IMG/VR virus record: IMGVR_UViG_3300042923_000281
Span: 62,001-126,000 of that record
Source of the DNA: a virus
DNA: 64,000 nucleotides
Direction: 5' to 3' (one strand)
Shown: positions 1-64,000 of the stretch, piece after piece
How the letters are laid out: the number at the start of each line of letters is the position of its first letter
Position numbering within the stretch: position 1 is the stretch's first letter
Notes under the pieces: model-generated
Databases searched by the model: none
The model's input: the letters and a program-made list of their open reading frames with translations, nothing else
Told to the model about the DNA's origin: nothing
Program-made: the position numbers and the translations under genes

Positions 1-27
1 TCTCGGTTAGAAAGCCTTCAGACTGAT

Positions 28-147
28 TCAACTCGGGGTGTTAGGTGCTTGGGTTTCGAAGCACTTCTTGGCGATCGCATGGAGTGCCAGGTTGGCGGCT
101 ACACGAACGGTGACGATAACAGCAACAGCAACGATGAAATTACGCAT
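28..147 (-). CDS. Small membrane protein, 39 aa
   Basis: An ATG at 147 is preceded by AGGAG seven bases upstream and opens a 39-codon frame ending in TGA at 28. Residues 4-22 form one hydrophobic segment rich in Val, Ile and Ala, followed by a short basic tail with Lys27, Lys28 and Cys29. It resembles the next small gene upstream (206-313) in the pattern VAxVIVxxRVA, so the two look like tandem duplicates. The function is unknown. A single-pass inner-membrane location is inferred from hydrophobicity only. Confidence 0.55.
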   Translation of the reverse strand: MRNFIVAVAVIVTVRVAANLALHAIAKKCFETQAPNTPS

Positions 148-182
148 GGTGAAACTCCTGGTTTCGAATGGGGGGTAAAGCT

Positions 183-198
183 AGGGGTGTTGCCACCC
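183..198 (-). terminator. Short hairpin between two micro-genes
   Basis: GGGGTG and CACCCC form a stem with a four-base loop just downstream of the 206-313 gene. There is no U-tract, so it may attenuate transcription or protect RNA rather than terminate. Confidence 0.3.
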
Positions 199-205
199 CC
201 AGTTG

Positions 206-313
206 TTACGAGTTGCGGGTCATCAGTCGTTGCCGAAACTTCGACGTCGAGTAGATATCCATGGCGACACGGATAACGATGACTGTTGCAACGGTGGTCA
301 GGATACGAGCCAT
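206..313 (-). CDS. Small membrane protein, 35 aa
   Basis: An ATG at 313 follows GGAGG at five bases spacing. The 35-residue product has a hydrophobic stretch at residues 3-18 (Leu, Val, Ile, Ala) and a basic C-terminal tail with three Arg and one Lys. It is the apparent paralogue of the gene at 28-147 and sits 10 bases after the 185-aa membrane protein gene, so the three probably share a transcript. The function is unknown. Confidence 0.55.
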   Translation of the reverse strand: MARILTTVATVIVIRVAMDIYSTSKFRQRLMTRNS

Positions 314-323
314 GATGGCCTCC

Positions 324-881
324 TTACTTTTGCATTGCGCTGATGAAGTCTTTGAACTGCTCAACAGTGAGGCTGCCGTTTGGCAGTTGGTCACGGTATT
401 GAGTAGCCGAGTTGTGCACCACCACGAATGGGCCATGGCCCAGAGTGAAGCGTTCGAAGAACACAGCAGTTCCGAACTCAGTGCCGATCAGGATCAAACG
501 ACGGCCACAGTCGCCAGTCGCTTTAGCCATGTTGCCATTGGCCAGGCCGACAGTCTGAGCACCGTTGAAGTAACCGGTGCCATTCTTCCAGCGAGGATCG
601 AAGTCCAGCAGGGTGTCGATGTTGGCGTAGACGTGATCGAAGGTAGCTTCGAGTGGGCTACGGTCACCAGGGCCACGACCGGACTTGGCTTTCAGGTTGT
701 TGATCAGTTCGTTGTTCGCATTGATGCGAGACAATTCAACAGCCGTTTTGGCAGTCGCTACGAGTTCAGGAGTGACGGCCTTCTTGGCGACCATCTTCGA
801 GATCGTGCGTTTTGCCAACCAGCCCAGACCTGCAACAGCAGCGGTACCGGCAACAGCAACAGCGATTTGTTTAGCTTCCAT
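324..881 (-). CDS. Membrane-anchored protein of unknown function, 185 aa
   Basis: Residues 6-24 form an Ala/Val/Gly-rich membrane segment directly after a short charged N-terminus (MEAKQ), followed by a basic stretch and a soluble C-terminal domain of about 150 residues. The ATG at 881 follows AGGAG. The architecture mirrors the 256-aa protein at 50022-50792: the same opening pattern (MExxQxAV, then GLGW), and a C-terminus ending in an (LT/TV)xEQxKxF motif. The two may be distant paralogues. A promoter-like element lies at 936-968. No enzymatic motif is visible. Confidence 0.75.
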   Translation of the reverse strand: MEAKQIAVAVAGTAAVAGLGWLAKRTISKMVAKKAVTPELVATAKTAVELSRINANNELINNLKAKSGRGPGDRSPLEATFDHVYANIDTLLDFDPRWKNGTGYFNGAQTVGLANGNMAKATGDCGRRLILIGTEFGTAVFFERFTLGHGPFVVVHNSATQYRDQLPNGSLTVEQFKDFISAMQK

Positions 882-935
882 GGTGTTTCTCCTACAAGGT
901 TAGTATTGGCAAGTAGATTATTCTCCTTGCTCACT

Positions 936-968
936 GTAACTATGTATTGTCCAAATAAATTCGAATCG
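936..968 (-). promoter_or_regulatory. Recurrent phage promoter-like element
   Basis: Read on the minus strand this is CGATTCGAATT, a 10-base spacer, then CAATACATAGTTAC, about 55 bases upstream of the 185-aa gene. The same two-part element occurs at 3679, 21523, 46715 and 51178. Its end resembles the TATATTAC early promoter described for phiKZ. Promoter activity is inferred from repetition and position. Confidence 0.6.
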
Positions 969-975
969 CATTTAA

Positions 976-1013
976 ACAAAGAAAAAAGAAGCCTAGGGAA
1001 TTACCCCTAGGCC
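976..1013 (-). terminator. Rho-independent terminator
   Basis: The stem GCCTAGGG/CCCTAGGC is followed on the minus strand by CTTTTTTCTTTGT. It closes the 1020-1739 gene and immediately precedes the next promoter-like element. Confidence 0.8.
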
Positions 1014-1019
1014 TTTATG

Positions 1020-1739
1020 TCACATCATGAACGATGGGAACGTTTGTACAATGTGTTTCTCGCCCTTGTGCAGATCGAACGTTGAACCCCCTGCACCGTG
1101 TGCACGGATGCGCAGATGACGATCACCCACCAGCCCTGTCATGGCTTTGCAGAAGCCAGGCACGTCAGCCAGTGCCAGACCCAACGGATACATGGCCACC
1201 AGAGCCACCTGCCCATCTTCGCAGAGCAACTTCACAGTGCCGAGACCGTGCTTGATCATGAGTGGGATTACCTGCTCATGAAGTTCAGCCAAGTCTTTGT
1301 GCTCTGGGGTGTCTTCGTAGTCCGTGGACGCTCCCCATGTGGCGGCGTTGCCGGGCTGGGTGAAGACATTGATGTCGCGGTCCTGAATACCCAGCTCTTC
1401 ACAAAGTTGTTTGATGGTGAGCTGTTTATCACCGTACCACGTCTTCATCAACGGAGCATCTTGCGGGAAGTCTTCGAGGTACTTCCCATCTTTGTCATTG
1501 ACCAGCAGCCGTGACAGAGACAGCGTACCCAATGGGTCAAGTTTGCTGTATTCGATATACGGAGTCCCCGGTGACAAGTAGCCGATGAAGCGGACGCAGT
1601 GCTCTTGCCATTCGAACTGGATGTGCACTGTGTACAGGACTTGATCGTAGTTGATGTCAGGAAACGACGGAGGTTGTTTCTTGAATGGCGGTTGAGCTGC
1701 CATGTCGACACGGGTAGTGATTGCTTTGGGTTTCGGCAT
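1020..1739 (-). CDS. Unknown protein, 239 aa, paralogue of the next gene upstream
   Basis: The start at 1739 is preceded by AGGAGG. No known domain is recognised. The sequence shares a pattern with the 1766-2446 product: a V-x-x-GYLSPG motif (near residue 56 here), a downstream APL plus LxxLG segment, and a C-terminal ending of P-(S/T)-F followed by two hydrophobic residues. These shared points suggest an old duplication. The protein is soluble, with no signal peptide or membrane segment. It lies in a minus-strand run with a probable exonuclease gene. Confidence 0.75.
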   Translation of the reverse strand: MPKPKAITTRVDMAAQPPFKKQPPSFPDINYDQVLYTVHIQFEWQEHCVRFIGYLSPGTPYIEYSKLDPLGTLSLSRLLVNDKDGKYLEDFPQDAPLMKTWYGDKQLTIKQLCEELGIQDRDINVFTQPGNAATWGASTDYEDTPEHKDLAELHEQVIPLMIKHGLGTVKLLCEDGQVALVAMYPLGLALADVPGFCKAMTGLVGDRHLRIRAHGAGGSTFDLHKGEKHIVQTFPSFMM

Positions 1740-1765
1740 GATGTCCTCCTGGTGATTGTGCGGTG

Positions 1766-2446
1766 TTACAGTAAGAATGTCGGCCAGCGGTAAGTGCCGC
1801 TACGACCGTTGTTGACGTAGACCAATGTCTCACCACCCACGCTGGTCTGGATGTTCAGTCGGACGTCGGGCAGGACTTCTAGCTTATCGAGCATGGCAGC
1901 GATGCCCATGTATGACATCGTCCCTACTGTGCCGACGGAGATAGCATCCCATGAACCGCCCTGCATACGGAACTCACCACTCAAGAGGTTGTTCACGATG
2001 AGATCGCCAATCAAGTCACGGGTCACCTTCAACGCAAAGACCGCTACAGGATCGTTTGGTTTGAAGTCATCGTCCTTGTAGTTGCCCAGACGGTTGTTGA
2101 AGTAGAACGGTCTATCGTCGTTCCCTACACGCTCTACCAGCTGGCCCAGTGTTTCAAGATACAGCGGGGCATTGTTATTCGGTGTGGTCAGGGCAACGGT
2201 CTTACCTTTACGAATCCATTTGCGAGTGATGCACACGTTGGCTGGATACGCCGCCTCCATGTTCTCGAGGTCAAGCTTCTGACCGGGAGACAGGTAACCT
2301 GACACGTACACCTGATCACCGTTGTCACCTGGGTAGGTGGCGTACACCGCGAACATCTCGGTGTCAACGCTAGCCGGGATCTGCCATTCGGGTTGTTTGG
2401 CAGTGTACGGAGTCAGTTGCTTAATTGACAAATTTGAGTGGCGCAT
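1766..2446 (-). CDS. Unknown protein, 226 aa, paralogue of the next gene downstream
   Basis: The ATG at 2446 follows AGGAGA and gives 226 residues; a longer frame from 2473 lacks a good ribosome site. It overlaps the end of the 2421-3119 gene by 26 bases, which suggests translational coupling. It carries GYLSPG and ends in PTFLL, matching the pattern of the 1020-1739 product. No catalytic motif, signal peptide or membrane segment is visible. The function is unknown. Confidence 0.72.
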   Translation of the reverse strand: MRHSNLSIKQLTPYTAKQPEWQIPASVDTEMFAVYATYPGDNGDQVYVSGYLSPGQKLDLENMEAAYPANVCITRKWIRKGKTVALTTPNNNAPLYLETLGQLVERVGNDDRPFYFNNRLGNYKDDDFKPNDPVAVFALKVTRDLIGDLIVNNLLSGEFRMQGGSWDAISVGTVGTMSYMGIAAMLDKLEVLPDVRLNIQTSVGGETLVYVNNGRSGTYRWPTFLL

Positions 2447-3119
2447 GTTGCTCTCCTGAATGGTGAAGTACATGGGTCAGGTAGATCGACCCAATGGCGT
2501 GGTTGTAACTGTCAGTCCAACGATCGACAGTCGTACGGTTAGAGGACTTGACTGGACACACTTCAATGATCACGTCACCGTTGTGTGTCAGGTCAATGGT
2601 TTTGAACTCGCTGTTGATCACGGTGAGTCCGATGTGGTTGGCCTCAAGGAAGCCATAGACGTCCCGTGGAGAGACGCCACGATGATCGACCACCGTTGAC
2701 CCCAGTACCGCTTCCATCAAGCCATAGGCATCGCTGAGAGCGTTGTGTGGGACTCTGGAGATGTGCTTGACGCCAACGAGGGGGCGAACAAACAACATGT
2801 CGATCAGGCACGGTGCTTTGGCATCTTCGAACAGCTTAGCGAAGTGATTGGCATCCGAGTTGTTATCAATGACCAAGGTCACTCGGTCAAACTGACAGAG
2901 GAACTTCTTCAATGACTCAATGACAGCCTCACGAGGGAGCTGAGGCTTACCCAATAGCGGGATCACGTGTTTACGAGGCCAGTACTCCAGCTCAGTGCCT
3001 TCTGGAAGTTCTACAGCTTCATACCACCGATGTCCTTGGTTACTGACCATTGCAGCAGACAGAAGCTTACCGCCTCCGCTGTTGGATTCAGTGTCGGTGT
3101 ACAGATACGCGTGCTTCAT
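2421..3119 (-). CDS. Probable DEDDh 3'-5' exonuclease (RNase T/DnaQ-like), 232 aa
   Basis: The N-terminus places D9-T-E11 at the end of a first beta strand, as in exonuclease motif I. VIDNNSD at residues 83-89 fits motif II. H125-N-A-L-S-D130-A fits motif III, in which DEDDh enzymes carry HxAxxDA. The length suits a single-domain exonuclease. Known relatives trim DNA or RNA 3' ends using two metal ions; the substrate here cannot be told. It overlaps the 1766-2446 gene. The fold assignment is from motifs alone. Confidence 0.6.
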   Translation of the reverse strand: MKHAYLYTDTESNSGGGKLLSAAMVSNQGHRWYEAVELPEGTELEYWPRKHVIPLLGKPQLPREAVIESLKKFLCQFDRVTLVIDNNSDANHFAKLFEDAKAPCLIDMLFVRPLVGVKHISRVPHNALSDAYGLMEAVLGSTVVDHRGVSPRDVYGFLEANHIGLTVINSEFKTIDLTHNGDVIIEVCPVKSSNRTTVDRWTDSYNHAIGSIYLTHVLHHSGEQHAPLKFVN

Positions 3120-3150
3120 TGCTACTCCTGGTTAAATGACATAAACACCC

Positions 3151-3250
3151 CTACACCCCATCACCCTCGTTTAGGGGATGGGGTGTAGACCGGCAACATG
3201 GCCGGTGACGAAAGGGTGTCGTCGATTGAGACAGCGGTATCGCTCTCTAG
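3151..3250. other. Structured intergenic element with three hairpins
   Basis: A 12-bp perfect stem (3151-3162 with 3177-3188) is followed by a 6-bp stem ACCGGC/GCCGGT (3189-3206) and a small AGCG/CGCT hairpin (3228-3248). It lies between the 64-aa gene and the exonuclease gene. It is not a tRNA: there is no T-arm. It could be a leader structure, a processing site or a small RNA. Confidence 0.5.
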
Positions 3251-3265
3251 TGGGGCAAAGCTTTG

Positions 3266-3460
3266 TTACAGGGTGGGACGTACCGGTACATCAAGGCTTG
3301 GACGGACGGGCATTGGAAAGACCACGGAGTCCCGCAGGTAGCGCCTTACAAGGGAGAGCGCTGCTGGGTTCTTGACTTCTAAGTCTTTCAAATGATCGTC
3401 GTAAGCCGAGTCAATAATTCGATCACTACTACGACGTTGAGGTGCTACGGATTGTCCCAT
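3266..3460 (-). CDS. Small unknown protein, 64 aa
   Basis: A short frame starts at an ATG (3460) with only a weak purine-rich ribosome site (GGGAAAA). The product is basic and Arg-rich, with a central helix-like part (residues 20-45) and a Pro/Val-rich C-terminus. It lies between two strongly folded intergenic elements and downstream of a promoter-like element at 3679-3711. Coding status is moderately supported; the function is unknown. Confidence 0.45.
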   Translation of the reverse strand: MGQSVAPQRRSSDRIIDSAYDDHLKDLEVKNPAALSLVRRYLRDSVVFPMPVRPSLDVPVRPTL

Positions 3461-3513
3461 GATGGTTTTCCCATAGTGTCTATAGAGTAACGATTTCTGT
3501 GCGGCGGCATAGC

Positions 3514-3570
3514 AGATAGTCAGGGGCGGTGGCTATTGCCGATCCGCGCGCCTGAGACTATCTCCGGAGA
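3514..3570. other. Structured intergenic element with nested stems
   Basis: AGATAGTC (3514-3521) pairs perfectly with GACTATCT (3556-3563). AGG/CCT, CGG/CCG and GGC/GCC nest inside. A palindrome TCTCCGGAGA overlaps its right edge (3561-3570). The stretch from 3461 to 3738 has no other gene. On the minus strand this would be the 5' leader of the 64-aa gene; on the plus strand a T7 run follows at 3607-3613. Confidence 0.45.
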
Positions 3571-3678
3571 CTGGTACCTTCTCCTACATCATGTCCTAGG
3601 TTTGTATTTTTTTACCATTCAGCTATTTTCAACAAGTCTAACGCCGTAAACAAACATCGCAACGATCGTTGACACTAG

Positions 3679-3711
3679 AGTGATGTATTGCCACAGTAAG
3701 TTTGAATCGAA
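3679..3711 (-). promoter_or_regulatory. Recurrent phage promoter-like element
   Basis: The minus-strand reading is TCGATTCAAACTT, spacer, GGCAATACATCACTC. It would drive the folded leader and the 64-aa gene. It matches the element family seen at 936, 21523, 46715 and 51178. Confidence 0.55.
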
Positions 3712-3723
3712 TTGAGAAACAGC

Positions 3724-3753
3724 ATAAAAACGGGAGCCCTAAGGCTCACCGTC
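3724..3753 (-). terminator. Rho-independent terminator overlapping a stop codon
   Basis: The stem around GAGCC/GGCTC is followed on the minus strand by GTTTTTATGCTG. It overlaps the last codons of the 3739-4029 gene and closes the membrane-protein cassette. Confidence 0.75.
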
Positions 3754-4029
3754 TACGATGGGTTCTGCACCACAGATACGACGTAATGCTGCACGACGTT
3801 CAGGCATGTCCTTGAAGATCTCTACCCGTTGACGACGAGAGACAAGACCGACCTTCTTGATCTCCAACCGCTCACGCAGGAGGTGGGAGTCTGCGCAGTA
3901 TTCCAGATGAGGTGTGTGCAACGTGCGACGCTTCTCCTCAGCCGCTTGACGCATGGCCAACAAGATCTTGTCGATGTAGACGATCTCGGCATCAATGTGT
4001 GCCAACTCGTCTTTCACTGAACGACTCAT
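3739..4029 (-). CDS. Small charged helical protein, 96 aa
   Basis: The ATG at 4029 follows GGAGG at seven bases and shares one base with the stop of the preceding gene (TGATG), so translation is probably coupled. The product is rich in Arg, Glu and Leu with heptad-like spacing, suggesting a coiled coil. It is the only soluble product in a five-gene run whose other members are small membrane proteins, so it may be their cytoplasmic partner. The function is unknown. Confidence 0.7.
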   Translation of the reverse strand: MSRSVKDELAHIDAEIVYIDKILLAMRQAAEEKRRTLHTPHLEYCADSHLLRERLEIKKVGLVSRRQRVEIFKDMPERRAALRRICGAEPIVDGEP

Positions 4030-4259
4030 CACCATCCCTCCATGTGCTTTAAGGTTTGAAGCAAGGCAAACACGATTGCCCCACAGAAGACCAGGTTGAT
4101 GACACTGGAGACACCCAGCAGTTTGTAGTAACCCCGACGCCACGGTGTACGCTCTTCACTGATCCGCAGCAGGATGAACCGCATGGCAAACAGCATCAGG
4201 ATCATGTACAGCACCACGGCCACCGCAGTGCCCATGAACCACACTCCAGACATGGTCAT
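4029..4259 (-). CDS. Small two-helix membrane protein, 76 aa
   Basis: Two hydrophobic segments are visible, at about residues 8-30 and 47-68, separated by a basic loop (RISEERTPWRR). The ATG at 4259 follows GGAG at six bases and overlaps the upstream stop by ATGA. It belongs to a tightly overlapping cassette of four similar-sized membrane proteins. A holin or membrane-remodelling role would fit the topology but is not shown by the sequence. Confidence 0.7.
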   Translation of the reverse strand: MTMSGVWFMGTAVAVVLYMILMLFAMRFILLRISEERTPWRRGYYKLLGVSSVINLVFCGAIVFALLQTLKHMEGW

Positions 4260-4480
4260 CGCGTGCTCCCCAGTTGATAGAGGTCGTAGGCGTACCGATC
4301 AGCCAACACTAGAAAGGTGATCAGGACAAAGATGCCCAGCACGATACGACAACCCTGTAGAGCCCCTACTTCATTCCACAGGTACGTGCTCTTGGCCAGC
4401 TTACCTTCCAACCGTCTGAGGTGGAAGTACAGCATCAAGGACATCACCAAGATAAACAACACCAGCCATGAATTCATCAT
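4256..4480 (-). CDS. Small two-helix membrane protein, 74 aa
   Basis: Hydrophobic segments lie at about residues 3-20 and 45-63 with a basic loop between (HLRRLEGKLAK). Consecutive ATG codons at 4480 and 4477 are both possible starts; GGGGTGG fits the second better. The start touches the stop of the upstream gene (TGATG). It has the same layout as its neighbours and is probably part of one membrane complex or a set of diverged duplicates. Confidence 0.68.
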   Translation of the reverse strand: MMNSWLVLFILVMSLMLYFHLRRLEGKLAKSTYLWNEVGALQGCRIVLGIFVLITFLVLADRYAYDLYQLGSTR

Positions 4481-4689
4481 CACCACCCCACGTTAACAAG
4501 TCGTACGTGCCGCATGAACAGCCACGGGACAATAAACATCAACACCATGAACTGAGTAAACCCAGACCACCAGATGATCCGCATGTGATCCCGGTAGCTG
4601 GTGTATTGAATCTTGCTGTGCAGGTCTACGGTCACGACCATACTGAAGGTCACCAGTATCCCCATGATGACCAAGATAATGGACTTCAT
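4480..4689 (-). CDS. Small two-helix membrane protein, 69 aa
   Basis: Hydrophobic segments lie at residues 3-20 and about 40-60, separated by a polar loop. The ATG at 4689 overlaps the end of the upstream gene by four bases. It is part of the 3739-4898 cassette. The end matches a TGA that overlaps the next start. No known motif is recognised. Confidence 0.68.
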   Translation of the reverse strand: MKSIILVIMGILVTFSMVVTVDLHSKIQYTSYRDHMRIIWWSGFTQFMVLMFIVPWLFMRHVRLVNVGW

Positions 4690-4898
4690 TGCGCTCCCCC
4701 ATGTAACAGTGCTACACCGATCTTTACCACCATCATGATGCACAGTCCCATTTGGAGAATAGACGCACAACTAGCAGCACCCTTGATGGCTTCAATGTTC
4801 TTCTGCTTGACGTACCCATCTACCCACGAACTACATCCCAGACTGATGACCAGTGCGATGAGTAATAGAAAGTCAGCTACGATCTTGATGTCAATCAT
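4686..4898 (-). CDS. Small two-helix membrane protein, 70 aa
   Basis: This is the first gene of the membrane cassette. The ATG at 4898 follows a GGGGACAGGG stretch. Hydrophobic segments are at about residues 6-22 and 43-64, with a lysine-bearing loop (VKQKNIEAIK). A longer frame from 4961 adds a basic, less plausible extension. The upstream intergenic stretch has an AATGCT/AGCATT hairpin at 4981-4998 and AT-rich sequence that may hold its promoter. Confidence 0.66.
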   Translation of the reverse strand: MIDIKIVADFLLLIALVISLGCSSWVDGYVKQKNIEAIKGAASCASILQMGLCIMMVVKIGVALLHGGAQ

Positions 4899-5040
4899 CC
4901 CTGTCCCCAGTTCACTATAAAGCATAAGAGAGGTCGTCGCTCCGCTCCTCCGCTTGCGCATTGTCTTCGTTACACTTCGACAATGCTTTTTATAGCATTT
5001 CGAAATTACTCAGAGGATGAGACGACAACGGAATAAATTA

Positions 5041-5078
5041 CAAACAGCATAACGAGGGACCCGAAGGCCCCTCGCTAA
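5041..5078 (-). terminator. Terminator downstream of the portal gene
   Basis: GCGAGGGGCC and its complement form a stem with a TTCG-type loop, followed on the minus strand by TTATGCTGTTTG. It shows the GCATA/TATGC-type flank common in this genome. Confidence 0.7.
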
Positions 5079-5083
5079 TACCG

Positions 5084-8000
5084 TTACACCTTCGGTGGTG
5101 GATTGTCAGGCAGGTTGTCCAAGATAGAGCCCTTGTTAGGGAGCTTCAACGCTTTGACAGCCGCATCAGCCTTTCTCTGGTTCTTGTCCTTCTCCCTGTC
5201 CTTCTCTTTCTCCTCCTCAGACTTCTCCTCTTCCTCTTCAACAACAGGAGGCTCAGGATCAGCATCAGGCTCGACTGGATCAGTAGGCTCTTCTACCACA
5301 GGGGCATCAGGGTCCACAGGTTCATCTTCCACCACAGGAGGTTCATCGCCTACTGGAGCTTCAGGGTCTTCCGGATCTACAGGCTCAACCGGTTCTGCGT
5401 CAGGATCAACGGGATCGGTTGGTTCTTCGATCGGATCAGTCGGAGCACCTTCCTCTTCGATAGGTGCCTCAGGATCAACCGGCTCTACTGGGTCCGCATC
5501 AAGATCGATAGGGTCAGTAGGTTCTTCTTCCAGCGGTGCATCTGGCGCCTCTGGATCTACCGGGTCGACAGGGTCGGTCGGTTCTTCCACAGGCTCGACT
5601 GGAGCAGCAGGTTCATCAGGAGCCAGCTCAGGGTTCTCTGCATCCACCTCAGCAGCCGCTACATCAGCATCTGCCAAGTCACCCACTTCCAGACCATTGT
5701 TACCCAACTCCGTGTCAGGTACCGGATCGACGTCGTTGTCTTGAGGAATCAAATCGCTATCCGCGTTCTCATCCACGACAGGGTCAGCCGGCTCTTCAGT
5801 TACAGGTGCATCCGCATCAGGAATCGGTGCGTCTACATCAGGGGCTGGAGCGTCCGGATCTACTGGCGCCTCAGGGTCGACTGGCTCATCGCCCGCTGGG
5901 AGTTCCAGATCAGGATCAGCCGGTGCTTCTGGATCAACCGGATCAGTAGGCGCTACGTCCAAGTCAGGATCAACTGGGTCCGTAGGTTCCGCATCAGGGT
6001 CTGCCAATGCATCTAGCTCGCCTTCTGGAGCAGGTTCACCGTCTGCCGGAGCATCGAGTGCTGCCATTGGGTCTGCATCAGCCGGTGCAGCATCAGCACC
6101 TTCAGCAGGCGCTTCAGCAATGGCCGAGTCATCGCCCAGTTCAGCCGCAGGGTCAGCATTTGGATCAGCATCAAGGTCCGCTGCCGCAGGATCTGCGTCT
6201 GGGTCCAAGCTTGGGTCTGCTGGGTCCGCTGCTGGATCAGCGTTAGGGTCGGCATCGAAGTCCAACTCATCACCACCACTCAAGGATGGATCAGCATCGG
6301 GATCGGCCAATGGATCAGCGTTCGGATCAGTGGCGTCCATACCACCGTCTAAGCCATCACCGCCCTCAGGACCTGCGGTTGCAGCGTTCTTCGCGTCTTC
6401 CAGTTCCGTCTTGCCAGCCGTGAGTTTCTCCAACACCTTCGCACGACGTTTAGCGGCCTTGACCACTTTCTTGACGTACTCGGAGATGGAGTTGTTCAGG
6501 CCATCAAGATGCTCTGCACTGGCCTCGAGCAGATCGAAGACTGGAGAGCCCTCTTCTTCCGAGACAGTGTTGAACACATCGAGTTCTGGCATGACGTTGT
6601 TGTGACGCAGCCAGCGACGTTGGAACTCGGCCTTGACAACAGCCTTGACGTTTGGAATCAGCTCTTCCATGCCGATAGACGAATCTGCTGCGAACATCTC
6701 TTCGTTCATGTAGGCGTCGATGACCTTGTCCAGCGCTTCGCTGTACGAGTCGAACGATTCCATGGACTTCTTGATGTCGCCCACTTCTGGTGCAGGCAGG
6801 CCCACGCAGAGTGCTTCGATGAACTCGTACAGGAATGCATCGACTTGCAGCATGTCGTCCTGTAGGTTCGGATCGCCCTTGATGTGGTCTGGCAGGTATT
6901 GCTTGTTGTCGCTGATCAGCTGACGCATCTCGGTCAGGAAGATCCCCGAGTTCAATACGTAACGGCGCACGAAGTCCGTCAGGAATGGCTCGAACTTCTC
7001 CTGGCTCTGAATCACACGCTTGAGGAGCATCAGGTTGTTCTGTACGACCGTGGTCGCAAAGTCCGACTGGTTGATACCCTCCATGACCTCCGGCGAGAGA
7101 CCGAACATCTGGATGTGACGACGGCGCATGGTTTCTTCAAACTCAGCATCGACTGGCTTGTTCTGCCCTTCACGCTGGTTGACGTTGAAGGTGGTTTCAG
7201 GGTACCGGCTGTTACCGGAGACCACCACGTTCACACCATGGTTCTGAATCTGATCCGCCAAACCCAATGGGTGAGTCGAACCAATGATCTTGCTGAAGCC
7301 TTGACTGTTGACCTTCGCGTGTTCGGAGAGCATGAACTCCACCGTCGACACTGGATCTTCGTCTTCAGGGTCCAGACCGATCTCAACCGTCTTACCGCCG
7401 ACTGCGTTGTTCAGGGTGGCCAAGGTGTTAGCCAACATGATCGAAGCACGGATCGACCCGAGGATCTTGCCGTCTTCCAGCACGGACTTACCTACGCCGA
7501 ATTCGTTGTAGTCAAAGGCGATGTACGTCATCATCTCTGGCGGAACGAACAACATGACGGTCTTCTGACCTTTCATGTGGCGAGAGAACATAATGCGGTT
7601 GATGTTCTCAGTCTTGCCCAGCTCGTAGTTACCCGAGAGAGCACCGCTGCGCAGACGTGCCAACAGATCACGTTCTACGGTGTCGGAGTAGACCTTGCCC
7701 AACTCATCCACGATCTCATTCTGAAGACCGCCCGAACCCTCGAACCCACGACGCGCTTGCTGAATGATCTGCGAGGCGTAGCTGTCGACATTGTTCATCT
7801 GCGAACGGATGTCATCGTAGTACGACGATTGATCCGCAACGTTGATCGGGTTGCCGTCGATGTCGAGCATCACGTAGTAACCCACGTGCTCCGACGGGTT
7901 GCCTGGTACGTGAATCGGGATCACCGACTCAGAAGGCAAGTGCATGACCAGCGGGTGACCGTAGGTCTCAGTGCCGGTCTGTGCATGGGTCAGCAATGGC

Positions 8001-9040
8001 TGTACAGGGACGTGCTGGTAGCGACGCTTCTGGTACATGCTGCGCTCAACGGCTGCCAAGTTACGGGCTGCGTCTTTATCACCGGCCTGAGCACGGCTTT
8101 CCAACGACGCACGCTGGTGCAACTTGCCGCCATAGATGCGACGCACTGCCAGCTTACGCTTGGCGTCCACGACCATCGGGCGCTTGAGGATGGTGAGGTT
8201 GTCAGACACAGTGATCGTCGAACCTTTACCTTCGACCAACTTAACAGCCTTGGCACTGGCCTCAGTCAGTTTGGTACGGGCTTCTTTGTTCTCGTCCACG
8301 TCAACCAGCAACTGCTCAAGGCTGACCTTCATGCCGCTGAACTGAATGTCCCCGTTGTAAGCCCCAGCACGTTGGTCATTGCCGAACGACAGGCTTTCAA
8401 ACGACACGCCAGTGTAGCTGTCCACCTTTTCCTTGGCAGCGCTGGAGTTACCCAGAATGCCCCAAGGGACATAATTGCCGTTGCCGTCAGTCTCTTCTTT
8501 CAGGTGACCGTCCAGCGTCTGCAACGCAGACTCCATCGACACTCCGCCGTAGTTATCGGAGTTGATGATACGGTCAATCGAGGATTCCGGCATAATCAGG
8601 ATTGGGTAGCTGCCGGTCTCGAACATTACATCGTTCAACATCGGATGCAGCAGCGGTCTAATCCTATAGGAATTATCGAAGAACTCCTGAACCTTCCTGA
8701 GAAGCGGCCCTGACAGGTTGCTATCCATGGATGTATCTTTGATGCTGTACAGCACCTTGGTGTCCGTCAAGTCACCAGGCGAGATCGTTGCCGAAATCAG
8801 AATCTGCCGCGCATAGTCCATGTCCGGCAAGACTTGGAACAGGTTGCGCGCATCTCGGATGTTACCGATGGTCGTATTGGCAACATGAGCCAGTACACGA
8901 CCATCGGGCAGCCGCATGTTTTTGCGTTGGTTGCCAGTTCCGTGGGGGTCGGCCTGTAGTTTGGAGATGGCTGCTTTGACCTCGTTCGGAATAGAACGGT
9001 TCGCAGCAAATCTCGTAAACCGCCGTACTTCGTCAGTCAT
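5084..9040 (-). CDS. Portal protein with a long Asp-Pro repeat tail, 1318 aa
   Basis: The first roughly 880 residues look like the very large portal of phiKZ-type phages, the dodecameric ring at the head vertex through which DNA is packaged. The call rests on size, a mixed helical body, and position next to the neck and tail genes near the capsid gene. From about residue 883 to 1272 the chain becomes an acidic low-complexity tail built from DPDA, DPNADP and DPVDP units. It ends in a highly charged E/K stretch and a basic terminus. Portals of this group are normally about 850-900 residues, so the tail is an extra of some 400 residues. The start at 9040 follows GAGG. Confidence 0.7.
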   Translation of the reverse strand: MTDEVRRFTRFAANRSIPNEVKAAISKLQADPHGTGNQRKNMRLPDGRVLAHVANTTIGNIRDARNLFQVLPDMDYARQILISATISPGDLTDTKVLYSIKDTSMDSNLSGPLLRKVQEFFDNSYRIRPLLHPMLNDVMFETGSYPILIMPESSIDRIINSDNYGGVSMESALQTLDGHLKEETDGNGNYVPWGILGNSSAAKEKVDSYTGVSFESLSFGNDQRAGAYNGDIQFSGMKVSLEQLLVDVDENKEARTKLTEASAKAVKLVEGKGSTITVSDNLTILKRPMVVDAKRKLAVRRIYGGKLHQRASLESRAQAGDKDAARNLAAVERSMYQKRRYQHVPVQPLLTHAQTGTETYGHPLVMHLPSESVIPIHVPGNPSEHVGYYVMLDIDGNPINVADQSSYYDDIRSQMNNVDSYASQIIQQARRGFEGSGGLQNEIVDELGKVYSDTVERDLLARLRSGALSGNYELGKTENINRIMFSRHMKGQKTVMLFVPPEMMTYIAFDYNEFGVGKSVLEDGKILGSIRASIMLANTLATLNNAVGGKTVEIGLDPEDEDPVSTVEFMLSEHAKVNSQGFSKIIGSTHPLGLADQIQNHGVNVVVSGNSRYPETTFNVNQREGQNKPVDAEFEETMRRRHIQMFGLSPEVMEGINQSDFATTVVQNNLMLLKRVIQSQEKFEPFLTDFVRRYVLNSGIFLTEMRQLISDNKQYLPDHIKGDPNLQDDMLQVDAFLYEFIEALCVGLPAPEVGDIKKSMESFDSYSEALDKVIDAYMNEEMFAADSSIGMEELIPNVKAVVKAEFQRRWLRHNNVMPELDVFNTVSEEEGSPVFDLLEASAEHLDGLNNSISEYVKKVVKAAKRRAKVLEKLTAGKTELEDAKNAATAGPEGGDGLDGGMDATDPNADPLADPDADPSLSGGDELDFDADPNADPAADPADPSLDPDADPAAADLDADPNADPAAELGDDSAIAEAPAEGADAAPADADPMAALDAPADGEPAPEGELDALADPDAEPTDPVDPDLDVAPTDPVDPEAPADPDLELPAGDEPVDPEAPVDPDAPAPDVDAPIPDADAPVTEEPADPVVDENADSDLIPQDNDVDPVPDTELGNNGLEVGDLADADVAAAEVDAENPELAPDEPAAPVEPVEEPTDPVDPVDPEAPDAPLEEEPTDPIDLDADPVEPVDPEAPIEEEGAPTDPIEEPTDPVDPDAEPVEPVDPEDPEAPVGDEPPVVEDEPVDPDAPVVEEPTDPVEPDADPEPPVVEEEEEKSEEEKEKDREKDKNQRKADAAVKALKLPNKGSILDNLPDNPPPKV
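5225..6390 (-). repeat. Asp-Pro low-complexity repeat in the portal tail
   Basis: Imperfect short codon repeats specify DP(A/V/N/E)D-type units, recoded with many synonymous changes, so selection appears to act on protein composition. A related repeat occurs in the putative inner-body gene at 40700-40990. Confidence 0.9.
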
Positions 9041-9074
9041 GTTTACCTCTATATATCCGTCTGGAAATCGAACG
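9041..9074. promoter_or_regulatory. Divergent promoter region
   Basis: The 34 bases between the divergent portal and 729-aa virion genes hold TCTATATATCC, an AT-rich core usable in either direction, plus the ribosome site of the portal. Both neighbours are virion genes, so a late promoter is likely. Confidence 0.45.
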
Positions 9075-11264
9075 ATGAGTAATCTTTATCAGATCTATCA
9101 CGAGTCGGTGACCAAACTGGCCGCCACCCTTGTGGTGAAAGATGAGGCTACTTGTCAGGTCCTCAATAGTCGCTTGTCTGCCCTCAAACAAGAGGTGAAA
9201 GACGATGCGCCTGAGACCTGGAAGTATTACCTCAACCTGAACGGCCGGTATCACCCGACCGACACGCTGATGAAAGTCACCTCTATGGACACCCATGAGG
9301 AAATCGACTTCACACGTGAGAATATGGACATCCACCGCGCTACTTGGCGTGAGTACCAATACGGGTCTCGGTATTACACCGAACTCATCACCAAATACCC
9401 GAAGCAGGACATGTTGATCCACGGGATTTTGAACCCGGTGGATATGGCCACGGCAATTGCCGCGCCGGATCATAGTATTCTCTATTTTGACTCTTCGTTG
9501 GTTGAAGGTCGGGAGACGAACCTGATTCCGAAGCTGCAAGAGTGGATCACGGCGCAGTTTACGCGTTGGGCACAGGACGATTACCGCATCAACAACAGTC
9601 TTTTCACGGCTGCACGGTTGGCAATCCTGTTCATGGCGATGCCGGGGGCTATTAAAAGCATCCGCAGTGAGAACTGCCACACTCCACAAGTGCACAGTTA
9701 CCACATTCGTCGTTACTTGGCCTCGTTCGGTCCTCTGGATCAGTACTACAGCCAGATGAACGAGTTCCAGCGCCTGTACTTCTACCGTAACATCCGTTAC
9801 ATCATGCGCAACAACGGTAAAGACGAGATCTTCCGTGAGTTGATCGACAATGTGATGACGGAACGCAACTTCCCGGTGGCTGAATACACCCTTCAGCAGA
9901 ATGATGCCGACGTGGTAGCAACGTTTGACCCGGCTATTCAGTACATGCGGTCCTCGATCAACGGGATTCCGTCTGCACTGGGTCTGGACATGAAGAACAC
10001 CCGCCAGATGTTGGACTTGCAGCGCACTTTGGCGCGTTCCAACCCTGGGGAAGAGGAATACGCTCAGGAGTACATCCCTGCATCGGCCGTTCGTAGCCTG
10101 AATGCTGAGGTGGACACCAAGGTCCTTGAATCCAACGTGCTCGACATGAAGGAATCGGAGCCTTACACCCTCGCTGATGTGCTGTTGAACCAGTGGATCT
10201 ACTTCGCTGACCTCGGCATCTATCAAACGGTGTTGACGTTGCAGCTTCCGAACGGTGGGGAGAGCTTTAAGCTGTCCATGAAGGAAGCGTTCATCGTTTA
10301 CCAGTACCTGTACATGCTGCGTCTGGGTGTGGACATGGTCGAGATCCCACAGATCAAGGCCAAACGTGTCCGTCGGATGCCCTTGCCGAAGTTTGAAGAG
10401 CTGCGTGGCATGACCACCAAGGCTCACACCTCCGACAAGTTCATTCACGCTGCATTAAAGGACAACGTCGACATCACCAGCTACGTCTCGGTCGATGCCT
10501 TCCTGGCCGTCTGTGAGAAGATCCAGCAGCGCATGCTGTTGCACCGTGACCTGTATGTGTTCCGGGAAGATCTCTGGACGTACGCTGAGATGCAGTTGAT
10601 GTGTAACCGCTTCTATGCTGACATCCCAGTGGACATGGATCACGGGCAGAACTATTCAGCGTGGCTTCGGACACGTGGCCTCAGTTTTGAGAGCTACACT
10701 CCGGCTGAGCTGGATGAGATCATGCTCAACATCATCAACCAGGCGACTGGTCTGAAGTTGCGCACTGCCATGACCCTGCAACAGATCCAACGGGCCATGC
10801 TCAACATCATGTCGCAGCTGTCCTCGTACAGCGTGCAGTACATTCAACAGATCAACGAAGACGCCGTGGTCATGTTTGACTGGGGTCACGTCCGTTGGCA
10901 CAACCAAGGTGGTACTGCCGCCCACGACATTCGATTGCCTGCCACGTTGGCCGTGCCCATGGAGTTCCACGGGGCTGCTAAGTTGCACCAGTTGATTGAC
11001 GTCAGTGGTGTCACCATCCAGACCATGGATCAGCACTCTGCCCATGACATGGAAGTGGACATTGGCTTGGAGTTTGAACTGTCAGGACTGAACCAGTTCT
11101 TGGCACACGGTGTGGCACTGGGTACCCTCTTCGGAGTCGTGACTCAACCACAAGTGGACTTGGCGACCCTCACCGGTAAGAAAGTCGTGATCCCGTCATT
11201 GACCACCAAACCGATTGCTGATCTTTTCAACAGGACGCAGACCGATGACTTCACAAATCCTTAA
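9075..11264 (+). CDS. Virion structural protein, 729 aa
   Basis: The ATG at 9075 is the likely start; the frame also runs 53 codons further upstream, but only as an antisense shadow of the portal gene. The product is soluble and rich in aromatic residues, with no enzyme motif. It heads a plus-strand run of five genes with tight spacing that directly abuts the portal gene. In phiKZ-type genomes the genes next to the portal encode neck and tail-sheath-associated proteins. The role is inferred from position only. Confidence 0.65.
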   Translation: MSNLYQIYHESVTKLAATLVVKDEATCQVLNSRLSALKQEVKDDAPETWKYYLNLNGRYHPTDTLMKVTSMDTHEEIDFTRENMDIHRATWREYQYGSRYYTELITKYPKQDMLIHGILNPVDMATAIAAPDHSILYFDSSLVEGRETNLIPKLQEWITAQFTRWAQDDYRINNSLFTAARLAILFMAMPGAIKSIRSENCHTPQVHSYHIRRYLASFGPLDQYYSQMNEFQRLYFYRNIRYIMRNNGKDEIFRELIDNVMTERNFPVAEYTLQQNDADVVATFDPAIQYMRSSINGIPSALGLDMKNTRQMLDLQRTLARSNPGEEEYAQEYIPASAVRSLNAEVDTKVLESNVLDMKESEPYTLADVLLNQWIYFADLGIYQTVLTLQLPNGGESFKLSMKEAFIVYQYLYMLRLGVDMVEIPQIKAKRVRRMPLPKFEELRGMTTKAHTSDKFIHAALKDNVDITSYVSVDAFLAVCEKIQQRMLLHRDLYVFREDLWTYAEMQLMCNRFYADIPVDMDHGQNYSAWLRTRGLSFESYTPAELDEIMLNIINQATGLKLRTAMTLQQIQRAMLNIMSQLSSYSVQYIQQINEDAVVMFDWGHVRWHNQGGTAAHDIRLPATLAVPMEFHGAAKLHQLIDVSGVTIQTMDQHSAHDMEVDIGLEFELSGLNQFLAHGVALGTLFGVVTQPQVDLATLTGKKVVIPSLTTKPIADLFNRTQTDDFTNP

Positions 11265-12225
11265 CGGGACGCAGCTGGCTCTGACGGCCCTCCAGGTGTC
11301 TGACGAGGAGGCCTTCAAACAGCTTCTGAGCACGCTACTCAAGAACAGCGCAGACTCGGCTGGCTTTGAGTACAGCGACGTCACAGCAGACCCTACAGAC
11401 CCTAAGTACGCCACTGCTTTGGTCAAGGTCAATCGGGATAAAGCCCACGTGTCTCTCTGGCCGTATCAGGGGGCACAGCCCATCCGTTACAAGCGCATCC
11501 CAGTGACTGCCTTGGTGACGCGTTACGGTAAGGTCATTCGTGCTGACCTACCTACCACCACCCGTGAACTGATGCGGATCTACCTGACCTCCAATGGCTT
11601 GGCAGATCGCTCGGAGCAGGTGGTGGACCAACCTGTCTCCGCCGTGGGCGATCAGGTGATTACCGTTAACCCCGGGCAGTTCCTGCTCTGGGGTGGTGCA
11701 CCGTTCACGATCAAGCCCAAGCAACGTCAGTTGGTAGACGTCATCAAAGAGACCACCTTGGTGGGCTTCCGGGAAGTGGGTTACTTCAGCAACGATCCGA
11801 AAGAACGACTGCTGAACCAGATGCAGGCAGACAACACGTTGCCGTATCCACTGGAACCTGCCCTGACCTCGTTTGGTGAGCCCCTCAAGATCTCCGGATA
11901 CCGGTACGACAACACTCAGATCCGAGCCACTGCCACAGGCGATGGTTTCTACTTGGGTGATGTGGACTTGGTGTACACCCGGTACGACTTTGGTTGGAGC
12001 ACCAACGGGTCACAGTTCTTGGTGAACGGTCCGTCAGTGCCGACCATCCAGTACATGGTGCAGCAGGTAGCGTTGCAGACCGGGTTCCCCATCACGGCAG
12101 CAGATGTGAATGCACAGGCTTACCCGTCGATTCCATCGGGGACGCTGGAGACGCTGACGATCACCTTCAAAGAGGACAACCTGCGCTACACGGGCGAGTT
12201 GACCATCGACTATAAGGCTAACTGA
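11245..12225 (+). CDS. Virion structural protein, 326 aa
   Basis: The ATG at 11245 follows CAGGA and overlaps the upstream gene by 20 bases. The C-terminal hundred residues show a pattern also seen in the next genes and in the 36978 gene: a helix, then TGFxIxxxDV, a variable loop, and a final LRYxGELTI-type strand. This suggests a shared virion domain. It is probably part of the neck, tail or baseplate set. There is no membrane segment or signal peptide. Confidence 0.65.
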   Translation: MTSQILNGTQLALTALQVSDEEAFKQLLSTLLKNSADSAGFEYSDVTADPTDPKYATALVKVNRDKAHVSLWPYQGAQPIRYKRIPVTALVTRYGKVIRADLPTTTRELMRIYLTSNGLADRSEQVVDQPVSAVGDQVITVNPGQFLLWGGAPFTIKPKQRQLVDVIKETTLVGFREVGYFSNDPKERLLNQMQADNTLPYPLEPALTSFGEPLKISGYRYDNTQIRATATGDGFYLGDVDLVYTRYDFGWSTNGSQFLVNGPSVPTIQYMVQQVALQTGFPITAADVNAQAYPSIPSGTLETLTITFKEDNLRYTGELTIDYKAN

Positions 12226-12227
12226 TC

Positions 12228-12671
12228 ATGTCCAACTTCTCCCTTGATCAACTGCTCACTTACACCCCGTTCCAAGCGATGCTGATCGCCTTCAATGAAA
12301 CCCACGGCACCCAACTCAACCCGCGCTTCGTGGGACTGGATCAGGTGCTGAGCAGCGAAGGCCCAGACATCACTGTACGGCTCAAGGCCATTCCCCAGCG
12401 CAGCAACTCTGAGGCAAACCGCTTCAGTGGCAAAGGGGACATCACAGTGACTCGCTTGAACTTGACTGATTTGTTTCCTCAGCCATTCGTCATGGACTAC
12501 TTCGGTGAGGTGGTCAGTCACGACGTGGCCCGAACCATCACGCAACGCACCGGTATCGTCTTTGATGAATCGGACTTTGAATCCGTGGTCCTCACGCCTG
12601 AGAACGCCATCCTGAAAGCGGGTCCTAACTCGCTGCGGTGGTACGGGCAGATGACCATCCTGAAAGCTTAG
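12228..12671 (+). CDS. Virion structural protein, 147 aa
   Basis: It starts two bases after the stop of the 326-aa gene. Almost the whole chain matches the domain at the C-terminus of that neighbour: RTGIVFDESDF, then an LRWYGQMTI strand near the end. It looks like a single-domain paralogue. Such small repeated domains are common in jumbo phage tails and baseplates; the precise position in the virion is not known. Confidence 0.65.
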   Translation: MSNFSLDQLLTYTPFQAMLIAFNETHGTQLNPRFVGLDQVLSSEGPDITVRLKAIPQRSNSEANRFSGKGDITVTRLNLTDLFPQPFVMDYFGEVVSHDVARTITQRTGIVFDESDFESVVLTPENAILKAGPNSLRWYGQMTILKA

Positions 12672-12679
12672 AGGTGACC

Positions 12680-13690
12680 ATGTACGTCCGCCCGTTGCGG
12701 TATAACAAGCCCGCTAACCAACTGCTACTGGACATCATGAACATGACCAACCAAACGGCCATCGAGCCTTGGCAGGTCAAGTTCGGTCTCCCGTACCCGG
12801 TCTCGGAGCCTGCTCCACAGATCAACGTTCAACACCTGAACGATTACAACAACCACCGTCCTACGGGCAACACCCTCACCGGCATTGAAGTCATTCCGAC
12901 CCCTGAGTCAGGGTGGCGCAAGTCAGCGCAGTTGGTGTACCGTCGCCGTGTGATTCAGGACCTCTTCATCTCTGTACCGTTCGTGATCTACTGCGTGGAC
13001 AACTCGGATGAGGTAATTCTGAAAGCTTTAAGCGAACAGTATGGTCTCTACCTTGATAAAGAACTCGTCACACTGGAGTTCGTCGAGGTGAGTCTGAATG
13101 AAGTACTGTTCCGTACGCACATGGGTTCCATCTTGGAGACCGACGCGTGTTCTGACTTCGTACAACCGATTGCTTACAACCTCATCATCAAGATGAAGCC
13201 CGAGCATCCGATTTACGTTGGCGAGATCCACGTCTACATCCGGGAAGCTGTCCAATTCCTCAACCGCGACATCAAGACCACCTTGGAAGTCCTGAAGTAC
13301 TTGGGACCTGAGGAGCATCACAAGATGCCGGCCGAGATGATCCTGCCAAACAACCGCTTCGTGGACCATGACTACGTCATGAAGAACCTGAAGCCGGGCG
13401 ACTTGGTAGAGAAGTGGATTGTGGACACAGCCAAGGCCATCACTGGCGACGACTGGGTATTCACGCAGAACCAGAACCCCTTCAACCTCTACGGTACGAA
13501 GGTGGTTTACAACGGTTTGAACACGGGTGAGGTTTACATTAACGATCCAAAGGTGTCCAACATCTTGATCGTTCAATTCTCCGATGAACACTGCACGAAT
13601 ATCCGTGGGCAATGGGTTATCGGGTACTACAACCGTGACTCGTGGCTGCGTCGTGAAAGGATCGATAATCTCCCGATCCAAGACCAGTAA
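12680..13690 (+). CDS. Virion structural protein, 336 aa
   Basis: The ATG at 12680 follows GAGGTGA. The chain contains two regions like the domain of the previous two genes, with TGDDWVFTQNQNPFNLYG late in the sequence. It is tightly clustered with the other virion genes. No enzymatic motif is visible. The role in tail or neck assembly is inferred from context. Confidence 0.63.
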   Translation: MYVRPLRYNKPANQLLLDIMNMTNQTAIEPWQVKFGLPYPVSEPAPQINVQHLNDYNNHRPTGNTLTGIEVIPTPESGWRKSAQLVYRRRVIQDLFISVPFVIYCVDNSDEVILKALSEQYGLYLDKELVTLEFVEVSLNEVLFRTHMGSILETDACSDFVQPIAYNLIIKMKPEHPIYVGEIHVYIREAVQFLNRDIKTTLEVLKYLGPEEHHKMPAEMILPNNRFVDHDYVMKNLKPGDLVEKWIVDTAKAITGDDWVFTQNQNPFNLYGTKVVYNGLNTGEVYINDPKVSNILIVQFSDEHCTNIRGQWVIGYYNRDSWLRRERIDNLPIQDQ

Positions 13691-13742
13691 TCCCCGCGCT
13701 ATCGTATGAACTGTATTTCTTTCTGACCATAAAGGCCGCCCC

Positions 13743-14621
13743 ATGCAAAAGATCGTCCCGACGCAGTTGTCGAACTATCTCCAAGTGTCCAACTTTCTGG
13801 GCACTCCGTTCGAGAAGTTCGACAACACCACGTTGAACCAGAAGTTCGACATCCAAGCGAATGCCGTGCTTCAACCGAACATGCGCCCTACGCTTCAGTT
13901 CTACACCATCGGTATCGGTGGTCACACCTACACCATGGGGCCGAACGAGATCCCGCTGTCCGACATCCTGGACCACAGCTCGGGTGACGCAGGGTTGTTC
14001 AAACACCTGCCGTTCGTGATCCGACCGATCAACGACGACCTCACGCCAGGCGAGCGCACCAAGTACTGCCTGCGCAAGACCATCACGGTTGACAACGTCA
14101 GCTACTACGCCTACTACGGTAAGCGCCTGAGCATGGACGGCGTAGTGCCGAAGATGACCAAGCGTACCATGGTCGACGGTCAGCCAGACATCGAGGAATA
14201 CGTCTACACCGAGAAGAACCTGTCGCCCACTCCGGCGTCGATTCCGAACGATGAAGCGGTCACCACCAGCAACGAGTACCTGGCCACTTCGGCCATCGTG
14301 CCCATGCCGTTCACCGAGCAAGACGTCGCTGAAATGTACAACGTGGCAGAGATCCTCTTCGGCGACCGCCGGATGGCGATCATCTCCGAGTTTGGTTTCT
14401 GCACCGCGGTCATGGCGGACGTCTCCATCAACACCTCGGCTGGCTCTGTCCAGTTCAAGGAAGCCATCGGTGCGCAGATCACTGCGATCATCAGTGGCCA
14501 CTACGAGCTGATCTTCAACAGCAAAGGCTTTGACTTCAACCTTGAAGTAGGTGCTGTCCAACCTCTGCTGGCTACCGGTCAGATCCCAACCATTACCATG
14601 TCGCTACTCGGCGGGGTTTAA
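13743..14621 (+). CDS. Virion structural protein, 292 aa
   Basis: The ATG at 13743 lies 52 bases after the preceding gene, with a purine-rich AAAGG stretch upstream. The protein is beta-rich by composition, with a Gly-rich GIGGHTYTMGP segment near residue 60, and ends in a hydrophobic LLGGV. It is the last virion gene of this run. No enzyme motif, signal peptide or membrane segment is seen. Confidence 0.63.
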   Translation: MQKIVPTQLSNYLQVSNFLGTPFEKFDNTTLNQKFDIQANAVLQPNMRPTLQFYTIGIGGHTYTMGPNEIPLSDILDHSSGDAGLFKHLPFVIRPINDDLTPGERTKYCLRKTITVDNVSYYAYYGKRLSMDGVVPKMTKRTMVDGQPDIEEYVYTEKNLSPTPASIPNDEAVTTSNEYLATSAIVPMPFTEQDVAEMYNVAEILFGDRRMAIISEFGFCTAVMADVSINTSAGSVQFKEAIGAQITAIISGHYELIFNSKGFDFNLEVGAVQPLLATGQIPTITMSLLGGV

Positions 14622-14643
14622 CGTAACTGCCTAAGGTGAGAAC

Positions 14644-15240
14644 ATGAAATACCAAGACGATTCATACATCTACCGGATCATGGCGATCGATAACGGTTCG
14701 TCCATGTTGGGGATGGTGATTGTTCTTCTCGACCTTAGGCTGGGTCACTACCACGTCGTTACGAAAGAGACGTTCGTGGCAGAAAAGCTCATCTCGCGTC
14801 ACGAAGGGACCGTAGTGTCTCATGGCGCCAGATGGGCGAGACAGAACACCCTAAAGGATTGTGTCCGTCGAGAACTGCACTACCACAACCCACATGCGGT
14901 TGCAGTTGAGACTCCGTTCTTCATGCCTCGGCGTGTACAGAGTTTCGAGACCTTGACAGAGATGATGATCTTCATCCGCCAAGCGGTAGAGGATCATTCG
15001 GGAAGGGACATCTACCGAGTAACTCCAGGCGAAGCTAAGCGTGCTGTCCAACCAGCTAAGTCAGGGAAGTTCACCATGAAGAAGGTCGTAATCAAAGATT
15101 GCGTCCTTGCCATGACCAACATTAGCTACAACGAGGACATTGATAAACACACCCTGACGGAACACGAGTACGATGCCATCGCCGTAGCAGTTGCTCACGG
15201 TGAAGCGATTCGAAAAGCGACCGGGTTCCTCAGGAAGTAG
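14644..15240 (+). CDS. RuvC-like Holliday junction resolvase, 198 aa
   Basis: The RNase H-like fold is visible from three acidic sites: D16 in the first strand (MAIDNGS), E89 in AVETPFF, and E175/D177 in EHEYDAIAVA. The length fits RuvC-family resolvases. These enzymes cut four-way junctions and, in phages, resolve replication and recombination branches before packaging. Its place at the end of a virion gene run, close to the portal, fits a role in debranching DNA for packaging. The ATG at 14644 follows AAGGTGAG. Confidence 0.78.
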   Translation: MKYQDDSYIYRIMAIDNGSSMLGMVIVLLDLRLGHYHVVTKETFVAEKLISRHEGTVVSHGARWARQNTLKDCVRRELHYHNPHAVAVETPFFMPRRVQSFETLTEMMIFIRQAVEDHSGRDIYRVTPGEAKRAVQPAKSGKFTMKKVVIKDCVLAMTNISYNEDIDKHTLTEHEYDAIAVAVAHGEAIRKATGFLRK

Positions 15241-15257
15241 CCTGTGAGGAATACGTC

Positions 15258-15722
15258 ATGCTCTTGTCTGACGTTATAAAGGTCTTGGGGAACACTCCCT
15301 TAAAAGCGTTCCCCTGGGGTTGCGTCGTAAAAGACACGGTAAACTTGTTCGTGGATGAGTCGAACAAGATCACGGAAGATTCCACTGGCATGGATGTCAC
15401 TACCGCCTTGGATTCTCTCTCTGCTGAGACACGCGATCTGGTTCTTCGAGCAAACCTCGACCCAGCTCGTCAGTGTGTAGCCACTCCCGCTGGGGGCGGG
15501 ATGGTTATCGAGCATGAAGGGGAGTCAGCGACTCTCGATGACACTGCTGCCTTACGCAGTGCCATGCTCAATCCGCTCTTCATGACATGTCTTGCCATGG
15601 TGTTTGTTCCACTGACCATGGCGTCGTACATGATCTCCAACCTGTCCGTTCACAAAGGCTTCCATTGGGGAGAGCTGTTCTCGGCTCTCTTCAAAGTCTT
15701 TGGCTTTTCACTTGGAGACTAA
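15258..15722 (+). CDS. Single-pass membrane protein, 154 aa
   Basis: A soluble N-terminal part of about 95 residues is followed by one strong hydrophobic segment (about residues 104-126: LFMTCLAMVF and on) and a short C-terminal tail. The start follows GTGAGGAA. It is one codon from the next small membrane gene, so the pair is probably translated together. A lysis or membrane-organising role is possible but not shown. Confidence 0.65.
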   Translation: MLLSDVIKVLGNTPLKAFPWGCVVKDTVNLFVDESNKITEDSTGMDVTTALDSLSAETRDLVLRANLDPARQCVATPAGGGMVIEHEGESATLDDTAALRSAMLNPLFMTCLAMVFVPLTMASYMISNLSVHKGFHWGELFSALFKVFGFSLGD

Positions 15723-15724
15723 TC

Positions 15725-15937
15725 ATGAGCGAAGAAAGCAATTCCGTAGCAAGGGCCACAAAGAAGCCCGGCTTCACCTCCTACATCGCCATTGCCATTG
15801 TCGTTCTGGTATTGGGTTCCTTTGCGATCGAAGCTGTCGCCGCGCTCAAGGAAGGCCGGAGCATCAATTTCGAGCTGGTTAACAAACTGCTCGATACGTT
15901 GATGTCGCTGATGAATACTCCGTCACCGACTGAGTAA
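15725..15937 (+). CDS. Small membrane protein, 70 aa
   Basis: The ATG at 15725 lies two bases after the upstream stop. A hydrophobic segment spans about residues 19-38 (IAIAIVVLVLGSFAIEAV), between a basic N-terminus and an amphipathic C-terminal half. It pairs with the 154-aa membrane protein in an operon ended by a very strong hairpin. The topology would suit a holin-like or accessory membrane protein; the function is unknown. Confidence 0.65.
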   Translation: MSEESNSVARATKKPGFTSYIAIAIVVLVLGSFAIEAVAALKEGRSINFELVNKLLDTLMSLMNTPSPTE

Positions 15938-15940
15938 CAA

Positions 15941-15984
15941 CATAGAGAGCCACCCGCCTGTTTAAGGGCGGGTGGCTCTCTATG
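15941..15984. terminator. Bidirectional terminator at a convergent junction
   Basis: An 18-bp perfect stem (15941-15958 with 15967-15984) with an 8-base loop sits between converging genes. The stem ends are CATAG/CTATG, followed by CCG, as in the other convergent junctions. Confidence 0.85.
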
Positions 15985-15987
15985 CCG

Positions 15988-16644
15988 TCATTTGCGTTTA
16001 TGCTGCGGGTTCGGGATTTCGTAGTGATTGGCGAACAAGTCACGTACGTACTCCGAGTCCTCTGCCGATTTCTTGCCCGGCTTGATGACGCGAGTGATCT
16101 CGATCTTGAAGGGGATCTTGATCTCACTGACCGAGACGCCCTCAGGGACCTCCAGATCGATCTTCACGACGTTGCACTGCTTACCGTCGGCATCATTGAA
16201 GACATCGACCTGTAGCTCGTGCTCAGTGCCTTCCAGCGGGAAGAAGTAGCGGGTCTTCACCAAGCCATTGGGTACGAGGCCAGCGAAGATGTTGAAAGTG
16301 GCTTCGCCAATCTCGATCTCGTTCTCATCGCTACCATCAGGCTGCTTCTGCTTGATGGTCTGCTCGTACTTCACAGCAGCACCTTCGCCTTCACCCTCAC
16401 GGGTCATCCGGACACGGATACTGCCAAAGATGCCAGCGTCCTTACCGAAGTCGCACGGCATGCCCCATTGTTCCTGGTACTCTTTACCACGAGCACCTGC
16501 TTGCATCGCTGCAAGGTCGTCTACGCGTCCGTAGATCTCGTATTCACGTTCCTTGACAGTCTGCCCATCCGCAGGGGCCAGCGCCTCCAGAGAGGTGGTC
16601 ACAGGCGGGTTGAGGAGGGTTGCTAATACTGCTTTTGCATTCAT
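15988..16644 (-). CDS. CYTH-like (triphosphate tunnel) domain protein, 218 aa
   Basis: The start at 16644 follows AAGGAT. From residue 31 the chain follows the CYTH order. First come paired acidic residues in strand one (EREYEI), then RVRM, a basic YEQTIKQK strand, an acidic NEIEIGEATF, KTRYFFP, a DVF strand, and KIDLEVPE near the end. Known CYTH proteins bind triphosphates in a beta barrel and act as RNA or thiamine triphosphatases, or as class IV adenylate cyclases. The usual lysine of the ExExK motif is not evident, so activity is uncertain. TTSLEAL at residues 16-22 resembles the head-protease motif. No signal peptide is seen. Confidence 0.5.
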   Translation of the reverse strand: MNAKAVLATLLNPPVTTSLEALAPADGQTVKEREYEIYGRVDDLAAMQAGARGKEYQEQWGMPCDFGKDAGIFGSIRVRMTREGEGEGAAVKYEQTIKQKQPDGSDENEIEIGEATFNIFAGLVPNGLVKTRYFFPLEGTEHELQVDVFNDADGKQCNVVKIDLEVPEGVSVSEIKIPFKIEITRVIKPGKKSAEDSEYVRDLFANHYEIPNPQHKRK

Positions 16645-16664
16645 GATCGGTATCCTTGCTTCAA

Positions 16665-16716
16665 ACAAAGAAAAAATGAAGAGAGTCATAATAAATGGGA
16701 GCCCGAAGGCTCCCAT
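16665..16716 (-). terminator. Rho-independent terminator
   Basis: The stem ATGGGAGCC/GGCTCCCAT has a CGAA loop (16695-16716). A U-rich minus-strand stretch derives from ACAAAGAAAAAATGAA at 16665-16680. It closes the 16731-20324 unit and precedes the CYTH-like gene. Confidence 0.8.
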
Positions 16717-16730
16717 CCATCAAACACCCA

Positions 16731-18653
16731 TCAAGCGGCACGAATACCGATGATGTCACGAGCGCCACTGATCGGCACCAGCTCGAAGATGAGGTTGTCC
16801 GCAGACACCACATACACACGCCCTGCACCGGCAGTCTTACGCCCAATGGCGTAGAGTCCGTTCAGAGTGTCGACCATGGTTGGATCAGCGCCGTTACCGG
16901 TACGAACCGGCACACGCACTTCGTGGTCTACGTAACCCAGCTGTTCAGCCATCAGCTTGATGTGAACCATTGCCACTGGTTTGAACAGCACCACCATGTT
17001 CTTGCGGAACTCGGTGTACGCTTCCGGATCGCCTTCACCCGGTTGCAGCAGGTCCGTGCACTCCAGGAACTCTTCGCGCAGGTCTTCCTCGGTGAGGTAC
17101 TGCATGGAGGCCAGGAGGATACGGGTACGGCTGAGGAACTGGCTGGCGTAAGCCTGCCCTTGTTTCTTGAACGTGTTGCAGTTCAGCAGGTCTTCGAAGT
17201 CTTCGATGAAGCTTTCGATACGCGGCTTGGCCAGACCGAACTGGTCACCCAGTGCAGCATTCACTTCGGCAGTGAAGTGCTTGTCCAGGTAGTTCATCAC
17301 GTTTTCGGCCAGAGTGCCACGCAGGGACTTGAAGCGCTTCTGCAATTGCAGCAGGTCGCCTTCGTTCGAGCTGATGGACTTGATCGATTCCAGGGCTTTG
17401 ATGCTGGTGGCATCGCCGGCCAACTGGACAGACATGATGTTGTTGGTAGCAGTGACGTCACCTTCGTTCTTGGTCGCGTCACCCGCCACACGGACGGCTG
17501 CTTCTTCGAGGGTTGCCACGGAGATGGCTTGCTCGGAGATGTACGGGCTGGTGATGTCCAGCTCTTGCAGCAATTCCTTGGCAGCGTAATGGCGGGTCGC
17601 GTTGAGCGCGTCCAGATCCACTACGTCCAAGTCTTGGCCCTGGAACACCGCATCACCTTCCAGACGTTCAGTGCTGGTACGTGGACGGTTAGGGCGCTGG
17701 TGTGCACGGATGGCATGAGCTTCTTCGACCAGATCGTCGGTCATTTGGATGAACTCCTCTCGGATTTGACCGTCGACACCCTTGACGAGGAAGCGAACCT
17801 CATTGTCCGGGTCGTACGCACGGCGGGATTGTTGTTTAGGCGACCAGCTCCATACGAACTTGGAGCGGTGTGCAATCTGCCAGTTCTCACCCTTCATCCA
17901 GAAGTCGTCGTACGGACGTTCCTGGCTCATGTCAGGGCCTTCCTGGGCATGTACGCGATCTTCGCGTGCTGGCTCAGTACGAGCAGGCTCTTCACGGCGG
18001 GTTGGTGCTGGATCGGCAGGACGCTCACGGGTCTGAGCAAACGCCGAACGGTGTGGAGTCTGGGTACGCTCACGTTCGTCTTGATGACGATCGAAAACGG
18101 GACTCGTACCGCGCACATCACGACCAGCGAACACGCTATTGCTAGCACGCTCTTCACGTGGTTGATCCCGGTCAAACGCAGTGCCACGGCGAGCGCCGTA
18201 CTGCTGGCCACGATCGAACACGCTACGGCTCTCACCACCACCGCCCCACGAACGGGACTGAGTCTGACGACCACCACCGCGCGTGTTGCCAGACAGGCGG
18301 TTGAGGATGTCGTTCCACTTGGCATCTGCACGCTTCATGTCGGTGTAGACGTCATCGGGTGCAGCGTTGGCAATCGTGCGGTCGGACAGACCGAAAGAGC
18401 CGCAGTTGGCATCAACGATAGTCATGATGACATCTTTGATGCAAGCGTCTTCTTCACGCTGAGAACGGCAGCTGCGCAGCTCATCTTCAGCAACCACGGC
18501 AATCACTTCGACGACGTTAGCCATCTCGTTATTGTTCCAGTTGCCTTTCGACATGTAGTCGGCGTAAGCGCTGCGAAGCTCGTTGTCGCGTGCGCGGTTT
18601 TCGATATAATCGACCGTACGCTCGTAGACAAAGTTGACGAAATCGTTACTCAT
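16731..18653 (-). CDS. Unknown protein with a long disordered linker, 640 aa
   Basis: An N-terminal helical region (residues 1-95) is followed by a Gly/Arg/Gln/Glu-rich low-complexity stretch of about 130 residues that looks disordered. A globular C-terminal half begins near residue 240 (DDFWMKGENWQ). No known motif is recognised. It lies 19 bases downstream of the RNA polymerase beta-like gene and upstream of a terminator, so the two are co-transcribed. It could be a polymerase-associated or virion protein. Confidence 0.65.
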   Translation of the reverse strand: MSNDFVNFVYERTVDYIENRARDNELRSAYADYMSKGNWNNNEMANVVEVIAVVAEDELRSCRSQREEDACIKDVIMTIVDANCGSFGLSDRTIANAAPDDVYTDMKRADAKWNDILNRLSGNTRGGGRQTQSRSWGGGGESRSVFDRGQQYGARRGTAFDRDQPREERASNSVFAGRDVRGTSPVFDRHQDERERTQTPHRSAFAQTRERPADPAPTRREEPARTEPAREDRVHAQEGPDMSQERPYDDFWMKGENWQIAHRSKFVWSWSPKQQSRRAYDPDNEVRFLVKGVDGQIREEFIQMTDDLVEEAHAIRAHQRPNRPRTSTERLEGDAVFQGQDLDVVDLDALNATRHYAAKELLQELDITSPYISEQAISVATLEEAAVRVAGDATKNEGDVTATNNIMSVQLAGDATSIKALESIKSISSNEGDLLQLQKRFKSLRGTLAENVMNYLDKHFTAEVNAALGDQFGLAKPRIESFIEDFEDLLNCNTFKKQGQAYASQFLSRTRILLASMQYLTEEDLREEFLECTDLLQPGEGDPEAYTEFRKNMVVLFKPVAMVHIKLMAEQLGYVDHEVRVPVRTGNGADPTMVDTLNGLYAIGRKTAGAGRVYVVSADNLIFELVPISGARDIIGIRAA

Positions 18654-18671
18654 GATGACTCCAGCTGGATA

Positions 18672-20324
18672 TTAAACACGTTGAATAAGACGTTGTACAC
18701 CGTCTAGGACTGGTTGGTGCTCGGGACTTGGCACAGTAGTGCGAGTCTCCGGATCTAGCTTCACACATGGGTTGAACCGGTTGTTACCAATCGGCGTCGA
18801 CTTGGGCAACACACCAAAGCCGGTGACTTCGGCAAAGGAAGAGTCCAAGTACATGGTGGGGCCAATGGGCTTGGCATCCTGGGACTTCCCACGACCGTGT
18901 GTATCGGTCTGCTGGACGATCACCGAGGTGACCTTGAAGAACATGTTGTCGCTCGGGTTGGATACCGAACTGACTTCGGGATGCTCAGCTGCTGAGCTGA
19001 TGCCGTGAATCAGCCAAGGGTTGAAATACTTGCGCAGGATGTCCTCGTACTCTTTCGGTTGGAGAACCTTCTTGCTGTTGCCGGTGATCTTGAACAAGAA
19101 CTCGAACATGCTGTTATTGATGTTACGAAGCAGATAACGCAGAACTTCCAGACGCTTGTTGTACAAGCTGGCTTCTTTGCCCCGGTTGTTCTCAAGCATC
19201 GCACGCATTTCGCGCATGATGTACGCCATCAGATCGTACAGATCCTTACAGTTCACCTGGACCTCTTGCAAGGTCTTGACTGTCTCTTGGTCGACGTAAC
19301 TGTCGAGAGACTTGAGGTGAGTTTCGACATCCTCTACCAGACGACCGTAGTTGTTACCTTCACCCCACTGGATGAACGCCATGAAGACGCACCACCACCA
19401 GGTCTCTTCCAACTCGGAAGGTTCGGTCACGAACTCTGGGAAGTGGTCGATAACATAGAAGAACCCCGCAGCAAAAGACTTGGTCATGTCAGTCCACGCA
19501 CCACGGTCCACCAGCATGATCAGCTGAGTGGCGATGTTGTGGTAGCCTGCTTTCCGCCGAGGGTTGATGCCATCGGGTTCTTTGCCGTGAGACGAGACCA
19601 GGACCCAATGGTCCGACGGGTACTTGGCTTCGTCGTAGTCTTCTTTCTTCATGATGATTGGACGGGTGCCGCAATACTTCTCGAACGCCCCGTACATCCC
19701 GTACTTGCAGAACAAGTAATGGGCCAGCGAAGATTGCACGTGCCCCAAGCGAATCAGCTCGGAACGGTTGCGCGACTTCTTACCGCCCTTGTTGTGCAGT
19801 TGCGAGTACACCACGTCAGCCTTCTCACGGATGCCGTCAATGACGATCGTGTGGCTTTCGCGGTTGAACGAGATCGGTGCCCGAGGAATCCGGATGAACA
19901 CACTGTTCTCATCGATCTCAAATGCTCTATCCCCCATCACTGGTGCCACAGCGAACTGCTTGCCAGAGATGTAGAGCATACCGGCCTGGTGAACAAACGG
20001 CAGGTACATGTACATCGGGTGAAGCTCTTTACCATGCAGCGAGAACCGATACTTAACCAGAAAGACTGAACTGCGCGCAATGTCGTAGATCCGGTTGTTG
20101 CCAGCCCGAGCACGGGTAATGACGTTGTACTCCTCCAGTGGATTACAGCGCTCACTCGTAATGAACACAAATCCCTCGGGATACTGCTTTTCGCCGCAGC
20201 GGATGATGCTCTCTACATAACGCTGAGCACCTGGAACATCCTTGCAAGCAATCCCTTTCACCACATCCTGATTGAAGACAGGAGCGCGCTTGCGGTGTGA
20301 GAACTCGTGTAGTTTGTCGTCCAT
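18672..20324 (-). CDS. Putative phage RNA polymerase beta-subunit fragment, 550 aa
   Basis: Residues 70-165 run NRIYDIARSSVF, a PFV segment, MLYISGKQFAV and FIRIPRAPISF. This resembles the part of multisubunit RNA polymerase beta that holds the FxxNGxExVxVxQ strand. phiKZ-type phages split beta and beta-prime over several genes, and one beta fragment gene lies close to the capsid gene, as here (1.3 kb away). C-terminal residues (about 480-530) hold a Lys-rich HGRGKSQDAKPIG and NNRFNP. No full catalytic set is present. Start: GAAGG seven bases before 20324. Confidence 0.45.
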   Translation of the reverse strand: MDDKLHEFSHRKRAPVFNQDVVKGIACKDVPGAQRYVESIIRCGEKQYPEGFVFITSERCNPLEEYNVITRARAGNNRIYDIARSSVFLVKYRFSLHGKELHPMYMYLPFVHQAGMLYISGKQFAVAPVMGDRAFEIDENSVFIRIPRAPISFNRESHTIVIDGIREKADVVYSQLHNKGGKKSRNRSELIRLGHVQSSLAHYLFCKYGMYGAFEKYCGTRPIIMKKEDYDEAKYPSDHWVLVSSHGKEPDGINPRRKAGYHNIATQLIMLVDRGAWTDMTKSFAAGFFYVIDHFPEFVTEPSELEETWWWCVFMAFIQWGEGNNYGRLVEDVETHLKSLDSYVDQETVKTLQEVQVNCKDLYDLMAYIMREMRAMLENNRGKEASLYNKRLEVLRYLLRNINNSMFEFLFKITGNSKKVLQPKEYEDILRKYFNPWLIHGISSAAEHPEVSSVSNPSDNMFFKVTSVIVQQTDTHGRGKSQDAKPIGPTMYLDSSFAEVTGFGVLPKSTPIGNNRFNPCVKLDPETRTTVPSPEHQPVLDGVQRLIQRV

Positions 20325-20334
20325 TGGAACGCCT

Positions 20335-21465
20335 TCACTTGGATGATCGTAACTTTGACAATATCCCGTAAATGGTTATTGCCGCCCCTATGAGAGCGAC
20401 GCCTGTCTTAGCCCACTCGACATAGTTGCGCCGCATTGCGGCCTCCTTATCTTGCTGAGCTTTCGTCAACGCCCCCTCATTACGCAGGCGCTGGAGTTCG
20501 GCATCAGCCCCAAGCTGTTCACTGCGCAACTTTACTTCTTCGACTTTCTTAACGGTCGTTTCTCGCTCAATGATTGACTTCACCATGTCATTCAAGGGGC
20601 CTCCCGTGTGGGCGTCCTCGATGGTACGGTGAAGATTGAGTTTTGCATCTGCCTCCTCGAAGGTGAATGACCGATGAATCACATCGGACACAGCTTCCCC
20701 ATTCTTGATCGGTGTACGACTGACGATGTGAATGCCAGTCTGATACTTCAGGTCCCGTTCTATCGGCACCATAAAGACATCACCACCTAGGTTAATGTAG
20801 CGGGTCGCCCGCTGGACGTTGTGTGCATTGTCCACCGCCTTGATCATGAAGACAAAGGTGGCTTCCCCTACACCTGGTGCGATGGATTGCAGCGTGGCCT
20901 CATCGCGCTTGATCTTGTCAAACGGATGAACAGCCCCGTGATCTGCCAACCACTCCACCAGAAGATCGACATCCGGCATATAGCAACGCCCACCGGCGTC
21001 CTGAATATCCCGGAAGTAGATGATGTATTCGACGCTCGCAGCAACAACGTGATGAGACTTGTTGTTGTACAGCGCTGCCTCGTAGGCTCGAATCCAATAC
21101 TGACATTCTCTCTCATCAGGATTGGCACGATTCTTTAAAATGTCCAGCGCCCGTTCCATTGACTCCTTGGGCATGGTGTGGGTCACGCAAACAATGAACT
21201 CATCGGCCGAGTAGTTCCCGACAGGAGGCACCACAACACTGGAGCCATCCCGACTGGTCACTATAATGTCGCGCTCCATGTAATTGAAGTACGACACCGT
21301 AACCATCGGTGAACCTTTGATACCATTCTCATGTTGACGACTTGCCAACCGAATACGACTGGCTGCCTTATGTTGAAACGGCAGCGCCGTCTTAGCTTGG
21401 TGATGTCTCTGGGTGTCTATACGCTTCGGCTGATGTGCATTGTCGATACGTGAGAACTCGTCCAT
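20335..21465 (-). CDS. C-terminally membrane-anchored coiled-coil protein, up to 376 aa
   Basis: The globular N-terminal part is followed by a charged helical region (about residues 290-345, rich in Glu, Lys and Gln). A single C-terminal hydrophobic segment (TGVALIGAAITIYGIL) and a basic tail end the chain, as in tail-anchored proteins. The 21465 start has a weak ribosome site; an ATG at 21306 follows AAAGG and may be the real start. It lies between the capsid gene and the polymerase-like gene, 10 bases from the latter. The function is unknown. Confidence 0.62.
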   Translation of the reverse strand: MDEFSRIDNAHQPKRIDTQRHHQAKTALPFQHKAASRIRLASRQHENGIKGSPMVTVSYFNYMERDIIVTSRDGSSVVVPPVGNYSADEFIVCVTHTMPKESMERALDILKNRANPDERECQYWIRAYEAALYNNKSHHVVAASVEYIIYFRDIQDAGGRCYMPDVDLLVEWLADHGAVHPFDKIKRDEATLQSIAPGVGEATFVFMIKAVDNAHNVQRATRYINLGGDVFMVPIERDLKYQTGIHIVSRTPIKNGEAVSDVIHRSFTFEEADAKLNLHRTIEDAHTGGPLNDMVKSIIERETTVKKVEEVKLRSEQLGADAELQRLRNEGALTKAQQDKEAAMRRNYVEWAKTGVALIGAAITIYGILSKLRSSK

Positions 21466-21522
21466 ATAGGTTGGCTCTTTATTAAAAATTTACACGTGTA
21501 TTTTATTACCCATGTTTGCTCA

Positions 21523-21557
21523 CGTAAATAATGTATTGCCAAAAACGTCTTGAACGT
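21523..21557 (-). promoter_or_regulatory. Recurrent phage promoter-like element
   Basis: The minus strand reads CACGTTCAAGACG, spacer, GGCAATACATTATTTAC, upstream of the 20335-21465 gene. It belongs to the same family as the elements at 936 and 3679. Confidence 0.5.
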
Positions 21558-21587
21558 GATAGCCTCGAGCCAGCATTCGGACATACG

Positions 21588-21620
21588 GCAAAAGAGCGGA
21601 GCCGAAGCCCCGCTCTTTTG
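21588..21620 (-). terminator. Terminator after the major capsid gene
   Basis: AAAAGAGCGG and CCGCTCTTTT form a stem closed by GC pairs, with a U-rich 3' side in either direction. It lies 50 bases beyond the capsid stop. Confidence 0.8.
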
Positions 21621-21672
21621 TTTAACGCCTAGCGACTAGCGCTGACGCCACTTTACCTTTGGCCCTTACGGG

Positions 21673-23934
21673 TTAAGGCTGGGTGGTGCCATTGCCGGTA
21701 TCACCTGGGGCAACAGGCTGCTGAGTGCCACCTTCACCACCGGTGGTGTCGTCGTCGGTGGCTCCTGGAAATGTGGCAACAGGAATGTGCCAGCCCTCCG
21801 ACAGAACCTCGTCCAGACCGATCACGTTGATCTTGCCGAAGATCGGCAGGTGGTTGACGTGACGGTTACGCGGTTGCACCATGGCTTCGCGGATCTGGGT
21901 CTCGTCACGCGATACGTTCACGTGGGAGATCAGCTCTGGAATCCAGAAGTGAGTACCGCAGTTCAGAGGGTCCAGGCCTTCGGTTTGACGCTTGAAGGTC
22001 CAGAAGATCTGCTTGCGGATACGCTGGTCAACTGCCGACACCTTCTCGAAGGTGATGTCGTCGCCCAGGGTACGGCTGTCGCCGGTCTGGATGATGTACG
22101 AAGCAGTCTTCGGATCGGAACCGATCAGAACGTGGACCTTCTCACCGGTGTAGCCGGTGTACGCATCGAGCGCGGTCTTGTAGTTCGATTCCAGGATTGC
22201 GTCCTGGATGTCGCTACGCAGAACGTTGGCCAGAGCAGCCTGAACGTCTTGAACGCGGTCGAAGGAGCGCAGGGACACAACCAGCTTGCGCAGGTCGAGA
22301 TCACGCTCACGGTACCATGGCTTGACCAGGAAGCGAGCGATACCTTCAACTTCTGGGAGCAGGTCGTCAGAGTTGATGGAGTCAGTCAGGAACTTCCAGC
22401 GGCTCAGGCCGTCGGTGAAGCGCAGCAGGGTGGTGATCGCCATGTTGTCGTTACGCAGACGCGCAGCGGTAACCAGCAGGTCGATGTCGGCCATGCCACG
22501 AGCTTCTTGCAGCGGGCTCGGGATCGAGAACGGGCTGCCCAGCATTACTGGGTAACGCTCGGTGTACTCGGAGCTGTTCAGTTGCAGACCGCGCAGACGA
22601 CGGTTGGCGTTGGACAGGCGAGCGTTCGGTTCCCAACCGATGATGACCAGGTCTTGCAGGGCATCAGCGATGTCCTTACCAGGACCGGCTTTATCCAGGG
22701 CCAGCACTTCGCCAGCGGCGTTCACGATCTTGTCGACAGTGATCGGCGCAGCGTTTACGGTGGCGTTGGCCTTCTCGGTATCAACGTTACCAGTGACGGT
22801 AACAGCCAGGGTCACACGGTAGTCACCGTCGACGATCTGCTTCAGAACCGGGTTGGTCAGCGCAACGCCCTTGTAGTTGACGCTGTTCGCGTTCAGCTGA
22901 AGGGAGCTGGTACGGAAGTTCAGCTCGAGTTCACGAGCCAGACCTTGGTTGCCCTTGATGAAGGCAGCACGTGGCAGGGTTTCAACGTCGAAAGCCAGCA
23001 CGTCGGAGTCGCCCTTACGGACGTAGATGGTCTTCAGACCAACGGCGCGGTCCAGAGCATCGGTTTGGTTCGCTTGACCAGCGATCTTCACCAGGCTGTT
23101 CTGAGCCAGGCCAACCAGGTTCACGCGCTTGCCGATGGCCAGAGCGGAAGTGGTGACGGTGCGGTTGCCCAGTTCAACGGAACGCGGCTCAACGATGCTT
23201 TCAGCAACGAAGAGGTCTTTGTTACCGTCGTGGATTTCAGGGACCAGAGTGGTCGACTGGTCAGCCAGGATCTTGTAGTTGATCGCAGCTTCGAGCAGAC
23301 GGCGCTGTTTGAAATCGGCGTGGTCGCCACGGGTGTTGTGCAGGAAGTGGTTCAGAACCAGGTGGCTACGGATGGTGACGTCAGCGCCGCCTTGTTCCGG
23401 AGTCAGGATCACAGTGCGGTAGAACGCTTCAGCGAACTCGCCCTGTTTGGCCGCTTTCTGGTTGTAAACCATCGACAGACCGATGAAATCGGTCAGGTTC
23501 GAGTTGTCGAACGCTTCCATGGACGGGTTGGCTTTGTCCTGGAAGTCGAAGTCGCCCATGGATTCAACCGAAACCACGGTACCGACTTTAGGAGCCGACA
23601 CGTCGCTGGCACCCAGAGCACGACGAGCGTAGTCGCCCGGCTCGAGAGCGGCCATTGCGATCACGCCCATGGCGTCGCGTTGTGCACGGGTCAGGTCAGC
23701 GCTGTTAACGCCGAAGTCGCCCAGCGCTTCCATCGAAACGGTTTCGCCGATGGACATCACGGCCGATTCCATGGAGGCAAACAGGTTTTCGTGATCCAGG
23801 GTGGTCAAGGATTCCATGGAAGCGATCGCGCTGTTGCCGACGATGCCGCCCTGCTTGAATTTCTCTTGAATGGCGTTCGCTTGGGCATTCAGCGTTTGCT
23901 GACTGGTGCGAGCCGATTTACCTACTACGCTCAT
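21673..23934 (-). CDS. Major capsid protein precursor, 753 aa
   Basis: The length nearly equals the phiKZ capsid precursor. The N-terminal 140 residues carry five S-x-E sites, ending at E41, E56, E69, E124 and E140. S-x-E is the cleavage rule known for the phiKZ head protease, so this looks like a scaffolding propeptide cut during maturation. The rest is a globular body consistent with an HK97-type shell, ending in a Gly/Thr/Gln-rich tail. The ATG at 23934 follows GGAGA. The gene is single, with a terminator downstream, as expected for a very strongly expressed late gene. The protease itself was not found here. Confidence 0.85.
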   Translation of the reverse strand: MSVVGKSARTSQQTLNAQANAIQEKFKQGGIVGNSAIASMESLTTLDHENLFASMESAVMSIGETVSMEALGDFGVNSADLTRAQRDAMGVIAMAALEPGDYARRALGASDVSAPKVGTVVSVESMGDFDFQDKANPSMEAFDNSNLTDFIGLSMVYNQKAAKQGEFAEAFYRTVILTPEQGGADVTIRSHLVLNHFLHNTRGDHADFKQRRLLEAAINYKILADQSTTLVPEIHDGNKDLFVAESIVEPRSVELGNRTVTTSALAIGKRVNLVGLAQNSLVKIAGQANQTDALDRAVGLKTIYVRKGDSDVLAFDVETLPRAAFIKGNQGLARELELNFRTSSLQLNANSVNYKGVALTNPVLKQIVDGDYRVTLAVTVTGNVDTEKANATVNAAPITVDKIVNAAGEVLALDKAGPGKDIADALQDLVIIGWEPNARLSNANRRLRGLQLNSSEYTERYPVMLGSPFSIPSPLQEARGMADIDLLVTAARLRNDNMAITTLLRFTDGLSRWKFLTDSINSDDLLPEVEGIARFLVKPWYRERDLDLRKLVVSLRSFDRVQDVQAALANVLRSDIQDAILESNYKTALDAYTGYTGEKVHVLIGSDPKTASYIIQTGDSRTLGDDITFEKVSAVDQRIRKQIFWTFKRQTEGLDPLNCGTHFWIPELISHVNVSRDETQIREAMVQPRNRHVNHLPIFGKINVIGLDEVLSEGWHIPVATFPGATDDDTTGGEGGTQQPVAPGDTGNGTTQP

Positions 23935-24059
23935 TGTGTTTCTCCGCGGAAGATGCAGCGCGCGCTGCTATTTACTGCGAGGCATACTGAGGTCTCTTTA
24001 TCATCGCTCAGCGCATTCGCAAGTTTTGCATACCATTGCAGTTTTTTACTACATGGCTC

Positions 24060-24605
24060 TCAATACAATACCGGGTTAAAAGGAATTTCCTTTACATACT
24101 GTTTGAACGCCCCGGTCTCTGCCAGCGCTCGAAGGCCGACACGGTGGAACAGAATGTTGGTGATTTTCTCAGAGAGAGACTGACCATCATTCTTGAGTTC
24201 TTCCGGTGCACGGCTGAAAGGAATCAGTCGGACACACAATACCTCACTGTCCGACAGGTAGACGTCGGCGTAAAGTTGCTGTTCCTTGTCACGAGTGCAA
24301 GTTGCACCGTAAATAAGAACATCGATCGACTGGTTAGCGCAGAAGGCACGCTCTTCCAAAGTCGGCACTGGAGTGGCTACCGCAAACATATCAATGACCT
24401 TACTGGCCACCTGATCGTTGCAGCCTGGGAGCTTCGCGAGCACCTCGCCAGCGTTCCAATTGAGCATCTTGTAAATCAAAAGATCTCTAGGCGATAGTAT
24501 GCCTGAAAGTTTCTCCCAATCAGCAAGATCATCGTTCGTGATGCCCAGCTCCCTCATGATGAGGTCGAGCCATGCGGGCACAATGACCAGTTTGATGTTG
24601 TACAT
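24060..24605 (-). CDS. Unknown protein, 181 aa
   Basis: A soluble, mixed protein with no recognised motif. The start at 24605 is divergent from the helicase gene, only 26 bases away, and no strong ribosome site is visible. The 125-base stretch between its end and the capsid start holds AT-rich sequence that may carry the capsid promoter. The function is unknown. Confidence 0.65.
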   Translation of the reverse strand: MYNIKLVIVPAWLDLIMRELGITNDDLADWEKLSGILSPRDLLIYKMLNWNAGEVLAKLPGCNDQVASKVIDMFAVATPVPTLEERAFCANQSIDVLIYGATCTRDKEQQLYADVYLSDSEVLCVRLIPFSRAPEELKNDGQSLSEKITNILFHRVGLRALAETGAFKQYVKEIPFNPVLY

Positions 24606-24631
24606 CAGTATTCACCCTCTTGGGACAAAGA

Positions 24632-26206
24632 ATGGACATCAAGTTATTCCTAGTCAAGTCTGTTACCTTGTTGTACCTCGAGAGTCAAATCGAAGGGTAC
24701 AGTTCGAGTAACGCATCAGTGATCCGTTCAATGTTGAGCGAGATCAAGCTACCCGAAAACATCGGCGACATCGGAGACGGGAGGAACATCCTGTCGAATT
24801 TGCGCTCCACTGTTCTGGAGATGTTGAACAGCGGTGGTTCACAGAGATATGAGCCGGATATGCTGATGCAGCGTATTCGGATGAACCTGCAATCCGATGA
24901 CATCACTTATAAAGCCTTGGAAAAGGTCATCCGCAAGTACCCGGATGAATCGGTGATTCGCAAACACATCAACGACATTTCACGGGAGATGCGCCGCTAC
25001 AAGAACCGTGAGAAACTGCACGAGATCGTTAAGAAAGCTTCCTACACCCTGTCGTTCAACGAAGCCGAGGTTGAAGACTGGGACACCTTTGTACTACAGA
25101 CTGCACAGGACCTCCTGTCGGTCGATATGGAGACAGACGAGCGGGTAGACCCTGCGTTCATCACCAGCATCAACTTCAACGACCCAGCTTCTGTTACAGC
25201 CGCGTTCGCGGACATGAACAAGTCCTTGTCCACCGAAGGTATCATCAAGTTCCCCTTCAAAGCGTTGAACCGCATGATGGGTGTACAAGGTGGTGGCCGT
25301 CGGGGTGAGTTTGGTTTGGTTAACGCCTTACCTCACAACAACAAGTCAGGCACCTTGCTTGACCTGTTCATTGGTACTTGCCTGTTCAACGACCCGTTCC
25401 TGTTTGACCCGGACAAGAAACCGCTCTGCTTGTTCTACAGTACGGAAGATGACATCCCAATCATCATCCAGAAGATCTACGTGATCCTCAAGCAGATGGA
25501 ACTGGGCATGGCAGTCTCTGTTAAGGGTCTTGACCCCGCAGAAGCTTCCGCCTACGTCATTGAGAAGTTGCAAGCCCGTGGTTGGCACGTGGAACTGCAC
25601 CGGATCAAAGGTTCGTCGTTTACGTACGCCAAGTACATCAAGCATTTGGAGCAGTACAAGGCCAAGGGCTTCGAAGTCTGTGCCTCGTACATCGACTACT
25701 TGGCCATGTTCAGCAAGGACGGTTGCATCCAAGGTTCCACTGGCGACGACCTGCAAGATCTGTACAAGCGGACACGTGAATACACGTCAGCCGAAAAGAT
25801 CCTGCAAGTCACAGCGCATCAGCTCTCGACCCAAGCCAAGGAAGAGAAGCGGATGAACCCGACGAAGTTCATTCGGGACATGCCGGGCGGAGGTTACTAC
25901 CAAGGCTGTAAGAAACTGGACACCGAAGTCGACTGGGAGTTCTACGTCAACAAGCAAGTGGTCAATGACGGCGCGTACATCGAGTACCTGTGGGGTAAAC
26001 ACCGTGGCGTGGTGGAGCCAACTCCAGAGGCGCACAAGTACTTCGTCCTCAAGTTCAACGATCACCCAATGTACGGCGTAGCGTATGACTTCCATCTGGA
26101 AGTGGATCTGAGCTACAAGATCGTTGGTGGCAGACCAAGTTCCCAAGGTGGTGGGATGGCTTGGAATGACATCGATGAGATGAACGATTCCCGCATGGCG
26201 GCATAG
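24632..26206 (+). CDS. DnaB-like replicative helicase, 524 aa
   Basis: The RecA-type core starts near residue 205. NALPHNNKSGT (231-241) occupies the Walker A place but lacks the usual GKT/S order. SYIDYLAMF (352-360) is the Walker B strand with D355, and TAHQLST follows at the sensor position where DnaB has SQLSR. An N-terminal helical domain of about 200 residues precedes it. DnaB-family helicases unwind DNA at the fork as hexamers. The ATG at 24632 follows GGGACAAAGA. The gene stands alone between divergent and convergent neighbours. Confidence 0.68.
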   Translation: MDIKLFLVKSVTLLYLESQIEGYSSSNASVIRSMLSEIKLPENIGDIGDGRNILSNLRSTVLEMLNSGGSQRYEPDMLMQRIRMNLQSDDITYKALEKVIRKYPDESVIRKHINDISREMRRYKNREKLHEIVKKASYTLSFNEAEVEDWDTFVLQTAQDLLSVDMETDERVDPAFITSINFNDPASVTAAFADMNKSLSTEGIIKFPFKALNRMMGVQGGGRRGEFGLVNALPHNNKSGTLLDLFIGTCLFNDPFLFDPDKKPLCLFYSTEDDIPIIIQKIYVILKQMELGMAVSVKGLDPAEASAYVIEKLQARGWHVELHRIKGSSFTYAKYIKHLEQYKAKGFEVCASYIDYLAMFSKDGCIQGSTGDDLQDLYKRTREYTSAEKILQVTAHQLSTQAKEEKRMNPTKFIRDMPGGGYYQGCKKLDTEVDWEFYVNKQVVNDGAYIEYLWGKHRGVVEPTPEAHKYFVLKFNDHPMYGVAYDFHLEVDLSYKIVGGRPSSQGGGMAWNDIDEMNDSRMAA

Positions 26207-26208
26207 CA

Positions 26209-26243
26209 GCATAGAGAGCGGACCATTGGTCCGCTCTCTATGC
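26209..26243. terminator. Bidirectional terminator at a convergent junction
   Basis: A 16-17 bp near-perfect palindrome bounded by GCATAG/CTATGC sits three bases after the helicase stop and seven bases before the end of the converging gene. Confidence 0.85.
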
Positions 26244-26249
26244 CGTGTG

Positions 26250-26870
26250 TCAGGGTGTCGGTGTGCCAGCCAGTGCTTCAATGAGCGTGGCTTGTTCTGC
26301 AATGGTAGCGTCACGGGCTGCAAGCTCATCGCTCAGACGGATGATGGTCGCAGTCGATGTCTCGTTGTTGGTCTTGGCCGCTTCACGAGCAGCGGTGATC
26401 TGGATGTGCTGTTCTTCAGTGATGCTGTTGGTGACGGAGCCTCGAGCCAAGGTGACTTCCACATCCACACCCAGGTTGCCTTTGCAGGCTTCCTTCAGGG
26501 AGGCCATGACGTCATCGAGGTCACGGTAGTTGGCCCACATGCCCAAGTCCACGACACCGATCAGACGACTGTACGGTACGCTGCCCAGCCCCGGGTAGCT
26601 TTCCACGTAGGTGTCAGGCACATACAGCACGTTACCTGCACTGTCACGCAGGGCAATGACAATGGCTCCTTCAATCTGGTCTTCGACGTACGCAGTGGCA
26701 GTCAGACCGACGGGGTTGTAGACCAGCTTCAGGACGTCCTGACTGCGGGCAATCAGTTCACTGAAACTACGGTGAGCGGTGACGGTGTAACTCTTGGTAG
26801 GATCTGCTACGAACGGGGCTCGCAGCAAGAACGGACCCGAGATGTTCATCGGCGGAGTATTACGAGCCAT
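26250..26870 (-). CDS. Probable virion protein, 206 aa
   Basis: The ATG at 26870 follows GAGGA; the longer frame overlaps a terminator and is unlikely. The N-terminal two thirds looks beta-rich. The C-terminal 45 residues form a predicted helix (NNETSTATIIRLSDELAARD) that could be a coiled-coil or trimerisation end. Strong terminators lie on both sides, so it is its own unit. A structural role is a guess from composition. Confidence 0.6.
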   Translation of the reverse strand: MARNTPPMNISGPFLLRAPFVADPTKSYTVTAHRSFSELIARSQDVLKLVYNPVGLTATAYVEDQIEGAIVIALRDSAGNVLYVPDTYVESYPGLGSVPYSRLIGVVDLGMWANYRDLDDVMASLKEACKGNLGVDVEVTLARGSVTNSITEEQHIQITAAREAAKTNNETSTATIIRLSDELAARDATIAEQATLIEALAGTPTP

Positions 26871-26881
26871 AGCGTCCTCGG

Positions 26882-26926
26882 ACAAAGAAAAAAGAAAAGG
26901 GTGGCTAGGAGGGCCGAAGCCCTCCT
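26882..26926 (-). terminator. Rho-independent terminator
   Basis: AGGAGGGC/GCCCTCCT with a CGAA loop (26907-26926) is followed on the minus strand by CTTTTCTTTTTTCTTTGT. It closes the 26938-27474 gene. Confidence 0.85.
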
Positions 26927-26937
26927 GCCTAGAGCTG

Positions 26938-27474
26938 TCACATGATACCGGGGATCTGCCAGGGCATGGCATCCTTCAGTTTCACACGACGTTTCTTCAC
27001 GTACCGCTTGACTGCCCGATGTCGATGATTGGTGACCAACTCCATTGCAGCTTCGAAGTAGTGACCATGTGTGTTCTCGTTACCGGCATAAGCGATGCAC
27101 CCAGGCTCCTCAGCGATCGGTGTAGCGATGATCGCGTAGTAGTCTAGGTTACCCCTGTGCTGACGTCGTACGCAGACACCTACCGTCCCTGTGAGCCATT
27201 GCTTGTCGCGACGCTCATTGAGGATACGGCGCATGCCTTGCTGGAAGAACTCCCCGTGTTCGTACAGATACTTGATAGCTGCCTTGTAGGCTTCATCGGC
27301 ATCGCCGTACACGTTGTCGTGGAAGTAAGCCCGCTCAGTCAGGTTGTTGTCATTGTTAGGCGACACCACCCAACGTTCACGCCCTTCCGATTGATCTCGG
27401 TAAATGCCTTTGATGCGTGGCACCAATCCAAGACCATCAACGATGTAGCCAGAATCCAGAACTAATACAGACAT
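26938..27474 (-). CDS. Unknown protein, 178 aa
   Basis: The ATG at 27474 follows GGGG. The product ends in a strongly basic region (KRYVKKRRVKLKDAMP) and has a central aromatic-rich part. It could bind nucleic acid, but no domain is recognised. It is flanked by terminators upstream (27495) and downstream (26907), so it is a separate unit. Confidence 0.65.
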   Translation of the reverse strand: MSVLVLDSGYIVDGLGLVPRIKGIYRDQSEGRERWVVSPNNDNNLTERAYFHDNVYGDADEAYKAAIKYLYEHGEFFQQGMRRILNERRDKQWLTGTVGVCVRRQHRGNLDYYAIIATPIAEEPGCIAYAGNENTHGHYFEAAMELVTNHRHRAVKRYVKKRRVKLKDAMPWQIPGIM

Positions 27475-27494
27475 GTTAAACCCCATAGTGGTCT

Positions 27495-27517
27495 AGAGGG
27501 ACACAGGGCATCCCTCT
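27495..27517 (-). terminator. Hairpin between transcription units
   Basis: AGAGGGA/TCCCTCT stem downstream of the 27543-28391 gene. There is no long U-tract, so termination is likely but may be partial. Confidence 0.5.
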
Positions 27518-27542
27518 TCAGTTGATTATTCTTGATGCTGCC

Positions 27543-28391
27543 TTACGCAGCGATGTCTTTCAAGAAGAGCACGTACGCCTCAATGATGTCGTCTTCTTCC
27601 TGAGTGTACTCATAACGCCCGGAGCGGGAGCTGCCGTCGTTGATGTTGCTCTTGACCCATTCGGCAGAAGTACCGTGGTTGATGCTGAAGCCCGGAACAA
27701 CGCGGTTGTCGAACAGGTTCTTGACAAGGATGTCTTCACCCTTGTCGCCCACGTAGTTCCGATTGATCACCTGTACCGCTGCTTGAATGCGCACTCCGCA
27801 ATAAAGATTGAAGCAGTACTCTTCCAGCTCTTTACGCCCAGCTTTCGCCTGATCGCCTTTGAGGAAGTTGATCACGCCGGTGGACGCTTGCAGTGCACAG
27901 GTATCCAAGCGAGCACGTTCCACCGCATTGATCTCTTCACGCATCTGACGAGAACCACGGGTAGCCTGACGACGAGCACCATTGCCTTCATCGGCGCTGG
28001 CAGATTCATCGGGGACGTGACTGCGATCGAACTTGACCTCTACATCTTCACCGGACGAGAGACGGAAGTTCAGGTCGGACGGCGGGTTGTCAACGAAGTC
28101 TTCCGATGGAGGGAAGGCAGTTACCACCAGACGGAACTGACAGCCACGGTTGTGGATATGCTCCAGCGTCATGTCAGCTTTGAAATCACCCAGTGGGAAT
28201 TCGGCGAATTGATTCGGAGCGATCTCAGCACGGACCATGGTCACAGCGTTGATCTCTTGCAGCTTCTTGTTGAACAAGTAGCCAAAGTAGAAGTACGGGA
28301 AGGCCGCATCCACCAATTCAGGATTGACTGCCCATTTGTTAGCACGGACGATTTCAGGAGCTGCACGGCTAACAGTTTCTTTACGGATCAT
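27543..28391 (-). CDS. Unknown protein, 282 aa
   Basis: A soluble protein with a polar central linker (about residues 128-150, with SASADEGNGARRQ) joining two folded parts. No motif is recognised. The ATG at 28391 is preceded by AGGAAACACC. A hairpin at 28423-28446 separates it from the upstream gene. The function is unknown. Confidence 0.65.
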   Translation of the reverse strand: MIRKETVSRAAPEIVRANKWAVNPELVDAAFPYFYFGYLFNKKLQEINAVTMVRAEIAPNQFAEFPLGDFKADMTLEHIHNRGCQFRLVVTAFPPSEDFVDNPPSDLNFRLSSGEDVEVKFDRSHVPDESASADEGNGARRQATRGSRQMREEINAVERARLDTCALQASTGVINFLKGDQAKAGRKELEEYCFNLYCGVRIQAAVQVINRNYVGDKGEDILVKNLFDNRVVPGFSINHGTSAEWVKSNINDGSSRSGRYEYTQEEDDIIEAYVLFLKDIAA

Positions 28392-28422
28392 GGTGTTTCC
28401 TCGGAAAGGATTGCAATGGTGA

Positions 28423-28446
28423 AGAGGCTGGGATGTCCCAGCCTCT
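28423..28446 (-). terminator. Terminator-like hairpin
   Basis: The 11-bp perfect stem AGAGGCTGGGA/TCCCAGCCTCT with a two-base loop lies directly after the 28459-28860 gene. Confidence 0.6.
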
Positions 28447-28458
28447 ATTACGGGTGTG

Positions 28459-28860
28459 TTAACCGCCCAGCTTCTCGAACAGACGGAAGCACTTGGCAGT
28501 TTCTTCTTCGGTCAGGTCGATACGCTCGATCTGCGTCAGTTGTTGATCTGGACGGTACACCTTCCAGAAGCCCGGGCCAGGCAGGTCTTTGTCCTTACCG
28601 GACTTACGGACCACCAAGACCGTCAGATGAGGCAGGCCAGCTTCTTTGCAGAAGTTGAACACGTCGTACAGCACAGGCGAGATCGCTTGCGCCAGGGCAT
28701 TGCCAGAGGACGGCAGACCCAACATGATGGCCATGGTTTCGTAGTTGACAGTCTGGCGTTGGATCGCCATCAACTGCAACATGTTCAGGCAGTACAGCGC
28801 CTTGATCTGGCGGGTGTTCATGCCTTCGGTTACAGCGCGGTACGGGGATACAGCTTCCAT
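28459..28860 (-). CDS. Small winged-helix-like protein, 133 aa
   Basis: An N-terminal helical part (TVNYETMAIMLGLPSSGNALAQ, given here by position 38-60) looks like a helix-turn-helix. It is followed by a short segment with LPHLTVLVV and PGPGFW. The combination resembles a small HTH-type domain found at the edge of some nuclease and restriction-related proteins, where the LVV and PGxGF parts are conserved. The similarity is from memory of the pattern. Function unknown; DNA binding is possible. Confidence 0.6.
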   Translation of the reverse strand: MEAVSPYRAVTEGMNTRQIKALYCLNMLQLMAIQRQTVNYETMAIMLGLPSSGNALAQAISPVLYDVFNFCKEAGLPHLTVLVVRKSGKDKDLPGPGFWKVYRPDQQLTQIERIDLTEEETAKCFRLFEKLGG

Positions 28861-28873
28861 GGGAAGTCTCCAG

Positions 28874-29455
28874 CTACATTGGTAGCGATGAGTGAGGGGT
28901 TTGGGTTGGGAGCGTGGTTAAAGCGACTCCCATCAGACGTTGGATCTCGATCCGGTGGAAAGGGTAGAACAGATCGTCCACCGCTTCCAGATCGAGTTGT
29001 TCGACGATGGCCTCATTGAGGTCATTGCCATGGGCCCAGCACTGTCGGACATAAACCGACAGCATCTCCATCACGACCATAACGATGATCCGAAGGTACT
29101 TGACGTCACCTTTCAGAGCAAACTCACGAATCGCTTTGGAGAGCCCGTGACCCGCGATGAGAAGAGCATTCGCATCGTTAGGGTCAGCTATGCCGTCGCA
29201 CATAAAGGCTTGGCTAGCATTCTTGCCACAGAGGTTCAAGATCCGGATGGCAGCAATGGCACCCTTGACCGCATCGGCGGTATCAATCAATTGCTGTTTA
29301 CCGTCATTCCAGATCTTGCGATTGATGCTCAGCAAGTCTTGGTCTAACGCGGACAGCCTGTGAACTTTGCTTTGATCAGCGTACCCTTTCTGGTAGTACT
29401 GGTCGTGAAGCTCAACACGATACTGAAGCAGGTGAGACGACTTGCTAAACATCAT
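28874..29455 (-). CDS. Unknown helical protein, 193 aa
   Basis: Almost all helix-forming in composition, with hydrophobic helices around residues 75-95 and 125-145 that are not long enough to be clear membrane segments. It lies 13 bases upstream of the HTH-like gene. No motif is recognised. Confidence 0.63.
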   Translation of the reverse strand: MMFSKSSHLLQYRVELHDQYYQKGYADQSKVHRLSALDQDLLSINRKIWNDGKQQLIDTADAVKGAIAAIRILNLCGKNASQAFMCDGIADPNDANALLIAGHGLSKAIREFALKGDVKYLRIIVMVVMEMLSVYVRQCWAHGNDLNEAIVEQLDLEAVDDLFYPFHRIEIQRLMGVALTTLPTQTPHSSLPM

Positions 29456-29482
29456 TGCCTCCGATTCAGAGGACGCGGGTCC

Positions 29483-29692
29483 TCAGGGCTTATAAGTGAA
29501 ATAGAACATGTACGCGATGTACAATGCTCCGTAGATCAACAGAGCACCCAACGGGAAGTAGACCAGCACCAACATGAAAGGCCCGGGAGCCTTCTTCTGC
29601 GGGATGATCCACAACCACAAGGGTGTCATGACAAGGTGCACCACAGCAGACAAGAAGCCTGCTGCGATGATGAGTAACGAATTATCGGTCAC
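29483..29692 (-). CDS. Small two-helix membrane protein, 69 aa
   Basis: Two hydrophobic segments at about residues 5-29 and 38-64, separated by a short KKAPGP turn, give a hairpin topology. It lies nine bases from the DHH-family gene, so the two are co-transcribed. A holin role is possible for any such protein; nothing in the sequence decides it. Confidence 0.65.
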   Translation of the reverse strand: MTDNSLLIIAAGFLSAVVHLVMTPLWLWIIPQKKAPGPFMLVLVYFPLGALLIYGALYIAYMFYFTYKP

Positions 29693-29701
29693 GTCGAATC
29701 C

Positions 29702-30676
29702 TTACGGTGTGACACCTCGGAAGAGACCCCATGCAGCGGAGAGACGTTCGAGGATGGTGGGTGGTTTGCCGAGGATACGTGGCAGGTTCATACTGCCAGT
29801 AGCCGGATGGGCGATGGAGAACGCTGAAGCTTCAGCATGACCACCACCACCGAACATCTCGGAAATGGTAGACGTGTCGAAGCCACCCTTACGAGCCCGA
29901 AGGCTGTAGACGGTGCGTTCTTTACGGCGGGTGTACAGAACCACAAAATCGTACTTGCCGCTCAGACGATCACCGATCTCATTACGCAGATGGTGAGGCG
30001 CATTGACCATGACGTAGCGTAGACCAGCATCGGTCTCGAAGACTTCAAGGTATTCCTTGATGACACTGCGGATGATCTTGTCGTCGTACTTGAGCAGGGC
30101 ATTACCCACCGCCAAGTATTCCGCTGGGATGTCATCGCCGTGTGCCATCAGGTCAGCGACACGCTCGATAGTCAAGCCGCCGTTGATCAACCACGCGTTG
30201 AGCGCCTTGGTCTCAGGGAACTTGTGTTGCCACAGGTCGTAGTCTTGAATCAAGCGCAACGGCAGAGGCAGCTCAGCGTGCTCGATGTCTTCGATGTCGT
30301 TGAAGAACGCCCATGTCAAGACAGCACCAGAGTAGTCGTTGTCGAACAAGATGAATTTCATCTCACCCCGACGAAGGTACTTCAAGTACTCTTTGTAGGT
30401 CTTCACCCGGCGCATGACGTTTTCCAGCACCGCGGCAGTCTTGTGATGGTCGATGATCAGGATCGACTCGACTTCAGCTTCGATTGCACTCAGCATCTTT
30501 TTAGGGATGCTCAAGTCAACCATGATCACGTGAGAACCAAACACTTCAACCGGCAGTTCCTCACCGTACTGGTAAGGGATGTACTTGGCATCAGCGCCGT
30601 AGTGAGCTGACGCAGCCCAGGCAGCAACAATGCCGTCATTGCAACCACGGTGGTACAGCACGATAGTTGGTTTCAT
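29702..30676 (-). CDS. DHH-family phosphoesterase, 324 aa
   Basis: Metal-binding motifs appear in family order: D14 in HRGCNDG, D54 in VDLS, and the D76-H77-H78 signature in IIDHHKT. The C-terminal DHHA1 part is present with GGGGHAEASAF. Known relatives include RecJ-like nucleases, oligoribonucleases and cyclic dinucleotide hydrolases. The length and short linker favour the small-substrate (nanoRNase-like) branch, though this is a judgement by eye. It would help recycle nucleotides or degrade signalling dinucleotides. The start at 30676 is preceded by GAGAACATC. Confidence 0.8.
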   Translation of the reverse strand: MKPTIVLYHRGCNDGIVAAWAASAHYGADAKYIPYQYGEELPVEVFGSHVIMVDLSIPKKMLSAIEAEVESILIIDHHKTAAVLENVMRRVKTYKEYLKYLRRGEMKFILFDNDYSGAVLTWAFFNDIEDIEHAELPLPLRLIQDYDLWQHKFPETKALNAWLINGGLTIERVADLMAHGDDIPAEYLAVGNALLKYDDKIIRSVIKEYLEVFETDAGLRYVMVNAPHHLRNEIGDRLSGKYDFVVLYTRRKERTVYSLRARKGGFDTSTISEMFGGGGHAEASAFSIAHPATGSMNLPRILGKPPTILERLSAAWGLFRGVTP

Positions 30677-30683
30677 GATGTTC

Positions 30684-31064
30684 TCAGAATTTGACGAGGT
30701 CGTAAGTGATGACGTCGGCCACGGAGGCCTTGGTCACAATGCGAGCACCGAACGCCAAGCGCTCATGTTGCCCGCGGTCGAGGATCTGCTTGACGGTCTT
30801 GGCATGAGGACCAAACGCTTCGATGGTCCCGTAGACATTTCCGTTTTCGTCAAGGCGCAGCTTGGTGATGCGTGCACAGACGCGGTCATCCAGCACTGCA
30901 CGGTAACGATCAGCCTTTTCGTTGATGCTGGCACCGGGCATCAGCCGAGGAGCACCGAACTCACTGTAGAGTCCGCCTGCTTCAGCCTTGGCTTTGAGTT
31001 TCTCAAAGGTGCCTTGTGTGATGGTCTGTTGACCAATGCCCAGCTTTACTTCAGCTTCGCTCAT
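30684..31064 (-). CDS. Unknown conserved-type phage protein, 126 aa
   Basis: The C-terminal half runs VYGTIEAFGPHAKTV, a short helix, AFGARIV, and a final ITYDLV strand. That layout recalls the barrel core of phage prohead proteases and related capsid-assembly proteins, but the catalytic residues of those proteases cannot be placed. It lies between the DHH gene and a 116-aa gene, with an 8-base gap on each side. The function is unknown. Confidence 0.6.
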   Translation of the reverse strand: MSEAEVKLGIGQQTITQGTFEKLKAKAEAGGLYSEFGAPRLMPGASINEKADRYRAVLDDRVCARITKLRLDENGNVYGTIEAFGPHAKTVKQILDRGQHERLAFGARIVTKASVADVITYDLVKF

Positions 31065-31071
31065 GTCCGCC

Positions 31072-31422
31072 TCAATGCGTAGTGGTGATGTTGGCAGAGC
31101 AGTCTTGGACTGTCCCTGCGGTCAGGTCGATCGCAATGAACGCAGCCACATCGGTTGCTTGGCCCTCTTGATCCACCTTCATTAGGTGGAAGAAGACCCG
31201 CTCATGGTCATCCATGCCTTGCTCACTGGCGTCAAAGATGAAGTCAGTCTTCCCGGTCAACATGGAGCCCAGGTAGGTGATGTTGTAACCACTGTCACGC
31301 AGGACTTCGATGGAGGTGAAGATCATCTCCGTCAACGGTTGTGCGCAGGCAGGGTTTTGTTCTTTGACGTAAGCGATAGCACGCTCGATGTCATTCGCGA
31401 TCAGCAGATCTGGCTTATTCAT
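31072..31422 (-). CDS. Unknown protein, 116 aa
   Basis: A soluble alpha/beta-type small protein. No motif is recognised. It is in a compact operon 32928 to 29483, between the dCTP deaminase and the 126-aa gene. Confidence 0.65.
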   Translation of the reverse strand: MNKPDLLIANDIERAIAYVKEQNPACAQPLTEMIFTSIEVLRDSGYNITYLGSMLTGKTDFIFDASEQGMDDHERVFFHLMKVDQEGQATDVAAFIAIDLTAGTVQDCSANITTTH

Positions 31423-31437
31423 GGTGTCTGTGCTCTG

Positions 31438-32271
31438 TTAGACGCGTGCCAGTGTCAGGCCGCGTTGTCCTTGGTATTTGCCCATCTTGTCTTTGTACGA
31501 ACGCAGGCATGTTTCATCGCCTTGGAAGAAGACGAACTGAGCGATACCTTCTTCGAGGTAGCAGCGGACCGGACTGTTGGTCACGTTAGCCACTTCGATG
31601 ACCACCTCACCTTCAAACTCAGGCTCGATGGGTGTCACGTTGCAGATCAAGGCAGAGCGTGCATAAGTACTCTTGCCCAGCACGATCACGAGCACGTCAC
31701 GCGGGATGCGGAAGAACTCCATGGTCGGTGCCTGAATGTAACTGTGGGCAGGGATCAGAACGTAGCGTGCCCCGTCCTCATCAACGCGAATGAAGGGCGT
31801 AGCAAAGTTCTTCTCCGACATGCGCTTCGGGTCGATCTCCGGCATGAACACATTGGTGAAGACCTTGATCTGGTCGGGGTCACCTTTAATGCGTACGTCG
31901 TAGCCGTAGGAGGACGCACCGAACGAGATAACCTTACGGGCATGCGATGGTGGCTCTTCACCGTACGGCACGTCCACAGGCTCACCAGAGACCCGATCCA
32001 CGTAACGCACTGGTTTATCAAAAGCCCCTTCAATCATGGGCTTCCAATTGTCCAGCAGCTTACGACCTTCCACCGAGTTATCGATAGGAATGGCGATGTG
32101 CTTTCGAGGAGGACGTTTAACCCCTATCTCAGGGTAGTCGTTGATCGCTTGCTGTTCGTACTGCGAGTACGGCGGACCCACCATCATGTCTCGGGCACCG
32201 TGACGACCGTAGAAATGATGGGTGGGCTTAGTGTTCTGCCGGATTATCCAGCGATCAGATTTTAAGCTCAT
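31438..32271 (-). CDS. dcd: dCTP deaminase with N-terminal insertion, 277 aa
   Basis: The family core is clear: SDRWI at the start, ISFGASSYGYDVR (115-127), FTN, then GKSTYARSALICNVTP (199-214). EGEVVIE follows with catalytic-type E226, and KYQGQRG lies near the end. dCTP deaminase makes dUTP from dCTP and feeds thymidylate synthesis. Bacterial enzymes are about 190 residues; here about 65 extra residues (roughly 13-77) lie between the first helix and the MIEGAF segment. It overlaps the 110-aa gene by ATGA and lies upstream of nrdA in the opposite orientation, so nucleotide genes are neighbours. Confidence 0.88.
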   Translation of the reverse strand: MSLKSDRWIIRQNTKPTHHFYGRHGARDMMVGPPYSQYEQQAINDYPEIGVKRPPRKHIAIPIDNSVEGRKLLDNWKPMIEGAFDKPVRYVDRVSGEPVDVPYGEEPPSHARKVISFGASSYGYDVRIKGDPDQIKVFTNVFMPEIDPKRMSEKNFATPFIRVDEDGARYVLIPAHSYIQAPTMEFFRIPRDVLVIVLGKSTYARSALICNVTPIEPEFEGEVVIEVANVTNSPVRCYLEEGIAQFVFFQGDETCLRSYKDKMGKYQGQRGLTLARV

Positions 32272-32600
32272 TTGGCTGAGACCTGTTCCTGCTCTTGAGT
32301 CGAGAACATCATGTTCCGGATCTCATCATCGAGCTTCTTGATGTAGGACACCTGTTTACGCATTTCTTCGCCGTAGAACATGGTGTCGATGAGAGTGGGC
32401 TTGCAGCAGATGTCCGCGAAGCGACTCACCTGCTCGATCATCTCGCGGTAGAGTGCCCTGATTTCCTCAGAGTGCCCGCTGTAGCCGACGAAGATGTCAG
32501 TGACGACCAGTCTGCGAATGGCCTTGTGGCTGATCTTGATGCTTTCGTACAGTCTGCGGCGCTCTTCATGGCGAGCACGCAGTCGTTTAATCCAGCCCAT
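32268..32600 (-). CDS. Small helical protein, 110 aa
   Basis: A charged helical protein with an Arg-rich N-terminus (KRLRARHEERRRL), overlapping the dCTP deaminase start by four bases. Coupled translation suggests a linked role. No motif is recognised. Confidence 0.65.
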   Translation of the reverse strand: MGWIKRLRARHEERRRLYESIKISHKAIRRLVVTDIFVGYSGHSEEIRALYREMIEQVSRFADICCKPTLIDTMFYGEEMRKQVSYIKKLDDEIRNMMFSTQEQEQVSAK

Positions 32601-32610
32601 TGCATTTCCC

Positions 32611-32928
32611 CTAAGCTATTTCTGGCAGGCGAGCGTTGTGACGCTCTCTTAATGTCAAGGCCAGGTTCATACGCCCTGTCGAGACACCGTACCCGTTCTT
32701 TACAGCGTAGTTCCTGACCAGCTTGGTGACTTGGTTACGAACCTTGTCAAACTCCCCTTCTTTCAACTGCGTGGCGAAGTAGTCCCCAACGAAGTACACG
32801 GTCACACTACCGGACTTCCTACATTCCTCATCCTTTACCGTGACCGTTCCGAGTTTGCGAAACCCCGGTAACTCGATCAAGCTAACGACGAGCTTTTCAT
32901 TAAGCTTGTGTATTGTTAGCGCTTCCAT
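32611..32928 (-). CDS. Unknown protein, 105 aa
   Basis: First gene of the minus-strand operon that runs to 29483. The small alpha/beta-like chain has an Arg-rich end (LTLRERHNARLP). The upstream 184-base divergent region holds AT-rich sequence (TCAGTTATATGTACATCAG on the minus strand) that could be its promoter. Confidence 0.62.
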   Translation of the reverse strand: MEALTIHKLNEKLVVSLIELPGFRKLGTVTVKDEECRKSGSVTVYFVGDYFATQLKEGEFDKVRNQVTKLVRNYAVKNGYGVSTGRMNLALTLRERHNARLPEIA

Positions 32929-33009
32929 AAATCCCCCTGATGTACATATAACTGACCCCTTCGTTTTTATTTTACAGTGGTCTCGAAACGATAATGTGTG
33001 GTTACAATA

Positions 33010-33056
33010 CGGTTCAATTTACAAAATAAATAGACCCCCGATACATTATGCATAGA
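33010..33056 (+). promoter_or_regulatory. Promoter-like element upstream of nrdA
   Basis: GGTTCAATTT, an AT-rich spacer, then CGATACATTATGC on the plus strand. It is a loose match to the minus-strand element family and the only plus-strand copy noticed. It would start the nrdA-nrdB unit. Confidence 0.4.
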
Positions 33057-33112
33057 GGACCAAACATTCTTCAAATCTGGTCTCAGAATCACTAGCTAAG
33101 GCACAGCACACC

Positions 33113-35611
33113 ATGATCAAAGAGTTCATCAAACGCGACGGACGCATCGAGCCGTTCAATGCGCCCAAGGCCCTCGGCTGGGGTAAGTGGGGAGCCAAAG
33201 GCTTCGCCAAGTACATCGATTGGCAGTCCATTGTGGTGGCTACTGTGGCTCAGATGCCTGAGCGCTGCACGGCCAAGGAATTCAACAACGGTCTGATCCG
33301 TAACGCACTGAACACCGATACGTGGGCAGGCCAACTGATGGCCGGTCGTATCTACGCCACGGAGATCCACAAAGAAGTATTCGGGGGCAAGAAGAAGCTC
33401 CCTCTGAAAGAAGTCCACACCGTCATGCAAGCCGCGGGCGTCATGGTCTACCTGAACTACTCGGATGAGGAATACGCTCAGATCGAGAAGTGGGTCGATC
33501 ACGAACGTGACTTCCACTGCGCTCACTACCAGCTCAAGCAAGGCCGTGACAAGTACGCGCTGCGCAACCGTATCACTGGCCGGATCTACGAGACCCGTCA
33601 GCACGCGTTGGCCCGTGTAGCCATGGTCGTGGCAGAGCACCATGATCCAATCACCCGTATGGCCCGTCTGGAGTCCCTCTACAGTGACTTGGTGAACGAG
33701 CGCCTGTCTGCTCCGACCCCGAACCACAACAACATGGGCACTGGCCACAACGGCTTCTTCTCATGCTGCCTGTTCACCTGTGACGACACCAAGGAATCTA
33801 TCGCGGCTTCCAGTCACATCGCTGAAGTCATGACCTACATGTCGGCAGGCTTGGGCGAGAACATGCAGGTGCGTTCGCTGGGCGACCCGATCCGCGGTGG
33901 TTCCATTGTTCACTCGGGCAAGATCCCGTACATGAACAAACAGACCGGCATCGTGAAATCGAACAAGCAAGGCCCACGTGGTGGCAGCTTGAACGAGTTC
34001 TTCAGCGGCTACGATCCAGAAGTCGTGGACATCATGGTCCTGAAGAACCCACGGACCCCGATCAACAAGCGCAACCGTTCCATCGACTACACGATGATGC
34101 TGAACCGTTGGCTGTTGCACAAGTCCTCGCTGAACGAGAACATCTTCCTGTTCAACGTCTACACTGCACCGGACCTGTACCGTGCACTGTACGGCAAAGA
34201 CCTGAACGAGTTCATCGCGCTGTACGAACAGTACGAGCAAGACGAGAACTTCAAGAAGATCTGGATCTCCGCTCGCCAACTGGTCGTCAATGCCCGTTCC
34301 GAAGGTTTCGAGACTGGGCGCTTCTACCTGGCCATGATCGACGAGATCAACTATCACACGCCACACCGTGATGCGATCCATTCGTCGAACCTGTGCGTTG
34401 AGATCACTCAGCCGACTTGGTACTACGACATGCTCCTCGAGTTGTACAGCGAGAAGTTCATCGGGTTCATCAAGTTCGACACCATGTCCACTAAGGGCGT
34501 CTTCCTGGACAGCAACGTCCCGGTTGAAATCCAAGGCGTCGTGGGTGAAGTGGCTGCACTGGAACTCAAAGCCGGCACCATGTTCCGCCGTGCTGCGAAG
34601 GACCGTAAAGAAGGGGATGACCAATGGCACACCGTGGCCAAGGTCTTGGAATCGCGTAAAGAGCCTGAAGTCTCCCTCTGTGCTCTGGCTGCGTTGATCC
34701 CAACGAACATCCACACCGAAGAGCAGTACGCCGAGACTGCCTACAACGCCCTGTACATGATCGACTACTGCATCGATCACAACCACTACGCCCTGCCACA
34801 CATGAAGCTCACGGCACAAGCTCGCCGTAACGCCGGTGTGGGCCTGATGGACGTGGCGCACTACATGGCTCAGCGTAAGCTCTCCTACACGTCCCAAGAG
34901 GGCATGCTGGAGCTGCACCGCATTGCTGAACGTCATGCGTACCACCTGATCAACGCCTCGATTCGTCTGGGTCAAGAGCGTGGCAACGCTGAGTGGATTC
35001 ACAAGACTGACTGGCCACGTGGTTGGACTCCGCAGTCGACCTACAACCGTAACGTCGACACGCTGGCTCCGTTCGTTAACCAGTACGATTGGGATGACGT
35101 CTCTCGTCGTCTGATCGCTCAAGGCGGTGGCCGCTTCAGTTCCCTGATTGCGCACATGCCGGGTGAGTCGTCGTCCAAGTACAGCGCGTGCACCAACAGC
35201 TTGATGGACCTGCGCGAACTGTCGATCATCAAGACCGATGCCGACAACTCGATGTACTGGGTAGCTCCAGAAGCCGACACCCTGAAAGAATGGTACTCCA
35301 TCGCATGGAACCGTACTCGCCGTCAACACAGCGAGACGTACGCCATCTTCCAGAAGTGGGCTGACCAATCCATCAGCGCTGACTGGTACGCCACCTTCAA
35401 GGGTGACGAGAAGATCAGTTCCAGTGACCTGATCGAAGAGACCAACTACATGTCCTGGCTGGGACAGAAGACGGTCTACTACACCAACACTGACTCCTCA
35501 GACAAAGACGCTTTGGCTGGGGTGATGCAACGTGTACGTCGCGAAGTCGCAGAAGACGACGGCCTTGACGTTAGCGGTCCTGCATGTACCTCCGGCGGTT
35601 GCTCCGTTTAA
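33113..35611 (+). CDS. nrdA: Class I ribonucleotide reductase large subunit, 832 aa
   Basis: The subunit converts ribonucleoside diphosphates to deoxy forms. An N-terminal ATP-cone (residues 1-95) is followed by the barrel. C219 and C523 match the redox pair, and C428 in SSNLCVEI is the radical cysteine with E430. GVKTLYY-type tyrosines are kept as KTVYYTN near residue 785. The C-terminal CTSGGC pair matches the swinging-arm cysteines. E. coli has 23 residues between the radical and the second redox cysteine; here there are 95, so about 72 residues are inserted. It is followed by nrdB after 65 bases containing a small hairpin. Confidence 0.93.
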   Translation: MIKEFIKRDGRIEPFNAPKALGWGKWGAKGFAKYIDWQSIVVATVAQMPERCTAKEFNNGLIRNALNTDTWAGQLMAGRIYATEIHKEVFGGKKKLPLKEVHTVMQAAGVMVYLNYSDEEYAQIEKWVDHERDFHCAHYQLKQGRDKYALRNRITGRIYETRQHALARVAMVVAEHHDPITRMARLESLYSDLVNERLSAPTPNHNNMGTGHNGFFSCCLFTCDDTKESIAASSHIAEVMTYMSAGLGENMQVRSLGDPIRGGSIVHSGKIPYMNKQTGIVKSNKQGPRGGSLNEFFSGYDPEVVDIMVLKNPRTPINKRNRSIDYTMMLNRWLLHKSSLNENIFLFNVYTAPDLYRALYGKDLNEFIALYEQYEQDENFKKIWISARQLVVNARSEGFETGRFYLAMIDEINYHTPHRDAIHSSNLCVEITQPTWYYDMLLELYSEKFIGFIKFDTMSTKGVFLDSNVPVEIQGVVGEVAALELKAGTMFRRAAKDRKEGDDQWHTVAKVLESRKEPEVSLCALAALIPTNIHTEEQYAETAYNALYMIDYCIDHNHYALPHMKLTAQARRNAGVGLMDVAHYMAQRKLSYTSQEGMLELHRIAERHAYHLINASIRLGQERGNAEWIHKTDWPRGWTPQSTYNRNVDTLAPFVNQYDWDDVSRRLIAQGGGRFSSLIAHMPGESSSKYSACTNSLMDLRELSIIKTDADNSMYWVAPEADTLKEWYSIAWNRTRRQHSETYAIFQKWADQSISADWYATFKGDEKISSSDLIEETNYMSWLGQKTVYYTNTDSSDKDALAGVMQRVRREVAEDDGLDVSGPACTSGGCSV

Positions 35612-35624
35612 TCTGCTCGGCATG

Positions 35625-35646
35625 ATGCCGGTGCTTCCGCCGGCAT
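35625..35646 (+). other. Intercistronic hairpin between nrdA and nrdB
   Basis: ATGCCGG/CCGGCAT pair perfectly around an 8-base loop with no U-tract. It may stabilise or process the nrd transcript rather than end it. Confidence 0.4.
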
Positions 35647-35676
35647 TACCTCCAACACTTAATAGACGGCAACGAC

Positions 35677-36876
35677 ATGTCTAATCTGAAAGAAGCTTCA
35701 CCGATCGCTGCACTGCAATCCATCGTCCAACCCGCCATGTTTGACGTGAACATCTTCAACGCCGAAAAGCAGAACTACGGTGACAGCCGTTTGTTCCTCG
35801 GCGAACCGGCAGGCTTGCTGGACACCGTGAACGATCCGCATCCGAAGCTGTGGGACTTCTGGCGCTCGCTCCGTGGTCTGGACTGGGACACCAACGAGTT
35901 CGACTTCAGTCCGTGCTTGCTGGAATTCAAGACCGGCGATAAGTTCGTCGCTCAAGCCATGATCCAGAACTTGGGCTGGCAGTGGGAAGGTGACACCCTC
36001 GCAGCCAACAGCATCATGGCCGTGGGTAACCACTTCGTGACCAGTTCTGCACTGAAGGTAGTGTGGGACCAGATCGTGGCTAACGAGAACCTGCACGCTA
36101 CGACCTACTCTGAGATCGTGCGTTACAGCTTCGACACGCCGAACGAAGTACTGGCCAACGTACTGGGCATCAAAGAAGCCATGTCCCGCATGGAAGTCAT
36201 TGGCCGTACCATGGGCGAATGCTACCGAGTGGGTCTGAAGGTCTCCCTGGGCCTCATTGACCGTAACTCCGACGAAGCCTACCGTGCTGCGTTCATGTTC
36301 ACGGTTGCACTGTTCCTGCTCGAGCGTGTGAACTTCATGGGTTCGTTCGCAGTGACTGGCGGTATCGCACAGACTGGCGCCTACATGCCAATCTGCAAAG
36401 CGGTACAGCGCATTGCTCAGGACGAAGCTGAGATCCACGTCAACGTCGGCAAGTACGTGCTCCAGTACGAGATGTCCACTGAACGTGGCCGTGCCTGCTG
36501 GAAAGCCAACCGTCACCTGATCGACGACATGACCCTCGAAGTGCGTGCATCTGAAATGCGTTGGAGAAACTTCCAGCGTGATTCGGGTTCCATCGTACCG
36601 GGCGTGGGCTGGGATGAGATTGGTTCGTTCATCAACTTCAACGTGGCTGATGCCTGTGACGTCCTGGAACGTCCTGTGGACTTCAAAGCCCCGCTGGAGA
36701 TGCCATTGCCGTACATGGCGAAATGGTTGGACGTGGCGGCCACTCAGGCCTCCCCACAAGAACAGGACAACGGTCAATACCGCGTGAACGTCGTGCGTCA
36801 TGACGACCACGATAAGGTGTTCCCGTTCCAACTGCACCGTCCACAGAACCCCTCGCGGATTCTGTTGCCAGCATAA
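35677..36876 (+). CDS. nrdB: Class I ribonucleotide reductase small subunit, 399 aa
   Basis: The four-helix ferritin-like core is clear. By alignment to the E. coli subunit from memory, metal ligands are D106, E137, H140 and E216, with the radical tyrosine at Y144 (ENLHATTY). The last ligand pair is E250 and H254 in DEAEIH, one residue further apart than the usual ExxH. The C-terminal tail, which binds the large subunit, is basic and unlike the E. coli end. ATG at 35677. A strong terminator follows. Confidence 0.92.
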   Translation: MSNLKEASPIAALQSIVQPAMFDVNIFNAEKQNYGDSRLFLGEPAGLLDTVNDPHPKLWDFWRSLRGLDWDTNEFDFSPCLLEFKTGDKFVAQAMIQNLGWQWEGDTLAANSIMAVGNHFVTSSALKVVWDQIVANENLHATTYSEIVRYSFDTPNEVLANVLGIKEAMSRMEVIGRTMGECYRVGLKVSLGLIDRNSDEAYRAAFMFTVALFLLERVNFMGSFAVTGGIAQTGAYMPICKAVQRIAQDEAEIHVNVGKYVLQYEMSTERGRACWKANRHLIDDMTLEVRASEMRWRNFQRDSGSIVPGVGWDEIGSFINFNVADACDVLERPVDFKAPLEMPLPYMAKWLDVAATQASPQEQDNGQYRVNVVRHDDHDKVFPFQLHRPQNPSRILLPA

Positions 36877-36883
36877 GCACCTG

Positions 36884-36918
36884 CCCCCTACAGCGCGCAA
36901 AACGCTGTAGGGGGTTTA
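36884..36918 (+). terminator. Rho-independent terminator after nrdB
   Basis: The 12-bp perfect stem CCCCCTACAGCG/CGCTGTAGGGGG is followed by TTTATGCCG. A GCATAA lies just upstream, completing the GCATA/TATGC flank. Confidence 0.85.
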
Positions 36919-36977
36919 TGCCGACATCCTATGTACAGCAATTCCTTCGCTGTATTTGCTCACATGAGGATCTTCAT

Positions 36978-37502
36978 ATGAACGCTGCTCACGCTGGTCG
37001 GGCTCTGCTGCTCGCCGCACTGAACGTCGCTGCCGCTGCTCAGGGCAAAACCCTGCTGGCTTCCGATTTCACTTTCGGTGAAGTCGCTGCTTCGACCAAC
37101 CCAAACCGTGAAGTTCAGGTTGAACTGACCGCGGCTCCTGAATCGCTGTTCTCCGGCGAACAGACCGTGTTCTTCGACCGCCTGGACCTGCAAGGCATCT
37201 TCACCGCTGCCGGCATCAACGACGTGACTGTCATCCGCGGTGCTGCTACCGTTGGTGAACTGGTCACTGGCCTGAACGACCGTTTCGGTCTGGGCTTCAA
37301 CGCTGAAGACTTCGATCTGACCGCCGCCATCGGCGAAGAAGACACCGAAGTTGTCCTGTCGGCCCTGCCGACTTCGTTCGCTTTCAAAGGCGAGCTGCTG
37401 GTCACTCTGGCGGTAGCCAAAACCCCTTTGGCTGATGCCGTCGTTAACCCAGAGCTCGGCGGCCTGGAAGTGACCCCTGTTGACTCCGAAGCCCAAGGCT
37501 AA
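36978..37502 (+). CDS. Probable virion protein with the recurrent tail-type domain, 174 aa
   Basis: The ATG at 36978 follows GAGGAT. Residues run from an Ala/Leu-rich helix, through a strand DLxFxR-like RLDLQGI, to NDRFGLGFNAEDFDL and a final FAFKGELLVTL. This is the same late pattern as in the 11245, 12228 and 12680 genes. Such domains recur in tail and baseplate proteins of large phages. It is the first gene of a three-gene set between terminators. Confidence 0.6.
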   Translation: MNAAHAGRALLLAALNVAAAAQGKTLLASDFTFGEVAASTNPNREVQVELTAAPESLFSGEQTVFFDRLDLQGIFTAAGINDVTVIRGAATVGELVTGLNDRFGLGFNAEDFDLTAAIGEEDTEVVLSALPTSFAFKGELLVTLAVAKTPLADAVVNPELGGLEVTPVDSEAQG

Positions 37503-37532
37503 GGGTTGACCCGATAGGGTGAGGGAATAATC

Positions 37533-37955
37533 ATGGCAGAGCCAGAAGTGCCCCAAGGCTGGACCAGCACTATTGGACAGTTGACGCCCATTGATCCCTC
37601 GCTGCTGTCTGGCGAAGAGAGCGTAGAACTCACCGTCACCACTCGTGAAGACGGCGGGGCGAGCATGGTAAAGAAAACTTACCGTGCTCGCATCTACGAC
37701 CTCCTCTCTATCTACGCCGCAAGGCGAGATAACCCTAACCAAGTCACTGCTGAGCAAACTGGTGCCTTCACCAAAGAGAAGACTCAAGAGCTTCTCGATG
37801 GGAAGTTGGGTGCGGATGAAGTGGCGGTGGATGCTCTGAAGCTGGGCGGTAAGCTGGCTGAAGACTACCTGCTGGTTGCAGAGTTTCAACAGACGTTGCA
37901 AAACGTCACAAGTGACATTGACGACATCACCGATACGTTAATCGCGTCTCCGTGA
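37533..37955 (+). CDS. Probable virion protein, 140 aa
   Basis: The ATG at 37533 follows GAGGGA. The second half repeats short Leu/Gly/Asp units (ELLDGKLGADEV, ALKLGGKLAED) similar in style to the next gene. This is typical of fibre-like shaft or connector segments. Function inferred from context. Confidence 0.6.
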   Translation: MAEPEVPQGWTSTIGQLTPIDPSLLSGEESVELTVTTREDGGASMVKKTYRARIYDLLSIYAARRDNPNQVTAEQTGAFTKEKTQELLDGKLGADEVAVDALKLGGKLAEDYLLVAEFQQTLQNVTSDIDDITDTLIASP

Positions 37956-38072
37956 TGAGGTCACTGGCGTACGGTCCTAATGCATTTGGGGTCGTGCGTC
38001 AGATTCGTCTATTTTATGTGGCAAGCCAATACAGGCTTCCTCACTAACCCTTCCCAAGAGAGGAATGTTTTC

Positions 38073-38870
38073 ATGGCCATGTCCAACGCCGTACTTGAAG
38101 CCGCCCTTAAAGCGGCAGTCGCTCGCCTTGTAGCCGCATTGCGCGACAAAGACGCCCTCAACAGCTTGAAGCTGGAAGGCAAAACTCTGGCCGAGATCAC
38201 CACCCTGATCCTGGCTGGCAAAGCTGCAACCGCTGGTGTGGCTGATAACGCACTGGCAATCGGCGGGAAGGACCTCGCAACACTGCAATCTGATTACGCT
38301 GCTGCTATCGATGCAGCCGTCGCCGCTGCCAAACTCGAACTCGAGGCTGCCATCGGAGCCATCGACAAAGAGTCCATTGGCCTGGGCAACGTCGAAAACT
38401 TCGGCGTGGCTACCGAAGCTGAAGCACTGGCTGGCGCTGCTGACAAATACGTCACTGCGTTCCTGGCTGAAAAGATTGCACAGAAGAAGATCGACGACCT
38501 CGTCGGTGGCGCTCCAGAAACCCTGGACACCATCAAAGAGATCGCTGACGCTCTGAACAACGATCCGGACATCATCAACACCCTGATGAGCCAGATCGGC
38601 ACCAAAGAAACCCCTGAAGGCGCGCAAGCCAAGGCCGACGCCGCGCAGACTGCTGCAATTGCAGCCGCTGCTACCGACGCCACCACCAAGTCCGGTCAAG
38701 CACTGACCGATGCGAAAGCCTACACCGACCAGAGTGTTGCGGGTTTCCAAGAGCAACTTGACGAACAAGCAGGACAAGTCGACGCGTTGGCGCAAGCCCT
38801 CATCGATTCGTTCAACGAAGCGTCCGACGCGCTCGAAGGCGTAGAACCTGAGCCAGCCCCAGGCGTCTAA
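38073..38870 (+). CDS. Tail-fibre-like protein, 265 aa
   Basis: The start at 38073 follows AGAGGAA. The middle holds a stretch common in phage tail fibres: LGNVENFGVAT, AEALAG, YVTAF, then LVGGAPETLDTIKEIADAL and NNDP. The rest is Ala-rich helix with coiled-coil character, ending in a Pro/Glu-rich tip. It should act at the virion surface, perhaps in adsorption or as a fibre connector. There is no receptor-binding tip, so another protein may add it. Confidence 0.65.
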   Translation: MAMSNAVLEAALKAAVARLVAALRDKDALNSLKLEGKTLAEITTLILAGKAATAGVADNALAIGGKDLATLQSDYAAAIDAAVAAAKLELEAAIGAIDKESIGLGNVENFGVATEAEALAGAADKYVTAFLAEKIAQKKIDDLVGGAPETLDTIKEIADALNNDPDIINTLMSQIGTKETPEGAQAKADAAQTAAIAAAATDATTKSGQALTDAKAYTDQSVAGFQEQLDEQAGQVDALAQALIDSFNEASDALEGVEPEPAPGV

Positions 38871-38879
38871 GCAAAGCGA

Positions 38880-38915
38880 CATAGAGCGAGGGCCAATGGC
38901 CCTCGCTCTTTATGC
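38880..38915. terminator. Bidirectional terminator at a convergent junction
   Basis: AGAGCGAGGGCC/GGCCCTCGCTCT stem with a three-base loop, flanked by CATA and TTATGCCG. It lies between the fibre-like gene and the converging 187-aa gene. Confidence 0.85.
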
Positions 38916-38917
38916 CG

Positions 38918-39481
38918 TTAGTCGAGAGAACCGTTCTCAACGAACCGGATCTGTCCTTCGTCGGTAATGCGCAGTCGCCCTTCGTCAGTGATCCGACGGA
39001 TACCGCCAGACCAGAACAAATGGATCTTCTTGTCCCCGATGTAGATGAGGGACTTCTCTTTGGCGAAGATGTCCACGTCCATGAACTGGAACAGGGAGTT
39101 GAAGGGATCGTTGATGTCCACATCGAACTCACCGTCCACCAGGTTGAACTTGCCATCAAGGTAGGCAATCAAGGCCGCCTTGTCTGCAATGTCCTTCACC
39201 TCTTCCAGATCCACTTGGAAGACAGGGTAGTGGGTCTCGATGTCAGCCCGAGCGTAGTACAGATCCTCTTGGCCTTTGAAGGGACCGCCGGGTTTGGCCT
39301 TGACCAAGATCACGGTGTTGTCACCATCGTCGTCCTCGCCTTCTTCCAGAGCACGAGGGAGTTCTACTTCCACCATGTTGGGGTTCAGCTTAACGCGGTT
39401 GGTCCGATAGATCAGGGCGAAGAGGTTCTCCAGCGCTGTCTTGTCGGGGTCGAACTTGAAGTTGTCAGTCTTGCACGCCAT
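38918..39481 (-). CDS. Unknown protein, possibly structural, 187 aa
   Basis: The chain opens with a helix and RTNRVKLNP-type strand, has an acidic loop, and ends with a tandem RITDEG repeat (residues about 166-182). No known motif is recognised. It converges on the fibre-like gene. It may relate to the virion domain family but the match is too weak to claim. Confidence 0.6.
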   Translation of the reverse strand: MACKTDNFKFDPDKTALENLFALIYRTNRVKLNPNMVEVELPRALEEGEDDDGDNTVILVKAKPGGPFKGQEDLYYARADIETHYPVFQVDLEEVKDIADKAALIAYLDGKFNLVDGEFDVDINDPFNSLFQFMDVDIFAKEKSLIYIGDKKIHLFWSGGIRRITDEGRLRITDEGQIRFVENGSLD

Positions 39482-39505
39482 GAGATAGCCTCAGTAAAGC
39501 CCTAG

Positions 39506-39871
39506 TCATAGTATTTCCCCACGCACCACCAAACGGTAGCCATTGTCCTCTGCCACATCCTGAATGAACTCAACAAAGATGTGTCGGTGACAGAACTTAC
39601 CCGCCTTGCAGTAACAGGCCACACAGATGGAACCCTCTTGTTCGAGGAACTCTTGAAAGGCTTCAGGATAGAGCCTGAACTGCTCTCTGAGGCGTTCTAG
39701 GTACAAGACCGTGTACTGCTCGTCTGTGACCTCATTACGCTTGTAAGCCCACAGTACGGACGGCTCAGGTGCAAAGACAGCGAGACCTGACTTGACAGTG
39801 ATGTCGATCAGGGTGACTTGCCTCTCCTTAGCCTTGCGCCATTGGGAGAGAGCGATGGTGTAGAGTTCCAT
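39506..39871 (-). CDS. DUF488-like small protein, 121 aa
   Basis: Near the C-terminus lies CYCKAGKFCHRHI, the C-x-C and CHR signature of the DUF488 family. An N-terminal IDITVKSG strand precedes it. Members are of unknown biochemical function, and many are short phage-encoded versions like this one. The ATG at 39871 follows GGAGGGA. Confidence 0.65.
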   Translation of the reverse strand: MELYTIALSQWRKAKERQVTLIDITVKSGLAVFAPEPSVLWAYKRNEVTDEQYTVLYLERLREQFRLYPEAFQEFLEQEGSICVACYCKAGKFCHRHIFVEFIQDVAEDNGYRLVVRGEIL

Positions 39872-39900
39872 AATTCCCTCCTTCGTCTATACAGTGACAC

Positions 39901-39986
39901 GGCAAAATAAAAATAAAAGCCATCCGCAGTGCATCCCCCAGTGCTCTATCCGAAGACAGAATACTGGAGGCTGCACTAAAGATGGC
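39901..39986 (-). ncRNA. Putative small structured RNA
   Basis: GCCATC (39919-39924) pairs with GATGGC (39981-39986), AGTGCA with TGCACT, and CCAGT with ACTGG inside. On the minus strand the fold is followed at once by CTTTTATTTTTATTTTGCC. That is the form of a terminated small RNA. The region 39872-40356 contains no convincing gene, so an RNA is a fair reading; no expression evidence. Confidence 0.45.
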
Positions 39987-40188
39987 ATCACTCCATGAGG
40001 AGTGGCACTTCGTGACGCCTGATGTCCCCTTTCAGCCGGATCGGGAGACACCATTGGCAGCGACGTGGAGCACACGCTCAGACGCGTCATCGTTTACCGT
40101 AACACACCACGGGTAGCGTTGGCGTGGGGCTACGGAACCGCAACAACCCTAACTATCACGACGAGTTCATTAGGGGCAACGAAATAGT

Positions 40189-40280
40189 AGCTGAGGGCGC
40201 GATGCCCTCAGCTGTGTGGCCCATCCAATGGGGGAGTGGACGGGTACCACGAGTGCGAGAGCAAATGCTCTCCTCTTTTC
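40189..40280 (+). other. Two strong hairpins in an intergenic stretch
   Basis: The perfect 10-bp stem AGCTGAGGGC/GCCCTCAGCT (40189-40213) is followed by GAGAGC/GCTCTC (40257-40272) plus CTCTTTTC. The second looks like a plus-strand terminator. With no plus-strand gene upstream, it may end an unannotated RNA. The remaining stretch to 40356 shows no feature. Confidence 0.4.
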
Positions 40281-40356
40281 TACGCAATCAAGCGCATGGA
40301 TGCTGGATTATCTGTTAAAGAACAGGTCCTACATACTATACAGGCTTTTTGCCAGT

Positions 40357-41805
40357 TTAGATGTCCATGAGTGCTTGAAGAGCGCGGGTGTTGGTGTCCC
40401 CGTCACGAATGCAGGCTGCAACCCAGGTGTCGTAATGGCGAACCAGCACGTCACCGGCACGGTCAACGACCATGTTGGTGTTCAGGCAGAACTCGTGATT
40501 GATTTCACCTTCGAGTGCAGCTTTACCTTCAGCGGTCAGCAGACCGTTGGAGTCCAGCCACGACATCAGTTGACGCTGAATGCCAACAACGGCATCGACG
40601 TCCTGAACACGAGTGGTGATGTTTTCGATGACGATTGGATCAGCAACCGATTCAGTCGAGACCTTCTTCTTCGGGTTGCCTTCGGCGTCCAGTTCTTCTT
40701 CAGCTTCCGGATCGATTGGATCGGTCGGTTCAGCATCAGGATCTACTGGATCGGCATCGGCGTTGGCCGCAGCGATTTCAGCTTCTGGGTCGATCGGGTC
40801 AGTTGGCTCTTCGATTGGATCGACAGGGTCAACTGGATCTACTGGATCAGCGCCCGGGTCAACGGGGTCGACCGGATCTACTGGGTCCACAGGTGCATCG
40901 GGATCGACAGGGTCGACCGGCGCATCAGGGTCCAGTGGGTCAGTGCTGCCAGCGGCATCCGGATCAACCGGTGCGTCTGGATCAACAACGTCGCCTTCAC
41001 CGTTGTTCTGAGTCGACGGGGTGTCTTTCTCGATGGTGCTGGCATTGACGCCGTCATCAAGTTTCGGCCCCGATGGATTCTCACCGCGGTGCTGTTCGAT
41101 CAGGTCGCCCATGCGGTCTTCACCGTCAGTGCCAATGGCAGCAGCTTCGGAGCGAGCAGCTTCTGCGCTCTCTTCAGCACTTTCCTTGGCCGTGGCAACC
41201 AGCGCTTCGATACGGTCAACCGCGTCGGACATGTCGCCCAGGACTTGGGTTTGTTCCAGGTCTTCCATGGAGACACCCAGAGCAACCAGACCGTCGCCCA
41301 TGCGGCGAGCCACGTTCAGCACCAGAGGACGGGCTGCTTCGATGGTCATGCCTTCCATGGAGATCACTGCTTTCACAGTGTCGATGTTTTCCTTGAACAG
41401 GCCCAGGGCTTCTGCCTTGAAGTTCAGGGATTCCAGCGAGGCCGTGGTTTCGGTGTCGCGGGTGGTGAACGGCACAGGCTCTTCGTTATCAGCCTTGGCT
41501 TGCAGAGCTTGCTCGATGGTCTCGACTTCAGTCAGACGAGGAGTAAGCACGTCTTGCATGATCAGCTCGACTTGAGCTTGTGGCTCGCTCACGCCATCGA
41601 CGACCTGCAAGTCGGCCTGATGATCAGCTTGTTCAAGCACGTTTTCAGCCAGCACCATGAAGGACGAAGCGGAATCGCTTTCCAACGATGGGGTCAGCAG
41701 AAGTGCCTGACCAACCGACATCAGAGCTTCGAGACTGGTGCGGTAGGCTTGAGTCTCGTGAAGCATTTGAGCCGCGTTTGGTCGTGCGGTGGTATTGTGC
41801 GTCAT
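40357..41805 (-). CDS. Putative inner-body (internal head) protein precursor, 482 aa
   Basis: The N-terminal 260 residues hold S-x-E motifs (for example VSMEDL, ISMEGM, ASLESL, PSLESD), the cleavage pattern of the phiKZ-type head protease. Another (STESV) lies after the repeat. Residues about 272-368 are a DPDAPVDP-type repeat like the portal tail. phiKZ-like heads enclose a protein cylinder made of processed proteins of this kind, so an inner-body role is plausible. It is divergent from the SNF2-type helicase gene. No enzyme motif is visible. Confidence 0.6.
   Translation of the reverse strand: MTHNTTARPNAAQMLHETQAYRTSLEALMSVGQALLLTPSLESDSASSFMVLAENVLEQADHQADLQVVDGVSEPQAQVELIMQDVLTPRLTEVETIEQALQAKADNEEPVPFTTRDTETTASLESLNFKAEALGLFKENIDTVKAVISMEGMTIEAARPLVLNVARRMGDGLVALGVSMEDLEQTQVLGDMSDAVDRIEALVATAKESAEESAEAARSEAAAIGTDGEDRMGDLIEQHRGENPSGPKLDDGVNASTIEKDTPSTQNNGEGDVVDPDAPVDPDAAGSTDPLDPDAPVDPVDPDAPVDPVDPVDPVDPGADPVDPVDPVDPIEEPTDPIDPEAEIAAANADADPVDPDAEPTDPIDPEAEEELDAEGNPKKKVSTESVADPIVIENITTRVQDVDAVVGIQRQLMSWLDSNGLLTAEGKAALEGEINHEFCLNTNMVVDRAGDVLVRHYDTWVAACIRDGDTNTRALQALMDI
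40700..40990 (-). repeat. Asp-Pro low-complexity repeat in the inner-body gene
   Basis: Codons for DPVDP, DPDAP and related units are repeated with synonymous variation. Composition and register match the portal tail repeat at 5225-6390. Confidence 0.88.
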
Positions 41806-41851
41806 GTTATGACCCTCTTCTCAGATATACTCCCCTTTGAGGAATATAGGA
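41806..41851. promoter_or_regulatory. Divergent promoter region
   Basis: The 46 bases between two divergent genes contain AGATATACTC, similar in style to TCTATATATCC at 9041-9074, plus the two ribosome sites. Late promoters are suspected. Confidence 0.4.
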
Positions 41852-43933
41852 ATGTACGCCAGCTTTTCGCGCATGTTGGGGATAATCTCTGTCAAAGAGA
41901 CTGACTCTCACATTATAGTGAACGGAATACCCGGTCTGCGCTTTCAAAAGGACATCTACAACTTTTGGAAAACCAGCAAGATCGCCAACAACATCTTTAC
42001 TTCGGTGTCACGGTCCTCCGTTAAGTTTCCGAAGTTCTTCGCCATCGAAGTCCTGTACATCCTGGAGCAACTACAGGATTCTCGCCGTACCTTCAGCGGT
42101 CGTCGGACATTGTCCAAGGTCGCAGAAGAGCTCGTCAAATCCACATGGCTGCACAACATCGGCGTGACAGGGTTCGCATCTCGCTTGAATTACAAGGCGC
42201 TTGATGACCTCAATGTCACATTATTTCAGCACCAACTTAATTTTTTACGGGAGTACGACCGAACCACGTTTGAATATGACCTCAATGGCATGCTCATGGA
42301 CGTGGCAGCAGGTGGCGGTAAAACCATTACCAACTTTGCACTCGGTCATGTGCTTGGCGCTGATACCAAAGTGTTCATCGTACCGAAGAACTCCGTGTTC
42401 GACGTATGGGTCAAGACGATCAAGATGCTTTTCAAGAAAGGCATCCCGAACTATTGGCATAGTCTAAGTGGAGATGAGCCCAAGATTGGGCAAGAGTACT
42501 ACATCGTTCACTACGACTACATGGACAAGTTCCTGACGTTCGTGAAGCAGAACCGTGGCTCGTTCGGCAAGGTCTTTGTGGCCATTGACGAATCCCACAA
42601 CTTCAACGAGCAGTCGGCACGGACGCAATTCTTGGTGGACATCTGTCATGGACTTAAAGCACGCGATGTGGTGCACGCATCTGGTACGCCGTTCAAGGCC
42701 ATGGGCTCTGAAGCGATCACGTTGCTCAAAACAGTGTGTTCTGACTTCACCCCTGAAGTAGAGGCAGCCTTCCGCAAACTCTTCGGTAAGGAAGCCAAGA
42801 AGGCCCTGGAGATCCTTGCTAACCGAATCGGTATCGTGTCCTTTAAGGTGCCGAAGCAGGACATCGAAACCCCAGGCGTGGAGTACCATGAAGTCAAGAT
42901 CGGTCTGAAAAACGGTCTGGACTACACGTTGACTTCCGTGCGGGACAAGATGAGCAAGTTCATCGAAGAGCGCCTGAAGTACTACCGGGATGGGATGAAG
43001 GAGTACGAAGGTCTGTACGAACGCTGCCTCATCATGCATGAGAAGTCGCTGGCTCGGGCTGCTCCTGCACAGATGCGTGAGTTCGAACTGTACCAGAGCT
43101 ACGTCAAGACCATCCGCAAAGGCTACGACCCAGTCACCATGAAAGACATGGTGATGTTCTGCAACCGGTACGAGCTGAAGAAGATTGTCCCTTCGTTGCC
43201 TGATGCGTACCGCAAACCGTTCCTGAACGTGCGAGCGATCATCAAGTACGTCGAACTCAAGGTCATGGGTGAAGCACTGTCCCAAGTCCTAGGTCGTCTG
43301 CGTATCCAGTGCCACATTGACATGCTGCCCAACATGCCGTTGGATGACATCATTGACAACGCTACGTCAAAGACGGTGGTCTTCACCAGCTACGTCGATG
43401 TCGTCAAGGAACTGGAAGTGTTGCTCAAGGCGGCTGGGTACAAGCCACTGCTGGTGTATGGGGAAACCAACAAGGACCTCACCAACATCGTTAAGCAGTT
43501 CGAGAACGACCCGGATGCGAACCCGCTCATTGCGACGTTCAAGTCCTTGTCCACCGCAGTGCCTCTGACCATGGCCAATACGGAGATCTTCACCAACTCT
43601 CCGTACCGTGATTACGAACGTACTCAGGCAGTTGCTCGGGTTGACCGTATCGGTCAGAAGCATCGGTGCCATGTGCACGAGACCTTCCTTGACACAGGTC
43701 AAGAGCCGAACATCTCCACGCGGTCTAAGGACATCATGCAGTGGTCGAAGAACCAGGTCGAGGCAATCTTAGGGGTACAGTCCCCGGACGATCTGGAAGC
43801 CTCTCTGGAGTCTCTGGTTGAGAACCCAGAAGCATCGATCGACGACGGTGAGGCATTCATGGAGAAGCTGCGAGGCATGCTTCCTGTGGACACCATTCCG
43901 CAAGACGAAGTCGAAGAAGCTCTCGCACCATAA
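41852..43933 (+). CDS. SNF2-type SF2 helicase, 694 aa
   Basis: ATP-binding AGGGKT lies at 153-158, DESH at 246-249 (motif II) and SGTPF at 277-281 (motif III). The second RecA domain has VVFTSYVDVVKEL and a long motif V-VI region ending in QAVARVDRIGQKHR, the SNF2 signature. Such proteins translocate on duplex DNA using ATP. Phage versions are thought to help replication or repair. The C-terminus (after residue 640) is acidic and carries EASLESL. Probable start at 41852. Confidence 0.82.
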   Translation: MYASFSRMLGIISVKETDSHIIVNGIPGLRFQKDIYNFWKTSKIANNIFTSVSRSSVKFPKFFAIEVLYILEQLQDSRRTFSGRRTLSKVAEELVKSTWLHNIGVTGFASRLNYKALDDLNVTLFQHQLNFLREYDRTTFEYDLNGMLMDVAAGGGKTITNFALGHVLGADTKVFIVPKNSVFDVWVKTIKMLFKKGIPNYWHSLSGDEPKIGQEYYIVHYDYMDKFLTFVKQNRGSFGKVFVAIDESHNFNEQSARTQFLVDICHGLKARDVVHASGTPFKAMGSEAITLLKTVCSDFTPEVEAAFRKLFGKEAKKALEILANRIGIVSFKVPKQDIETPGVEYHEVKIGLKNGLDYTLTSVRDKMSKFIEERLKYYRDGMKEYEGLYERCLIMHEKSLARAAPAQMREFELYQSYVKTIRKGYDPVTMKDMVMFCNRYELKKIVPSLPDAYRKPFLNVRAIIKYVELKVMGEALSQVLGRLRIQCHIDMLPNMPLDDIIDNATSKTVVFTSYVDVVKELEVLLKAAGYKPLLVYGETNKDLTNIVKQFENDPDANPLIATFKSLSTAVPLTMANTEIFTNSPYRDYERTQAVARVDRIGQKHRCHVHETFLDTGQEPNISTRSKDIMQWSKNQVEAILGVQSPDDLEASLESLVENPEASIDDGEAFMEKLRGMLPVDTIPQDEVEEALAP

Positions 43934-43975
43934 TACTCGGGAGACTTTGGTCTCCCTTTCTTTTAAGGATCGAAC

Positions 43976-45097
43976 ATGAAACAAGGTATTTTGAGCCAGT
44001 ACATGATGTCTGACGCACGTCAGGCTGGTCGTGGTCTACTGGCGTCGCTGGAGTCCATTGAAGAGATGGAACTCGGGGAAGAGAAGAAAGCAGATGCAAT
44101 CGAAGAGGCAAGTTCGTTGGCATTGCGCATCGGTCGGGACTTTCCTGAAGACAGTGACATGCATCAGAGCATGTTCAAGGTTCTTGAGAACATGGGCGCT
44201 ACCGAAGGTGCCAATGTTTCCAATGAAAGTCTATTGGGGTTGGCCACAAAGCTGTCTGGGTTCTGGCGAAAGCCTAAACCAGACTCTAAACAAATCTCTG
44301 ATGAAGAGAAGACGGATTGGAGCAAACGCCAACAAGCTATCCTCCAGTTCATCAAGGACATGGAGAAGACGTACCTGAACACGGTTTGGTTGGGTAAGCA
44401 GAAGTACGTTCAAGGTACTGTCCCTGCCAAGGACTTCTCAGGAGCGTTCCAGCTTGACGGGAAGCCGGTCACAGACCCACTGGCAAACATCGAGCAGCAC
44501 AAGAAGAACACTGGTGCGTTCATCAAAGCATGGCACGGCGTCTTGGCCAACCTGAACACCCAAGTGCAGGCCATCCATCAGCGTACAGTCAAAGCCACTG
44601 CCGGTGCGGCACTTGATGACGAAGCAGCGATCGACATCGTCCGCAAAGCGGTTGATGAACTCAATACATTACCCGACCCCACTGCCAAGTTCCCTTCGTT
44701 CTCCGGCACTGCATTGTCCAACATGGTCCCCGTCATCAATACCCGCTTCAGTGTGCCCGTGGTGAATGTCGAAGCAAAGATGCCGATGTCCCCAAGTGAC
44801 ACGCTGCCTGCGCTGGATAAAGATGGGGTGCTCAAAGTAGCCAAGTTGGTTGTCGAGATGATGAAGAACCCTGACTTCTGGCCACACATGGAATGGATCA
44901 GGTGGCTGGACTTCAAGGACGGCAGTAAGTTCAGTGACTGGATCTACGACGCAGACAACAGTGTCTACATGGATTACTACCATCGCTTCTATTGGCAGGG
45001 TGCCAACGATGCATGGTCGGACGACATCTTCGCATTGAACAGTCACTACCGCGTTATCATAGGCTTGATCAAGTGGATGGATCGCTCGATCAAGTAA
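43976..45097 (+). CDS. Putative internal head protein, 373 aa
   Basis: The start follows AAGGAT. The first 85 residues include ASLESI and VSNESL, S-x-E sites as in the capsid precursor, ahead of a helical, basic body rich in aromatic residues near the C-terminus. This layout fits a virion protein trimmed by the head protease. It lies 42 bases after the helicase gene. No enzyme motif is visible. Confidence 0.58.
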   Translation: MKQGILSQYMMSDARQAGRGLLASLESIEEMELGEEKKADAIEEASSLALRIGRDFPEDSDMHQSMFKVLENMGATEGANVSNESLLGLATKLSGFWRKPKPDSKQISDEEKTDWSKRQQAILQFIKDMEKTYLNTVWLGKQKYVQGTVPAKDFSGAFQLDGKPVTDPLANIEQHKKNTGAFIKAWHGVLANLNTQVQAIHQRTVKATAGAALDDEAAIDIVRKAVDELNTLPDPTAKFPSFSGTALSNMVPVINTRFSVPVVNVEAKMPMSPSDTLPALDKDGVLKVAKLVVEMMKNPDFWPHMEWIRWLDFKDGSKFSDWIYDADNSVYMDYYHRFYWQGANDAWSDDIFALNSHYRVIIGLIKWMDRSIK

Positions 45098-45144
45098 ACA
45101 AAGAAAAAAGAAAGCACTGGAGAGCAGCCCTAGGGCTGCTCTCC
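45098..45144. terminator. Bidirectional terminator at a convergent junction
   Basis: GGAGAGCAGCCC/GGGCTGCTCTCC stem (45119-45144). The A-tract at 45098-45114 serves as the U-tract of the minus-strand gene, and CTTATGCCG follows on the plus strand. Confidence 0.85.
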
Positions 45145-45152
45145 TTATGCCG

Positions 45153-45458
45153 TCAGTGCAGTATTTCCAGACCTTCGATTTGTAGGTTGTCTAACGTACG
45201 ACGGACCCAGCCTTCATCAGGCGGACGCTTCTGATTGCGGAGCGCTACCTCTTCACGCTTGTCAGGCGTGACGAACAGCAGCGAGAGGGGATAGTAGCCA
45301 CACTGTCCGGTGAAAGGGTTACCGTGGCGGACCAAGAGGCCCTTAACGGTGTCAGCCCATTTCAATTCCTCGAGGGGCACAGAGATGTAACTGATCCCTG
45401 TGTCTGCTTCGAGCTTCCGGAAGATCAGGCCTTGCTCTTCGTGATAGACATGTGTCAT
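45153..45458 (-). CDS. Small unknown protein, 102 aa
   Basis: The ATG at 45458 overlaps the upstream stop (ATGA). Residues 12-20 read IFRKLEADTG, recalling FKALEADIG in the 197-aa protein at 52526-53119, so both may share a fold. No known domain is recognised. Confidence 0.65.
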   Translation of the reverse strand: MTHVYHEEQGLIFRKLEADTGISYISVPLEELKWADTVKGLLVRHGNPFTGQCGYYPLSLLFVTPDKREEVALRNQKRPPDEGWVRRTLDNLQIEGLEILH

Positions 45459-46108
45459 TTGGGATCTCCCAGGCTGTTGATGACTTCTTGGTTCTTCTCG
45501 ATCCATTCTTCTTTGCTGATGGCGTCATTGAAGCTGGTCGCTACATCGACATCATTGAACAGGCGAGACATTGGTTGGTACACGTAACGTCCGTTGATGA
45601 CAAACCGGACCATGTACATTTCAGGGATGAAGACACCGGTACCACGCTTTACGAAACGCTCGTTCAGCAGGGCCAGCGTGGCTTCATTTACAGCAGCGTA
45701 CGTGTCGCCGCCACGGGTAAACACGGTACCAGTGGTCTCGTGTTTCAGGGCGCGGCCACCCAGTACAGCTTCGTTGTGGTACACACCGCAAGGTGCGTTA
45801 ACCAGAACTTCGATGCGATGGATCTTGTTGCCCAGCTTGATCTTGGTCACACCGTAGTGCAGTTGCAGGATCACGCCAAAGATGCGTGGCAGGTGATCGT
45901 GCAGCTCGTACGGCAGTTGAGCGTTGACAACCATGCGGCCGTCTTCGTTCTCTTCGTACTTGACGATCAGGGTGTCGCCAGCCCGCTCATAGCCCACTTC
46001 TTCACACTCACTTGGAAGGCGAGTGATGAAGAGGTCTGCAAAGGGTTCACGGGTGTTGGCTTGTGCTTCAGCGATTTCGCGGGAATCAACGATGATGGTG
46101 TAAGTCAT
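45455..46108 (-). CDS. Unknown protein, 217 aa
   Basis: The ATG at 46108 follows AAGGAG. The longer frame from 46213 starts inside the next gene and has a poor start. The chain is alpha/beta, with an N-terminal TYTIIVDSREIAE strand-helix and no clear catalytic motif. Part of a compact early-type minus-strand operon. Confidence 0.67.
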   Translation of the reverse strand: MTYTIIVDSREIAEAQANTREPFADLFITRLPSECEEVGYERAGDTLIVKYEENEDGRMVVNAQLPYELHDHLPRIFGVILQLHYGVTKIKLGNKIHRIEVLVNAPCGVYHNEAVLGGRALKHETTGTVFTRGGDTYAAVNEATLALLNERFVKRGTGVFIPEMYMVRFVINGRYVYQPMSRLFNDVDVATSFNDAISKEEWIEKNQEVINSLGDPK

Positions 46109-46142
46109 GACATGCTCCTTAGCATGAGGGTAAAGGGTAGGG

Positions 46143-46505
46143 TTAGTGCAAGTGGTGCGAAGACTCGGGTGTATCTGCCCAGTCAACCGACAGGATGATC
46201 TTGGCAGACTCAATGAGGACCTTGGTGCGGTACTCAGGTTGTAATTCGTGACGCAGTGAGAAGATCGGTATCCCTCTCAACGTTTCAGCCATGTTGACCA
46301 AACCGTCGAAAGGGTAATTCACTTGCTCGGTGTAAAGTACAACTTGATTCAGGCCCACGACATGGATCGTGGTCAAAAAGCCCTGAATGATTTCGATAGC
46401 GACAGCGTACTGTTGTCCTGAGATGTAGCCCTTTAACAGATCACCATGACCTGTCCAGATCCGAAGAGCTGGGGCAAATATCTCGACAACGGCGTCGGTG
46501 TACAT
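46143..46505 (-). CDS. Unknown protein, 120 aa
   Basis: The ATG at 46505 follows AAGGAGAG. Mixed alpha/beta composition with a His-rich end (ESSHHLH). No motif is recognised. Confidence 0.66.
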   Translation of the reverse strand: MYTDAVVEIFAPALRIWTGHGDLLKGYISGQQYAVAIEIIQGFLTTIHVVGLNQVVLYTEQVNYPFDGLVNMAETLRGIPIFSLRHELQPEYRTKVLIESAKIILSVDWADTPESSHHLH

Positions 46506-46515
46506 GGGACTCTCC

Positions 46516-46680
46516 TTAACGAGAGGGTTTGTTGTAGCCCGGGACATCCTTGATGAGGTTAGAGACGGTAGCACGTACCTGTGCCATCTTCTTTTCTTCT
46601 TTACGCTTGAGGTAGTACGACATCCCAAGGTAACCAACAACGAAGCCACCGATAGCGCAAGCGCCGTAAGTTTTAGACAT
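46516..46680 (-). CDS. Small membrane protein, 54 aa
   Basis: The ATG at 46680 follows AAGGAA. One Gly-rich hydrophobic segment (residues 6-22) precedes a basic helix (YLKRKEEKKMAQVR). A single-pass membrane protein with a cytoplasmic basic tail is likely. It is the first gene after the promoter-like element at 46715. Function unknown. Confidence 0.65.
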   Translation of the reverse strand: MSKTYGACAIGGFVVGYLGMSYYLKRKEEKKMAQVRATVSNLIKDVPGYNKPSR

Positions 46681-46714
46681 GATACGTTCCTTCACTAGGT
46701 TAGGGTCATTCACC

Positions 46715-46753
46715 GTTATCATGTATTGTTGAAAAGAATTCGAATCGAATCGG
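46715..46753 (-). promoter_or_regulatory. Recurrent phage promoter-like element
   Basis: The minus strand reads CGATTCGAATTC, spacer, CAACAATACATGATAAC. It shares 36 consecutive identical bases with the element at 51178-51218. It lies directly between a terminator and the small membrane gene. Confidence 0.7.
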
Positions 46754-46788
46754 CATAAAGGCCAGGAGCACTCGCTCCTGGCCTATGC
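46753..46788 (-). terminator. Terminator with GCATA/TATGC clamp
   Basis: AGGCCAGGAGC/GCTCCTGGCCT with a four-base loop, flanked by GCATA and TATGC that extend the stem. It closes the spanin pair. Confidence 0.82.
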
Positions 46789-47037
46789 TTACTTGGGGGC
46801 TGCTTTATTAGCGGCATTGATCAACCGGATGTCAGCGTTGCAGTTGGTAAGGGACTGGGTCTGACGGATGTAGGCCGAGGTCATCTGCACTAACTTCTCA
46901 TCAGGAGTCGCCGTGGTGTATCGTTCGCCTTTAGGAGGAGAAGCGGATTCACATTCAGGCACCGCTTGGTACTGACGGTTGCCACACCCTGCCAGCATCA
47001 GGACGACAAACAGCAGGATCACTTGAAGGGAGCGCAT
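46789..47037 (-). CDS. Outer-membrane spanin lipoprotein (o-spanin), 82 aa
   Basis: A signal peptide ends in LAGC with the lipobox cysteine at C18, followed by a short periplasmic domain with two further Cys. It overlaps the end of the upstream inner-membrane spanin gene by 19 bases, a classic Rz/Rz1-like arrangement. Such pairs link the inner and outer membranes and fuse them in the last step of lysis of Gram-negative hosts. Small size and overlap fit. Confidence 0.78.
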   Translation of the reverse strand: MRSLQVILLFVVLMLAGCGNRQYQAVPECESASPPKGERYTTATPDEKLVQMTSAYIRQTQSLTNCNADIRLINAANKAAPK

Positions 47038-47522
47038 GTCTCGTCCTCATTCTTGATGGAGATGCAGTACGCCTTCCATGCGTTGTTCAAAGACTGCAAC
47101 GCAATCTCTTCATTCACGGGCCGCAGTTCAGACACCTTGGGGTCAAAGACCTCAGACTTGGTGATGTCAGTAGTCGGGCAATTGGAGACACGGTCTCGGT
47201 ACTTGACCACCTCAACGATCTGAGGCGTTGCAGGAGATGGAGGGGCAACCGGAGTATTGTTCCGTGCAGCGCACATCAAATCGATCTGGGCTTCCTCCAA
47301 TTCATCGAACCACATCTTGTTCTGCTTCTTGGTCGAGGTGTAGGTCTCGATCTCAGTGCGCAGTCCGGCAATGGTCTCATCACGTTCGCCAATAGTGGTG
47401 CTCTGGTTGGCTACTTGGGTGTTCATGTCCAATGACCAATTGACCCAGTAGGCCAAAGCACCAAGGACAATTGCGATTGCCAGCAGCCATTTAAGGTTGA
47501 CCAGCGAGAGTAGCTTGCTCAT
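47019..47522 (-). CDS. Inner-membrane spanin (i-spanin), 167 aa
   Basis: A single membrane segment at about residues 11-29 is followed by a charged coiled-coil stretch (STTIGERDETIAGLRTE-like, residues 41-60) and a Pro-rich linker. This is the Rz-type topology with the bulk in the periplasm. It overlaps the lipoprotein gene. Endolysin and holin genes are not evident beside it. ATG at 47522. Confidence 0.75.
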   Translation of the reverse strand: MSKLLSLVNLKWLLAIAIVLGALAYWVNWSLDMNTQVANQSTTIGERDETIAGLRTEIETYTSTKKQNKMWFDELEEAQIDLMCAARNNTPVAPPSPATPQIVEVVKYRDRVSNCPTTDITKSEVFDPKVSELRPVNEEIALQSLNNAWKAYCISIKNEDETCAPFK

Positions 47523-47538
47523 GAGAACTCCTCATAAA

Positions 47539-47561
47539 GGGGAGAGCCGAAGCCCTCCCCT
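47539..47561 (-). terminator. Terminator-like hairpin
   Basis: GGGGAG and CTCCCC with a central GC and CGAA loop lie between the 129-aa basic gene and the i-spanin gene. Confidence 0.55.
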
Positions 47562-47569
47562 AGATTCAC

Positions 47570-47959
47570 TTACTCGGCGCAGGTGTCGAGGAAGTTGATA
47601 ACCAGAGCGGCTACCAGTGCAGCGGGGGTGACGCCCATGCGGGCCGCTTCTTTGATCAGGACTTCTTTCTGCGCTTTGGTGATCTTGCCACCGAGCGATT
47701 CAGAACGAGTCAGGCCGCCTTTGGCGAAGCCTTCGAAGATCTTGGCCAGACGTGCTGGGATCTTGTAGGGCTTTTTCGCTGGGGCTTTCTTGGCAGCAGG
47801 CTTGGCCTGTGCAGCAGGAGGAACGCTGATCGAGGCGACCTTGGTCTTTTTGATACCGTCAGCAGGGGCTACCTTGGCTTTCGGTTTGGCAGCCAGTTTA
47901 GCTGCGGGCTTACCGGCTGGTTTCTTTGCGACTGGTTTGGTTTCGTCATGGACGGCCAT
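47570..47959 (-). CDS. Lys/Ala/Pro-rich basic protein, 129 aa
   Basis: The first 75 residues are KPAxKPxAK-type repeats, like the tails of histone H1 and bacterial nucleoid proteins. The C-terminal 50 residues form a compact helical part (ITKAQKEVLIKEAARMGVTP). DNA binding is likely by charge. It may compact phage DNA or interfere with host nucleoid, but this is inference. The start at 47959 follows AAGGAAC. Confidence 0.65.
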   Translation of the reverse strand: MAVHDETKPVAKKPAGKPAAKLAAKPKAKVAPADGIKKTKVASISVPPAAQAKPAAKKAPAKKPYKIPARLAKIFEGFAKGGLTRSESLGGKITKAQKEVLIKEAARMGVTPAALVAALVINFLDTCAE

Positions 47960-47995
47960 GGTGTGTTCCTTAGGATAGTTGGCAGAGGACTTTAA

Positions 47996-48559
47996 TTAGT
48001 CCTTCATACTATCCTCTTCATGGTCTTCCTTGAGCGAGAACATACTGACCGTACGCCGACCATCGGCATGGATCACAGGCTCTTGAGTCGAGTCGCCCAA
48101 ACGGGCAATCACATCGAACATGATGTTGCTCATTTCCATCTGGACCGCAGGACGATCAGATAGCTTATTGAACATGTGATCGCCAAACTGGAAGTACAGG
48201 TGCCGGGCTTTGATGCCTTGCTCATGGATGAAGACAAACTTCTCCCGTTGAGGAGTCGGCATGTACGTGCCCAAGATCATGATCCGTTCACCCCACTCGC
48301 ACAAGTCGCGTGCAATGTCAGTGTAGAAACAGATCTCAAGACCCTTTTCAATGTACATCCCTTTGACCATGTCGTACATGGAGTCACGCAACATGGCTCT
48401 AGCGTACTCCACACCCAGTCCTGTGTTCAGACTGTAGAAGATGTAGTACGTGTGCTTGTCCAACAGCGTCAATCGAATGCTGTTGGCCAGCACCTTACGA
48501 AGCTTCTTCTTTCTCCGCGGCAATAAGCAGAGGTCCAAGAGCATCCGCAGGCGTTTCAT
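47996..48559 (-). CDS. Unknown protein, 187 aa
   Basis: The ATG at 48559 is the preferred start because GGGAAG lies ahead of it; an ATG five codons upstream is also in frame. It overlaps the upstream gene. The N-terminus is basic (RRKKKLRK), with an alpha/beta body after it. No known motif. Confidence 0.63.
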   Translation of the reverse strand: MKRLRMLLDLCLLPRRKKKLRKVLANSIRLTLLDKHTYYIFYSLNTGLGVEYARAMLRDSMYDMVKGMYIEKGLEICFYTDIARDLCEWGERIMILGTYMPTPQREKFVFIHEQGIKARHLYFQFGDHMFNKLSDRPAVQMEMSNIMFDVIARLGDSTQEPVIHADGRRTVSMFSLKEDHEEDSMKD

Positions 48560-48995
48560 AATGGTACTTCCCATCCTTAAAGCTCTCCAAGCGATGTTTG
48601 AGATCCATGTCCATCACTTCTGACATTGCCTTCGTCAGACGGTAAATAGAGACCATGGCATTGTTCTTGTGTACCACTGCACGGCAATTGACCAACTTGC
48701 CAGTTCGCCATTCAGGCTTGAAGAATTCCATGGAGGCGATGTACGCAGCCTCAGTGAAGGCGTACCCAGTCGACCCCTCACAGACGATGTGCCAGAAGTC
48801 ATACTTGTCATCGTCCTTAAAGGTCACATCCCATGTAGAAGCATGCAGACTCAGTGACCCGCTGTAGACCCCGAACGCATCACGTGCATCAAGGTCAAAG
48901 AAATCTCCACGAACGGCCTCGCTATCGTATAGGTAGTCATCCAACTCCCGGGAGTCAGGATGCAGGCCTTCACGGAATACCAACAACTTTTTCAT
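48495..48995 (-). CDS. Unknown protein, 166 aa
   Basis: The chain begins MKKLLVFREG, followed by an acidic FDLDARDAFGVYSG. This loosely resembles the starts of the 45153 and 52526 gene products. No known domain. It heads the minus-strand run from 48995 to 45153 and is divergent from the plus-strand gene at 49059. Confidence 0.65.
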   Translation of the reverse strand: MKKLLVFREGLHPDSRELDDYLYDSEAVRGDFFDLDARDAFGVYSGSLSLHASTWDVTFKDDDKYDFWHIVCEGSTGYAFTEAAYIASMEFFKPEWRTGKLVNCRAVVHKNNAMVSIYRLTKAMSEVMDMDLKHRLESFKDGKYHYETPADALGPLLIAAEKEEAS

Positions 48996-49058
48996 GGTGT
49001 AAGGCCTTAGCTAGTTCTACACCATCTCAGCACTTTTTCTTTATTAACGGTGAACGTC

Positions 49059-49526
49059 ATGTCCCATCTGTACCACGGTTCTGGCTACAAACAACCGGAG
49101 CTTAAACCCGGCATCATGCACTCGGGTGAATTGCAGCGCTGGGACAAGACCGAATCCAACGAGTTCCTCTACGCCACCACGTTGATGGAAGAAGCCATTG
49201 CCCAAGGCTTAGCGTCGGTCATTGAGAAGCACTGGAACCTATCTCGTTACCAGTCCTCAGGCGACACCATTACGATCATCGTTGATGGGCCTCTCCCGTC
49301 GCTCAAGGAGCTTCAAGCCCTGACGGTGTATCTGTACAAGATCCACTGGGAGAAGTCCGTGTGGGTCCTCGTAGACAACCTGCACAATGGAATGTCCAAC
49401 GAGTACAAGACCAAGCAGGTCATCGGCGGGAAGATGATCGAAAGCTGTGAGCCTGTGGACCTGAGCAATTGGCTCAAGCACAAGAAGGTCGAGATCAAAG
49501 GCAAGACCGCAGCGATGCGTTGGTGA
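49059..49526 (+). CDS. Possible ADP-ribosyltransferase-like protein, 155 aa
   Basis: It starts LYHGSGYKQPELKPG, followed by TESNEFLYATTLMEEAI and a late NEYKTKQVI. The pattern YHGS, then FLYAT, then an acidic site resembles small ADP-ribosyltransferase folds (HxT/HGS and YxT elements). The catalytic glutamate cannot be assigned with confidence. It is the only plus-strand gene in an 18-kb minus-strand region and is bounded by a convergent terminator. If real, it could modify a host protein. An RNA 2'-phosphotransferase-like fold is another option. Confidence 0.35.
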   Translation: MSHLYHGSGYKQPELKPGIMHSGELQRWDKTESNEFLYATTLMEEAIAQGLASVIEKHWNLSRYQSSGDTITIIVDGPLPSLKELQALTVYLYKIHWEKSVWVLVDNLHNGMSNEYKTKQVIGGKMIESCEPVDLSNWLKHKKVEIKGKTAAMRW

Positions 49527-49576
49527 CAAAGAAAAAAAAAGAGGCTAGAGACAGGGGACCTTCGGGTCCCCTGTCT
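49526..49576. terminator. Bidirectional terminator at a convergent junction
   Basis: AGACAGGGGACC/GGTCCCCTGTCT stem closed by a TTCG loop (49549-49576), with an A-tract at 49526-49543 that is the U-tract of the minus-strand gene. Confidence 0.85.
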
Positions 49577-49582
49577 ATTCCG

Positions 49583-49951
49583 TTACGACATCAGCCAGAT
49601 CGGCTTGATGTCACTGAGTGGATAGGTCTCACCGTCAACAACGATCTTGACGGGGTCCGTTGAATCGCCCGAGTAAGTGACACCTTGGATAGACCCCATC
49701 CCAGCGGGAGTCTTAACCAACATGCCAACCGACGGGTTCCACATGACGCCCTCGCCATCGAACTCCACGGTGCCGCTTTCAGGGTCTGGCGTGGCCATAC
49801 TCTTCTTGAGGCGCGCGATGATCTCGCTGTTCATGGAACGATGGTTCTCTTTCGCCACCTCCTGAATCTGTTCACGCATGCCATCAGGCAGACGTACAAC
49901 GAACTTATCAGCAGTACGGGAAGAGTAGATTGCTTGTTTCAAAGGACGCAT
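49583..49951 (-). CDS. Arc-type ribbon-helix-helix regulator, 122 aa
   Basis: Residues 15-50 follow the Arc repressor pattern: a basic strand FVVRLPDG, a helix [12 protein letters not shown], then [14 protein letters not shown]. The C-terminal 70 residues form a separate beta-rich domain with no known match. Arc-type proteins bind DNA as dimers. It could repress phage early genes. Its own promoter is not obvious. A convergent terminator follows the gene. Confidence 0.72.
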
Positions 49952-50021
49952 GGTAAAGCCTCTTGCAAGTGGGACCCTAGAGTCCCGGGTTATGGTGGTG
50001 AAGTGCCATTATGGCGATGTA

Positions 50022-50792
50022 TCAACGGCCGGTCAAGAAGTTCTTCGCTTGTTCCTGAGTAAGGTTCACCAAACCCTTACCGTGGAAACGGCTAGCCGAA
50101 GTACTGATCCCGGTGAACTCGTCCCCGCCCAAGTGCAGCACGGCAGAGACATTCGACTTGGTCACGTGAAGCACACCAGCAACGCCATCAACGGAGCATT
50201 TGTGGTAGCCACGTGCCAACTCGGTATTGCGGGTCTCGAAGTCAACCGAAGACAACTCGATGACGTCAGGACGACGCAATTTGGCCACGAACGAACTCCA
50301 GAAGACTGGAGATTGATCGGGTTGTACTGGGTTCAACACCGCCCGAGGACGGGAGATGCTGACCACCTTGTCACCATTTCTATCCTTGACTTGTTCAAGG
50401 ATAGCTTCCGAGCTGGAAGCCATCATTTCTTCGCCAAACTGACGGATGCTCGGAATGGTCCCAGGCGCCTGTTCAAAGTCAAGACTGACGTTGCTCGTAG
50501 CAGTGCTGGGCGAACGGTAGGTCATGAAGTCGAATGGGCCGTCAGTGTCCTTTTTATCAGCCATGTCGGCTCCTTCAGCTTTTTCAATGACGGTTTCGGT
50601 GATGGCCACTTCCACTTTCTGGGTAGTGGTTTGTTGTACCCGAGCACGCAGGATGGCTTTACGCTCTTCCATTTGCTCAGGGGTGAGTTTGTCATCGCCT
50701 TTACGAGCCTTGACAGTCTTCCAGCCGAGACCGCCAACGATAGCAGCAGCAACAGCACCCACACCAACGATTACGGCAACTTGCTTTTCCAT
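50022..50792 (-). CDS. Membrane-anchored protein of unknown function, 256 aa
   Basis: The N-terminus has MEKQVAV, then a Gly/Ala/Val membrane helix to residue 23, followed by basic residues and a soluble domain with TKSNVSAVLHLGG. It resembles the 324-881 protein in layout and in the last residues. ATG at 50792 follows AGGAG. Not a known enzyme. Confidence 0.68.
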   Translation of the reverse strand: MEKQVAVIVGVGAVAAAIVGGLGWKTVKARKGDDKLTPEQMEERKAILRARVQQTTTQKVEVAITETVIEKAEGADMADKKDTDGPFDFMTYRSPSTATSNVSLDFEQAPGTIPSIRQFGEEMMASSSEAILEQVKDRNGDKVVSISRPRAVLNPVQPDQSPVFWSSFVAKLRRPDVIELSSVDFETRNTELARGYHKCSVDGVAGVLHVTKSNVSAVLHLGGDEFTGISTSASRFHGKGLVNLTQEQAKNFLTGR

Positions 50793-50822
50793 GGTGAAAC
50801 TCCTTTCAGTTCCGAGGTAAGT

Positions 50823-51140
50823 TTATTGTACTTGACGCAGGCTAGTGGCTTCGATCATCTTGGCAGTCGCCTCGTCCATGATCTTCTCAATTGCCATGCG
50901 GTCTTTCATGCCAACGCTCTGAAGGATCAGATCGTCAGCTTCTTGCTCCAGCTCCAAGGCACGGGAGAGGTTGCTGGCACGCAGGGCAGCTTTCTCGATA
51001 CGCTTGGCGTTCTTCAAGGCTTCGTATTTACGCTTGCCTTGCCAGCTCCGATAGACTCGCTTGATGGCAGTCCAGATGGACACCTTCTCTTGAGTGGTCG
51101 AAACACGGGATTCTTCCAGTTGACGGATGAGTGCGAACAT
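50823..51140 (-). CDS. Coiled-coil protein, 105 aa
   Basis: The ATG at 51140 follows GGAGATCAAC. Charged helical composition (Arg, Lys, Glu, Ala) throughout suggests a coiled coil. It is the first gene after the promoter-like element at 51178. Function unknown. Confidence 0.62.
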   Translation of the reverse strand: MFALIRQLEESRVSTTQEKVSIWTAIKRVYRSWQGKRKYEALKNAKRIEKAALRASNLSRALELEQEADDLILQSVGMKDRMAIEKIMDEATAKMIEATSLRQVQ

Positions 51141-51177
51141 GTTGATCTCCATTGATCAGGGTTAGGGTTATGTCAGC

Positions 51178-51218
51178 GTAATCATGTATTGTTGAAAAGA
51201 ATTCGAATCGAATCGGTA
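51178..51218 (-). promoter_or_regulatory. Recurrent phage promoter-like element
   Basis: The minus strand reads CGATTCGAATTC, spacer, CAACAATACATGATTAC. It shares 36 consecutive identical bases with the element at 46715-46753, and a terminator follows it on the plus-strand side in both. Confidence 0.7.
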
Positions 51219-51221
51219 TAA

Positions 51222-51247
51222 GGAGCCAGGGCAATTGCCCTGGCTCC
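51222..51247 (-). terminator. Palindromic terminator
   Basis: GGAGCCAGGGCAATTGCCCTGGCTCC is a perfect palindrome written here by position: two 12-base arms with an AT centre. It closes the 51251-51553 gene. Confidence 0.8.
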
Positions 51248-51250
51248 ATG

Positions 51251-51553
51251 TCAGCATTTGGTGCAGGCCATCTTGTAGAATTCGTTGTTGATCTCGATGA
51301 GTTGATCAACCGATGTAGCGGTGTGCAATGCATCAATGAAACACCCTGCCGCCCCTTGGATGGTCTTCATCAGGTGCTTGGCTGCTTCGAACTCATCACC
51401 TGACAACTTGTCGAAGGAGGTCCGCTTGAGCAACTGCAACATGATGTTCATGTGACTGGCAGTAATGCGGGCAGCCATCCAGCGTTCAGGGATGTCTTTG
51501 TGACCCGGTGAAGTGCTATTGGCAAAGGAAGTAGAAACGTGGACGAGTGACAT
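51251..51553 (-). CDS. Small protein, 100 aa
   Basis: The ATG at 51553 follows GAGGTGTC. Helical, with a Cys-rich end (MACTKC) and a conserved-looking GAAGCFIDAL. No known family. The product may be a small early protein. Confidence 0.6.
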   Translation of the reverse strand: MSLVHVSTSFANSTSPGHKDIPERWMAARITASHMNIMLQLLKRTSFDKLSGDEFEAAKHLMKTIQGAAGCFIDALHTATSVDQLIEINNEFYKMACTKC

Positions 51554-51589
51554 GAGACACCTCAAATTCAAGACTATAGGATTGGTATC

Positions 51590-51690
51590 TCGGCAAAACA
51601 AAAAAAGAAAGAAGTCTTGGGACACTGTTCGTCATCATTCGCCTCAGGGAGATCAGCCCCTTACTACGTTTCCGAGTCGACAGTGTCCCG
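51590..51690 (-). ncRNA. Putative small structured RNA
   Basis: GGGACACTGT (51619-51628) and ACAGTGTCCC (51680-51689) form a 10-bp perfect stem around a 51-base loop. Minus-strand reading continues into a CTTTCTTTTTTTGTTTTGCCG stretch (51591-51614), a U-rich end like that at 39901. It may be a terminated small RNA, or only a terminator for the 51878 gene. Region 51554-51877 has no other coding frame worth noting; an 11-bp stem AATCAATAGTC/GACTATTGATT lies at 51836-51879. Confidence 0.45.
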
Positions 51691-51877
51691 TAACCTTGTG
51701 TAGCGCTTGTCTTCCTCATCCCCCGAGCCCTTTCACCAAGTGCGTCATCGCGTAGTGCGAGGCCTTGCGTTAATCAGTCGTAGGTTTGGATCGGACTGGA
51801 GGCCATTGCCATCCAATTCAACCGAACTCAATCGGAATCAATAGTCATCAAATGTGTTCACTGACACGGACTATTGA

Positions 51878-52189
51878 TTAGCTCTCGTGCACCTTAGGCA
51901 CGCGCTGGATAGTCCGCTCAGACACCGCCGTGCGATAGCCCTCTGCTGGTTTCACGACGCACACTTGCGAAGCTCGTGCCATGAAGAGTACACCTTCTAA
52001 GCGAGCCATTGCTGGCATCGCCCTTGGGAGAAGACCTTTCCCCAAGTCCTGATGGTGCATCTTATCCGACGACGCAATTGCGCTCTTCTCTTGCTTAGCG
52101 ACTGCACGATTGTGCTCTTCCGCTTGGGCAGACAAGGTGACAGCTAGGGCCAACGCCACGAGAGTGGAGAAGCCGCGGGTTCTGATCAG
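51878..52189 (-). CDS. Small secreted protein, about 93-103 aa
   Basis: The frame encodes a signal peptide (IRTRGFSTLVALALAVTL, then SAQA before the cut) followed by a basic periplasmic part. GTG at 52159 begins inside the hydrophobic core, so the true start is upstream. AAGGAG lies at 52193-52198, three bases before CTG at 52189 and six before ATC at 52186; no ATG is in frame. The product would be exported. No domain is recognised. Confidence 0.4.
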   Translation of the reverse strand: MIRTRGFSTLVALALAVTLSAQAEEHNRAVAKQEKSAIASSDKMHHQDLGKGLLPRAMPAMARLEGVLFMARASQVCVVKPAEGYRTAVSERTIQRVPKVHES

Positions 52190-52237
52190 TAGCTCCTTAG
52201 AGGCTTAATTGAACGCTCATGAGTTATCAATGGTCTC

Positions 52238-52301
52238 CAGTGCTACGGTGCACCTACCGTTCCACGCGCCTTATGCGTGAGGTAGGGCACCGAAGTCACT
52301 G
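52238..52301. other. Multi-stem hairpin overlapping a small frame
   Basis: Nested perfect pairs CAGTG/CACTG, GGTGC/GCACC, CCTACC/GGTAGG and CACGC/GCGTG form a long hairpin of about 64 bases. It overlaps the end of the 52243-52437 frame. It looks like an RNA control element or attenuator. Confidence 0.55.
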
Positions 52302-52437
52302 AAACGGATGTAACGGTCCCGGTAATGCGCGGCGGGTCATCGGTCTCATTCGGCGGCGTCACGAGTGACACGGCCTTTAGAAGACGTTGTACTGATGTCC
52401 AGATGCGGCGCACGGAACCAAAGAACGATCCGAACAA
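52243..52437 (-). CDS. Doubtful small protein, about 64 aa
   Basis: AAGGAT lies seven bases before TTG at 52437 and one base before GTG at 52443. The N-terminus is an amphipathic basic helix (FFGSVRRIWTSVQRLLKAV) and the rest is polar. It could be real and co-transcribed with the secreted protein gene, but the strong RNA hairpin inside its 3' end argues caution. Confidence 0.3.
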   Translation of the reverse strand: MFGSFFGSVRRIWTSVQRLLKAVSLVTPPNETDDPPRITGTVTSVSVTSVPYLTHKARGTVGAP

Positions 52438-52525
52438 TGGCACGATCCTTAATCGATGTCACAGTGCTACTACATACAACTCGACCGAAACGTATTTATT
52501 TACCTGTGACCCGTATGTCCTTGAT

Positions 52526-53119
52526 TTAACGGGGTAATCTTGGCCGTATGTTGTTACGACGACGGTGGCCAGAGGGCACGTTATCTTCCGCTGGTTGTTC
52601 TGGCTCTGGGTAGTCTTTATTGAGGCGCGCTACAATGTCCTCAACCGACATCCAGACGATGGGGTAATTGGCCCCAACTGCCATCCCGTTAGTATCCTGC
52701 TGGAATTTCTCTTCGTCCTTCCAAGCAGCCAGCGCACCCAACAACGAATCGCGTGTACTGATCTCAGAACACATGACGTAGGTCGATTGGCCCGATGGCA
52801 GACCGTGGAAGTCTAACGTCCAGCGCTTTTCATCAGGGCTGGTGTTGTTCTTGAAGATGTCAACCTGCGCGATAGCCCCTTGTTTGGAGATCATGTAAGC
52901 CGACATGTTCATCGAGACACGAGGGTGACTGGCCATCTTCAAGCGACCACTCACCACGTCAGCGATGTTCGGCCCAGTGCCGCTCAGTGGGTAGATGAAA
53001 CCTTCATTGCTGAAGTACGTGCCGATGTCGGCTTCTAGGGCTTTGAAGTGTACGCCTTCGTTGGCCTCATGGACCTCAGGGAACCCGACCATGCCACGGC
53101 GGTAGATTAGGAAGTTCAC
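52526..53119 (-). CDS. Unknown protein, 197 aa
   Basis: The start overlaps the stop of the HslV-like gene (ATGA), so the two are translationally coupled. It carries FKALEADIGTYFS near residue 26, shared in part with the 45153 gene product. The C-terminus is basic (GHRRRNNIRPRLPR). No known domain. Possible partner of the Ntn hydrolase. Confidence 0.65.
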   Translation of the reverse strand: MNFLIYRRGMVGFPEVHEANEGVHFKALEADIGTYFSNEGFIYPLSGTGPNIADVVSGRLKMASHPRVSMNMSAYMISKQGAIAQVDIFKNNTSPDEKRWTLDFHGLPSGQSTYVMCSEISTRDSLLGALAAWKDEEKFQQDTNGMAVGANYPIVWMSVEDIVARLNKDYPEPEQPAEDNVPSGHRRRNNIRPRLPR

Positions 53120-53637
53120 AGAGTAGTCCCCTTGATAACAAATGGCTTCAATCGGCTAGCGTAAATCACATCGACCTTCGAGCCGGTCAACAGATCCAAA
53201 CGCTCAACGACTGGCATCGCCGCTTTAATAGTCATGCCGCACTTCAACATAGCAGCGAGTAGGTTACCACCCGTCCCACAGCCGTGTGTATGGCCCGCTA
53301 AGCGACGAAAGCGAGAACCGTAGGACATGATACCGAATTGCTGGTCACGGGTCATGAGGGTGCCGTGAGTGAAGCAATCGATCTTGTCTTCCAAGATGTC
53401 TTCCAGAGGGACGACGTCTCGTTTGTCAATGACTAGGCGTTCAAGAACAACGCGGAGTTTGTGTTCCAGTTCATCACGAATGGATTCATCGATGGCGGAG
53501 CCAGTGGCACCGTAAGCAAATTGCTTATCGCGGCTGATGAAGACTTTGGGACCGTCTTCGAATGCTGTAGGGATTACCAAGGCCACCTGTTTACGGTCGC
53601 CGATCAGTTTCCCATCATGGTACACAATAGCAGTCAT
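53116..53637 (-). CDS. HslV/proteasome-like Ntn hydrolase, 173 aa
   Basis: T2, exposed after removal of Met1, would be the N-terminal nucleophile. In proteasome numbering D13 (GD) and K30 (DGPKVF) are spaced like the catalytic D17 and K33. GCGTGGNLLAAML fits the GSGG turn before the first core helix, and a final VDVIYASRL strand follows. Known HslV and proteasome subunits are self-compartmentalised peptidases. No ATPase partner is adjacent, but the AAA+ gene lies 400 bases away. Length matches HslV. The start at 53637 lacks a strong ribosome site. Confidence 0.6.
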   Translation of the reverse strand: MTAIVYHDGKLIGDRKQVALVIPTAFEDGPKVFISRDKQFAYGATGSAIDESIRDELEHKLRVVLERLVIDKRDVVPLEDILEDKIDCFTHGTLMTRDQQFGIMSYGSRFRRLAGHTHGCGTGGNLLAAMLKCGMTIKAAMPVVERLDLLTGSKVDVIYASRLKPFVIKGTTL

Positions 53638-53654
53638 ACGAACTCCAAAAATAA

Positions 53655-53678
53655 AGAGAGGACCCGAAGGTCCTCTCT
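53655..53678 (-). terminator. Rho-independent terminator
   Basis: The 10-bp stem AGAGAGGACC/GGTCCTCTCT with a CGAA loop is followed on the minus strand by TTTATTTTTGG. It lies between the 107-aa gene and the HslV-like gene. Confidence 0.8.
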
Positions 53679-53686
53679 ATGCTGGC

Positions 53687-54010
53687 TTAGTAGCCGCCGC
53701 GCGATTCACGCAGTTCAGACAGCGAACCGCAAGACTTGCGAGGGCTGGACTTTGGCAGTTCGCCCTGTGGGGCTACGCCGGTTTCGGAGACCAGGGTCAC
53801 GACGCCAGTTTCGACGTCGATGGCGATGGTGGAGCCTGCCTTGATGGTCTTGTCGTAGTCTTCGACTTCCACGGACATCTGGATAGTCTTGTCCACTTGG
53901 AACACCAGCTCTTTCTTGTCAGCCTTGGCTACGTAGGCTTCGAAGGGTTTCTTGTCCTTGGCCAGGAATGCCAGGATCGCTTGGTGCTTCTCGATTTCTT
54001 TGATTTTCAT
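53687..54010 (-). CDS. Small beta-rich protein, 107 aa
   Basis: Residues 1-22 form a helix; the rest alternates short strands (ELVFQVDKTIQMSVEV, GSTIAIDVETGVVTLV), a beta-barrel pattern. It lies 39 bases downstream of the AAA+ gene and may be its partner. Not a known family. Confidence 0.63.
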   Translation of the reverse strand: MKIKEIEKHQAILAFLAKDKKPFEAYVAKADKKELVFQVDKTIQMSVEVEDYDKTIKAGSTIAIDVETGVVTLVSETGVAPQGELPKSSPRKSCGSLSELRESRGGY

Positions 54011-54049
54011 GCAGACTCCTCAGTCTTGGGTTGGTGTAGCAGGGATGGA

Positions 54050-55315
54050 TTAGTTAGCCTGGCCAGCAGCCGGATGGTGCTTGCTGGACAGCATGGCTTC
54101 GCGGTTGGCGAATTCAGTGGCGTTTTCACCACCCGCAACGGGACCCTCGCTCAGGTAGCGACCGATCCCAGCAGACTTCTTTTCGCCGTAGGTCTCCGTC
54201 GGGGCGAGGTTGATGGTTGGGGTGTTGTACTCGAACCCGTAACTCAACGTGATGTTGAACTTGCGATGACCTTGGTAGCTTACGACACGAGTGCCTTCGG
54301 ATTCTTCCAGGGCTTCGATGTGCAACTGAGCTTCTTTCAACATCGGGTCCGGGTTGGAGTCGATTGACAGGAAGCTGGTGTTGCCAGACTTGCGGGTCTC
54401 GGTGATGCGGACGGTCAGGTCGCTGCGGCTGTGGCGGTGCGAGTAGACCTGATAGCCGAAGCCTTCAAACTCTTCAGGAGTGTCCACCACTTCCACACGA
54501 GAGACGAACCACTGCATGCGCGGGAAATCCGGTACGTTGAGGATCTCGCACATGTCGGCCACTTCGATGGCATCTTTGCAGCCCGCCGACTCACGGATAA
54601 CGCAGAGCAGGGAGTCGAAGTTCAGCTTGCCGCTTTCACGCTTCACGTACGCTTCGAACGCCTTGTGCAGATGTTCAGAGACCTGCATCTTGGCCATGAT
54701 GTCATGGAGGGTTTCCAGGTCAATCATGGTGCCGAAGCCGATGTTGTAACGGAAACGCTGAGGACGGTTGACCAGGTAGTCGGAGAACTCTTCCGCCTCG
54801 TTGCCAGTGATGACGAACATTACGCCCAGGAACGACGTGTCGCTGAACAGTGGCAGCAGACGCTCACGTTCGACCTTCTCGCTGTAGGTCTTACCGAACT
54901 CGTCGAAGTACACCATGCAAGGGCCGATGGCCTTGATGATGATGCTCAACTCTTCAGCACCCATGGCCTCAGTGACCATGATGACCGGCAGGTCTTGCGC
55001 GATCATCCAGTTACCCAGTTCTTCTGCCAGCAGGCTCTTACCCGAACCCTTCATGCCGTGCAGCAGGACGCCGTTGCTCTTACCGAAGCGGTCATAGCTG
55101 GCGGTGATCTGCTTAACGCGGGCATTGTGTTTACCAAAGCGCAGCTGAGGCAGTACGAAGGTCGGGCGGTCCTTGGTCATGATGATGCCGATACGACCGA
55201 TGGACGCCTTGTACACCATGGCCGGCACGTGGTCGATGAGGTTGGACTCATCGTTCATGCGAATGACCATGTGGTTGTCGAAGTTGTTGATGCTGATAGA
55301 AGCTTTGCGATCCAT
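54050..55315 (-). CDS. AAA+ ATPase, 421 aa
   Basis: Walker A GMKGSGKS lies at 87-94, Walker B MVYFDEF at 134-140, sensor 1 as FVITGNEAEE, and arginines at 184 and 187 follow in NRPQRFRY, fitting a finger position. The N-terminal 60 and C-terminal 180 residues are special to this protein. AAA+ proteins remodel or unfold partners. With an HslV-like gene and a 260-aa gene as neighbours it could be an unfoldase or a DNA-replication clamp-type ATPase; the sequence does not decide. Confidence 0.75.
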   Translation of the reverse strand: MDRKASISINNFDNHMVIRMNDESNLIDHVPAMVYKASIGRIGIIMTKDRPTFVLPQLRFGKHNARVKQITASYDRFGKSNGVLLHGMKGSGKSLLAEELGNWMIAQDLPVIMVTEAMGAEELSIIIKAIGPCMVYFDEFGKTYSEKVERERLLPLFSDTSFLGVMFVITGNEAEEFSDYLVNRPQRFRYNIGFGTMIDLETLHDIMAKMQVSEHLHKAFEAYVKRESGKLNFDSLLCVIRESAGCKDAIEVADMCEILNVPDFPRMQWFVSRVEVVDTPEEFEGFGYQVYSHRHSRSDLTVRITETRKSGNTSFLSIDSNPDPMLKEAQLHIEALEESEGTRVVSYQGHRKFNITLSYGFEYNTPTINLAPTETYGEKKSAGIGRYLSEGPVAGGENATEFANREAMLSSKHHPAAGQAN

Positions 55316-55367
55316 GAGGTAAATCCTTGGTGAATTTCGAAATGAATGTACGAAGGTAAAGCGCCGA

Positions 55368-56150
55368 TTACTCGGCGTTTACGCGGGCGGTCTCTGCGAT
55401 GGATTCGGCAATCAAGAACGCGAGGTACACGCCCTTGAGTTGCAGCCAGCCGTGGTAGACAGAACCGCCGTGTTCAGTGAAGCCTGCTGCGTCAACGATG
55501 TAACCGATGAACAGCATGGCATTGCCCAGCAGGCCATTGTCGTACGTGGTCGAGTCCAGGGCTGCTTTACGGGCCTCTTCAGTGACGATGATCGGGTGGT
55601 TGCGCTGAGTGTCGAGGAAACGACCCAGTGCCACAACAGCACCAGCGTTATCGCCACAACCACACGCACCACCACCGTCCTTCGGCATAACGAGGTTCAG
55701 GATCACGGAGTCAATGTCACCGTGCCAGCATTCGTCGTCCACTGGAGTCCAGTTCTTGCCATCGGCGTCATCCAGCGTTCCGCCATCAATGCCCACGGTC
55801 GACCAGTCCAACATCAGACCGCAGAAGTGCGCCACAGTCGGGTTGACGTAGAAGCGGTTGCACTTGTCGCGAGTGACGACTTCCAGTTCAGAGTCGATGT
55901 AGCCGAAGGCGTCTTGCGCTTTCTTGGTGTACAGGACTTCGAACTCGGTGAACGCTGCATCAGCCGCATCGAACTTCTCTTTGTTCAGGTACGCCAGCTT
56001 CCAGTCGCCGGGCATATCGAGGAACGTGAAGTTGTCAGTGAGCTGAGGGATGGTCTCGTCGGTCTTGTGCATCACGACGAACGCAGTCAACAGTTTGCCT
56101 GGAGTGGCAGTTACGTCAGAAGAAGCAGACATGATAGCTTTGTTATCCAT
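55368..56150 (-). CDS. Unknown protein, 260 aa
   Basis: A Gly/Cys-rich GGGACGCGDNAG segment (near residue 170) may bind a metal or form a turn. The rest is mixed with hydrophobic helices near the C-terminus. It lies directly upstream of the AAA+ gene. Start at 56150 follows AGGAACC. No family recognised. Confidence 0.65.
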   Translation of the reverse strand: MDNKAIMSASSDVTATPGKLLTAFVVMHKTDETIPQLTDNFTFLDMPGDWKLAYLNKEKFDAADAAFTEFEVLYTKKAQDAFGYIDSELEVVTRDKCNRFYVNPTVAHFCGLMLDWSTVGIDGGTLDDADGKNWTPVDDECWHGDIDSVILNLVMPKDGGGACGCGDNAGAVVALGRFLDTQRNHPIIVTEEARKAALDSTTYDNGLLGNAMLFIGYIVDAAGFTEHGGSVYHGWLQLKGVYLAFLIAESIAETARVNAE

Positions 56151-56177
56151 GGTGAGGTTCCTGGGTGTATGTGCGGG

Positions 56178-56603
56178 TTAAAGGGTAGAGTTGTGCAAGT
56201 CAACCAAGATGTCGGTCAACTTCTCGAACGCATCGGCCAGAATGCTCATCGGGACTTCGTCGTGTCCAAAGATGGTCAAGCTGCCCTTTTCAGGTTCGGC
56301 GTAGATTGGCACTACCAAGATGAACCGGTTAAGGCCATCCGGGCAAGCGTCGTAGTTCTGAATCACAGCCAGTACCACATGACCGAGTTTCACGTACATC
56401 GTGCCAGACGCGCCCATCATCTCCGTTTCGTAACGGATTACAGGCTTGTGTACCGAGATGTTCCATTGACGGAACAGCTCAATAAAAGAGTGGCTGGTCA
56501 GGACACTGTGGTCCGTTTCCTTGCCAGTGGTGATGGTGAGTTGACCACGGAGTTCGCGTTCAATCAACTGGGTGAATTGCTTTGCCAGCTTCTGGAGTTT
56601 CAT
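56178..56603 (-). CDS. Unknown protein, 141 aa
   Basis: The ATG at 56603 follows GGGGACACT. Alpha/beta composition. No known motif. It begins the unit downstream of the promoter-like variant at 56630. Confidence 0.63.
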   Translation of the reverse strand: MKLQKLAKQFTQLIERELRGQLTITTGKETDHSVLTSHSFIELFRQWNISVHKPVIRYETEMMGASGTMYVKLGHVVLAVIQNYDACPDGLNRFILVVPIYAEPEKGSLTIFGHDEVPMSILADAFEKLTDILVDLHNSTL

Positions 56604-56629
56604 AGTGTCCCCTATGTAGGTGTATACAC

Positions 56630-56664
56630 GTGAATGATGTAGGGTCACAAACTTTTTGAATCGG
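56630..56664 (-). promoter_or_regulatory. Variant promoter-like element
   Basis: The minus strand reads CCGATTCAAAAAGTT, then GACCCTACATCATTCAC. The CTACATnATnnAC core is a variant of the CAATACAT element, and a terminator adjoins it in the same way. Confidence 0.45.
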
Positions 56665-56703
56665 CATAAAGCGGTGAGGGGTTGGCCCCCTCACCACCTA
56701 TGT
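56665..56703 (-). terminator. Terminator with GCATA/TATG clamp
   Basis: GGTGAGGGG/CCCCTCACC stem, flanked by GCATAAA and CTATG. It closes the 83-aa gene. Confidence 0.75.
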
Positions 56704-56707
56704 TGCT

Positions 56708-56959
56708 TTACTCGGCCGCTGCTTCAGCAACCGGCTCGAACGACCAGCTTTCAGCCAATTGCTTGGCCAGATCGCGGGTCACGCTGTTCGGCGCACCGTC
56801 AACGGTTTCGATGGCAGTGTCGACGATGGTCAACGTGCCTTGGATCGCGAAGTTGATGGCTTCAGCCTTGTCTTCGATGGCAATCGCATCGCGGCGAATG
56901 TCGTTCAGGCAGGTCACAGCGTCTTTGCGAGCTTGTTCAGCAGATACAGTCGTGGACAT
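56708..56959 (-). CDS. Small helical protein, 83 aa
   Basis: The ATG at 56959 follows AGGAG. Almost entirely helical, acidic and with Ala-rich ends. Co-transcribed with the Nudix-like gene 26 bases upstream. Function unknown. Confidence 0.62.
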   Translation of the reverse strand: MSTTVSAEQARKDAVTCLNDIRRDAIAIEDKAEAINFAIQGTLTIVDTAIETVDGAPNSVTRDLAKQLAESWSFEPVAEAAAE

Positions 56960-56985
56960 CAGTGTTACTCCTAATGGTGCAGCGG

Positions 56986-58110
56986 TTATTGTGCGAACGC
57001 ATCGCCGGCATTGGCAGCCAGCTCAGCCAGTTGCGAAGCGAGGTCGCCCTGTGGCTGATTCATTTGCGGTTGTTCGGTGAAACACTTGTCACGCAGGACA
57101 GCTTCCAGACCTTCCATGTGTTCGGTCAGGTAACGGGTCCATGGCTCGCAACGGCTGGCCATTTCGATGACTTCAGCGCTGGTCTTCCAACCAACGGTGG
57201 TGTACTTCTCTTCCAGCACCTTGAAGTCCATGTCTTCTTTGACACGGAACACGGCGATCACGCCCAGGTGGGTGTTGCCGACGAAGCCAGGCTTCTTCAT
57301 GTCACGGTCGGACACGAAGCCGCACGGTACGACGTTGCTGTTCAGTTCAGCTGGGGTTTCAGGACGGATCGGTGGCTTGCCGGTGATCAGTTGGAAGACC
57401 TGAGACACGGTGGTGCCTTCCAGTACGTAGAACGCGCCAGCAGCCGGGTTGATGGCATCACGACGCAGAACGAATTCAGCCGCCGGGATCATGGCGTCTT
57501 TCTTCAGCTCTTCGGTCAGTTCTTCAACGACCACAACCGACAGGCCTTCAGGCAGACCCAGACCCTGACACAGTACGGCCAGTTGCTCTTCGTCAGTCAG
57601 TGGACGCTCTTTGTCAGCAGCAGTGGAGAACGCCACTTCTTCGGACAGTTCACGAACGCCGGAGGTCAGGGTGGTGTAGAAGCTCGATGGCACTTCTTCA
57701 GCCGCGATGACCGTGCCTTCCTGAGGACCGGCGATGTAGTGAGGAGTCAGGTCACGGAATTCCAGGTGACCGCCGAAGCCGATGGAAAAGCCATCTTTCA
57801 GTTGAGCTTCAGCACCTGCCGCACGCTGGTACATGGCCCAGTAAGCGGTGTCGCCGACGATCTTGCCAGCCAGGGTGTAGAGGATCAGTTGACGCACGTT
57901 TTCCAGCTTGTCGATCAGGGAACGACGCATGCCGACGAAACCTTCGTCCATCTGCATCATCAGTTCGGAGATCTCGTTAGGCTCGTACAGGCGTGCATCA
58001 CCTGCCATGTTGCCGACCAGGTTGTTCGGTACGAACTCAGGCAAGATGCCGAAGGTCATTTCGTCACGTTTGGTGCGCTCGTACAGTTTCGGCAGTTGTG
58101 GCTGGGACAT
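56986..58110 (-). CDS. Nudix-like protein, 374 aa
   Basis: The ATG at 58110 follows AGGAG; a longer frame to 58161 is unlikely. Residues about 120-180 hold FSIGFGGHLEF and VRELSEEVAF, a split Nudix box with a long insertion, and later GFVSD with HLGVIAVFRV. Nudix enzymes cleave nucleoside diphosphate-linked compounds. The broken spacing of the box means activity is uncertain. It is the second Nudix gene here. Confidence 0.5.
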   Translation of the reverse strand: MSQPQLPKLYERTKRDEMTFGILPEFVPNNLVGNMAGDARLYEPNEISELMMQMDEGFVGMRRSLIDKLENVRQLILYTLAGKIVGDTAYWAMYQRAAGAEAQLKDGFSIGFGGHLEFRDLTPHYIAGPQEGTVIAAEEVPSSFYTTLTSGVRELSEEVAFSTAADKERPLTDEEQLAVLCQGLGLPEGLSVVVVEELTEELKKDAMIPAAEFVLRRDAINPAAGAFYVLEGTTVSQVFQLITGKPPIRPETPAELNSNVVPCGFVSDRDMKKPGFVGNTHLGVIAVFRVKEDMDFKVLEEKYTTVGWKTSAEVIEMASRCEPWTRYLTEHMEGLEAVLRDKCFTEQPQMNQPQGDLASQLAELAANAGDAFAQ

Positions 58111-58143
58111 GGTGTAACTCCTAATGGACAACGAAAGGGTGAA

Positions 58144-58166
58144 AGGGGTGAGTTGCCCCACCCCTA
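58144..58166 (-). terminator. Terminator-like hairpin
   Basis: AGGGGTG/CACCCCT stem between the 627-aa gene and the Nudix-like gene, with no long U-tract. Confidence 0.45.
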
Positions 58167-58170
58167 AGGT

Positions 58171-60054
58171 TTAGATCGACAGTTGAGCCGTCGCGGCCGA
58201 AGGCGCTACAGGAGCCACTTCAGGTTCAGCAACAGCGTTGCGCTCACGGATCACTGGCTTGCCAGCGACTTGAGGTTTGATGCGGTAGCCCGTACCGTCC
58301 ACAACGAAGCGGACGTCTTTGGCACCGAACAGCACTTGACCCGCCGCGTTCAGACGAGCATGCAGCACGATCTTCACTTCGCCCGTTTGGTTCGGGTGAC
58401 GAGGACCGAAGGTCAGGCCGATAGCCTGTTGACCTTCACAGCGCGGCAGTTGCGTTTCACGCGAGTAGTCTTCGATCGCACGACGGTGTTCGTACAGTTC
58501 GTTCTTGATACCGTCAGCCATCAGCGCCGGGTGAGGGGCGTACGGCATGGCGATACCATGGAACCAGAACATGATCGCTTCGTTATCGGTGTCATCGTTG
58601 TGGTAACCCACGACAGACGACGTCGACAGCGACAGGACCGGCAGGATGATCCGACCGTTCTGGGATACCGACTTGTCCGAGAGCAGTTCATGAGCCCGGA
58701 AGTTCTGGTTGTAGGTCCATGGGATGAACGGAGCACGACGCTCAGCCACGTCCCACTTGAAGATCGGCTTGGCGTCCATGTTCGCCATGACGTTCAGAAG
58801 CGAAGGCTTCCAGCTCATGTCGGTCATGTCCACGCCCAGGGCATCGACGTGTTTCAGCACTTCGTTGAAGAAGTACGCGATGTCCATGGTGATCGGTGCT
58901 TTGATCTGTTCCACTTCCACGCCCTTACGAGAGGCGAATTCGGTGAAGTCAGTCTGCGCCGACATCGGCTTGCCTTCGATCCAAGTCCAACGGTCCTTGG
59001 CTACCCACAGCGCTGGGATTTCCTTCTCAGAAGCTTCACGCTGCTGGAGGGAAGGCAGCCAGTCGTTGTCTTTCAGGAAGTTGGCCGTGCGTTCCAGTTG
59101 ACCCGACGATGCCGGGGCTTTGGTACGACGGTAGTTCACAGACGAGGTCTGCGACTTCCAGAAGGACACCAGACCCATTTCGTGAGCTTTGGTGCGGTGT
59201 TGCAGTTTCATCAGCTTCGCCGCTTCGAGCAGCAGCTTGCCCAGCATGGAGTTACGCAGTGCCGCCAACGCGCGGTGTTTCACGGCGAAGACCCAGATCT
59301 GGTTGACCAGGATGGTTTCTTTCTGGTAATCGTTGGCCGAGGTGTACGACACCAGCGACTGAGCGACTTGCAGATTGGCCAGCAGGTCAGCAAACGACTT
59401 GATCGTGGCTTCGCTGTTTTCCAGATGATCCAGGGTACGGGCTTGGAACATCTGCTCGACCCACATCACGGTTGGAAGGTCGACTTCCTTGGTGATCTTG
59501 ATCAGCGAGTTGACACGGTCAGCTGTCTTGTGGAACTCGTCGAACGAGATCTCACGGTCCAGGCCAGCGTAGCGGTGACGCAGGTAGTTCGGCTGGATGA
59601 AGTAGTGCTGCCAGGTCTGCTCACCGTCTTCCGACTTGGTGATGTTCTGGTAGTTCTTGTACGGGCCTTCCGGGTTGAACAGCGTAGTGACACGCCCTTC
59701 TTCCACGAAACGCTTCATCAGCGTGACCACTTCCTTGAAGAAAGGATCGGTGACGACCTTCGGGTTCCAGAACACCGATTCCAGACCTTGTTCGCCTTCG
59801 ACCACCAAGTGGCCAACGCGCGACATGAAGCGTGCACACTGCGAGCAGTTGTAATGCTGCACGATTTCACGGATGTGGTCTGGGTAGGCTGCCTTGGCAA
59901 CCTTCTCGATGGACTTGATGTAGAAGTTCATCAGCTTCTTGCGCTGCTGGGTAGCGAAGATCGCACCGGCGCCTGGGGCCAGTTTCGATTGCGCAGCGAT
60001 TTGAAGTTGGTCGAGCGATTCGTGGTACTTGAAAGCTTCAGCAACTTGAGGCAT
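58171..60054 (-). CDS. Large conserved-type protein with a Cys motif, 627 aa
   Basis: An early motif, near residue 68, reads HYNCSQCARFMSRVG, followed by LESVFWN. The YxCxxCRxF pattern at this position recalls a widespread phage family of unknown function, and the two cysteines may bind a metal. The rest is helical. Start at 60054 follows AAGGAAG. It is the largest gene of the early-type region and may be a key host-takeover or replication protein. The function is not known. Confidence 0.65.
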   Translation of the reverse strand: MPQVAEAFKYHESLDQLQIAAQSKLAPGAGAIFATQQRKKLMNFYIKSIEKVAKAAYPDHIREIVQHYNCSQCARFMSRVGHLVVEGEQGLESVFWNPKVVTDPFFKEVVTLMKRFVEEGRVTTLFNPEGPYKNYQNITKSEDGEQTWQHYFIQPNYLRHRYAGLDREISFDEFHKTADRVNSLIKITKEVDLPTVMWVEQMFQARTLDHLENSEATIKSFADLLANLQVAQSLVSYTSANDYQKETILVNQIWVFAVKHRALAALRNSMLGKLLLEAAKLMKLQHRTKAHEMGLVSFWKSQTSSVNYRRTKAPASSGQLERTANFLKDNDWLPSLQQREASEKEIPALWVAKDRWTWIEGKPMSAQTDFTEFASRKGVEVEQIKAPITMDIAYFFNEVLKHVDALGVDMTDMSWKPSLLNVMANMDAKPIFKWDVAERRAPFIPWTYNQNFRAHELLSDKSVSQNGRIILPVLSLSTSSVVGYHNDDTDNEAIMFWFHGIAMPYAPHPALMADGIKNELYEHRRAIEDYSRETQLPRCEGQQAIGLTFGPRHPNQTGEVKIVLHARLNAAGQVLFGAKDVRFVVDGTGYRIKPQVAGKPVIRERNAVAEPEVAPVAPSAATAQLSI

Positions 60055-60085
60055 GGAATCTTCCTTTGGTTACGAAATAGATGGG

Positions 60086-60445
60086 TTACTGGACTGTTTC
60101 GAGGGTAGAGGTTCTGTCTACCAACGTCTGCGCGTTGAAGTCAAGAACCCAGAACACCTGTACTACAGCGTGGATGGCGATGTCGGAGGCCGCTTCCTTG
60201 TCACCCATGTCGAGGATGTTGAGGAGCCACACGCCCTCGGGGAGGGCTTCGGCGTCACTGCTCAGCAGCGAAGCATCGTTGGACAGGCGAGTCACCAGCC
60301 CACGACGACGGCCGCGCTTAGCAACCAGTTCGCTGAGAGCGTTGTCCAGTTTCTCACGGAACTCTGGATAGATCGCAGGACACTGTTTGCGCACCATTTC
60401 AAAGATGGCGTAGATGTCGTACTGCGTAGTGGGAGTCGTTTCCAC
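60086..60445 (-). CDS. Small protein, GTG start, 120 aa
   Basis: GTG at 60445 lies seven bases after AGGAG, so it is chosen over the upstream ATG inside the next gene. Soluble with a basic loop (KRGRRRGLVTRL). No family recognised. Confidence 0.6.
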   Translation of the reverse strand: METTPTTQYDIYAIFEMVRKQCPAIYPEFREKLDNALSELVAKRGRRRGLVTRLSNDASLLSSDAEALPEGVWLLNILDMGDKEAASDIAIHAVVQVFWVLDFNAQTLVDRTSTLETVQ

Positions 60446-60455
60446 GGTGTTACTC

Positions 60456-60728
60456 CTATTTGCCGTTTCCGGCACGATCGTAGTAGCGTTGGAGTTTGGC
60501 GTACAGTGCGGCTTTACTGCGAGTCAAGCCTTTACTGATCCCTTTCGGGGATTTGTTCTGCGGGTTCCAGAACACATCACGCAGGTTGGTGTGGGTGAGC
60601 AGGATCTGCACCATGTAGGTGTCGAACAACCGGCGCTTTGGATTCCAGTGAGACTTGTCGGCCTTCAACTGCTCAATCCCTTCCGTCCCAACGTACTGGA
60701 AGTGTTTCTTACCGAGTCGTCTGCACAT
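60456..60728 (-). CDS. Small basic protein, 90 aa
   Basis: Its start shares one base with the Nudix stop (TGATG). Basic and helical, with KGISKGLTRSKAALYAKLQR. Nucleic-acid binding is possible; nothing more can be said. Confidence 0.62.
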   Translation of the reverse strand: MCRRLGKKHFQYVGTEGIEQLKADKSHWNPKRRLFDTYMVQILLTHTNLRDVFWNPQNKSPKGISKGLTRSKAALYAKLQRYYDRAGNGK

Positions 60729-61204
60729 CAGTCAGGCCTCAACCGGGTCATGCCTTCGTTTGCCTTGAGGCTCACGTAGACTTTCTCCATGTAGTTCTTG
60801 AACGGCAGGAACAGAGGCTCAGGCAGTTCGGCCAGATCGTACCAGTCCCAGCCTTCGCACTTTTCAGGCTCAAGGTTCTGGGCTTCACCTTCGTTGAAAC
60901 GAGACGCCACGAAGAGGGTAGCGTAATGCTTGCCTTCCTCTTCGAAGTGATCGTTGGTGTACCCGGCTTGGAAGATCGGATCATGGACAACGATCCCGGT
61001 CTCTTCCAAGACTTCACGCTTGGCACACGTGCCGACCGTTTCACCGAACTCCAGACCGCCACCTGGAACAGAATAGGTGCCAGCACCATGACTGCCTTTG
61101 CGTTTACCCATCAAGATCTTGGTACCGCGCATGAGGATCACCCCCACGCCTACACGAACATTCTGCTGAACGTCCGCTACACCCACATCCGACTTCTCAA
61201 CCAT
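60728..61204 (-). CDS. Nudix hydrolase, 158 aa
   Basis: A full Nudix box spans residues 49-71: GGLEFGE, seven residues, then REVLEETGI. The domain ahead of it, VGVGVILMRGTKILMGKRKG, and the size resemble small Nudix enzymes that hydrolyse (d)NTPs or sanitise oxidised nucleotides. It would help nucleotide metabolism or remove nucleotide-linked signals. Start at 61204, three bases after the upstream gene. ACGT-type spacing and overlap suggest tight coupling. Confidence 0.82.
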   Translation of the reverse strand: MVEKSDVGVADVQQNVRVGVGVILMRGTKILMGKRKGSHGAGTYSVPGGGLEFGETVGTCAKREVLEETGIVVHDPIFQAGYTNDHFEEEGKHYATLFVASRFNEGEAQNLEPEKCEGWDWYDLAELPEPLFLPFKNYMEKVYVSLKANEGMTRLRPD

Positions 61205-61206
61205 TG

Positions 61207-61494
61207 TTACGTCCTTTTGATGACCGACGCGTCAAACACGCCTTTACAGACCAGACCGTGTACCTTGATACCGCGCGAGTTCTTCGCGACAAACGCGGTG
61301 CGATAAAGGTTGTTGCCACAGCCAGTGTACTGCCGTCCAGTGATATGGATGTCAGTGTAGCCTTCGTCTTCGAGGTGCCGAGTTGCACCGACGGGATCGG
61401 CATAGCCGACATCCACTGCGAACGCCACTGCTGCCAACACAGCCGCCACCATCAACTGTTGTGCCAAGAGGGCGTTGCTTTTCTTTCTAGCCAT
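61207..61494 (-). CDS. Small secreted or membrane protein, 95 aa
   Basis: A hydrophobic segment at about residues 12-31 (LAQQLMVAAVLAAVAFAV) acts as signal or anchor. The rest has GYTDIHITG, TGCGNN, FVAKNSRGIKVHG and a VCKG end, a pattern seen in many small phage-encoded exported proteins. No activity assigned. A single pair of Cys may form a disulfide. Confidence 0.62.
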   Translation of the reverse strand: MARKKSNALLAQQLMVAAVLAAVAFAVDVGYADPVGATRHLEDEGYTDIHITGRQYTGCGNNLYRTAFVAKNSRGIKVHGLVCKGVFDASVIKRT

Positions 61495-61500
61495 GCTTGC

Positions 61501-62592
61501 TTACTCGTCTACGTTGCGAACTTGTTTCTTGGGAACCTTGACCGACGGCTGGAACTTCCAGCCAACGTTGTTGACGTGATCATTCTTCAACCCCATGCGG
61601 ATCTTTTCGTTGATCAGGCACAGGGAACCGTCACTGTTTTTGCTGATGAGGCCGCTGACTTCAATCGCCTGCTTCTTGAAGAAGGTACGCCATGCGGCTG
61701 GCAACTCGTGGCGGTTGATACGCAGATCGAAGGTGTCGCCGTCTTTGACCTTGTCCCAGAACGACTCGAAAGCTTTCTGGATCAGTAGTTCGGACTCACC
61801 AGTGGTGTGCAGAATCAGTTCCATCCCGTAATAGAAGTCAGCCACATTGGACGGACGACGGGCTTTACCAAAGATGCGTTCATCATCGGTCATTGGATCA
61901 GTGTACGCTGCAATGGTCAGGTGGTACGCCAGATCGGCACGACCGGCTTTGGTCAGGTGACCTTGCTGCTCGTTGAACCACTGAGGCAAGACACGTTTGA
62001 TCCACGGATGCAGCGCAATCTGCTGACGGATCTCTTCAGCGCGGTGATTGCCGAAGGTGTCCGTGAACAGCAACAGACGACGAGAGGCGTCTTCCATCTC
62101 CTCGGTCATGTTGTACGAGTCAGGCACGATGACGTGAGTCTTGCCGACCTTATCGAGATCACGCAACGAAGGAGGTAGGGAGTCGATCAGACAGAGGATC
62201 GTCGGATCGTCGTTAGCAGCGTATCGCAGCTTGTCCAACCATTCTTCGGCGGTAGGGAAGGGCGGGTTGTTCTCGATCAGCTTCTCCGCCATATCCACCG
62301 CAGCTTCGACTTCGATGCCGCCGGTGGTGTCCAACAGGTGCTCGTCCAGTGGATAGAGCATCATGCCGACCAGTACCTTGTTGTAGCGGACCAGTTGCTT
62401 GGAGCCATTCCCGTCAGCGTGCATAAGGACTTCGACGTGGCGACGCTCTGGCAGCGTGCTCAGGTTCTCGCCTTTTTGGATGGTCTCCAACAGCGCCTGC
62501 ATGGTGTTGGTTTCAAGTTTGATCGGGTCGCCAAAAGAGGCTTTGGTGTCACCCACCGAAACGGCAGGATAGAACAGGTTCTGTAACGACAT
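61501..62592 (-). CDS. Unknown protein, 363 aa
   Basis: Soluble, alpha/beta, with a YNMTEEMEDASRRLLLF helix-like centre and a basic C-terminal tail (VKVPKKQVRN). No recognisable motif. ATG at 62592 is followed closely by the 95-aa gene. Function unknown. Confidence 0.65.
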   Translation of the reverse strand: MSLQNLFYPAVSVGDTKASFGDPIKLETNTMQALLETIQKGENLSTLPERRHVEVLMHADGNGSKQLVRYNKVLVGMMLYPLDEHLLDTTGGIEVEAAVDMAEKLIENNPPFPTAEEWLDKLRYAANDDPTILCLIDSLPPSLRDLDKVGKTHVIVPDSYNMTEEMEDASRRLLLFTDTFGNHRAEEIRQQIALHPWIKRVLPQWFNEQQGHLTKAGRADLAYHLTIAAYTDPMTDDERIFGKARRPSNVADFYYGMELILHTTGESELLIQKAFESFWDKVKDGDTFDLRINRHELPAAWRTFFKKQAIEVSGLISKNSDGSLCLINEKIRMGLKNDHVNNVGWKFQPSVKVPKKQVRNVDE

Positions 62593-62649
62593 GGTGAGAT
62601 CTCACTGGTAGACATAGATGTTGAAGGGTTCGTTTCTTTTGACATGCGG

Positions 62650-62676
62650 CATAAACGCCGCCCCGAAGGACGGCGT
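62650..62676 (-). terminator. Terminator with GCATA flank
   Basis: ACGCCG/CGGCGT stem with a central CCC/GGA region and GAAG loop, preceded by GGCATAA. It closes the 159-aa gene. Confidence 0.6.
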
Positions 62677-62680
62677 CGAA

Positions 62681-63160
62681 TCAGCGATAGGTATCGTAAC
62701 TCGGGTGCGTAAACGGCACGCTCTTCCTCGAGAGATCACCCAGCAATTCAGTGCGCTCCTTGCGTTCCAGCAAGTTGATTGCGAAACGAGCAAGTTTCAG
62801 CGGGGTGAGATCACCCTGCCGTTCAAAGATGTACCAGTTGTTGAGCTCGACCGCACGGAAGGCTCCTGGCAACGTGTTGTTGATGTACCCTTGCACGAGG
62901 GTGGCTTCTCGTTGGGTGACACCTTCAAGTGTGGCATCAAGGATCTGAAGTTCCTTCACGCGGGTAGGACGGTTGCGTGGAGCACCAGTCTTTTCCCACA
63001 GACGTTCCAATGCCTTCTCGTCTTTAACGCAGAGCCCCCGCTCTACATCAAACCTGACGAGCGCCATCCCTTGCTTAGCCGGAACTTCTCCCTTGACTAG
63101 AAACAGCTCATTACCCGGTTGCCCCAAGATCACCGGTACTACATATTTGCCTTTCGACAT
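62681..63160 (-). CDS. Unknown protein, 159 aa
   Basis: Mixed alpha/beta, with an N-terminal YVVPVILGQPGNELFLV strand pair. No known motif. ATG at 63160. A promoter-like variant lies at 63233 upstream. Confidence 0.62.
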   Translation of the reverse strand: MSKGKYVVPVILGQPGNELFLVKGEVPAKQGMALVRFDVERGLCVKDEKALERLWEKTGAPRNRPTRVKELQILDATLEGVTQREATLVQGYINNTLPGAFRAVELNNWYIFERQGDLTPLKLARFAINLLERKERTELLGDLSRKSVPFTHPSYDTYR

Positions 63161-63232
63161 GGAGAGTTATCCCTTAAAACTCAGCTCGACTCTTATTCTT
63201 CACGGTTATGTGTTGGCTTTATTGTCATGCTC

Positions 63233-63258
63233 GTGGATAATGTAGGGTCATTTAATGA
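63233..63258 (-). promoter_or_regulatory. Variant promoter-like element
   Basis: The minus strand reads TGACCCTACATTATCCAC, matching the 56630 variant. It precedes the 159-aa gene and follows a terminator. Confidence 0.4.
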
Positions 63259-63300
63259 TGGAGTGGAATACCCCAATCATACAATGATGCGAAATAAAGG

Positions 63301-63316
63301 GAGGGCCGAAGCCCTC
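63301..63316 (-). terminator. Terminator hairpin
   Basis: GAGGGC/GCCCTC with a CGAA loop, followed on the minus strand by a weak U-run. It closes the partial gene at the right edge. Confidence 0.6.
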
Positions 63317-63319
63317 ACC

Positions 63320-64000
63320 TTATAGAACGCCTGGACCACCGAGCACAAGCAGCGAGCCTTCAAAGTCCAAGTAGTAGGACCAGTAGGGTGCAACCGTGTT
63401 CTTGTAGAGACGCCCTGGGGTCATCACATCAGGGTTGGTGAACTTCCCTGCATTGACCCACGAGCTTGTGGTAGCGTTCCAACGCCACACCGTTTTATCA
63501 CGGCTGTCGATGATGTCACGCTTGGCCACCGGCACTTGCAGGTTCTTCCACGTAGCTGCTGGTTGAGACACAGCAATGTAACCAATCTGGCACGGAGACT
63601 GGAACATGACCGGGATGTCAACCGTGGCGAAGATAGGGTTCGGCCATGGAGTACCGTCTGCCTGTGTGGCAGTGATTTCCAATTGGTTAGTCTTCTTGCG
63701 AACGACCTTGACCTTGATGCCCGCTTGCAGAGGCCCAGCCGCTGCCCACGTTTGACGAGGAATACCCAACTCCTGAGACCACAACGGAACAGCGCCGTTA
63801 GCAGCGCCTTGGTTATAGTTCACACCGCACCAAATGACTGGTGTTTTGGTTTCGTCGTAGTTGCCCGCTGGGAGCATACCGCCGCCGCTGACCAAGACTG
63901 TCAAGGTGTACTCTCGACCATTGGCTCGCTTGAATGCCGCGCACATGCCGATGGTGTCGTCATCACCACCCGTTGACTTCATGATGGTTTCGAAGGTGTA
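63320..64000 (-). CDS. Partial, probable virion protein with a beta-rich domain, at least 226 aa
   Basis: The frame is open through the right edge of the window, so the start lies outside. The visible part has MKSTGGDDDTIGMCAAF, then a LTVLVSGGG-type strand, a TRQxW-like central part and a Gly-rich YLDFEGSLLVLGG end. The pattern suggests a lectin-like or surface-binding beta sandwich as found in phage fibres and baseplate proteins. Assignment is by composition only. Confidence 0.5.
   Translation of the reverse strand, partial: YTFETIMKSTGGDDDTIGMCAAFKRANGREYTLTVLVSGGGMLPAGNYDETKTPVIWCGVNYNQGAANGAVPLWSQELGIPRQTWAAAGPLQAGIKVKVVRKKTNQLEITATQADGTPWPNPIFATVDIPVMFQSPCQIGYIAVSQPAATWKNLQVPVAKRDIIDSRDKTVWRWNATTSSWVNAGKFTNPDVMTPGRLYKNTVAPYWSYYLDFEGSLLVLGGPGVL

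Follow-up and report, generated by a model that had tools for sequence, protein, structure and literature searches.

The 64-kb stretch of DNA analyzed here (the window, in whose numbering positions are given) is part of the 277-kb genome of a giant phage of the Pseudomonas type. Two of its genes, located ~31 kb apart, are considered in this study (Table 1). The product of 5084-9040 was identified as a phiKZ-type portal because its residues 18-963 matched phrog_3004 at 2.9e-197 and a profile built from 13 such portals matched chain M of PDB 9xpe (PHIKZ129; 12 identical chains) with E=0. By sequence, the window portal matched 9xpe_M at 4.2e-101 and was 28% identical to PHIKZ129 over residues 18-855, and matches to it were found in 271 phage records. 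In addition to the core sequence match, it shares with the PHIKZ129 family predicted protease sites within the N-terminal ~250 residues and an acidic C-terminal tail whose composition predicts disorder.

Table 1. Features of the portal gene and of the gene for the 482-aa protein.
Feature	Position	Strand	Basis
phiKZ-type portal, 1318 aa, one open frame (ortholog of PHIKZ129 / SPN3US gp81)	5084..9040	-	phrog_3004, PDB 9xpe_M
Conserved portal C-terminal end, KNQRKADAAxKxLKLP...NLPDNPxPKV, residues 1286-1318	5087..5185	-	alignment
Acidic Asp-Pro C-terminal tract of the portal, residues 882-1279	5204..6397	-	composition and shuffle tests
Conserved island in the portal tail, NGLxVGDL...AAVDAENPELA, residues 1103-1144	5609..5734	-	alignment
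Predicted portal protease sites GVSME/S (170), GVSFE/S (215) and KVSLE/Q (242)	8312..8545	-	7/7 clade portals
482-aa clade-specific protein, predicted head/inner-body protease substrate	40357..41805	-	orthologs, motif scan
Sixth motif of the 482-aa protein, VSTE/S at E385, directly after the acidic linker	40648..40662	-	S-T/N-E-S, 7/7 orthologs
Acidic Asp-Pro linker of the 482-aa protein, residues 272-372	40690..40992	-	composition, shuffle tests
Five S-[LM]-E motifs of the 482-aa protein: E26, E42, E125, E151, E181	41260..41739	-	7/7 orthologs

The acidic tract of the portal is 398 aa long with a net charge of -137, and is made up of Asp, Pro, Ala and Glu with very few Lys or Arg, from which we infer a disordered segment of low complexity. 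It contained 37 DP dipeptides and 7 DPxDP motifs, compared to 17 and 0.7 in residue shuffles, and neither count was reached in any of 2000 shuffles. These results bear out an earlier note on this DNA, in which an acidic DPxDP-type tail of about 400 residues, lying outside the portal fold, was placed at 5225-6390 (portal residues 884-1272). The conserved island within the tail is retained in the related genome 3300014063_000001, although the repeat style differs there, and the conserved last 33 residues of the portal possibly comprise a helix and a short motif. The C-terminus of a portal crown usually lies inside the head, and by analogy the tail would surround the DNA entry on the inner side of the head.

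The 482-aa protein consists of a helix-rich N-terminal half, the DP linker and a 97-aa C-terminal part. The linker contained 20 DP and 11 DPxDP, compared to 6.3 and 0.3 in residue shuffles, and the same repeat style that the earlier note had ascribed to 40700-40990 (residues 272-369) was found at that place. When the whole 277-kb genome was scanned at the DNA level for DP-G/A/V/D/E-DP, 15 of the 16 matches fell in the portal and 482-aa genes, and the 16th was a single DPVDP in an unrelated protein. Lys and Arg together number 1-4 in the acidic tracts of the two proteins. Orthologs of the 482-aa protein were found in 8 genomes. Its profile detected no homolog in phiKZ, LucasX or FLC9, the PF12699 (phiKZ_IP) profile did not match any of five 482-aa family members up to E 10, and the AlphaFold model (pLDDT 45) was too poor for a fold search. 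The protein is acidic throughout, including its C-terminal 97 aa (net -8), and therefore is not itself a shielded basic DNA-binding protein; the idea that a propeptide covers a basic mature domain was rejected for it on this ground.

The phiKZ-type prohead protease cleaves after S/A-X-E (PMC9026906), and its motif was also given as LSxE (PMC10449902) and, in SPN3US, as A-X-E (PMC5694885). The predicted sites of the window portal, the third of which occurs as KVSLEQ or KISLES in the clade, fall in the region where cleavage of the SPN3US portal gp81 occurs (at 161 and 254; PMC5694885, PMC10052503). The start of the tail showed no conserved cleavage motif, and mass spectrometry of SPN3US reported portal cuts in the N-terminal region only (PMC10052503); on these two grounds, the tail is predicted to stay on the portal. 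In the 482-aa family, the exceptions among the S-[LM]-E motifs were S to G at the first one (3300011678_000001) and Q at the X position in two. Its acidic block sits between the predicted cuts E181 and E385, and we predict that this block is cut out. Among ~300 ORFs of the related phage pPa_SNUABM_DT01 (DT01) scanned for [VAILGT]S[LMF]E, only the portal and the 482-aa ortholog had four sites (joint first), followed by an annotated phiKZ_IP internal head protein, two similar proteins and vRNAP beta. The six conserved S-x-E sites and the rank among the top two support a head or inner-body role. The 482-aa product, for which the earlier note had proposed an inner-body protein, is judged from its motifs to be very probably a head/inner-body protein. 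Evasion of a Glu-specific protease as the reason for favoring Asp was rejected, as the depletion of S/A/G-x-E was not consistent from genome to genome and a Glu-rich lineage exists. A 373-aa protein encoded beside a helicase gene (window 43976-45097, + strand; DT01 ortholog PA10_00306) also contains LASLES and NVSNES motifs and is probably a further head protein.

Portal and 482-aa orthologs were taken from six further distinct genomes, giving seven with both genes complete when the window is included. Both proteins are of the DP style in the window, IMG/VR 3300034126_000020 and 3300005289_000016, of a Gly-Asp/Thr (GD/GT) style in 3300014063_000001 and DT01, and Glu-rich in 3300014697_000001 and a near-identical second contig. 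The match is weaker in 3300011678_000001, in which the portal is Ala/Asp/Glu-rich and the linker Ala/Asp/Val-rich. The match was first noticed in five genomes, and two more were found later. With dipeptide profiles, tails matched the linkers of their own genomes with a p of 0.0006 among 5040 re-pairings, for seven related genomes that represent essentially one Gly-to-Pro switch and one Glu-rich lineage; with the DP clade collapsed, the own-genome pairing was 2nd of 120 orderings. After the divergence of the folded parts was removed, distances among tails and among linkers remained correlated (partial Mantel r 0.79, permutation p 0.01). The acidic vRNAP beta and PA10_00167 linkers from the same genomes, which served as controls, gave r of -0.18 to 0.14 against the tail or the linker. 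PA10_00167 (DT01, L040 12605-15505; orthologs L057-L062; phrog_18270) is a structural protein of the virion that contains repeats and whose Pro/Glu linker is short and acidic. Phylogenetic contrasts of tail and linker correlated at 0.96 for Pro, 0.82 for Gly and 0.91 for Pro minus Gly, the last being 0.07 and -0.51 with the control linkers. Given that the Glu-minus-Asp contrast correlates with the PA10_00167 linker too, the Glu/Asp axis is non-specific and partly genome-wide. Genome-wide composition is therefore ruled out as the source of the common Pro/Gly style, which the two control linkers do not follow, but not for Glu/Asp.

The pairing of tail and linker drawn in the earlier note is thus specific, and their style co-evolves across the seven genomes, in none of which a portal with such a tail was without a partner carrying the same style. 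Because both proteins change style together in relatives, our results suggest that the portal and the 482-aa protein act on the same partner during head building. They also provide a natural case of conservation in disordered segments, in which charge and repeat style persist despite changes in sequence and DNA. The summed net charge of the portal tract and the linker was -150 to -184 per pair in the seven genomes, and the one among them whose portal tail is short (-39) had the most charged linker (-111); both observations may be due to chance.

At the DNA level, neither the 12- to 18-mers common to both tracts of one genome nor the repeats within each tract exceeded those of synonymous-codon shuffles, with marginal exceptions in DT01. 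The codons of the portal tract and the 482-aa linker were as mixed as in synonymous shuffles, in agreement with the synonymous variation that the earlier note had seen in both. Recent gene conversion or slippage was rejected, as DNA-level similarity did not rise above the shuffles. An ancient event of this kind at the base of each lineage would make the common style a leftover of recombination, not the mark of a common partner. Low-complexity acidic codons are prone to exchange, and an old event could have lost its DNA trace since four-fold sites among the clade genomes are near saturation (47-72% identical). We nevertheless consider this explanation unlikely: no genome showed a DNA-level excess, and in three genomes of the DP or E-rich style the portal tract contained no repeated 15-mer, while synonymous shuffles gave 5-9 of them in two of the three. 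Moreover, the protein style was kept after synonymous change had erased the DNA likeness, so selection on the protein is needed.

An acidic low-complexity C-terminal tail was found in 20/20 phiKZ-type portals examined. Most tails are 70-120 aa long with net charges of -14 to -44, and those of six portals of the window's clade are 300-450 aa long with net charges of -106 to -137. Most of this clade has enlarged the acidic tail about four-fold. Acidity is conserved in all portals examined, but the tail sequence is not. phiKZ gp129 and SPN3US gp81 (PDB 9xpe) resemble the window portal in family, in the long N-terminal region with protease sites and in the acidic disordered C-terminal tail (net -26 to -29), but their tails are 80-90 aa long and have no DP repeats, while that of the window is about 430 aa. 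In the comparison with related jumbo-phage portals that the earlier note called for, acidic tails, mostly short, occurred throughout, and the window's phage is thus not alone in having one. The tail of the window portal is an enlarged form within a known portal family and, as far as searched, its coupled style change with a second head-protein candidate is undescribed. In a literature search that had most subscription papers outside its reach, we found no description of acidic tails on phiKZ-type portals and no paper on pPa_SNUABM_DT01.

Acidic segments are also found in other head proteins of these phages. When 272-457 ORFs were ranked by their most acidic low-hydrophobicity 40-mer in each of five phages, the portal C-terminus ranked 1-4; it was 2nd in phiKZ and 3rd in DT01. 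The other leaders included proteins of the inner body or ejected ones, namely the phiKZ inner-body protein gp97, gp54, gp53 and a vRNAP subunit of SPN3US, and vRNAP beta of 201phi2-1; vRNAP beta-type subunits were among the leaders in several phages. phiKZ gp97 is acidic over residues ~15-455 (net -151), followed by S-N-E/S at 468. Like the 482-aa family, gp97 and its 201phi2-1 relative have a long acidic low-complexity segment before an S-N-E/S-type site, but the acidic block of gp97 is N-terminal and longer and its C-terminal part is neutral. The 482-aa profile detected no gp97 homology in the phiKZ record, and only the arrangement of an acidic block followed by S-T/N-E/S is alike. The SPN3US E proteins gp53 and gp54 and phiKZ_IP (PF12699) similarly have an acidic segment and several protease sites, but their mature parts are more basic, while the 482-aa protein is acidic throughout. 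The propeptides of gp53 and gp54 were proven by mass spectrometry (PMC10052503), and their acidic parts lie inside them. Like gp53 and gp54, four DT01 protease-substrate candidates, two of which are annotated phiKZ_IP head proteins, have a predicted propeptide that is acidic (-15 to -22) and a remainder that is basic (+6 to +14). DNA mimicry by acidic segments fits this charge pattern of inner-body precursors.

The reading that we favor, tentatively and at somewhat less than an even chance, is that both acidic blocks are polyanionic assembly segments that hold inner-body or core proteins at the portal before DNA arrives. This assembly reading draws on the composition, the pairing, the co-variation, the lack of recent DNA copying, the conserved motifs and the acidic-propeptide/basic-mature split in several relatives, and it supposes a location, a cleavage, a partner and an order of events. 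The 482-aa protein would be a prohead core or inner-body precursor cut by the prohead protease. Before packaging, the acidic blocks would bind a head partner common to both (basic inner-body proteins or another) via many weak charge contacts, and the core would thereby form on the portal instead of on cytoplasmic nucleic acid. Proteolysis would then free the core copies, incoming DNA would replace them and the portal would retain its tail; the acidic segments would thus stand in for DNA in the DNA-free prohead and later be cut away or displaced. The need of both segments to fit one partner would keep their repeat style alike. In phiKZ, the inner body forms before DNA loading (PMC13282480). In T4, the core assembles on the portal and is then digested (PMC9958956), and its core proteins gp22, gp67 and gp68 resemble the 482-aa protein as proposed here in being core precursors cut at several Glu sites by the prohead protease, with no sequence relation shown; the T4 portal gp20 is unprocessed and has eight disordered C-terminal residues (PMC5694885, PMC4493910). 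Speaking against the assembly reading are the wholly acidic 482-aa protein and the weak style match in 3300011678_000001, and no basic partner that changes style in step with the tracts has been identified.

The main rival, which we regard as rather unlikely, is that the tail forms a DNA-repelling brush, a negative inner portal face to which DNA would not stick and clog the entrance, with the 482-aa linker being an unrelated acidic spacer. The highly negative inner surfaces of T4 and other portals, which presumably avoid binding packaged DNA (PMC4493910), and the conservation of acidity without that of sequence are in line with such a brush. It leaves unexplained, however, why a protein encoded so far away follows the Pro/Gly style of the tail when two other virion linkers do not, as well as the conserved island and C-terminal motif. 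A direct tether, with the acidic portal tail bound by the linker of the putative inner-body protein, was one proposal of the earlier note. The specific pairing and the co-variation of style would agree with it, but both stretches are strongly negative and should repel each other in the absence of bridging by a basic partner or by divalent cations, or of like-with-like condensation; we therefore consider a direct tether very unlikely. A wider form of the assembly reading combines two claims, namely that portal and core share a readable compatibility code in their repeat style, and that acidic segments on the portal, inner-body precursors and virion RNA polymerase constitute one general DNA-placeholder system in phiKZ-type heads. 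It would have style matched by selection, through a common partner or the same condensed phase, and inner-body assembly at the portal; taken jointly, these claims are doubtful, about as improbable as the brush. With the common co-varying acidic segment, two proteins are singled out together with a part of each that can be removed, and how the phiKZ-type inner body is positioned with respect to the portal and assembled ahead of DNA entry thereby becomes testable by deletion or swap of the tails in a laboratory phage.

Near the 482-aa gene lies a gene for a KPAAK-type basic low-complexity protein (window 47570-47959, - strand; DT01 MW735835.1 254254-254661) of 129-135 aa, with a net charge of +21 in DT01, a conserved C-terminal half and a resemblance to histone-H1-like tails. 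It is possibly a DNA-binding protein or a polycation partner. As the most basic low-complexity ORF, it was considered as the partner changing in step and rejected: its style is the same in both dialects, and it therefore does not covary with the acidic tracts.

In IMG/VR 3300018405_000014 (L051, 3089-4533), the helicase encoded beside the 482-aa gene has an insert right after the Walker A GSGK, which looks intein-like with an endonuclease-like part; the helicase copy of the window has no such insert. In DT01 (MW735835.1 ~48600-57600, L038), seven annotated radical SAM genes are clustered with 2OG-Fe(II) oxygenase-like neighbours.

Follow-up and report, generated by a model that had tools for sequence, protein, structure and literature searches.

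Probable phiKZ-type early promoters with a conserved upstream box in the genome of a ca. 277-kb phage

A 42-base intergenic element, repeated along one strand of a phage genome, is very probably (at roughly 90%) an early promoter of the type known from phiKZ, with a diverged consensus, which would be read by the RNA polymerase of the virion; the polymerase, the early timing and the start sites given below are all predictions. The window, i.e., the whole stretch of DNA analyzed (64,000 nucleotides), corresponds to positions 62001-126000 of a virus record of 276,978 bases (a phage genome of ca. 277 kb). Its closest named relative is Pseudomonas phage pPa_SNUABM_DT01 (DT01 here), with ca. 186 kb alignable at 73.9% identity; Noxifer and phiKZ are more remote, and the G+C content is 54%, compared with 37% in phiKZ. 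Searches by tblastn found a chimallin-like shell protein and both a phiKZ-type virion RNA polymerase set and a non-virion set (four and five subunits tested, respectively, all matched), and a PhuZ orthologue was identified as the reciprocal best hit to PhuZ of phiKZ and Noxifer. Genes of this phage were called with an in-house program that overlooked at least one conserved open reading frame (ORF) of 64 amino acids.

The element is made up of an ATTCGAA box (at about -34), a T-rich spacer, a TACATnAT core (-14 to -7), six bases, and TG at -1/+1, and most predicted transcription start sites (TSS) lie 20-100 nt before the next start codon. There are eight sites in the window, all on the minus strand, named here by the position of the C of CAATACAT. 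They are given below with two of the features that lie behind them.

930-971, minus strand: predicted early-promoter site, C at 949, predicted TSS 932, matrix score 42.3, leads the gene at 324-881
3671-3712, minus strand: predicted early-promoter site, C at 3690, predicted TSS 3673, score 39.6
3488-3595, minus strand: conserved structured RNA element (by covariation), beginning 78 nt after the predicted TSS of the 3690 promoter
21519-21560, minus strand: predicted early-promoter site, C at 21538, predicted TSS 21521, leads 20335-21465, followed by 18672-20324
18672-20324, minus strand: non-virion RNA polymerase subunit like phiKZ gp123 and Noxifer gp125 (tblastn E value 5e-68), second gene behind the 21538 promoter
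32982-33023, minus strand: weak predicted early-promoter site, C at 33001, predicted TSS 32984, score 24.7
46709-46750, minus strand: predicted early-promoter site, C at 46728, predicted TSS 46711, leads the gene at 46516-46680
51172-51213, minus strand: predicted early-promoter site, C at 51191, predicted TSS 51174, score 48.4, leads the gene at 50823-51152
56625-56666, minus strand: looser predicted early-promoter site, C at 56644, predicted TSS 56627, score 33.3, intergenic, leads 56178-56603
63228-63269, minus strand: looser predicted early-promoter site, C at 63247, predicted TSS 63230, score 27.7, leads 62681-63160

The best score among them (53.8) belongs to the 46728 site, with its ATTCGAA box at 46739-46745 and its core at 46718-46725; at the 51191 site, box and core lie at 51202-51208 and 51181-51188. 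Besides the structured RNA, the 3690 site leads a 64-amino-acid ORF (3266-3460). Orthologous sites were located in DT01 for 949 (at 42287) and 21538 (at 23163), and the weak sites at 33001 and 63247 both have counterparts in seven of seven relatives (e.g., DT01 12499 and 239667, respectively). Five minus-strand copies and two looser variants had been described in an earlier note on this DNA, and all seven were recovered (949, 3690, 21538, 46728 and 51191; 56644 and 63247), as were, by direct reading of the sequence, the 36 identical bases (CCGATTCGATTCGAATTCTTTTCAACAATACATGAT) reported at 46728 and 51191. What had been listed as a plus-strand copy at 33010 turned out to be on the minus strand, at 33001, in front of a gene of that strand; the plus strand has no more than CGATACATTAT near 33040, a stretch that the matrix does not report. 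The TTCGAAT box is exact at three of the eight sites and varies elsewhere, reading TTCAAAC at 3690 and TTCAAGA at 21538. As for the terminator said to precede the copies, terminator-like palindromes close upstream are plain by eye at 46728 and 51191, but a simple scan lists only one, before 63247, where a terminator-like hairpin (63301-63316) lies immediately upstream.

The pattern TTCGAAT-N(7-14)-CAATACAT has three exact matches in the window versus none in 100 shuffles, and five in the whole genome of 276,978 bases, all on the minus strand, with none for the reversed pattern. Taken alone, CAATACATnATTAC with up to three mismatches was matched 12 times versus 7.7 expected, not above chance; the significance belongs to the joint 42-base pattern and not to CAATACATnATTAC by itself. 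An iterated position matrix of 42 columns recovered additional sites and revealed that conservation extends to both sides of the motif originally reported, as far as GTGA; 17 bases past the C of CAATACAT comes a G that is almost invariant (conservation of column +17, ca. 0.97-0.99). For the whole-genome matrix scan that the earlier note had proposed, training was restricted to DT01 to avoid circularity; this matrix, scanned across the genome of the window’s phage, found 26 sites, all on the minus strand, with none on the plus strand, none in eight Markov-simulated genomes and none in the reversed genome. At least 75% of the sequence is intergenic in 24 of the 27 sites but in only 6% of random 42-mers, which agrees with the claimed placement between genes; the motif is thus biased toward intergenic DNA, rather than equally frequent inside genes as the opposite prediction would have it. 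Placement on a single strand holds in all ten genomes compared, with 27 sites in this phage, 27 in DT01, 32 in phiKZ and 31 in Noxifer, and with 25-27 in each of six IMG/VR relatives (chimallin identity 69-98%), always on one strand and mostly at orthologous genes. It should be noted that IMG/VR was searched with a fixed-gap pattern because the loose gapped one (gap 7-14), which matched at least 119 stretches, was swamped by chance matches.

The box had been considered an extra with respect to the phiKZ early promoter and, as such, the mark of a possible new promoter class for the phage’s own polymerase. That the elements are promoters read by the phage’s own polymerase is supported, with complete virion and non-virion RNA polymerase sets in the genome and early-type genes behind the sites. 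A new class defined by the upstream TTCGAAT box is largely refuted and now appears improbable. Exact TTCGAA is frequent in the clade, and the box covaries with the core (strong boxes go with cores that differ from TACATTA, at an odds ratio of 8.0), as might be expected of a separate class. However, the TATATTAC promoters of phiKZ have ATTCAAA at the identical distance, Noxifer has its box in the same register, and both the upstream block of 201phi2-1 and the CCTACATTATY core of EL had already been published, both within consensus strings (PMC7058600).

The comparison with phiKZ is the most informative in this respect. Its promoters read tATTCAAAcatatTTaAAcAG-TATATTAC-aaagGTGA and those of the window’s phage gATTCGAAttcttTTcAAcAA-TACATGAT-aacgGTGA, with 36 nt from ATTC to GTGA in both and a common spacing (ATTCrAA box, 13 nt, 8-nt core, 6 nt, TG). 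What differs is the core, TACATTAT/TACATGAT in the window’s phage (C at -12, T at -7) versus TATATTAC, and the box, TTCGAA versus TTCAAA/TAAAA; the ATTCAAA/ACTAAAA-type box of phiKZ is found in the matching register. A phiKZ matrix built in this frame found 31-32 sites in phiKZ, all on the plus strand, where 28 early promoters have been reported (PMC13282480). The conservation (information) profiles of this group and phiKZ correlate at r = 0.84 in register and at no more than 0.46 at other shifts, and the upstream part alone gives 0.86, so that phiKZ possesses the supposedly extra box too. The sequence identity is modest, most sites of the window’s phage scoring low with the phiKZ matrix (best 15.5, many below 5). 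Noxifer shares this layout, with cores CTATATCAC/CTATATTGT and 31 sites, all on the plus strand. When core matches were taken without using the upstream box, intergenic matches had a richer box than genic ones in this phage (p = 1.5e-3), DT01 (p = 1.7e-6) and phiKZ (p = 3.8e-4), and not significantly so in Noxifer (p = 0.26, with five genic controls only). This enrichment, and the register shared with phiKZ and Noxifer, indicate that the box is a general part of this type of promoter.

Similar arrangements are found beyond these phages. The promoter predicted for EL, WTTTYAAACCTACATTATY, shares the TACATTAT core with the window’s phage and has a T-rich/CA run before it, the EL consensus having the CCTACATTATY core without an upstream box (PMC7058600), and the EL promoter annotated at 36030-36048 carries a TACATTAT-type core. 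These published data were used for EL because the matrix of this clade transfers poorly (best scores of ca. 5 in the first 50 kb). In 201phi2-1, OBP and N1M2, compared through one published table alone, the sequence-predicted promoters show an AT-rich upstream block, a TTTnA stretch, a core and then GTG, as in the window’s phage, with a different core (TATATTAC or KATATTAT) (PMC7058600). Since related promoters had been predicted in phiKZ, EL, 201phi2-1, OBP and N1M2 (PMC7058600), the type is already known and the element of the window is an addition to it. The early promoters of AR9, a Bacillus phage with uracil-containing DNA, are virion-polymerase promoters of the form AAATATATATTAT-(6N)-G, mapped by differential RNA-seq; their core is followed by exactly 6 nt and a starting G, as here, but it is an extended AT core, and the reported consensus has no upstream box (PMC5312081). 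TACATnAT-(6N)-G, an AT-rich core followed 6 nt later by a conserved G, reproduces that architecture, and the AR9 authors also place the start 6 nt past the element in phiKZ and phiR1-37 (PMC5312081). As of that 2017 paper, no virion RNA polymerase of this group had been purified (PMC5312081).

That the sites are operators, bound by a phage regulatory protein, instead of promoters is less probable still. A short palindrome inside the box (ATTCGAAT) and the intergenic location would suit a binding site, but the orientation is strict, every site being on the coding strand of the gene that it leads, a near-invariant +1-like TG lies 6 nt past the core with a start codon close by, and the layout is identical to that of mapped promoter consensuses. 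Host sigma-70 promoters were also considered and rejected; TTGACA/TATAAT hexamers gave seven matches versus 9.9 expected in 45000-64000, not above chance, with none of them at the sites.

The genes behind the sites are consistent with early promoters. Of the genes that are reciprocal best hits between this phage and DT01, 15 carry a site in both phages, 216 in neither and 9 in one only (p = 2e-16), and the genes for chimallin and for the non-virion polymerase subunit resembling phiKZ gp68 carry one in four of four phages (this phage, DT01, phiKZ and Noxifer). Each of the five non-virion RNA polymerase genes is in a site-led unit (site 0-2 genes away on the same strand), and none of the virion RNA polymerase genes nor the major capsid gene is led by a site; the site nearest to these is either at least 9 kb off, with intervening genes on the opposite strand, or lies on the other strand. 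This early/middle split of the polymerase genes matches that reported for phiKZ, in which the non-virion subunits are made early and the virion set comes from middle genes (PMC4666361). The least credible reading is that of middle or late promoters used by the non-virion polymerase. It has in its favor that T(-1)G(+1) also occurs in the phiKZ late motif T(-3)ATG(+1) (PMC7598289), but the sites lead all the non-virion polymerase genes and not the virion polymerase or major capsid genes, and late promoters of phiKZ lack a conserved upstream element (PMC7598289). Nor do the sites coincide with the phiKZ late promoter itself, having strong upstream elements and, at -3/-2, bases other than TA.

As early promoters of the phiKZ type, the sites would work as follows. 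The phage would be a phiKZ-related jumbo phage of the nucleus-forming type, whose multisubunit RNA polymerase is presumably carried in the virion and injected along with the DNA. This enzyme probably recognizes the ATTCGAA/ATTCrAA box (ca. -34 to -28), a T-rich stretch ending in TTncA (ca. -24 to -19) and the TACATnAT core (-14 to -7), where the DNA would be melted; initiation is predicted at the G of TG (usually in GTGA), six bases past the core. Each site would lie after the end of one transcription unit and open the next, the putative units including small lineage-specific genes and the core early genes of the nuclear shell protein, the tubulin PhuZ and the five non-virion polymerase subunits. 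The ca. 27 predicted early promoters provide a candidate early-gene list for the clade of phiKZ-related jumbo phages made up of DT01, this phage and six uncultivated relatives. The early promoter of this group has a larger number of fixed parts than a review’s “10-base motif near -10” would suggest, with a box near -34 that keeps its register in four divergent phages. The virion RNA polymerase has no known sigma homologue, and these results bear on how a sigma-less RNA polymerase finds its promoters, for which they name candidate bases.

The 46728 and 51191 sites are identical at 39 of 42 positions, a value not reached in 2000 within-class shuffles (mean 32.6). An excess of likeness between paralogous promoters over column shuffles within sub-classes was also detected in several relatives and in phiKZ. 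The 46728 site has two differences from its orthologue in the closest relative, and the 51191 site has nine from its own and three from 46728, so in the simplest reading the 51191 locus recently received a copy of the 46728 sequence, with direction and mechanism tentative on the evidence of a single pair. In other pairs (phiKZ 2662/4513 and one in a relative), the identity runs into the leader, as copying would give. Sites whose ATTCGAA box is strong tend to have cores that differ from TACATTA, and vice versa (p = 4e-12 when related genomes are pooled, a figure that overstates their independence; p = 4e-4 in this phage alone). The 46728 site has a strong box and the site at genome position 235148 a weak one. 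This looks like either two sub-classes or compensation between the boxes. More speculatively, the virion RNA polymerase might read a two-box promoter (-34 and -12) in two versions: one with a strong ATTCGAA box and a degenerate core (TACATGAT/AGT/TGT), placed chiefly in front of lineage-specific genes and copied around the genome, and another with a weak box and the canonical TACATTAT core, placed in front of core genes of replication and transcription. The two boxes could then compensate for each other or set different timing or strength.

The structured RNA behind the 3690 promoter may exceed the promoter itself in novelty. There was no Rfam match to it at the gathering threshold, other hits in 3100-3700 being weak and at chance level. 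Its single-sequence folding is unexceptional (z = -1.15), and the support comes from covariation. In 11 copies, 97.0% of the pair cells are standard and 16 of 23 pairs have changed on both sides, values that none of 500 shuffles reached, although this alignment was fitted to a covariance model, somewhat favoring the pairing figures; an unfitted alignment of six sequences gave four compensated pairs and 99.4% pairing. DT01, with its equivalent at 41384-41492, was the sole match in the named-phage collection, and covariance-model searches found the element absent from Noxifer and phiKZ. The idea of a riboswitch-like leader belonging to a particular gene was dropped, since different phages have different genes downstream and the RNA of one relative is directly followed by a terminator-like hairpin. 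The covariance model built from six copies also matches three further relatives, one of them with three copies, and in five genomes the RNA lies 66-79 nt past a predicted early start, whereas in three it is farther downstream.

On the minus strand of the window, we found an RNA element whose structure is strongly supported by covariation: compensatory changes occur in 16 of its 23 base pairs, and 97% of the pair cells are paired. A search of Rfam gave no match for it, and we found it only in the clade of phages resembling Pseudomonas phage pPa_SNUABM_DT01 (DT01), in which the following copies were located.

Window 3488-3595, minus strand: structured RNA element
DT01 41384-41492; relatives L197 4948-5054, L209 14465-14571 and L219 4882-4989: copies
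Further relatives L228 (three copies), L252 8690-8800 and L259 4341-4450: copies
Window 3266-3460, minus strand: 64-aa ORF, 27 nt downstream of the RNA

In five genomes, the RNA begins 66 to 79 nt downstream of a predicted early promoter start, and in one relative other than L228 a terminator-like hairpin lies directly 3' of it. The 64-aa ORF, kept in DT01 and three relatives, was overlooked by our home-made gene caller. This caller also placed no genes in window 51479-52525 (about 1 kb), yet short minus-strand ORFs are present there.

The leader downstream of the predicted promoter at 21538 (about 21463-21520, minus strand) carries TAATAAAATACACGTGTAA-TTTTTAA, including the palindrome ACACGTGT, nearly unchanged in DT01 downstream of 23163.

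Likeness among promoter sequences inside one genome exceeds expectation, as in these pairs.

Window 46709-46750 and 51172-51213, minus strand
phiKZ 70336 and 246704; 2662 and 4513
DT01 251857 and 255582

In addition, the 51191 copy of the window differs from its own orthologue; both observations are signs that promoters were recently copied or converted.

An 86-base stretch (window 49866-49951), at the start of gene 49583-49951, is 92% identical to the "Arc-like transcriptional regulator" gene of Noxifer. Elsewhere the two genomes are barely alignable at the DNA level, so a horizontal exchange is possible.
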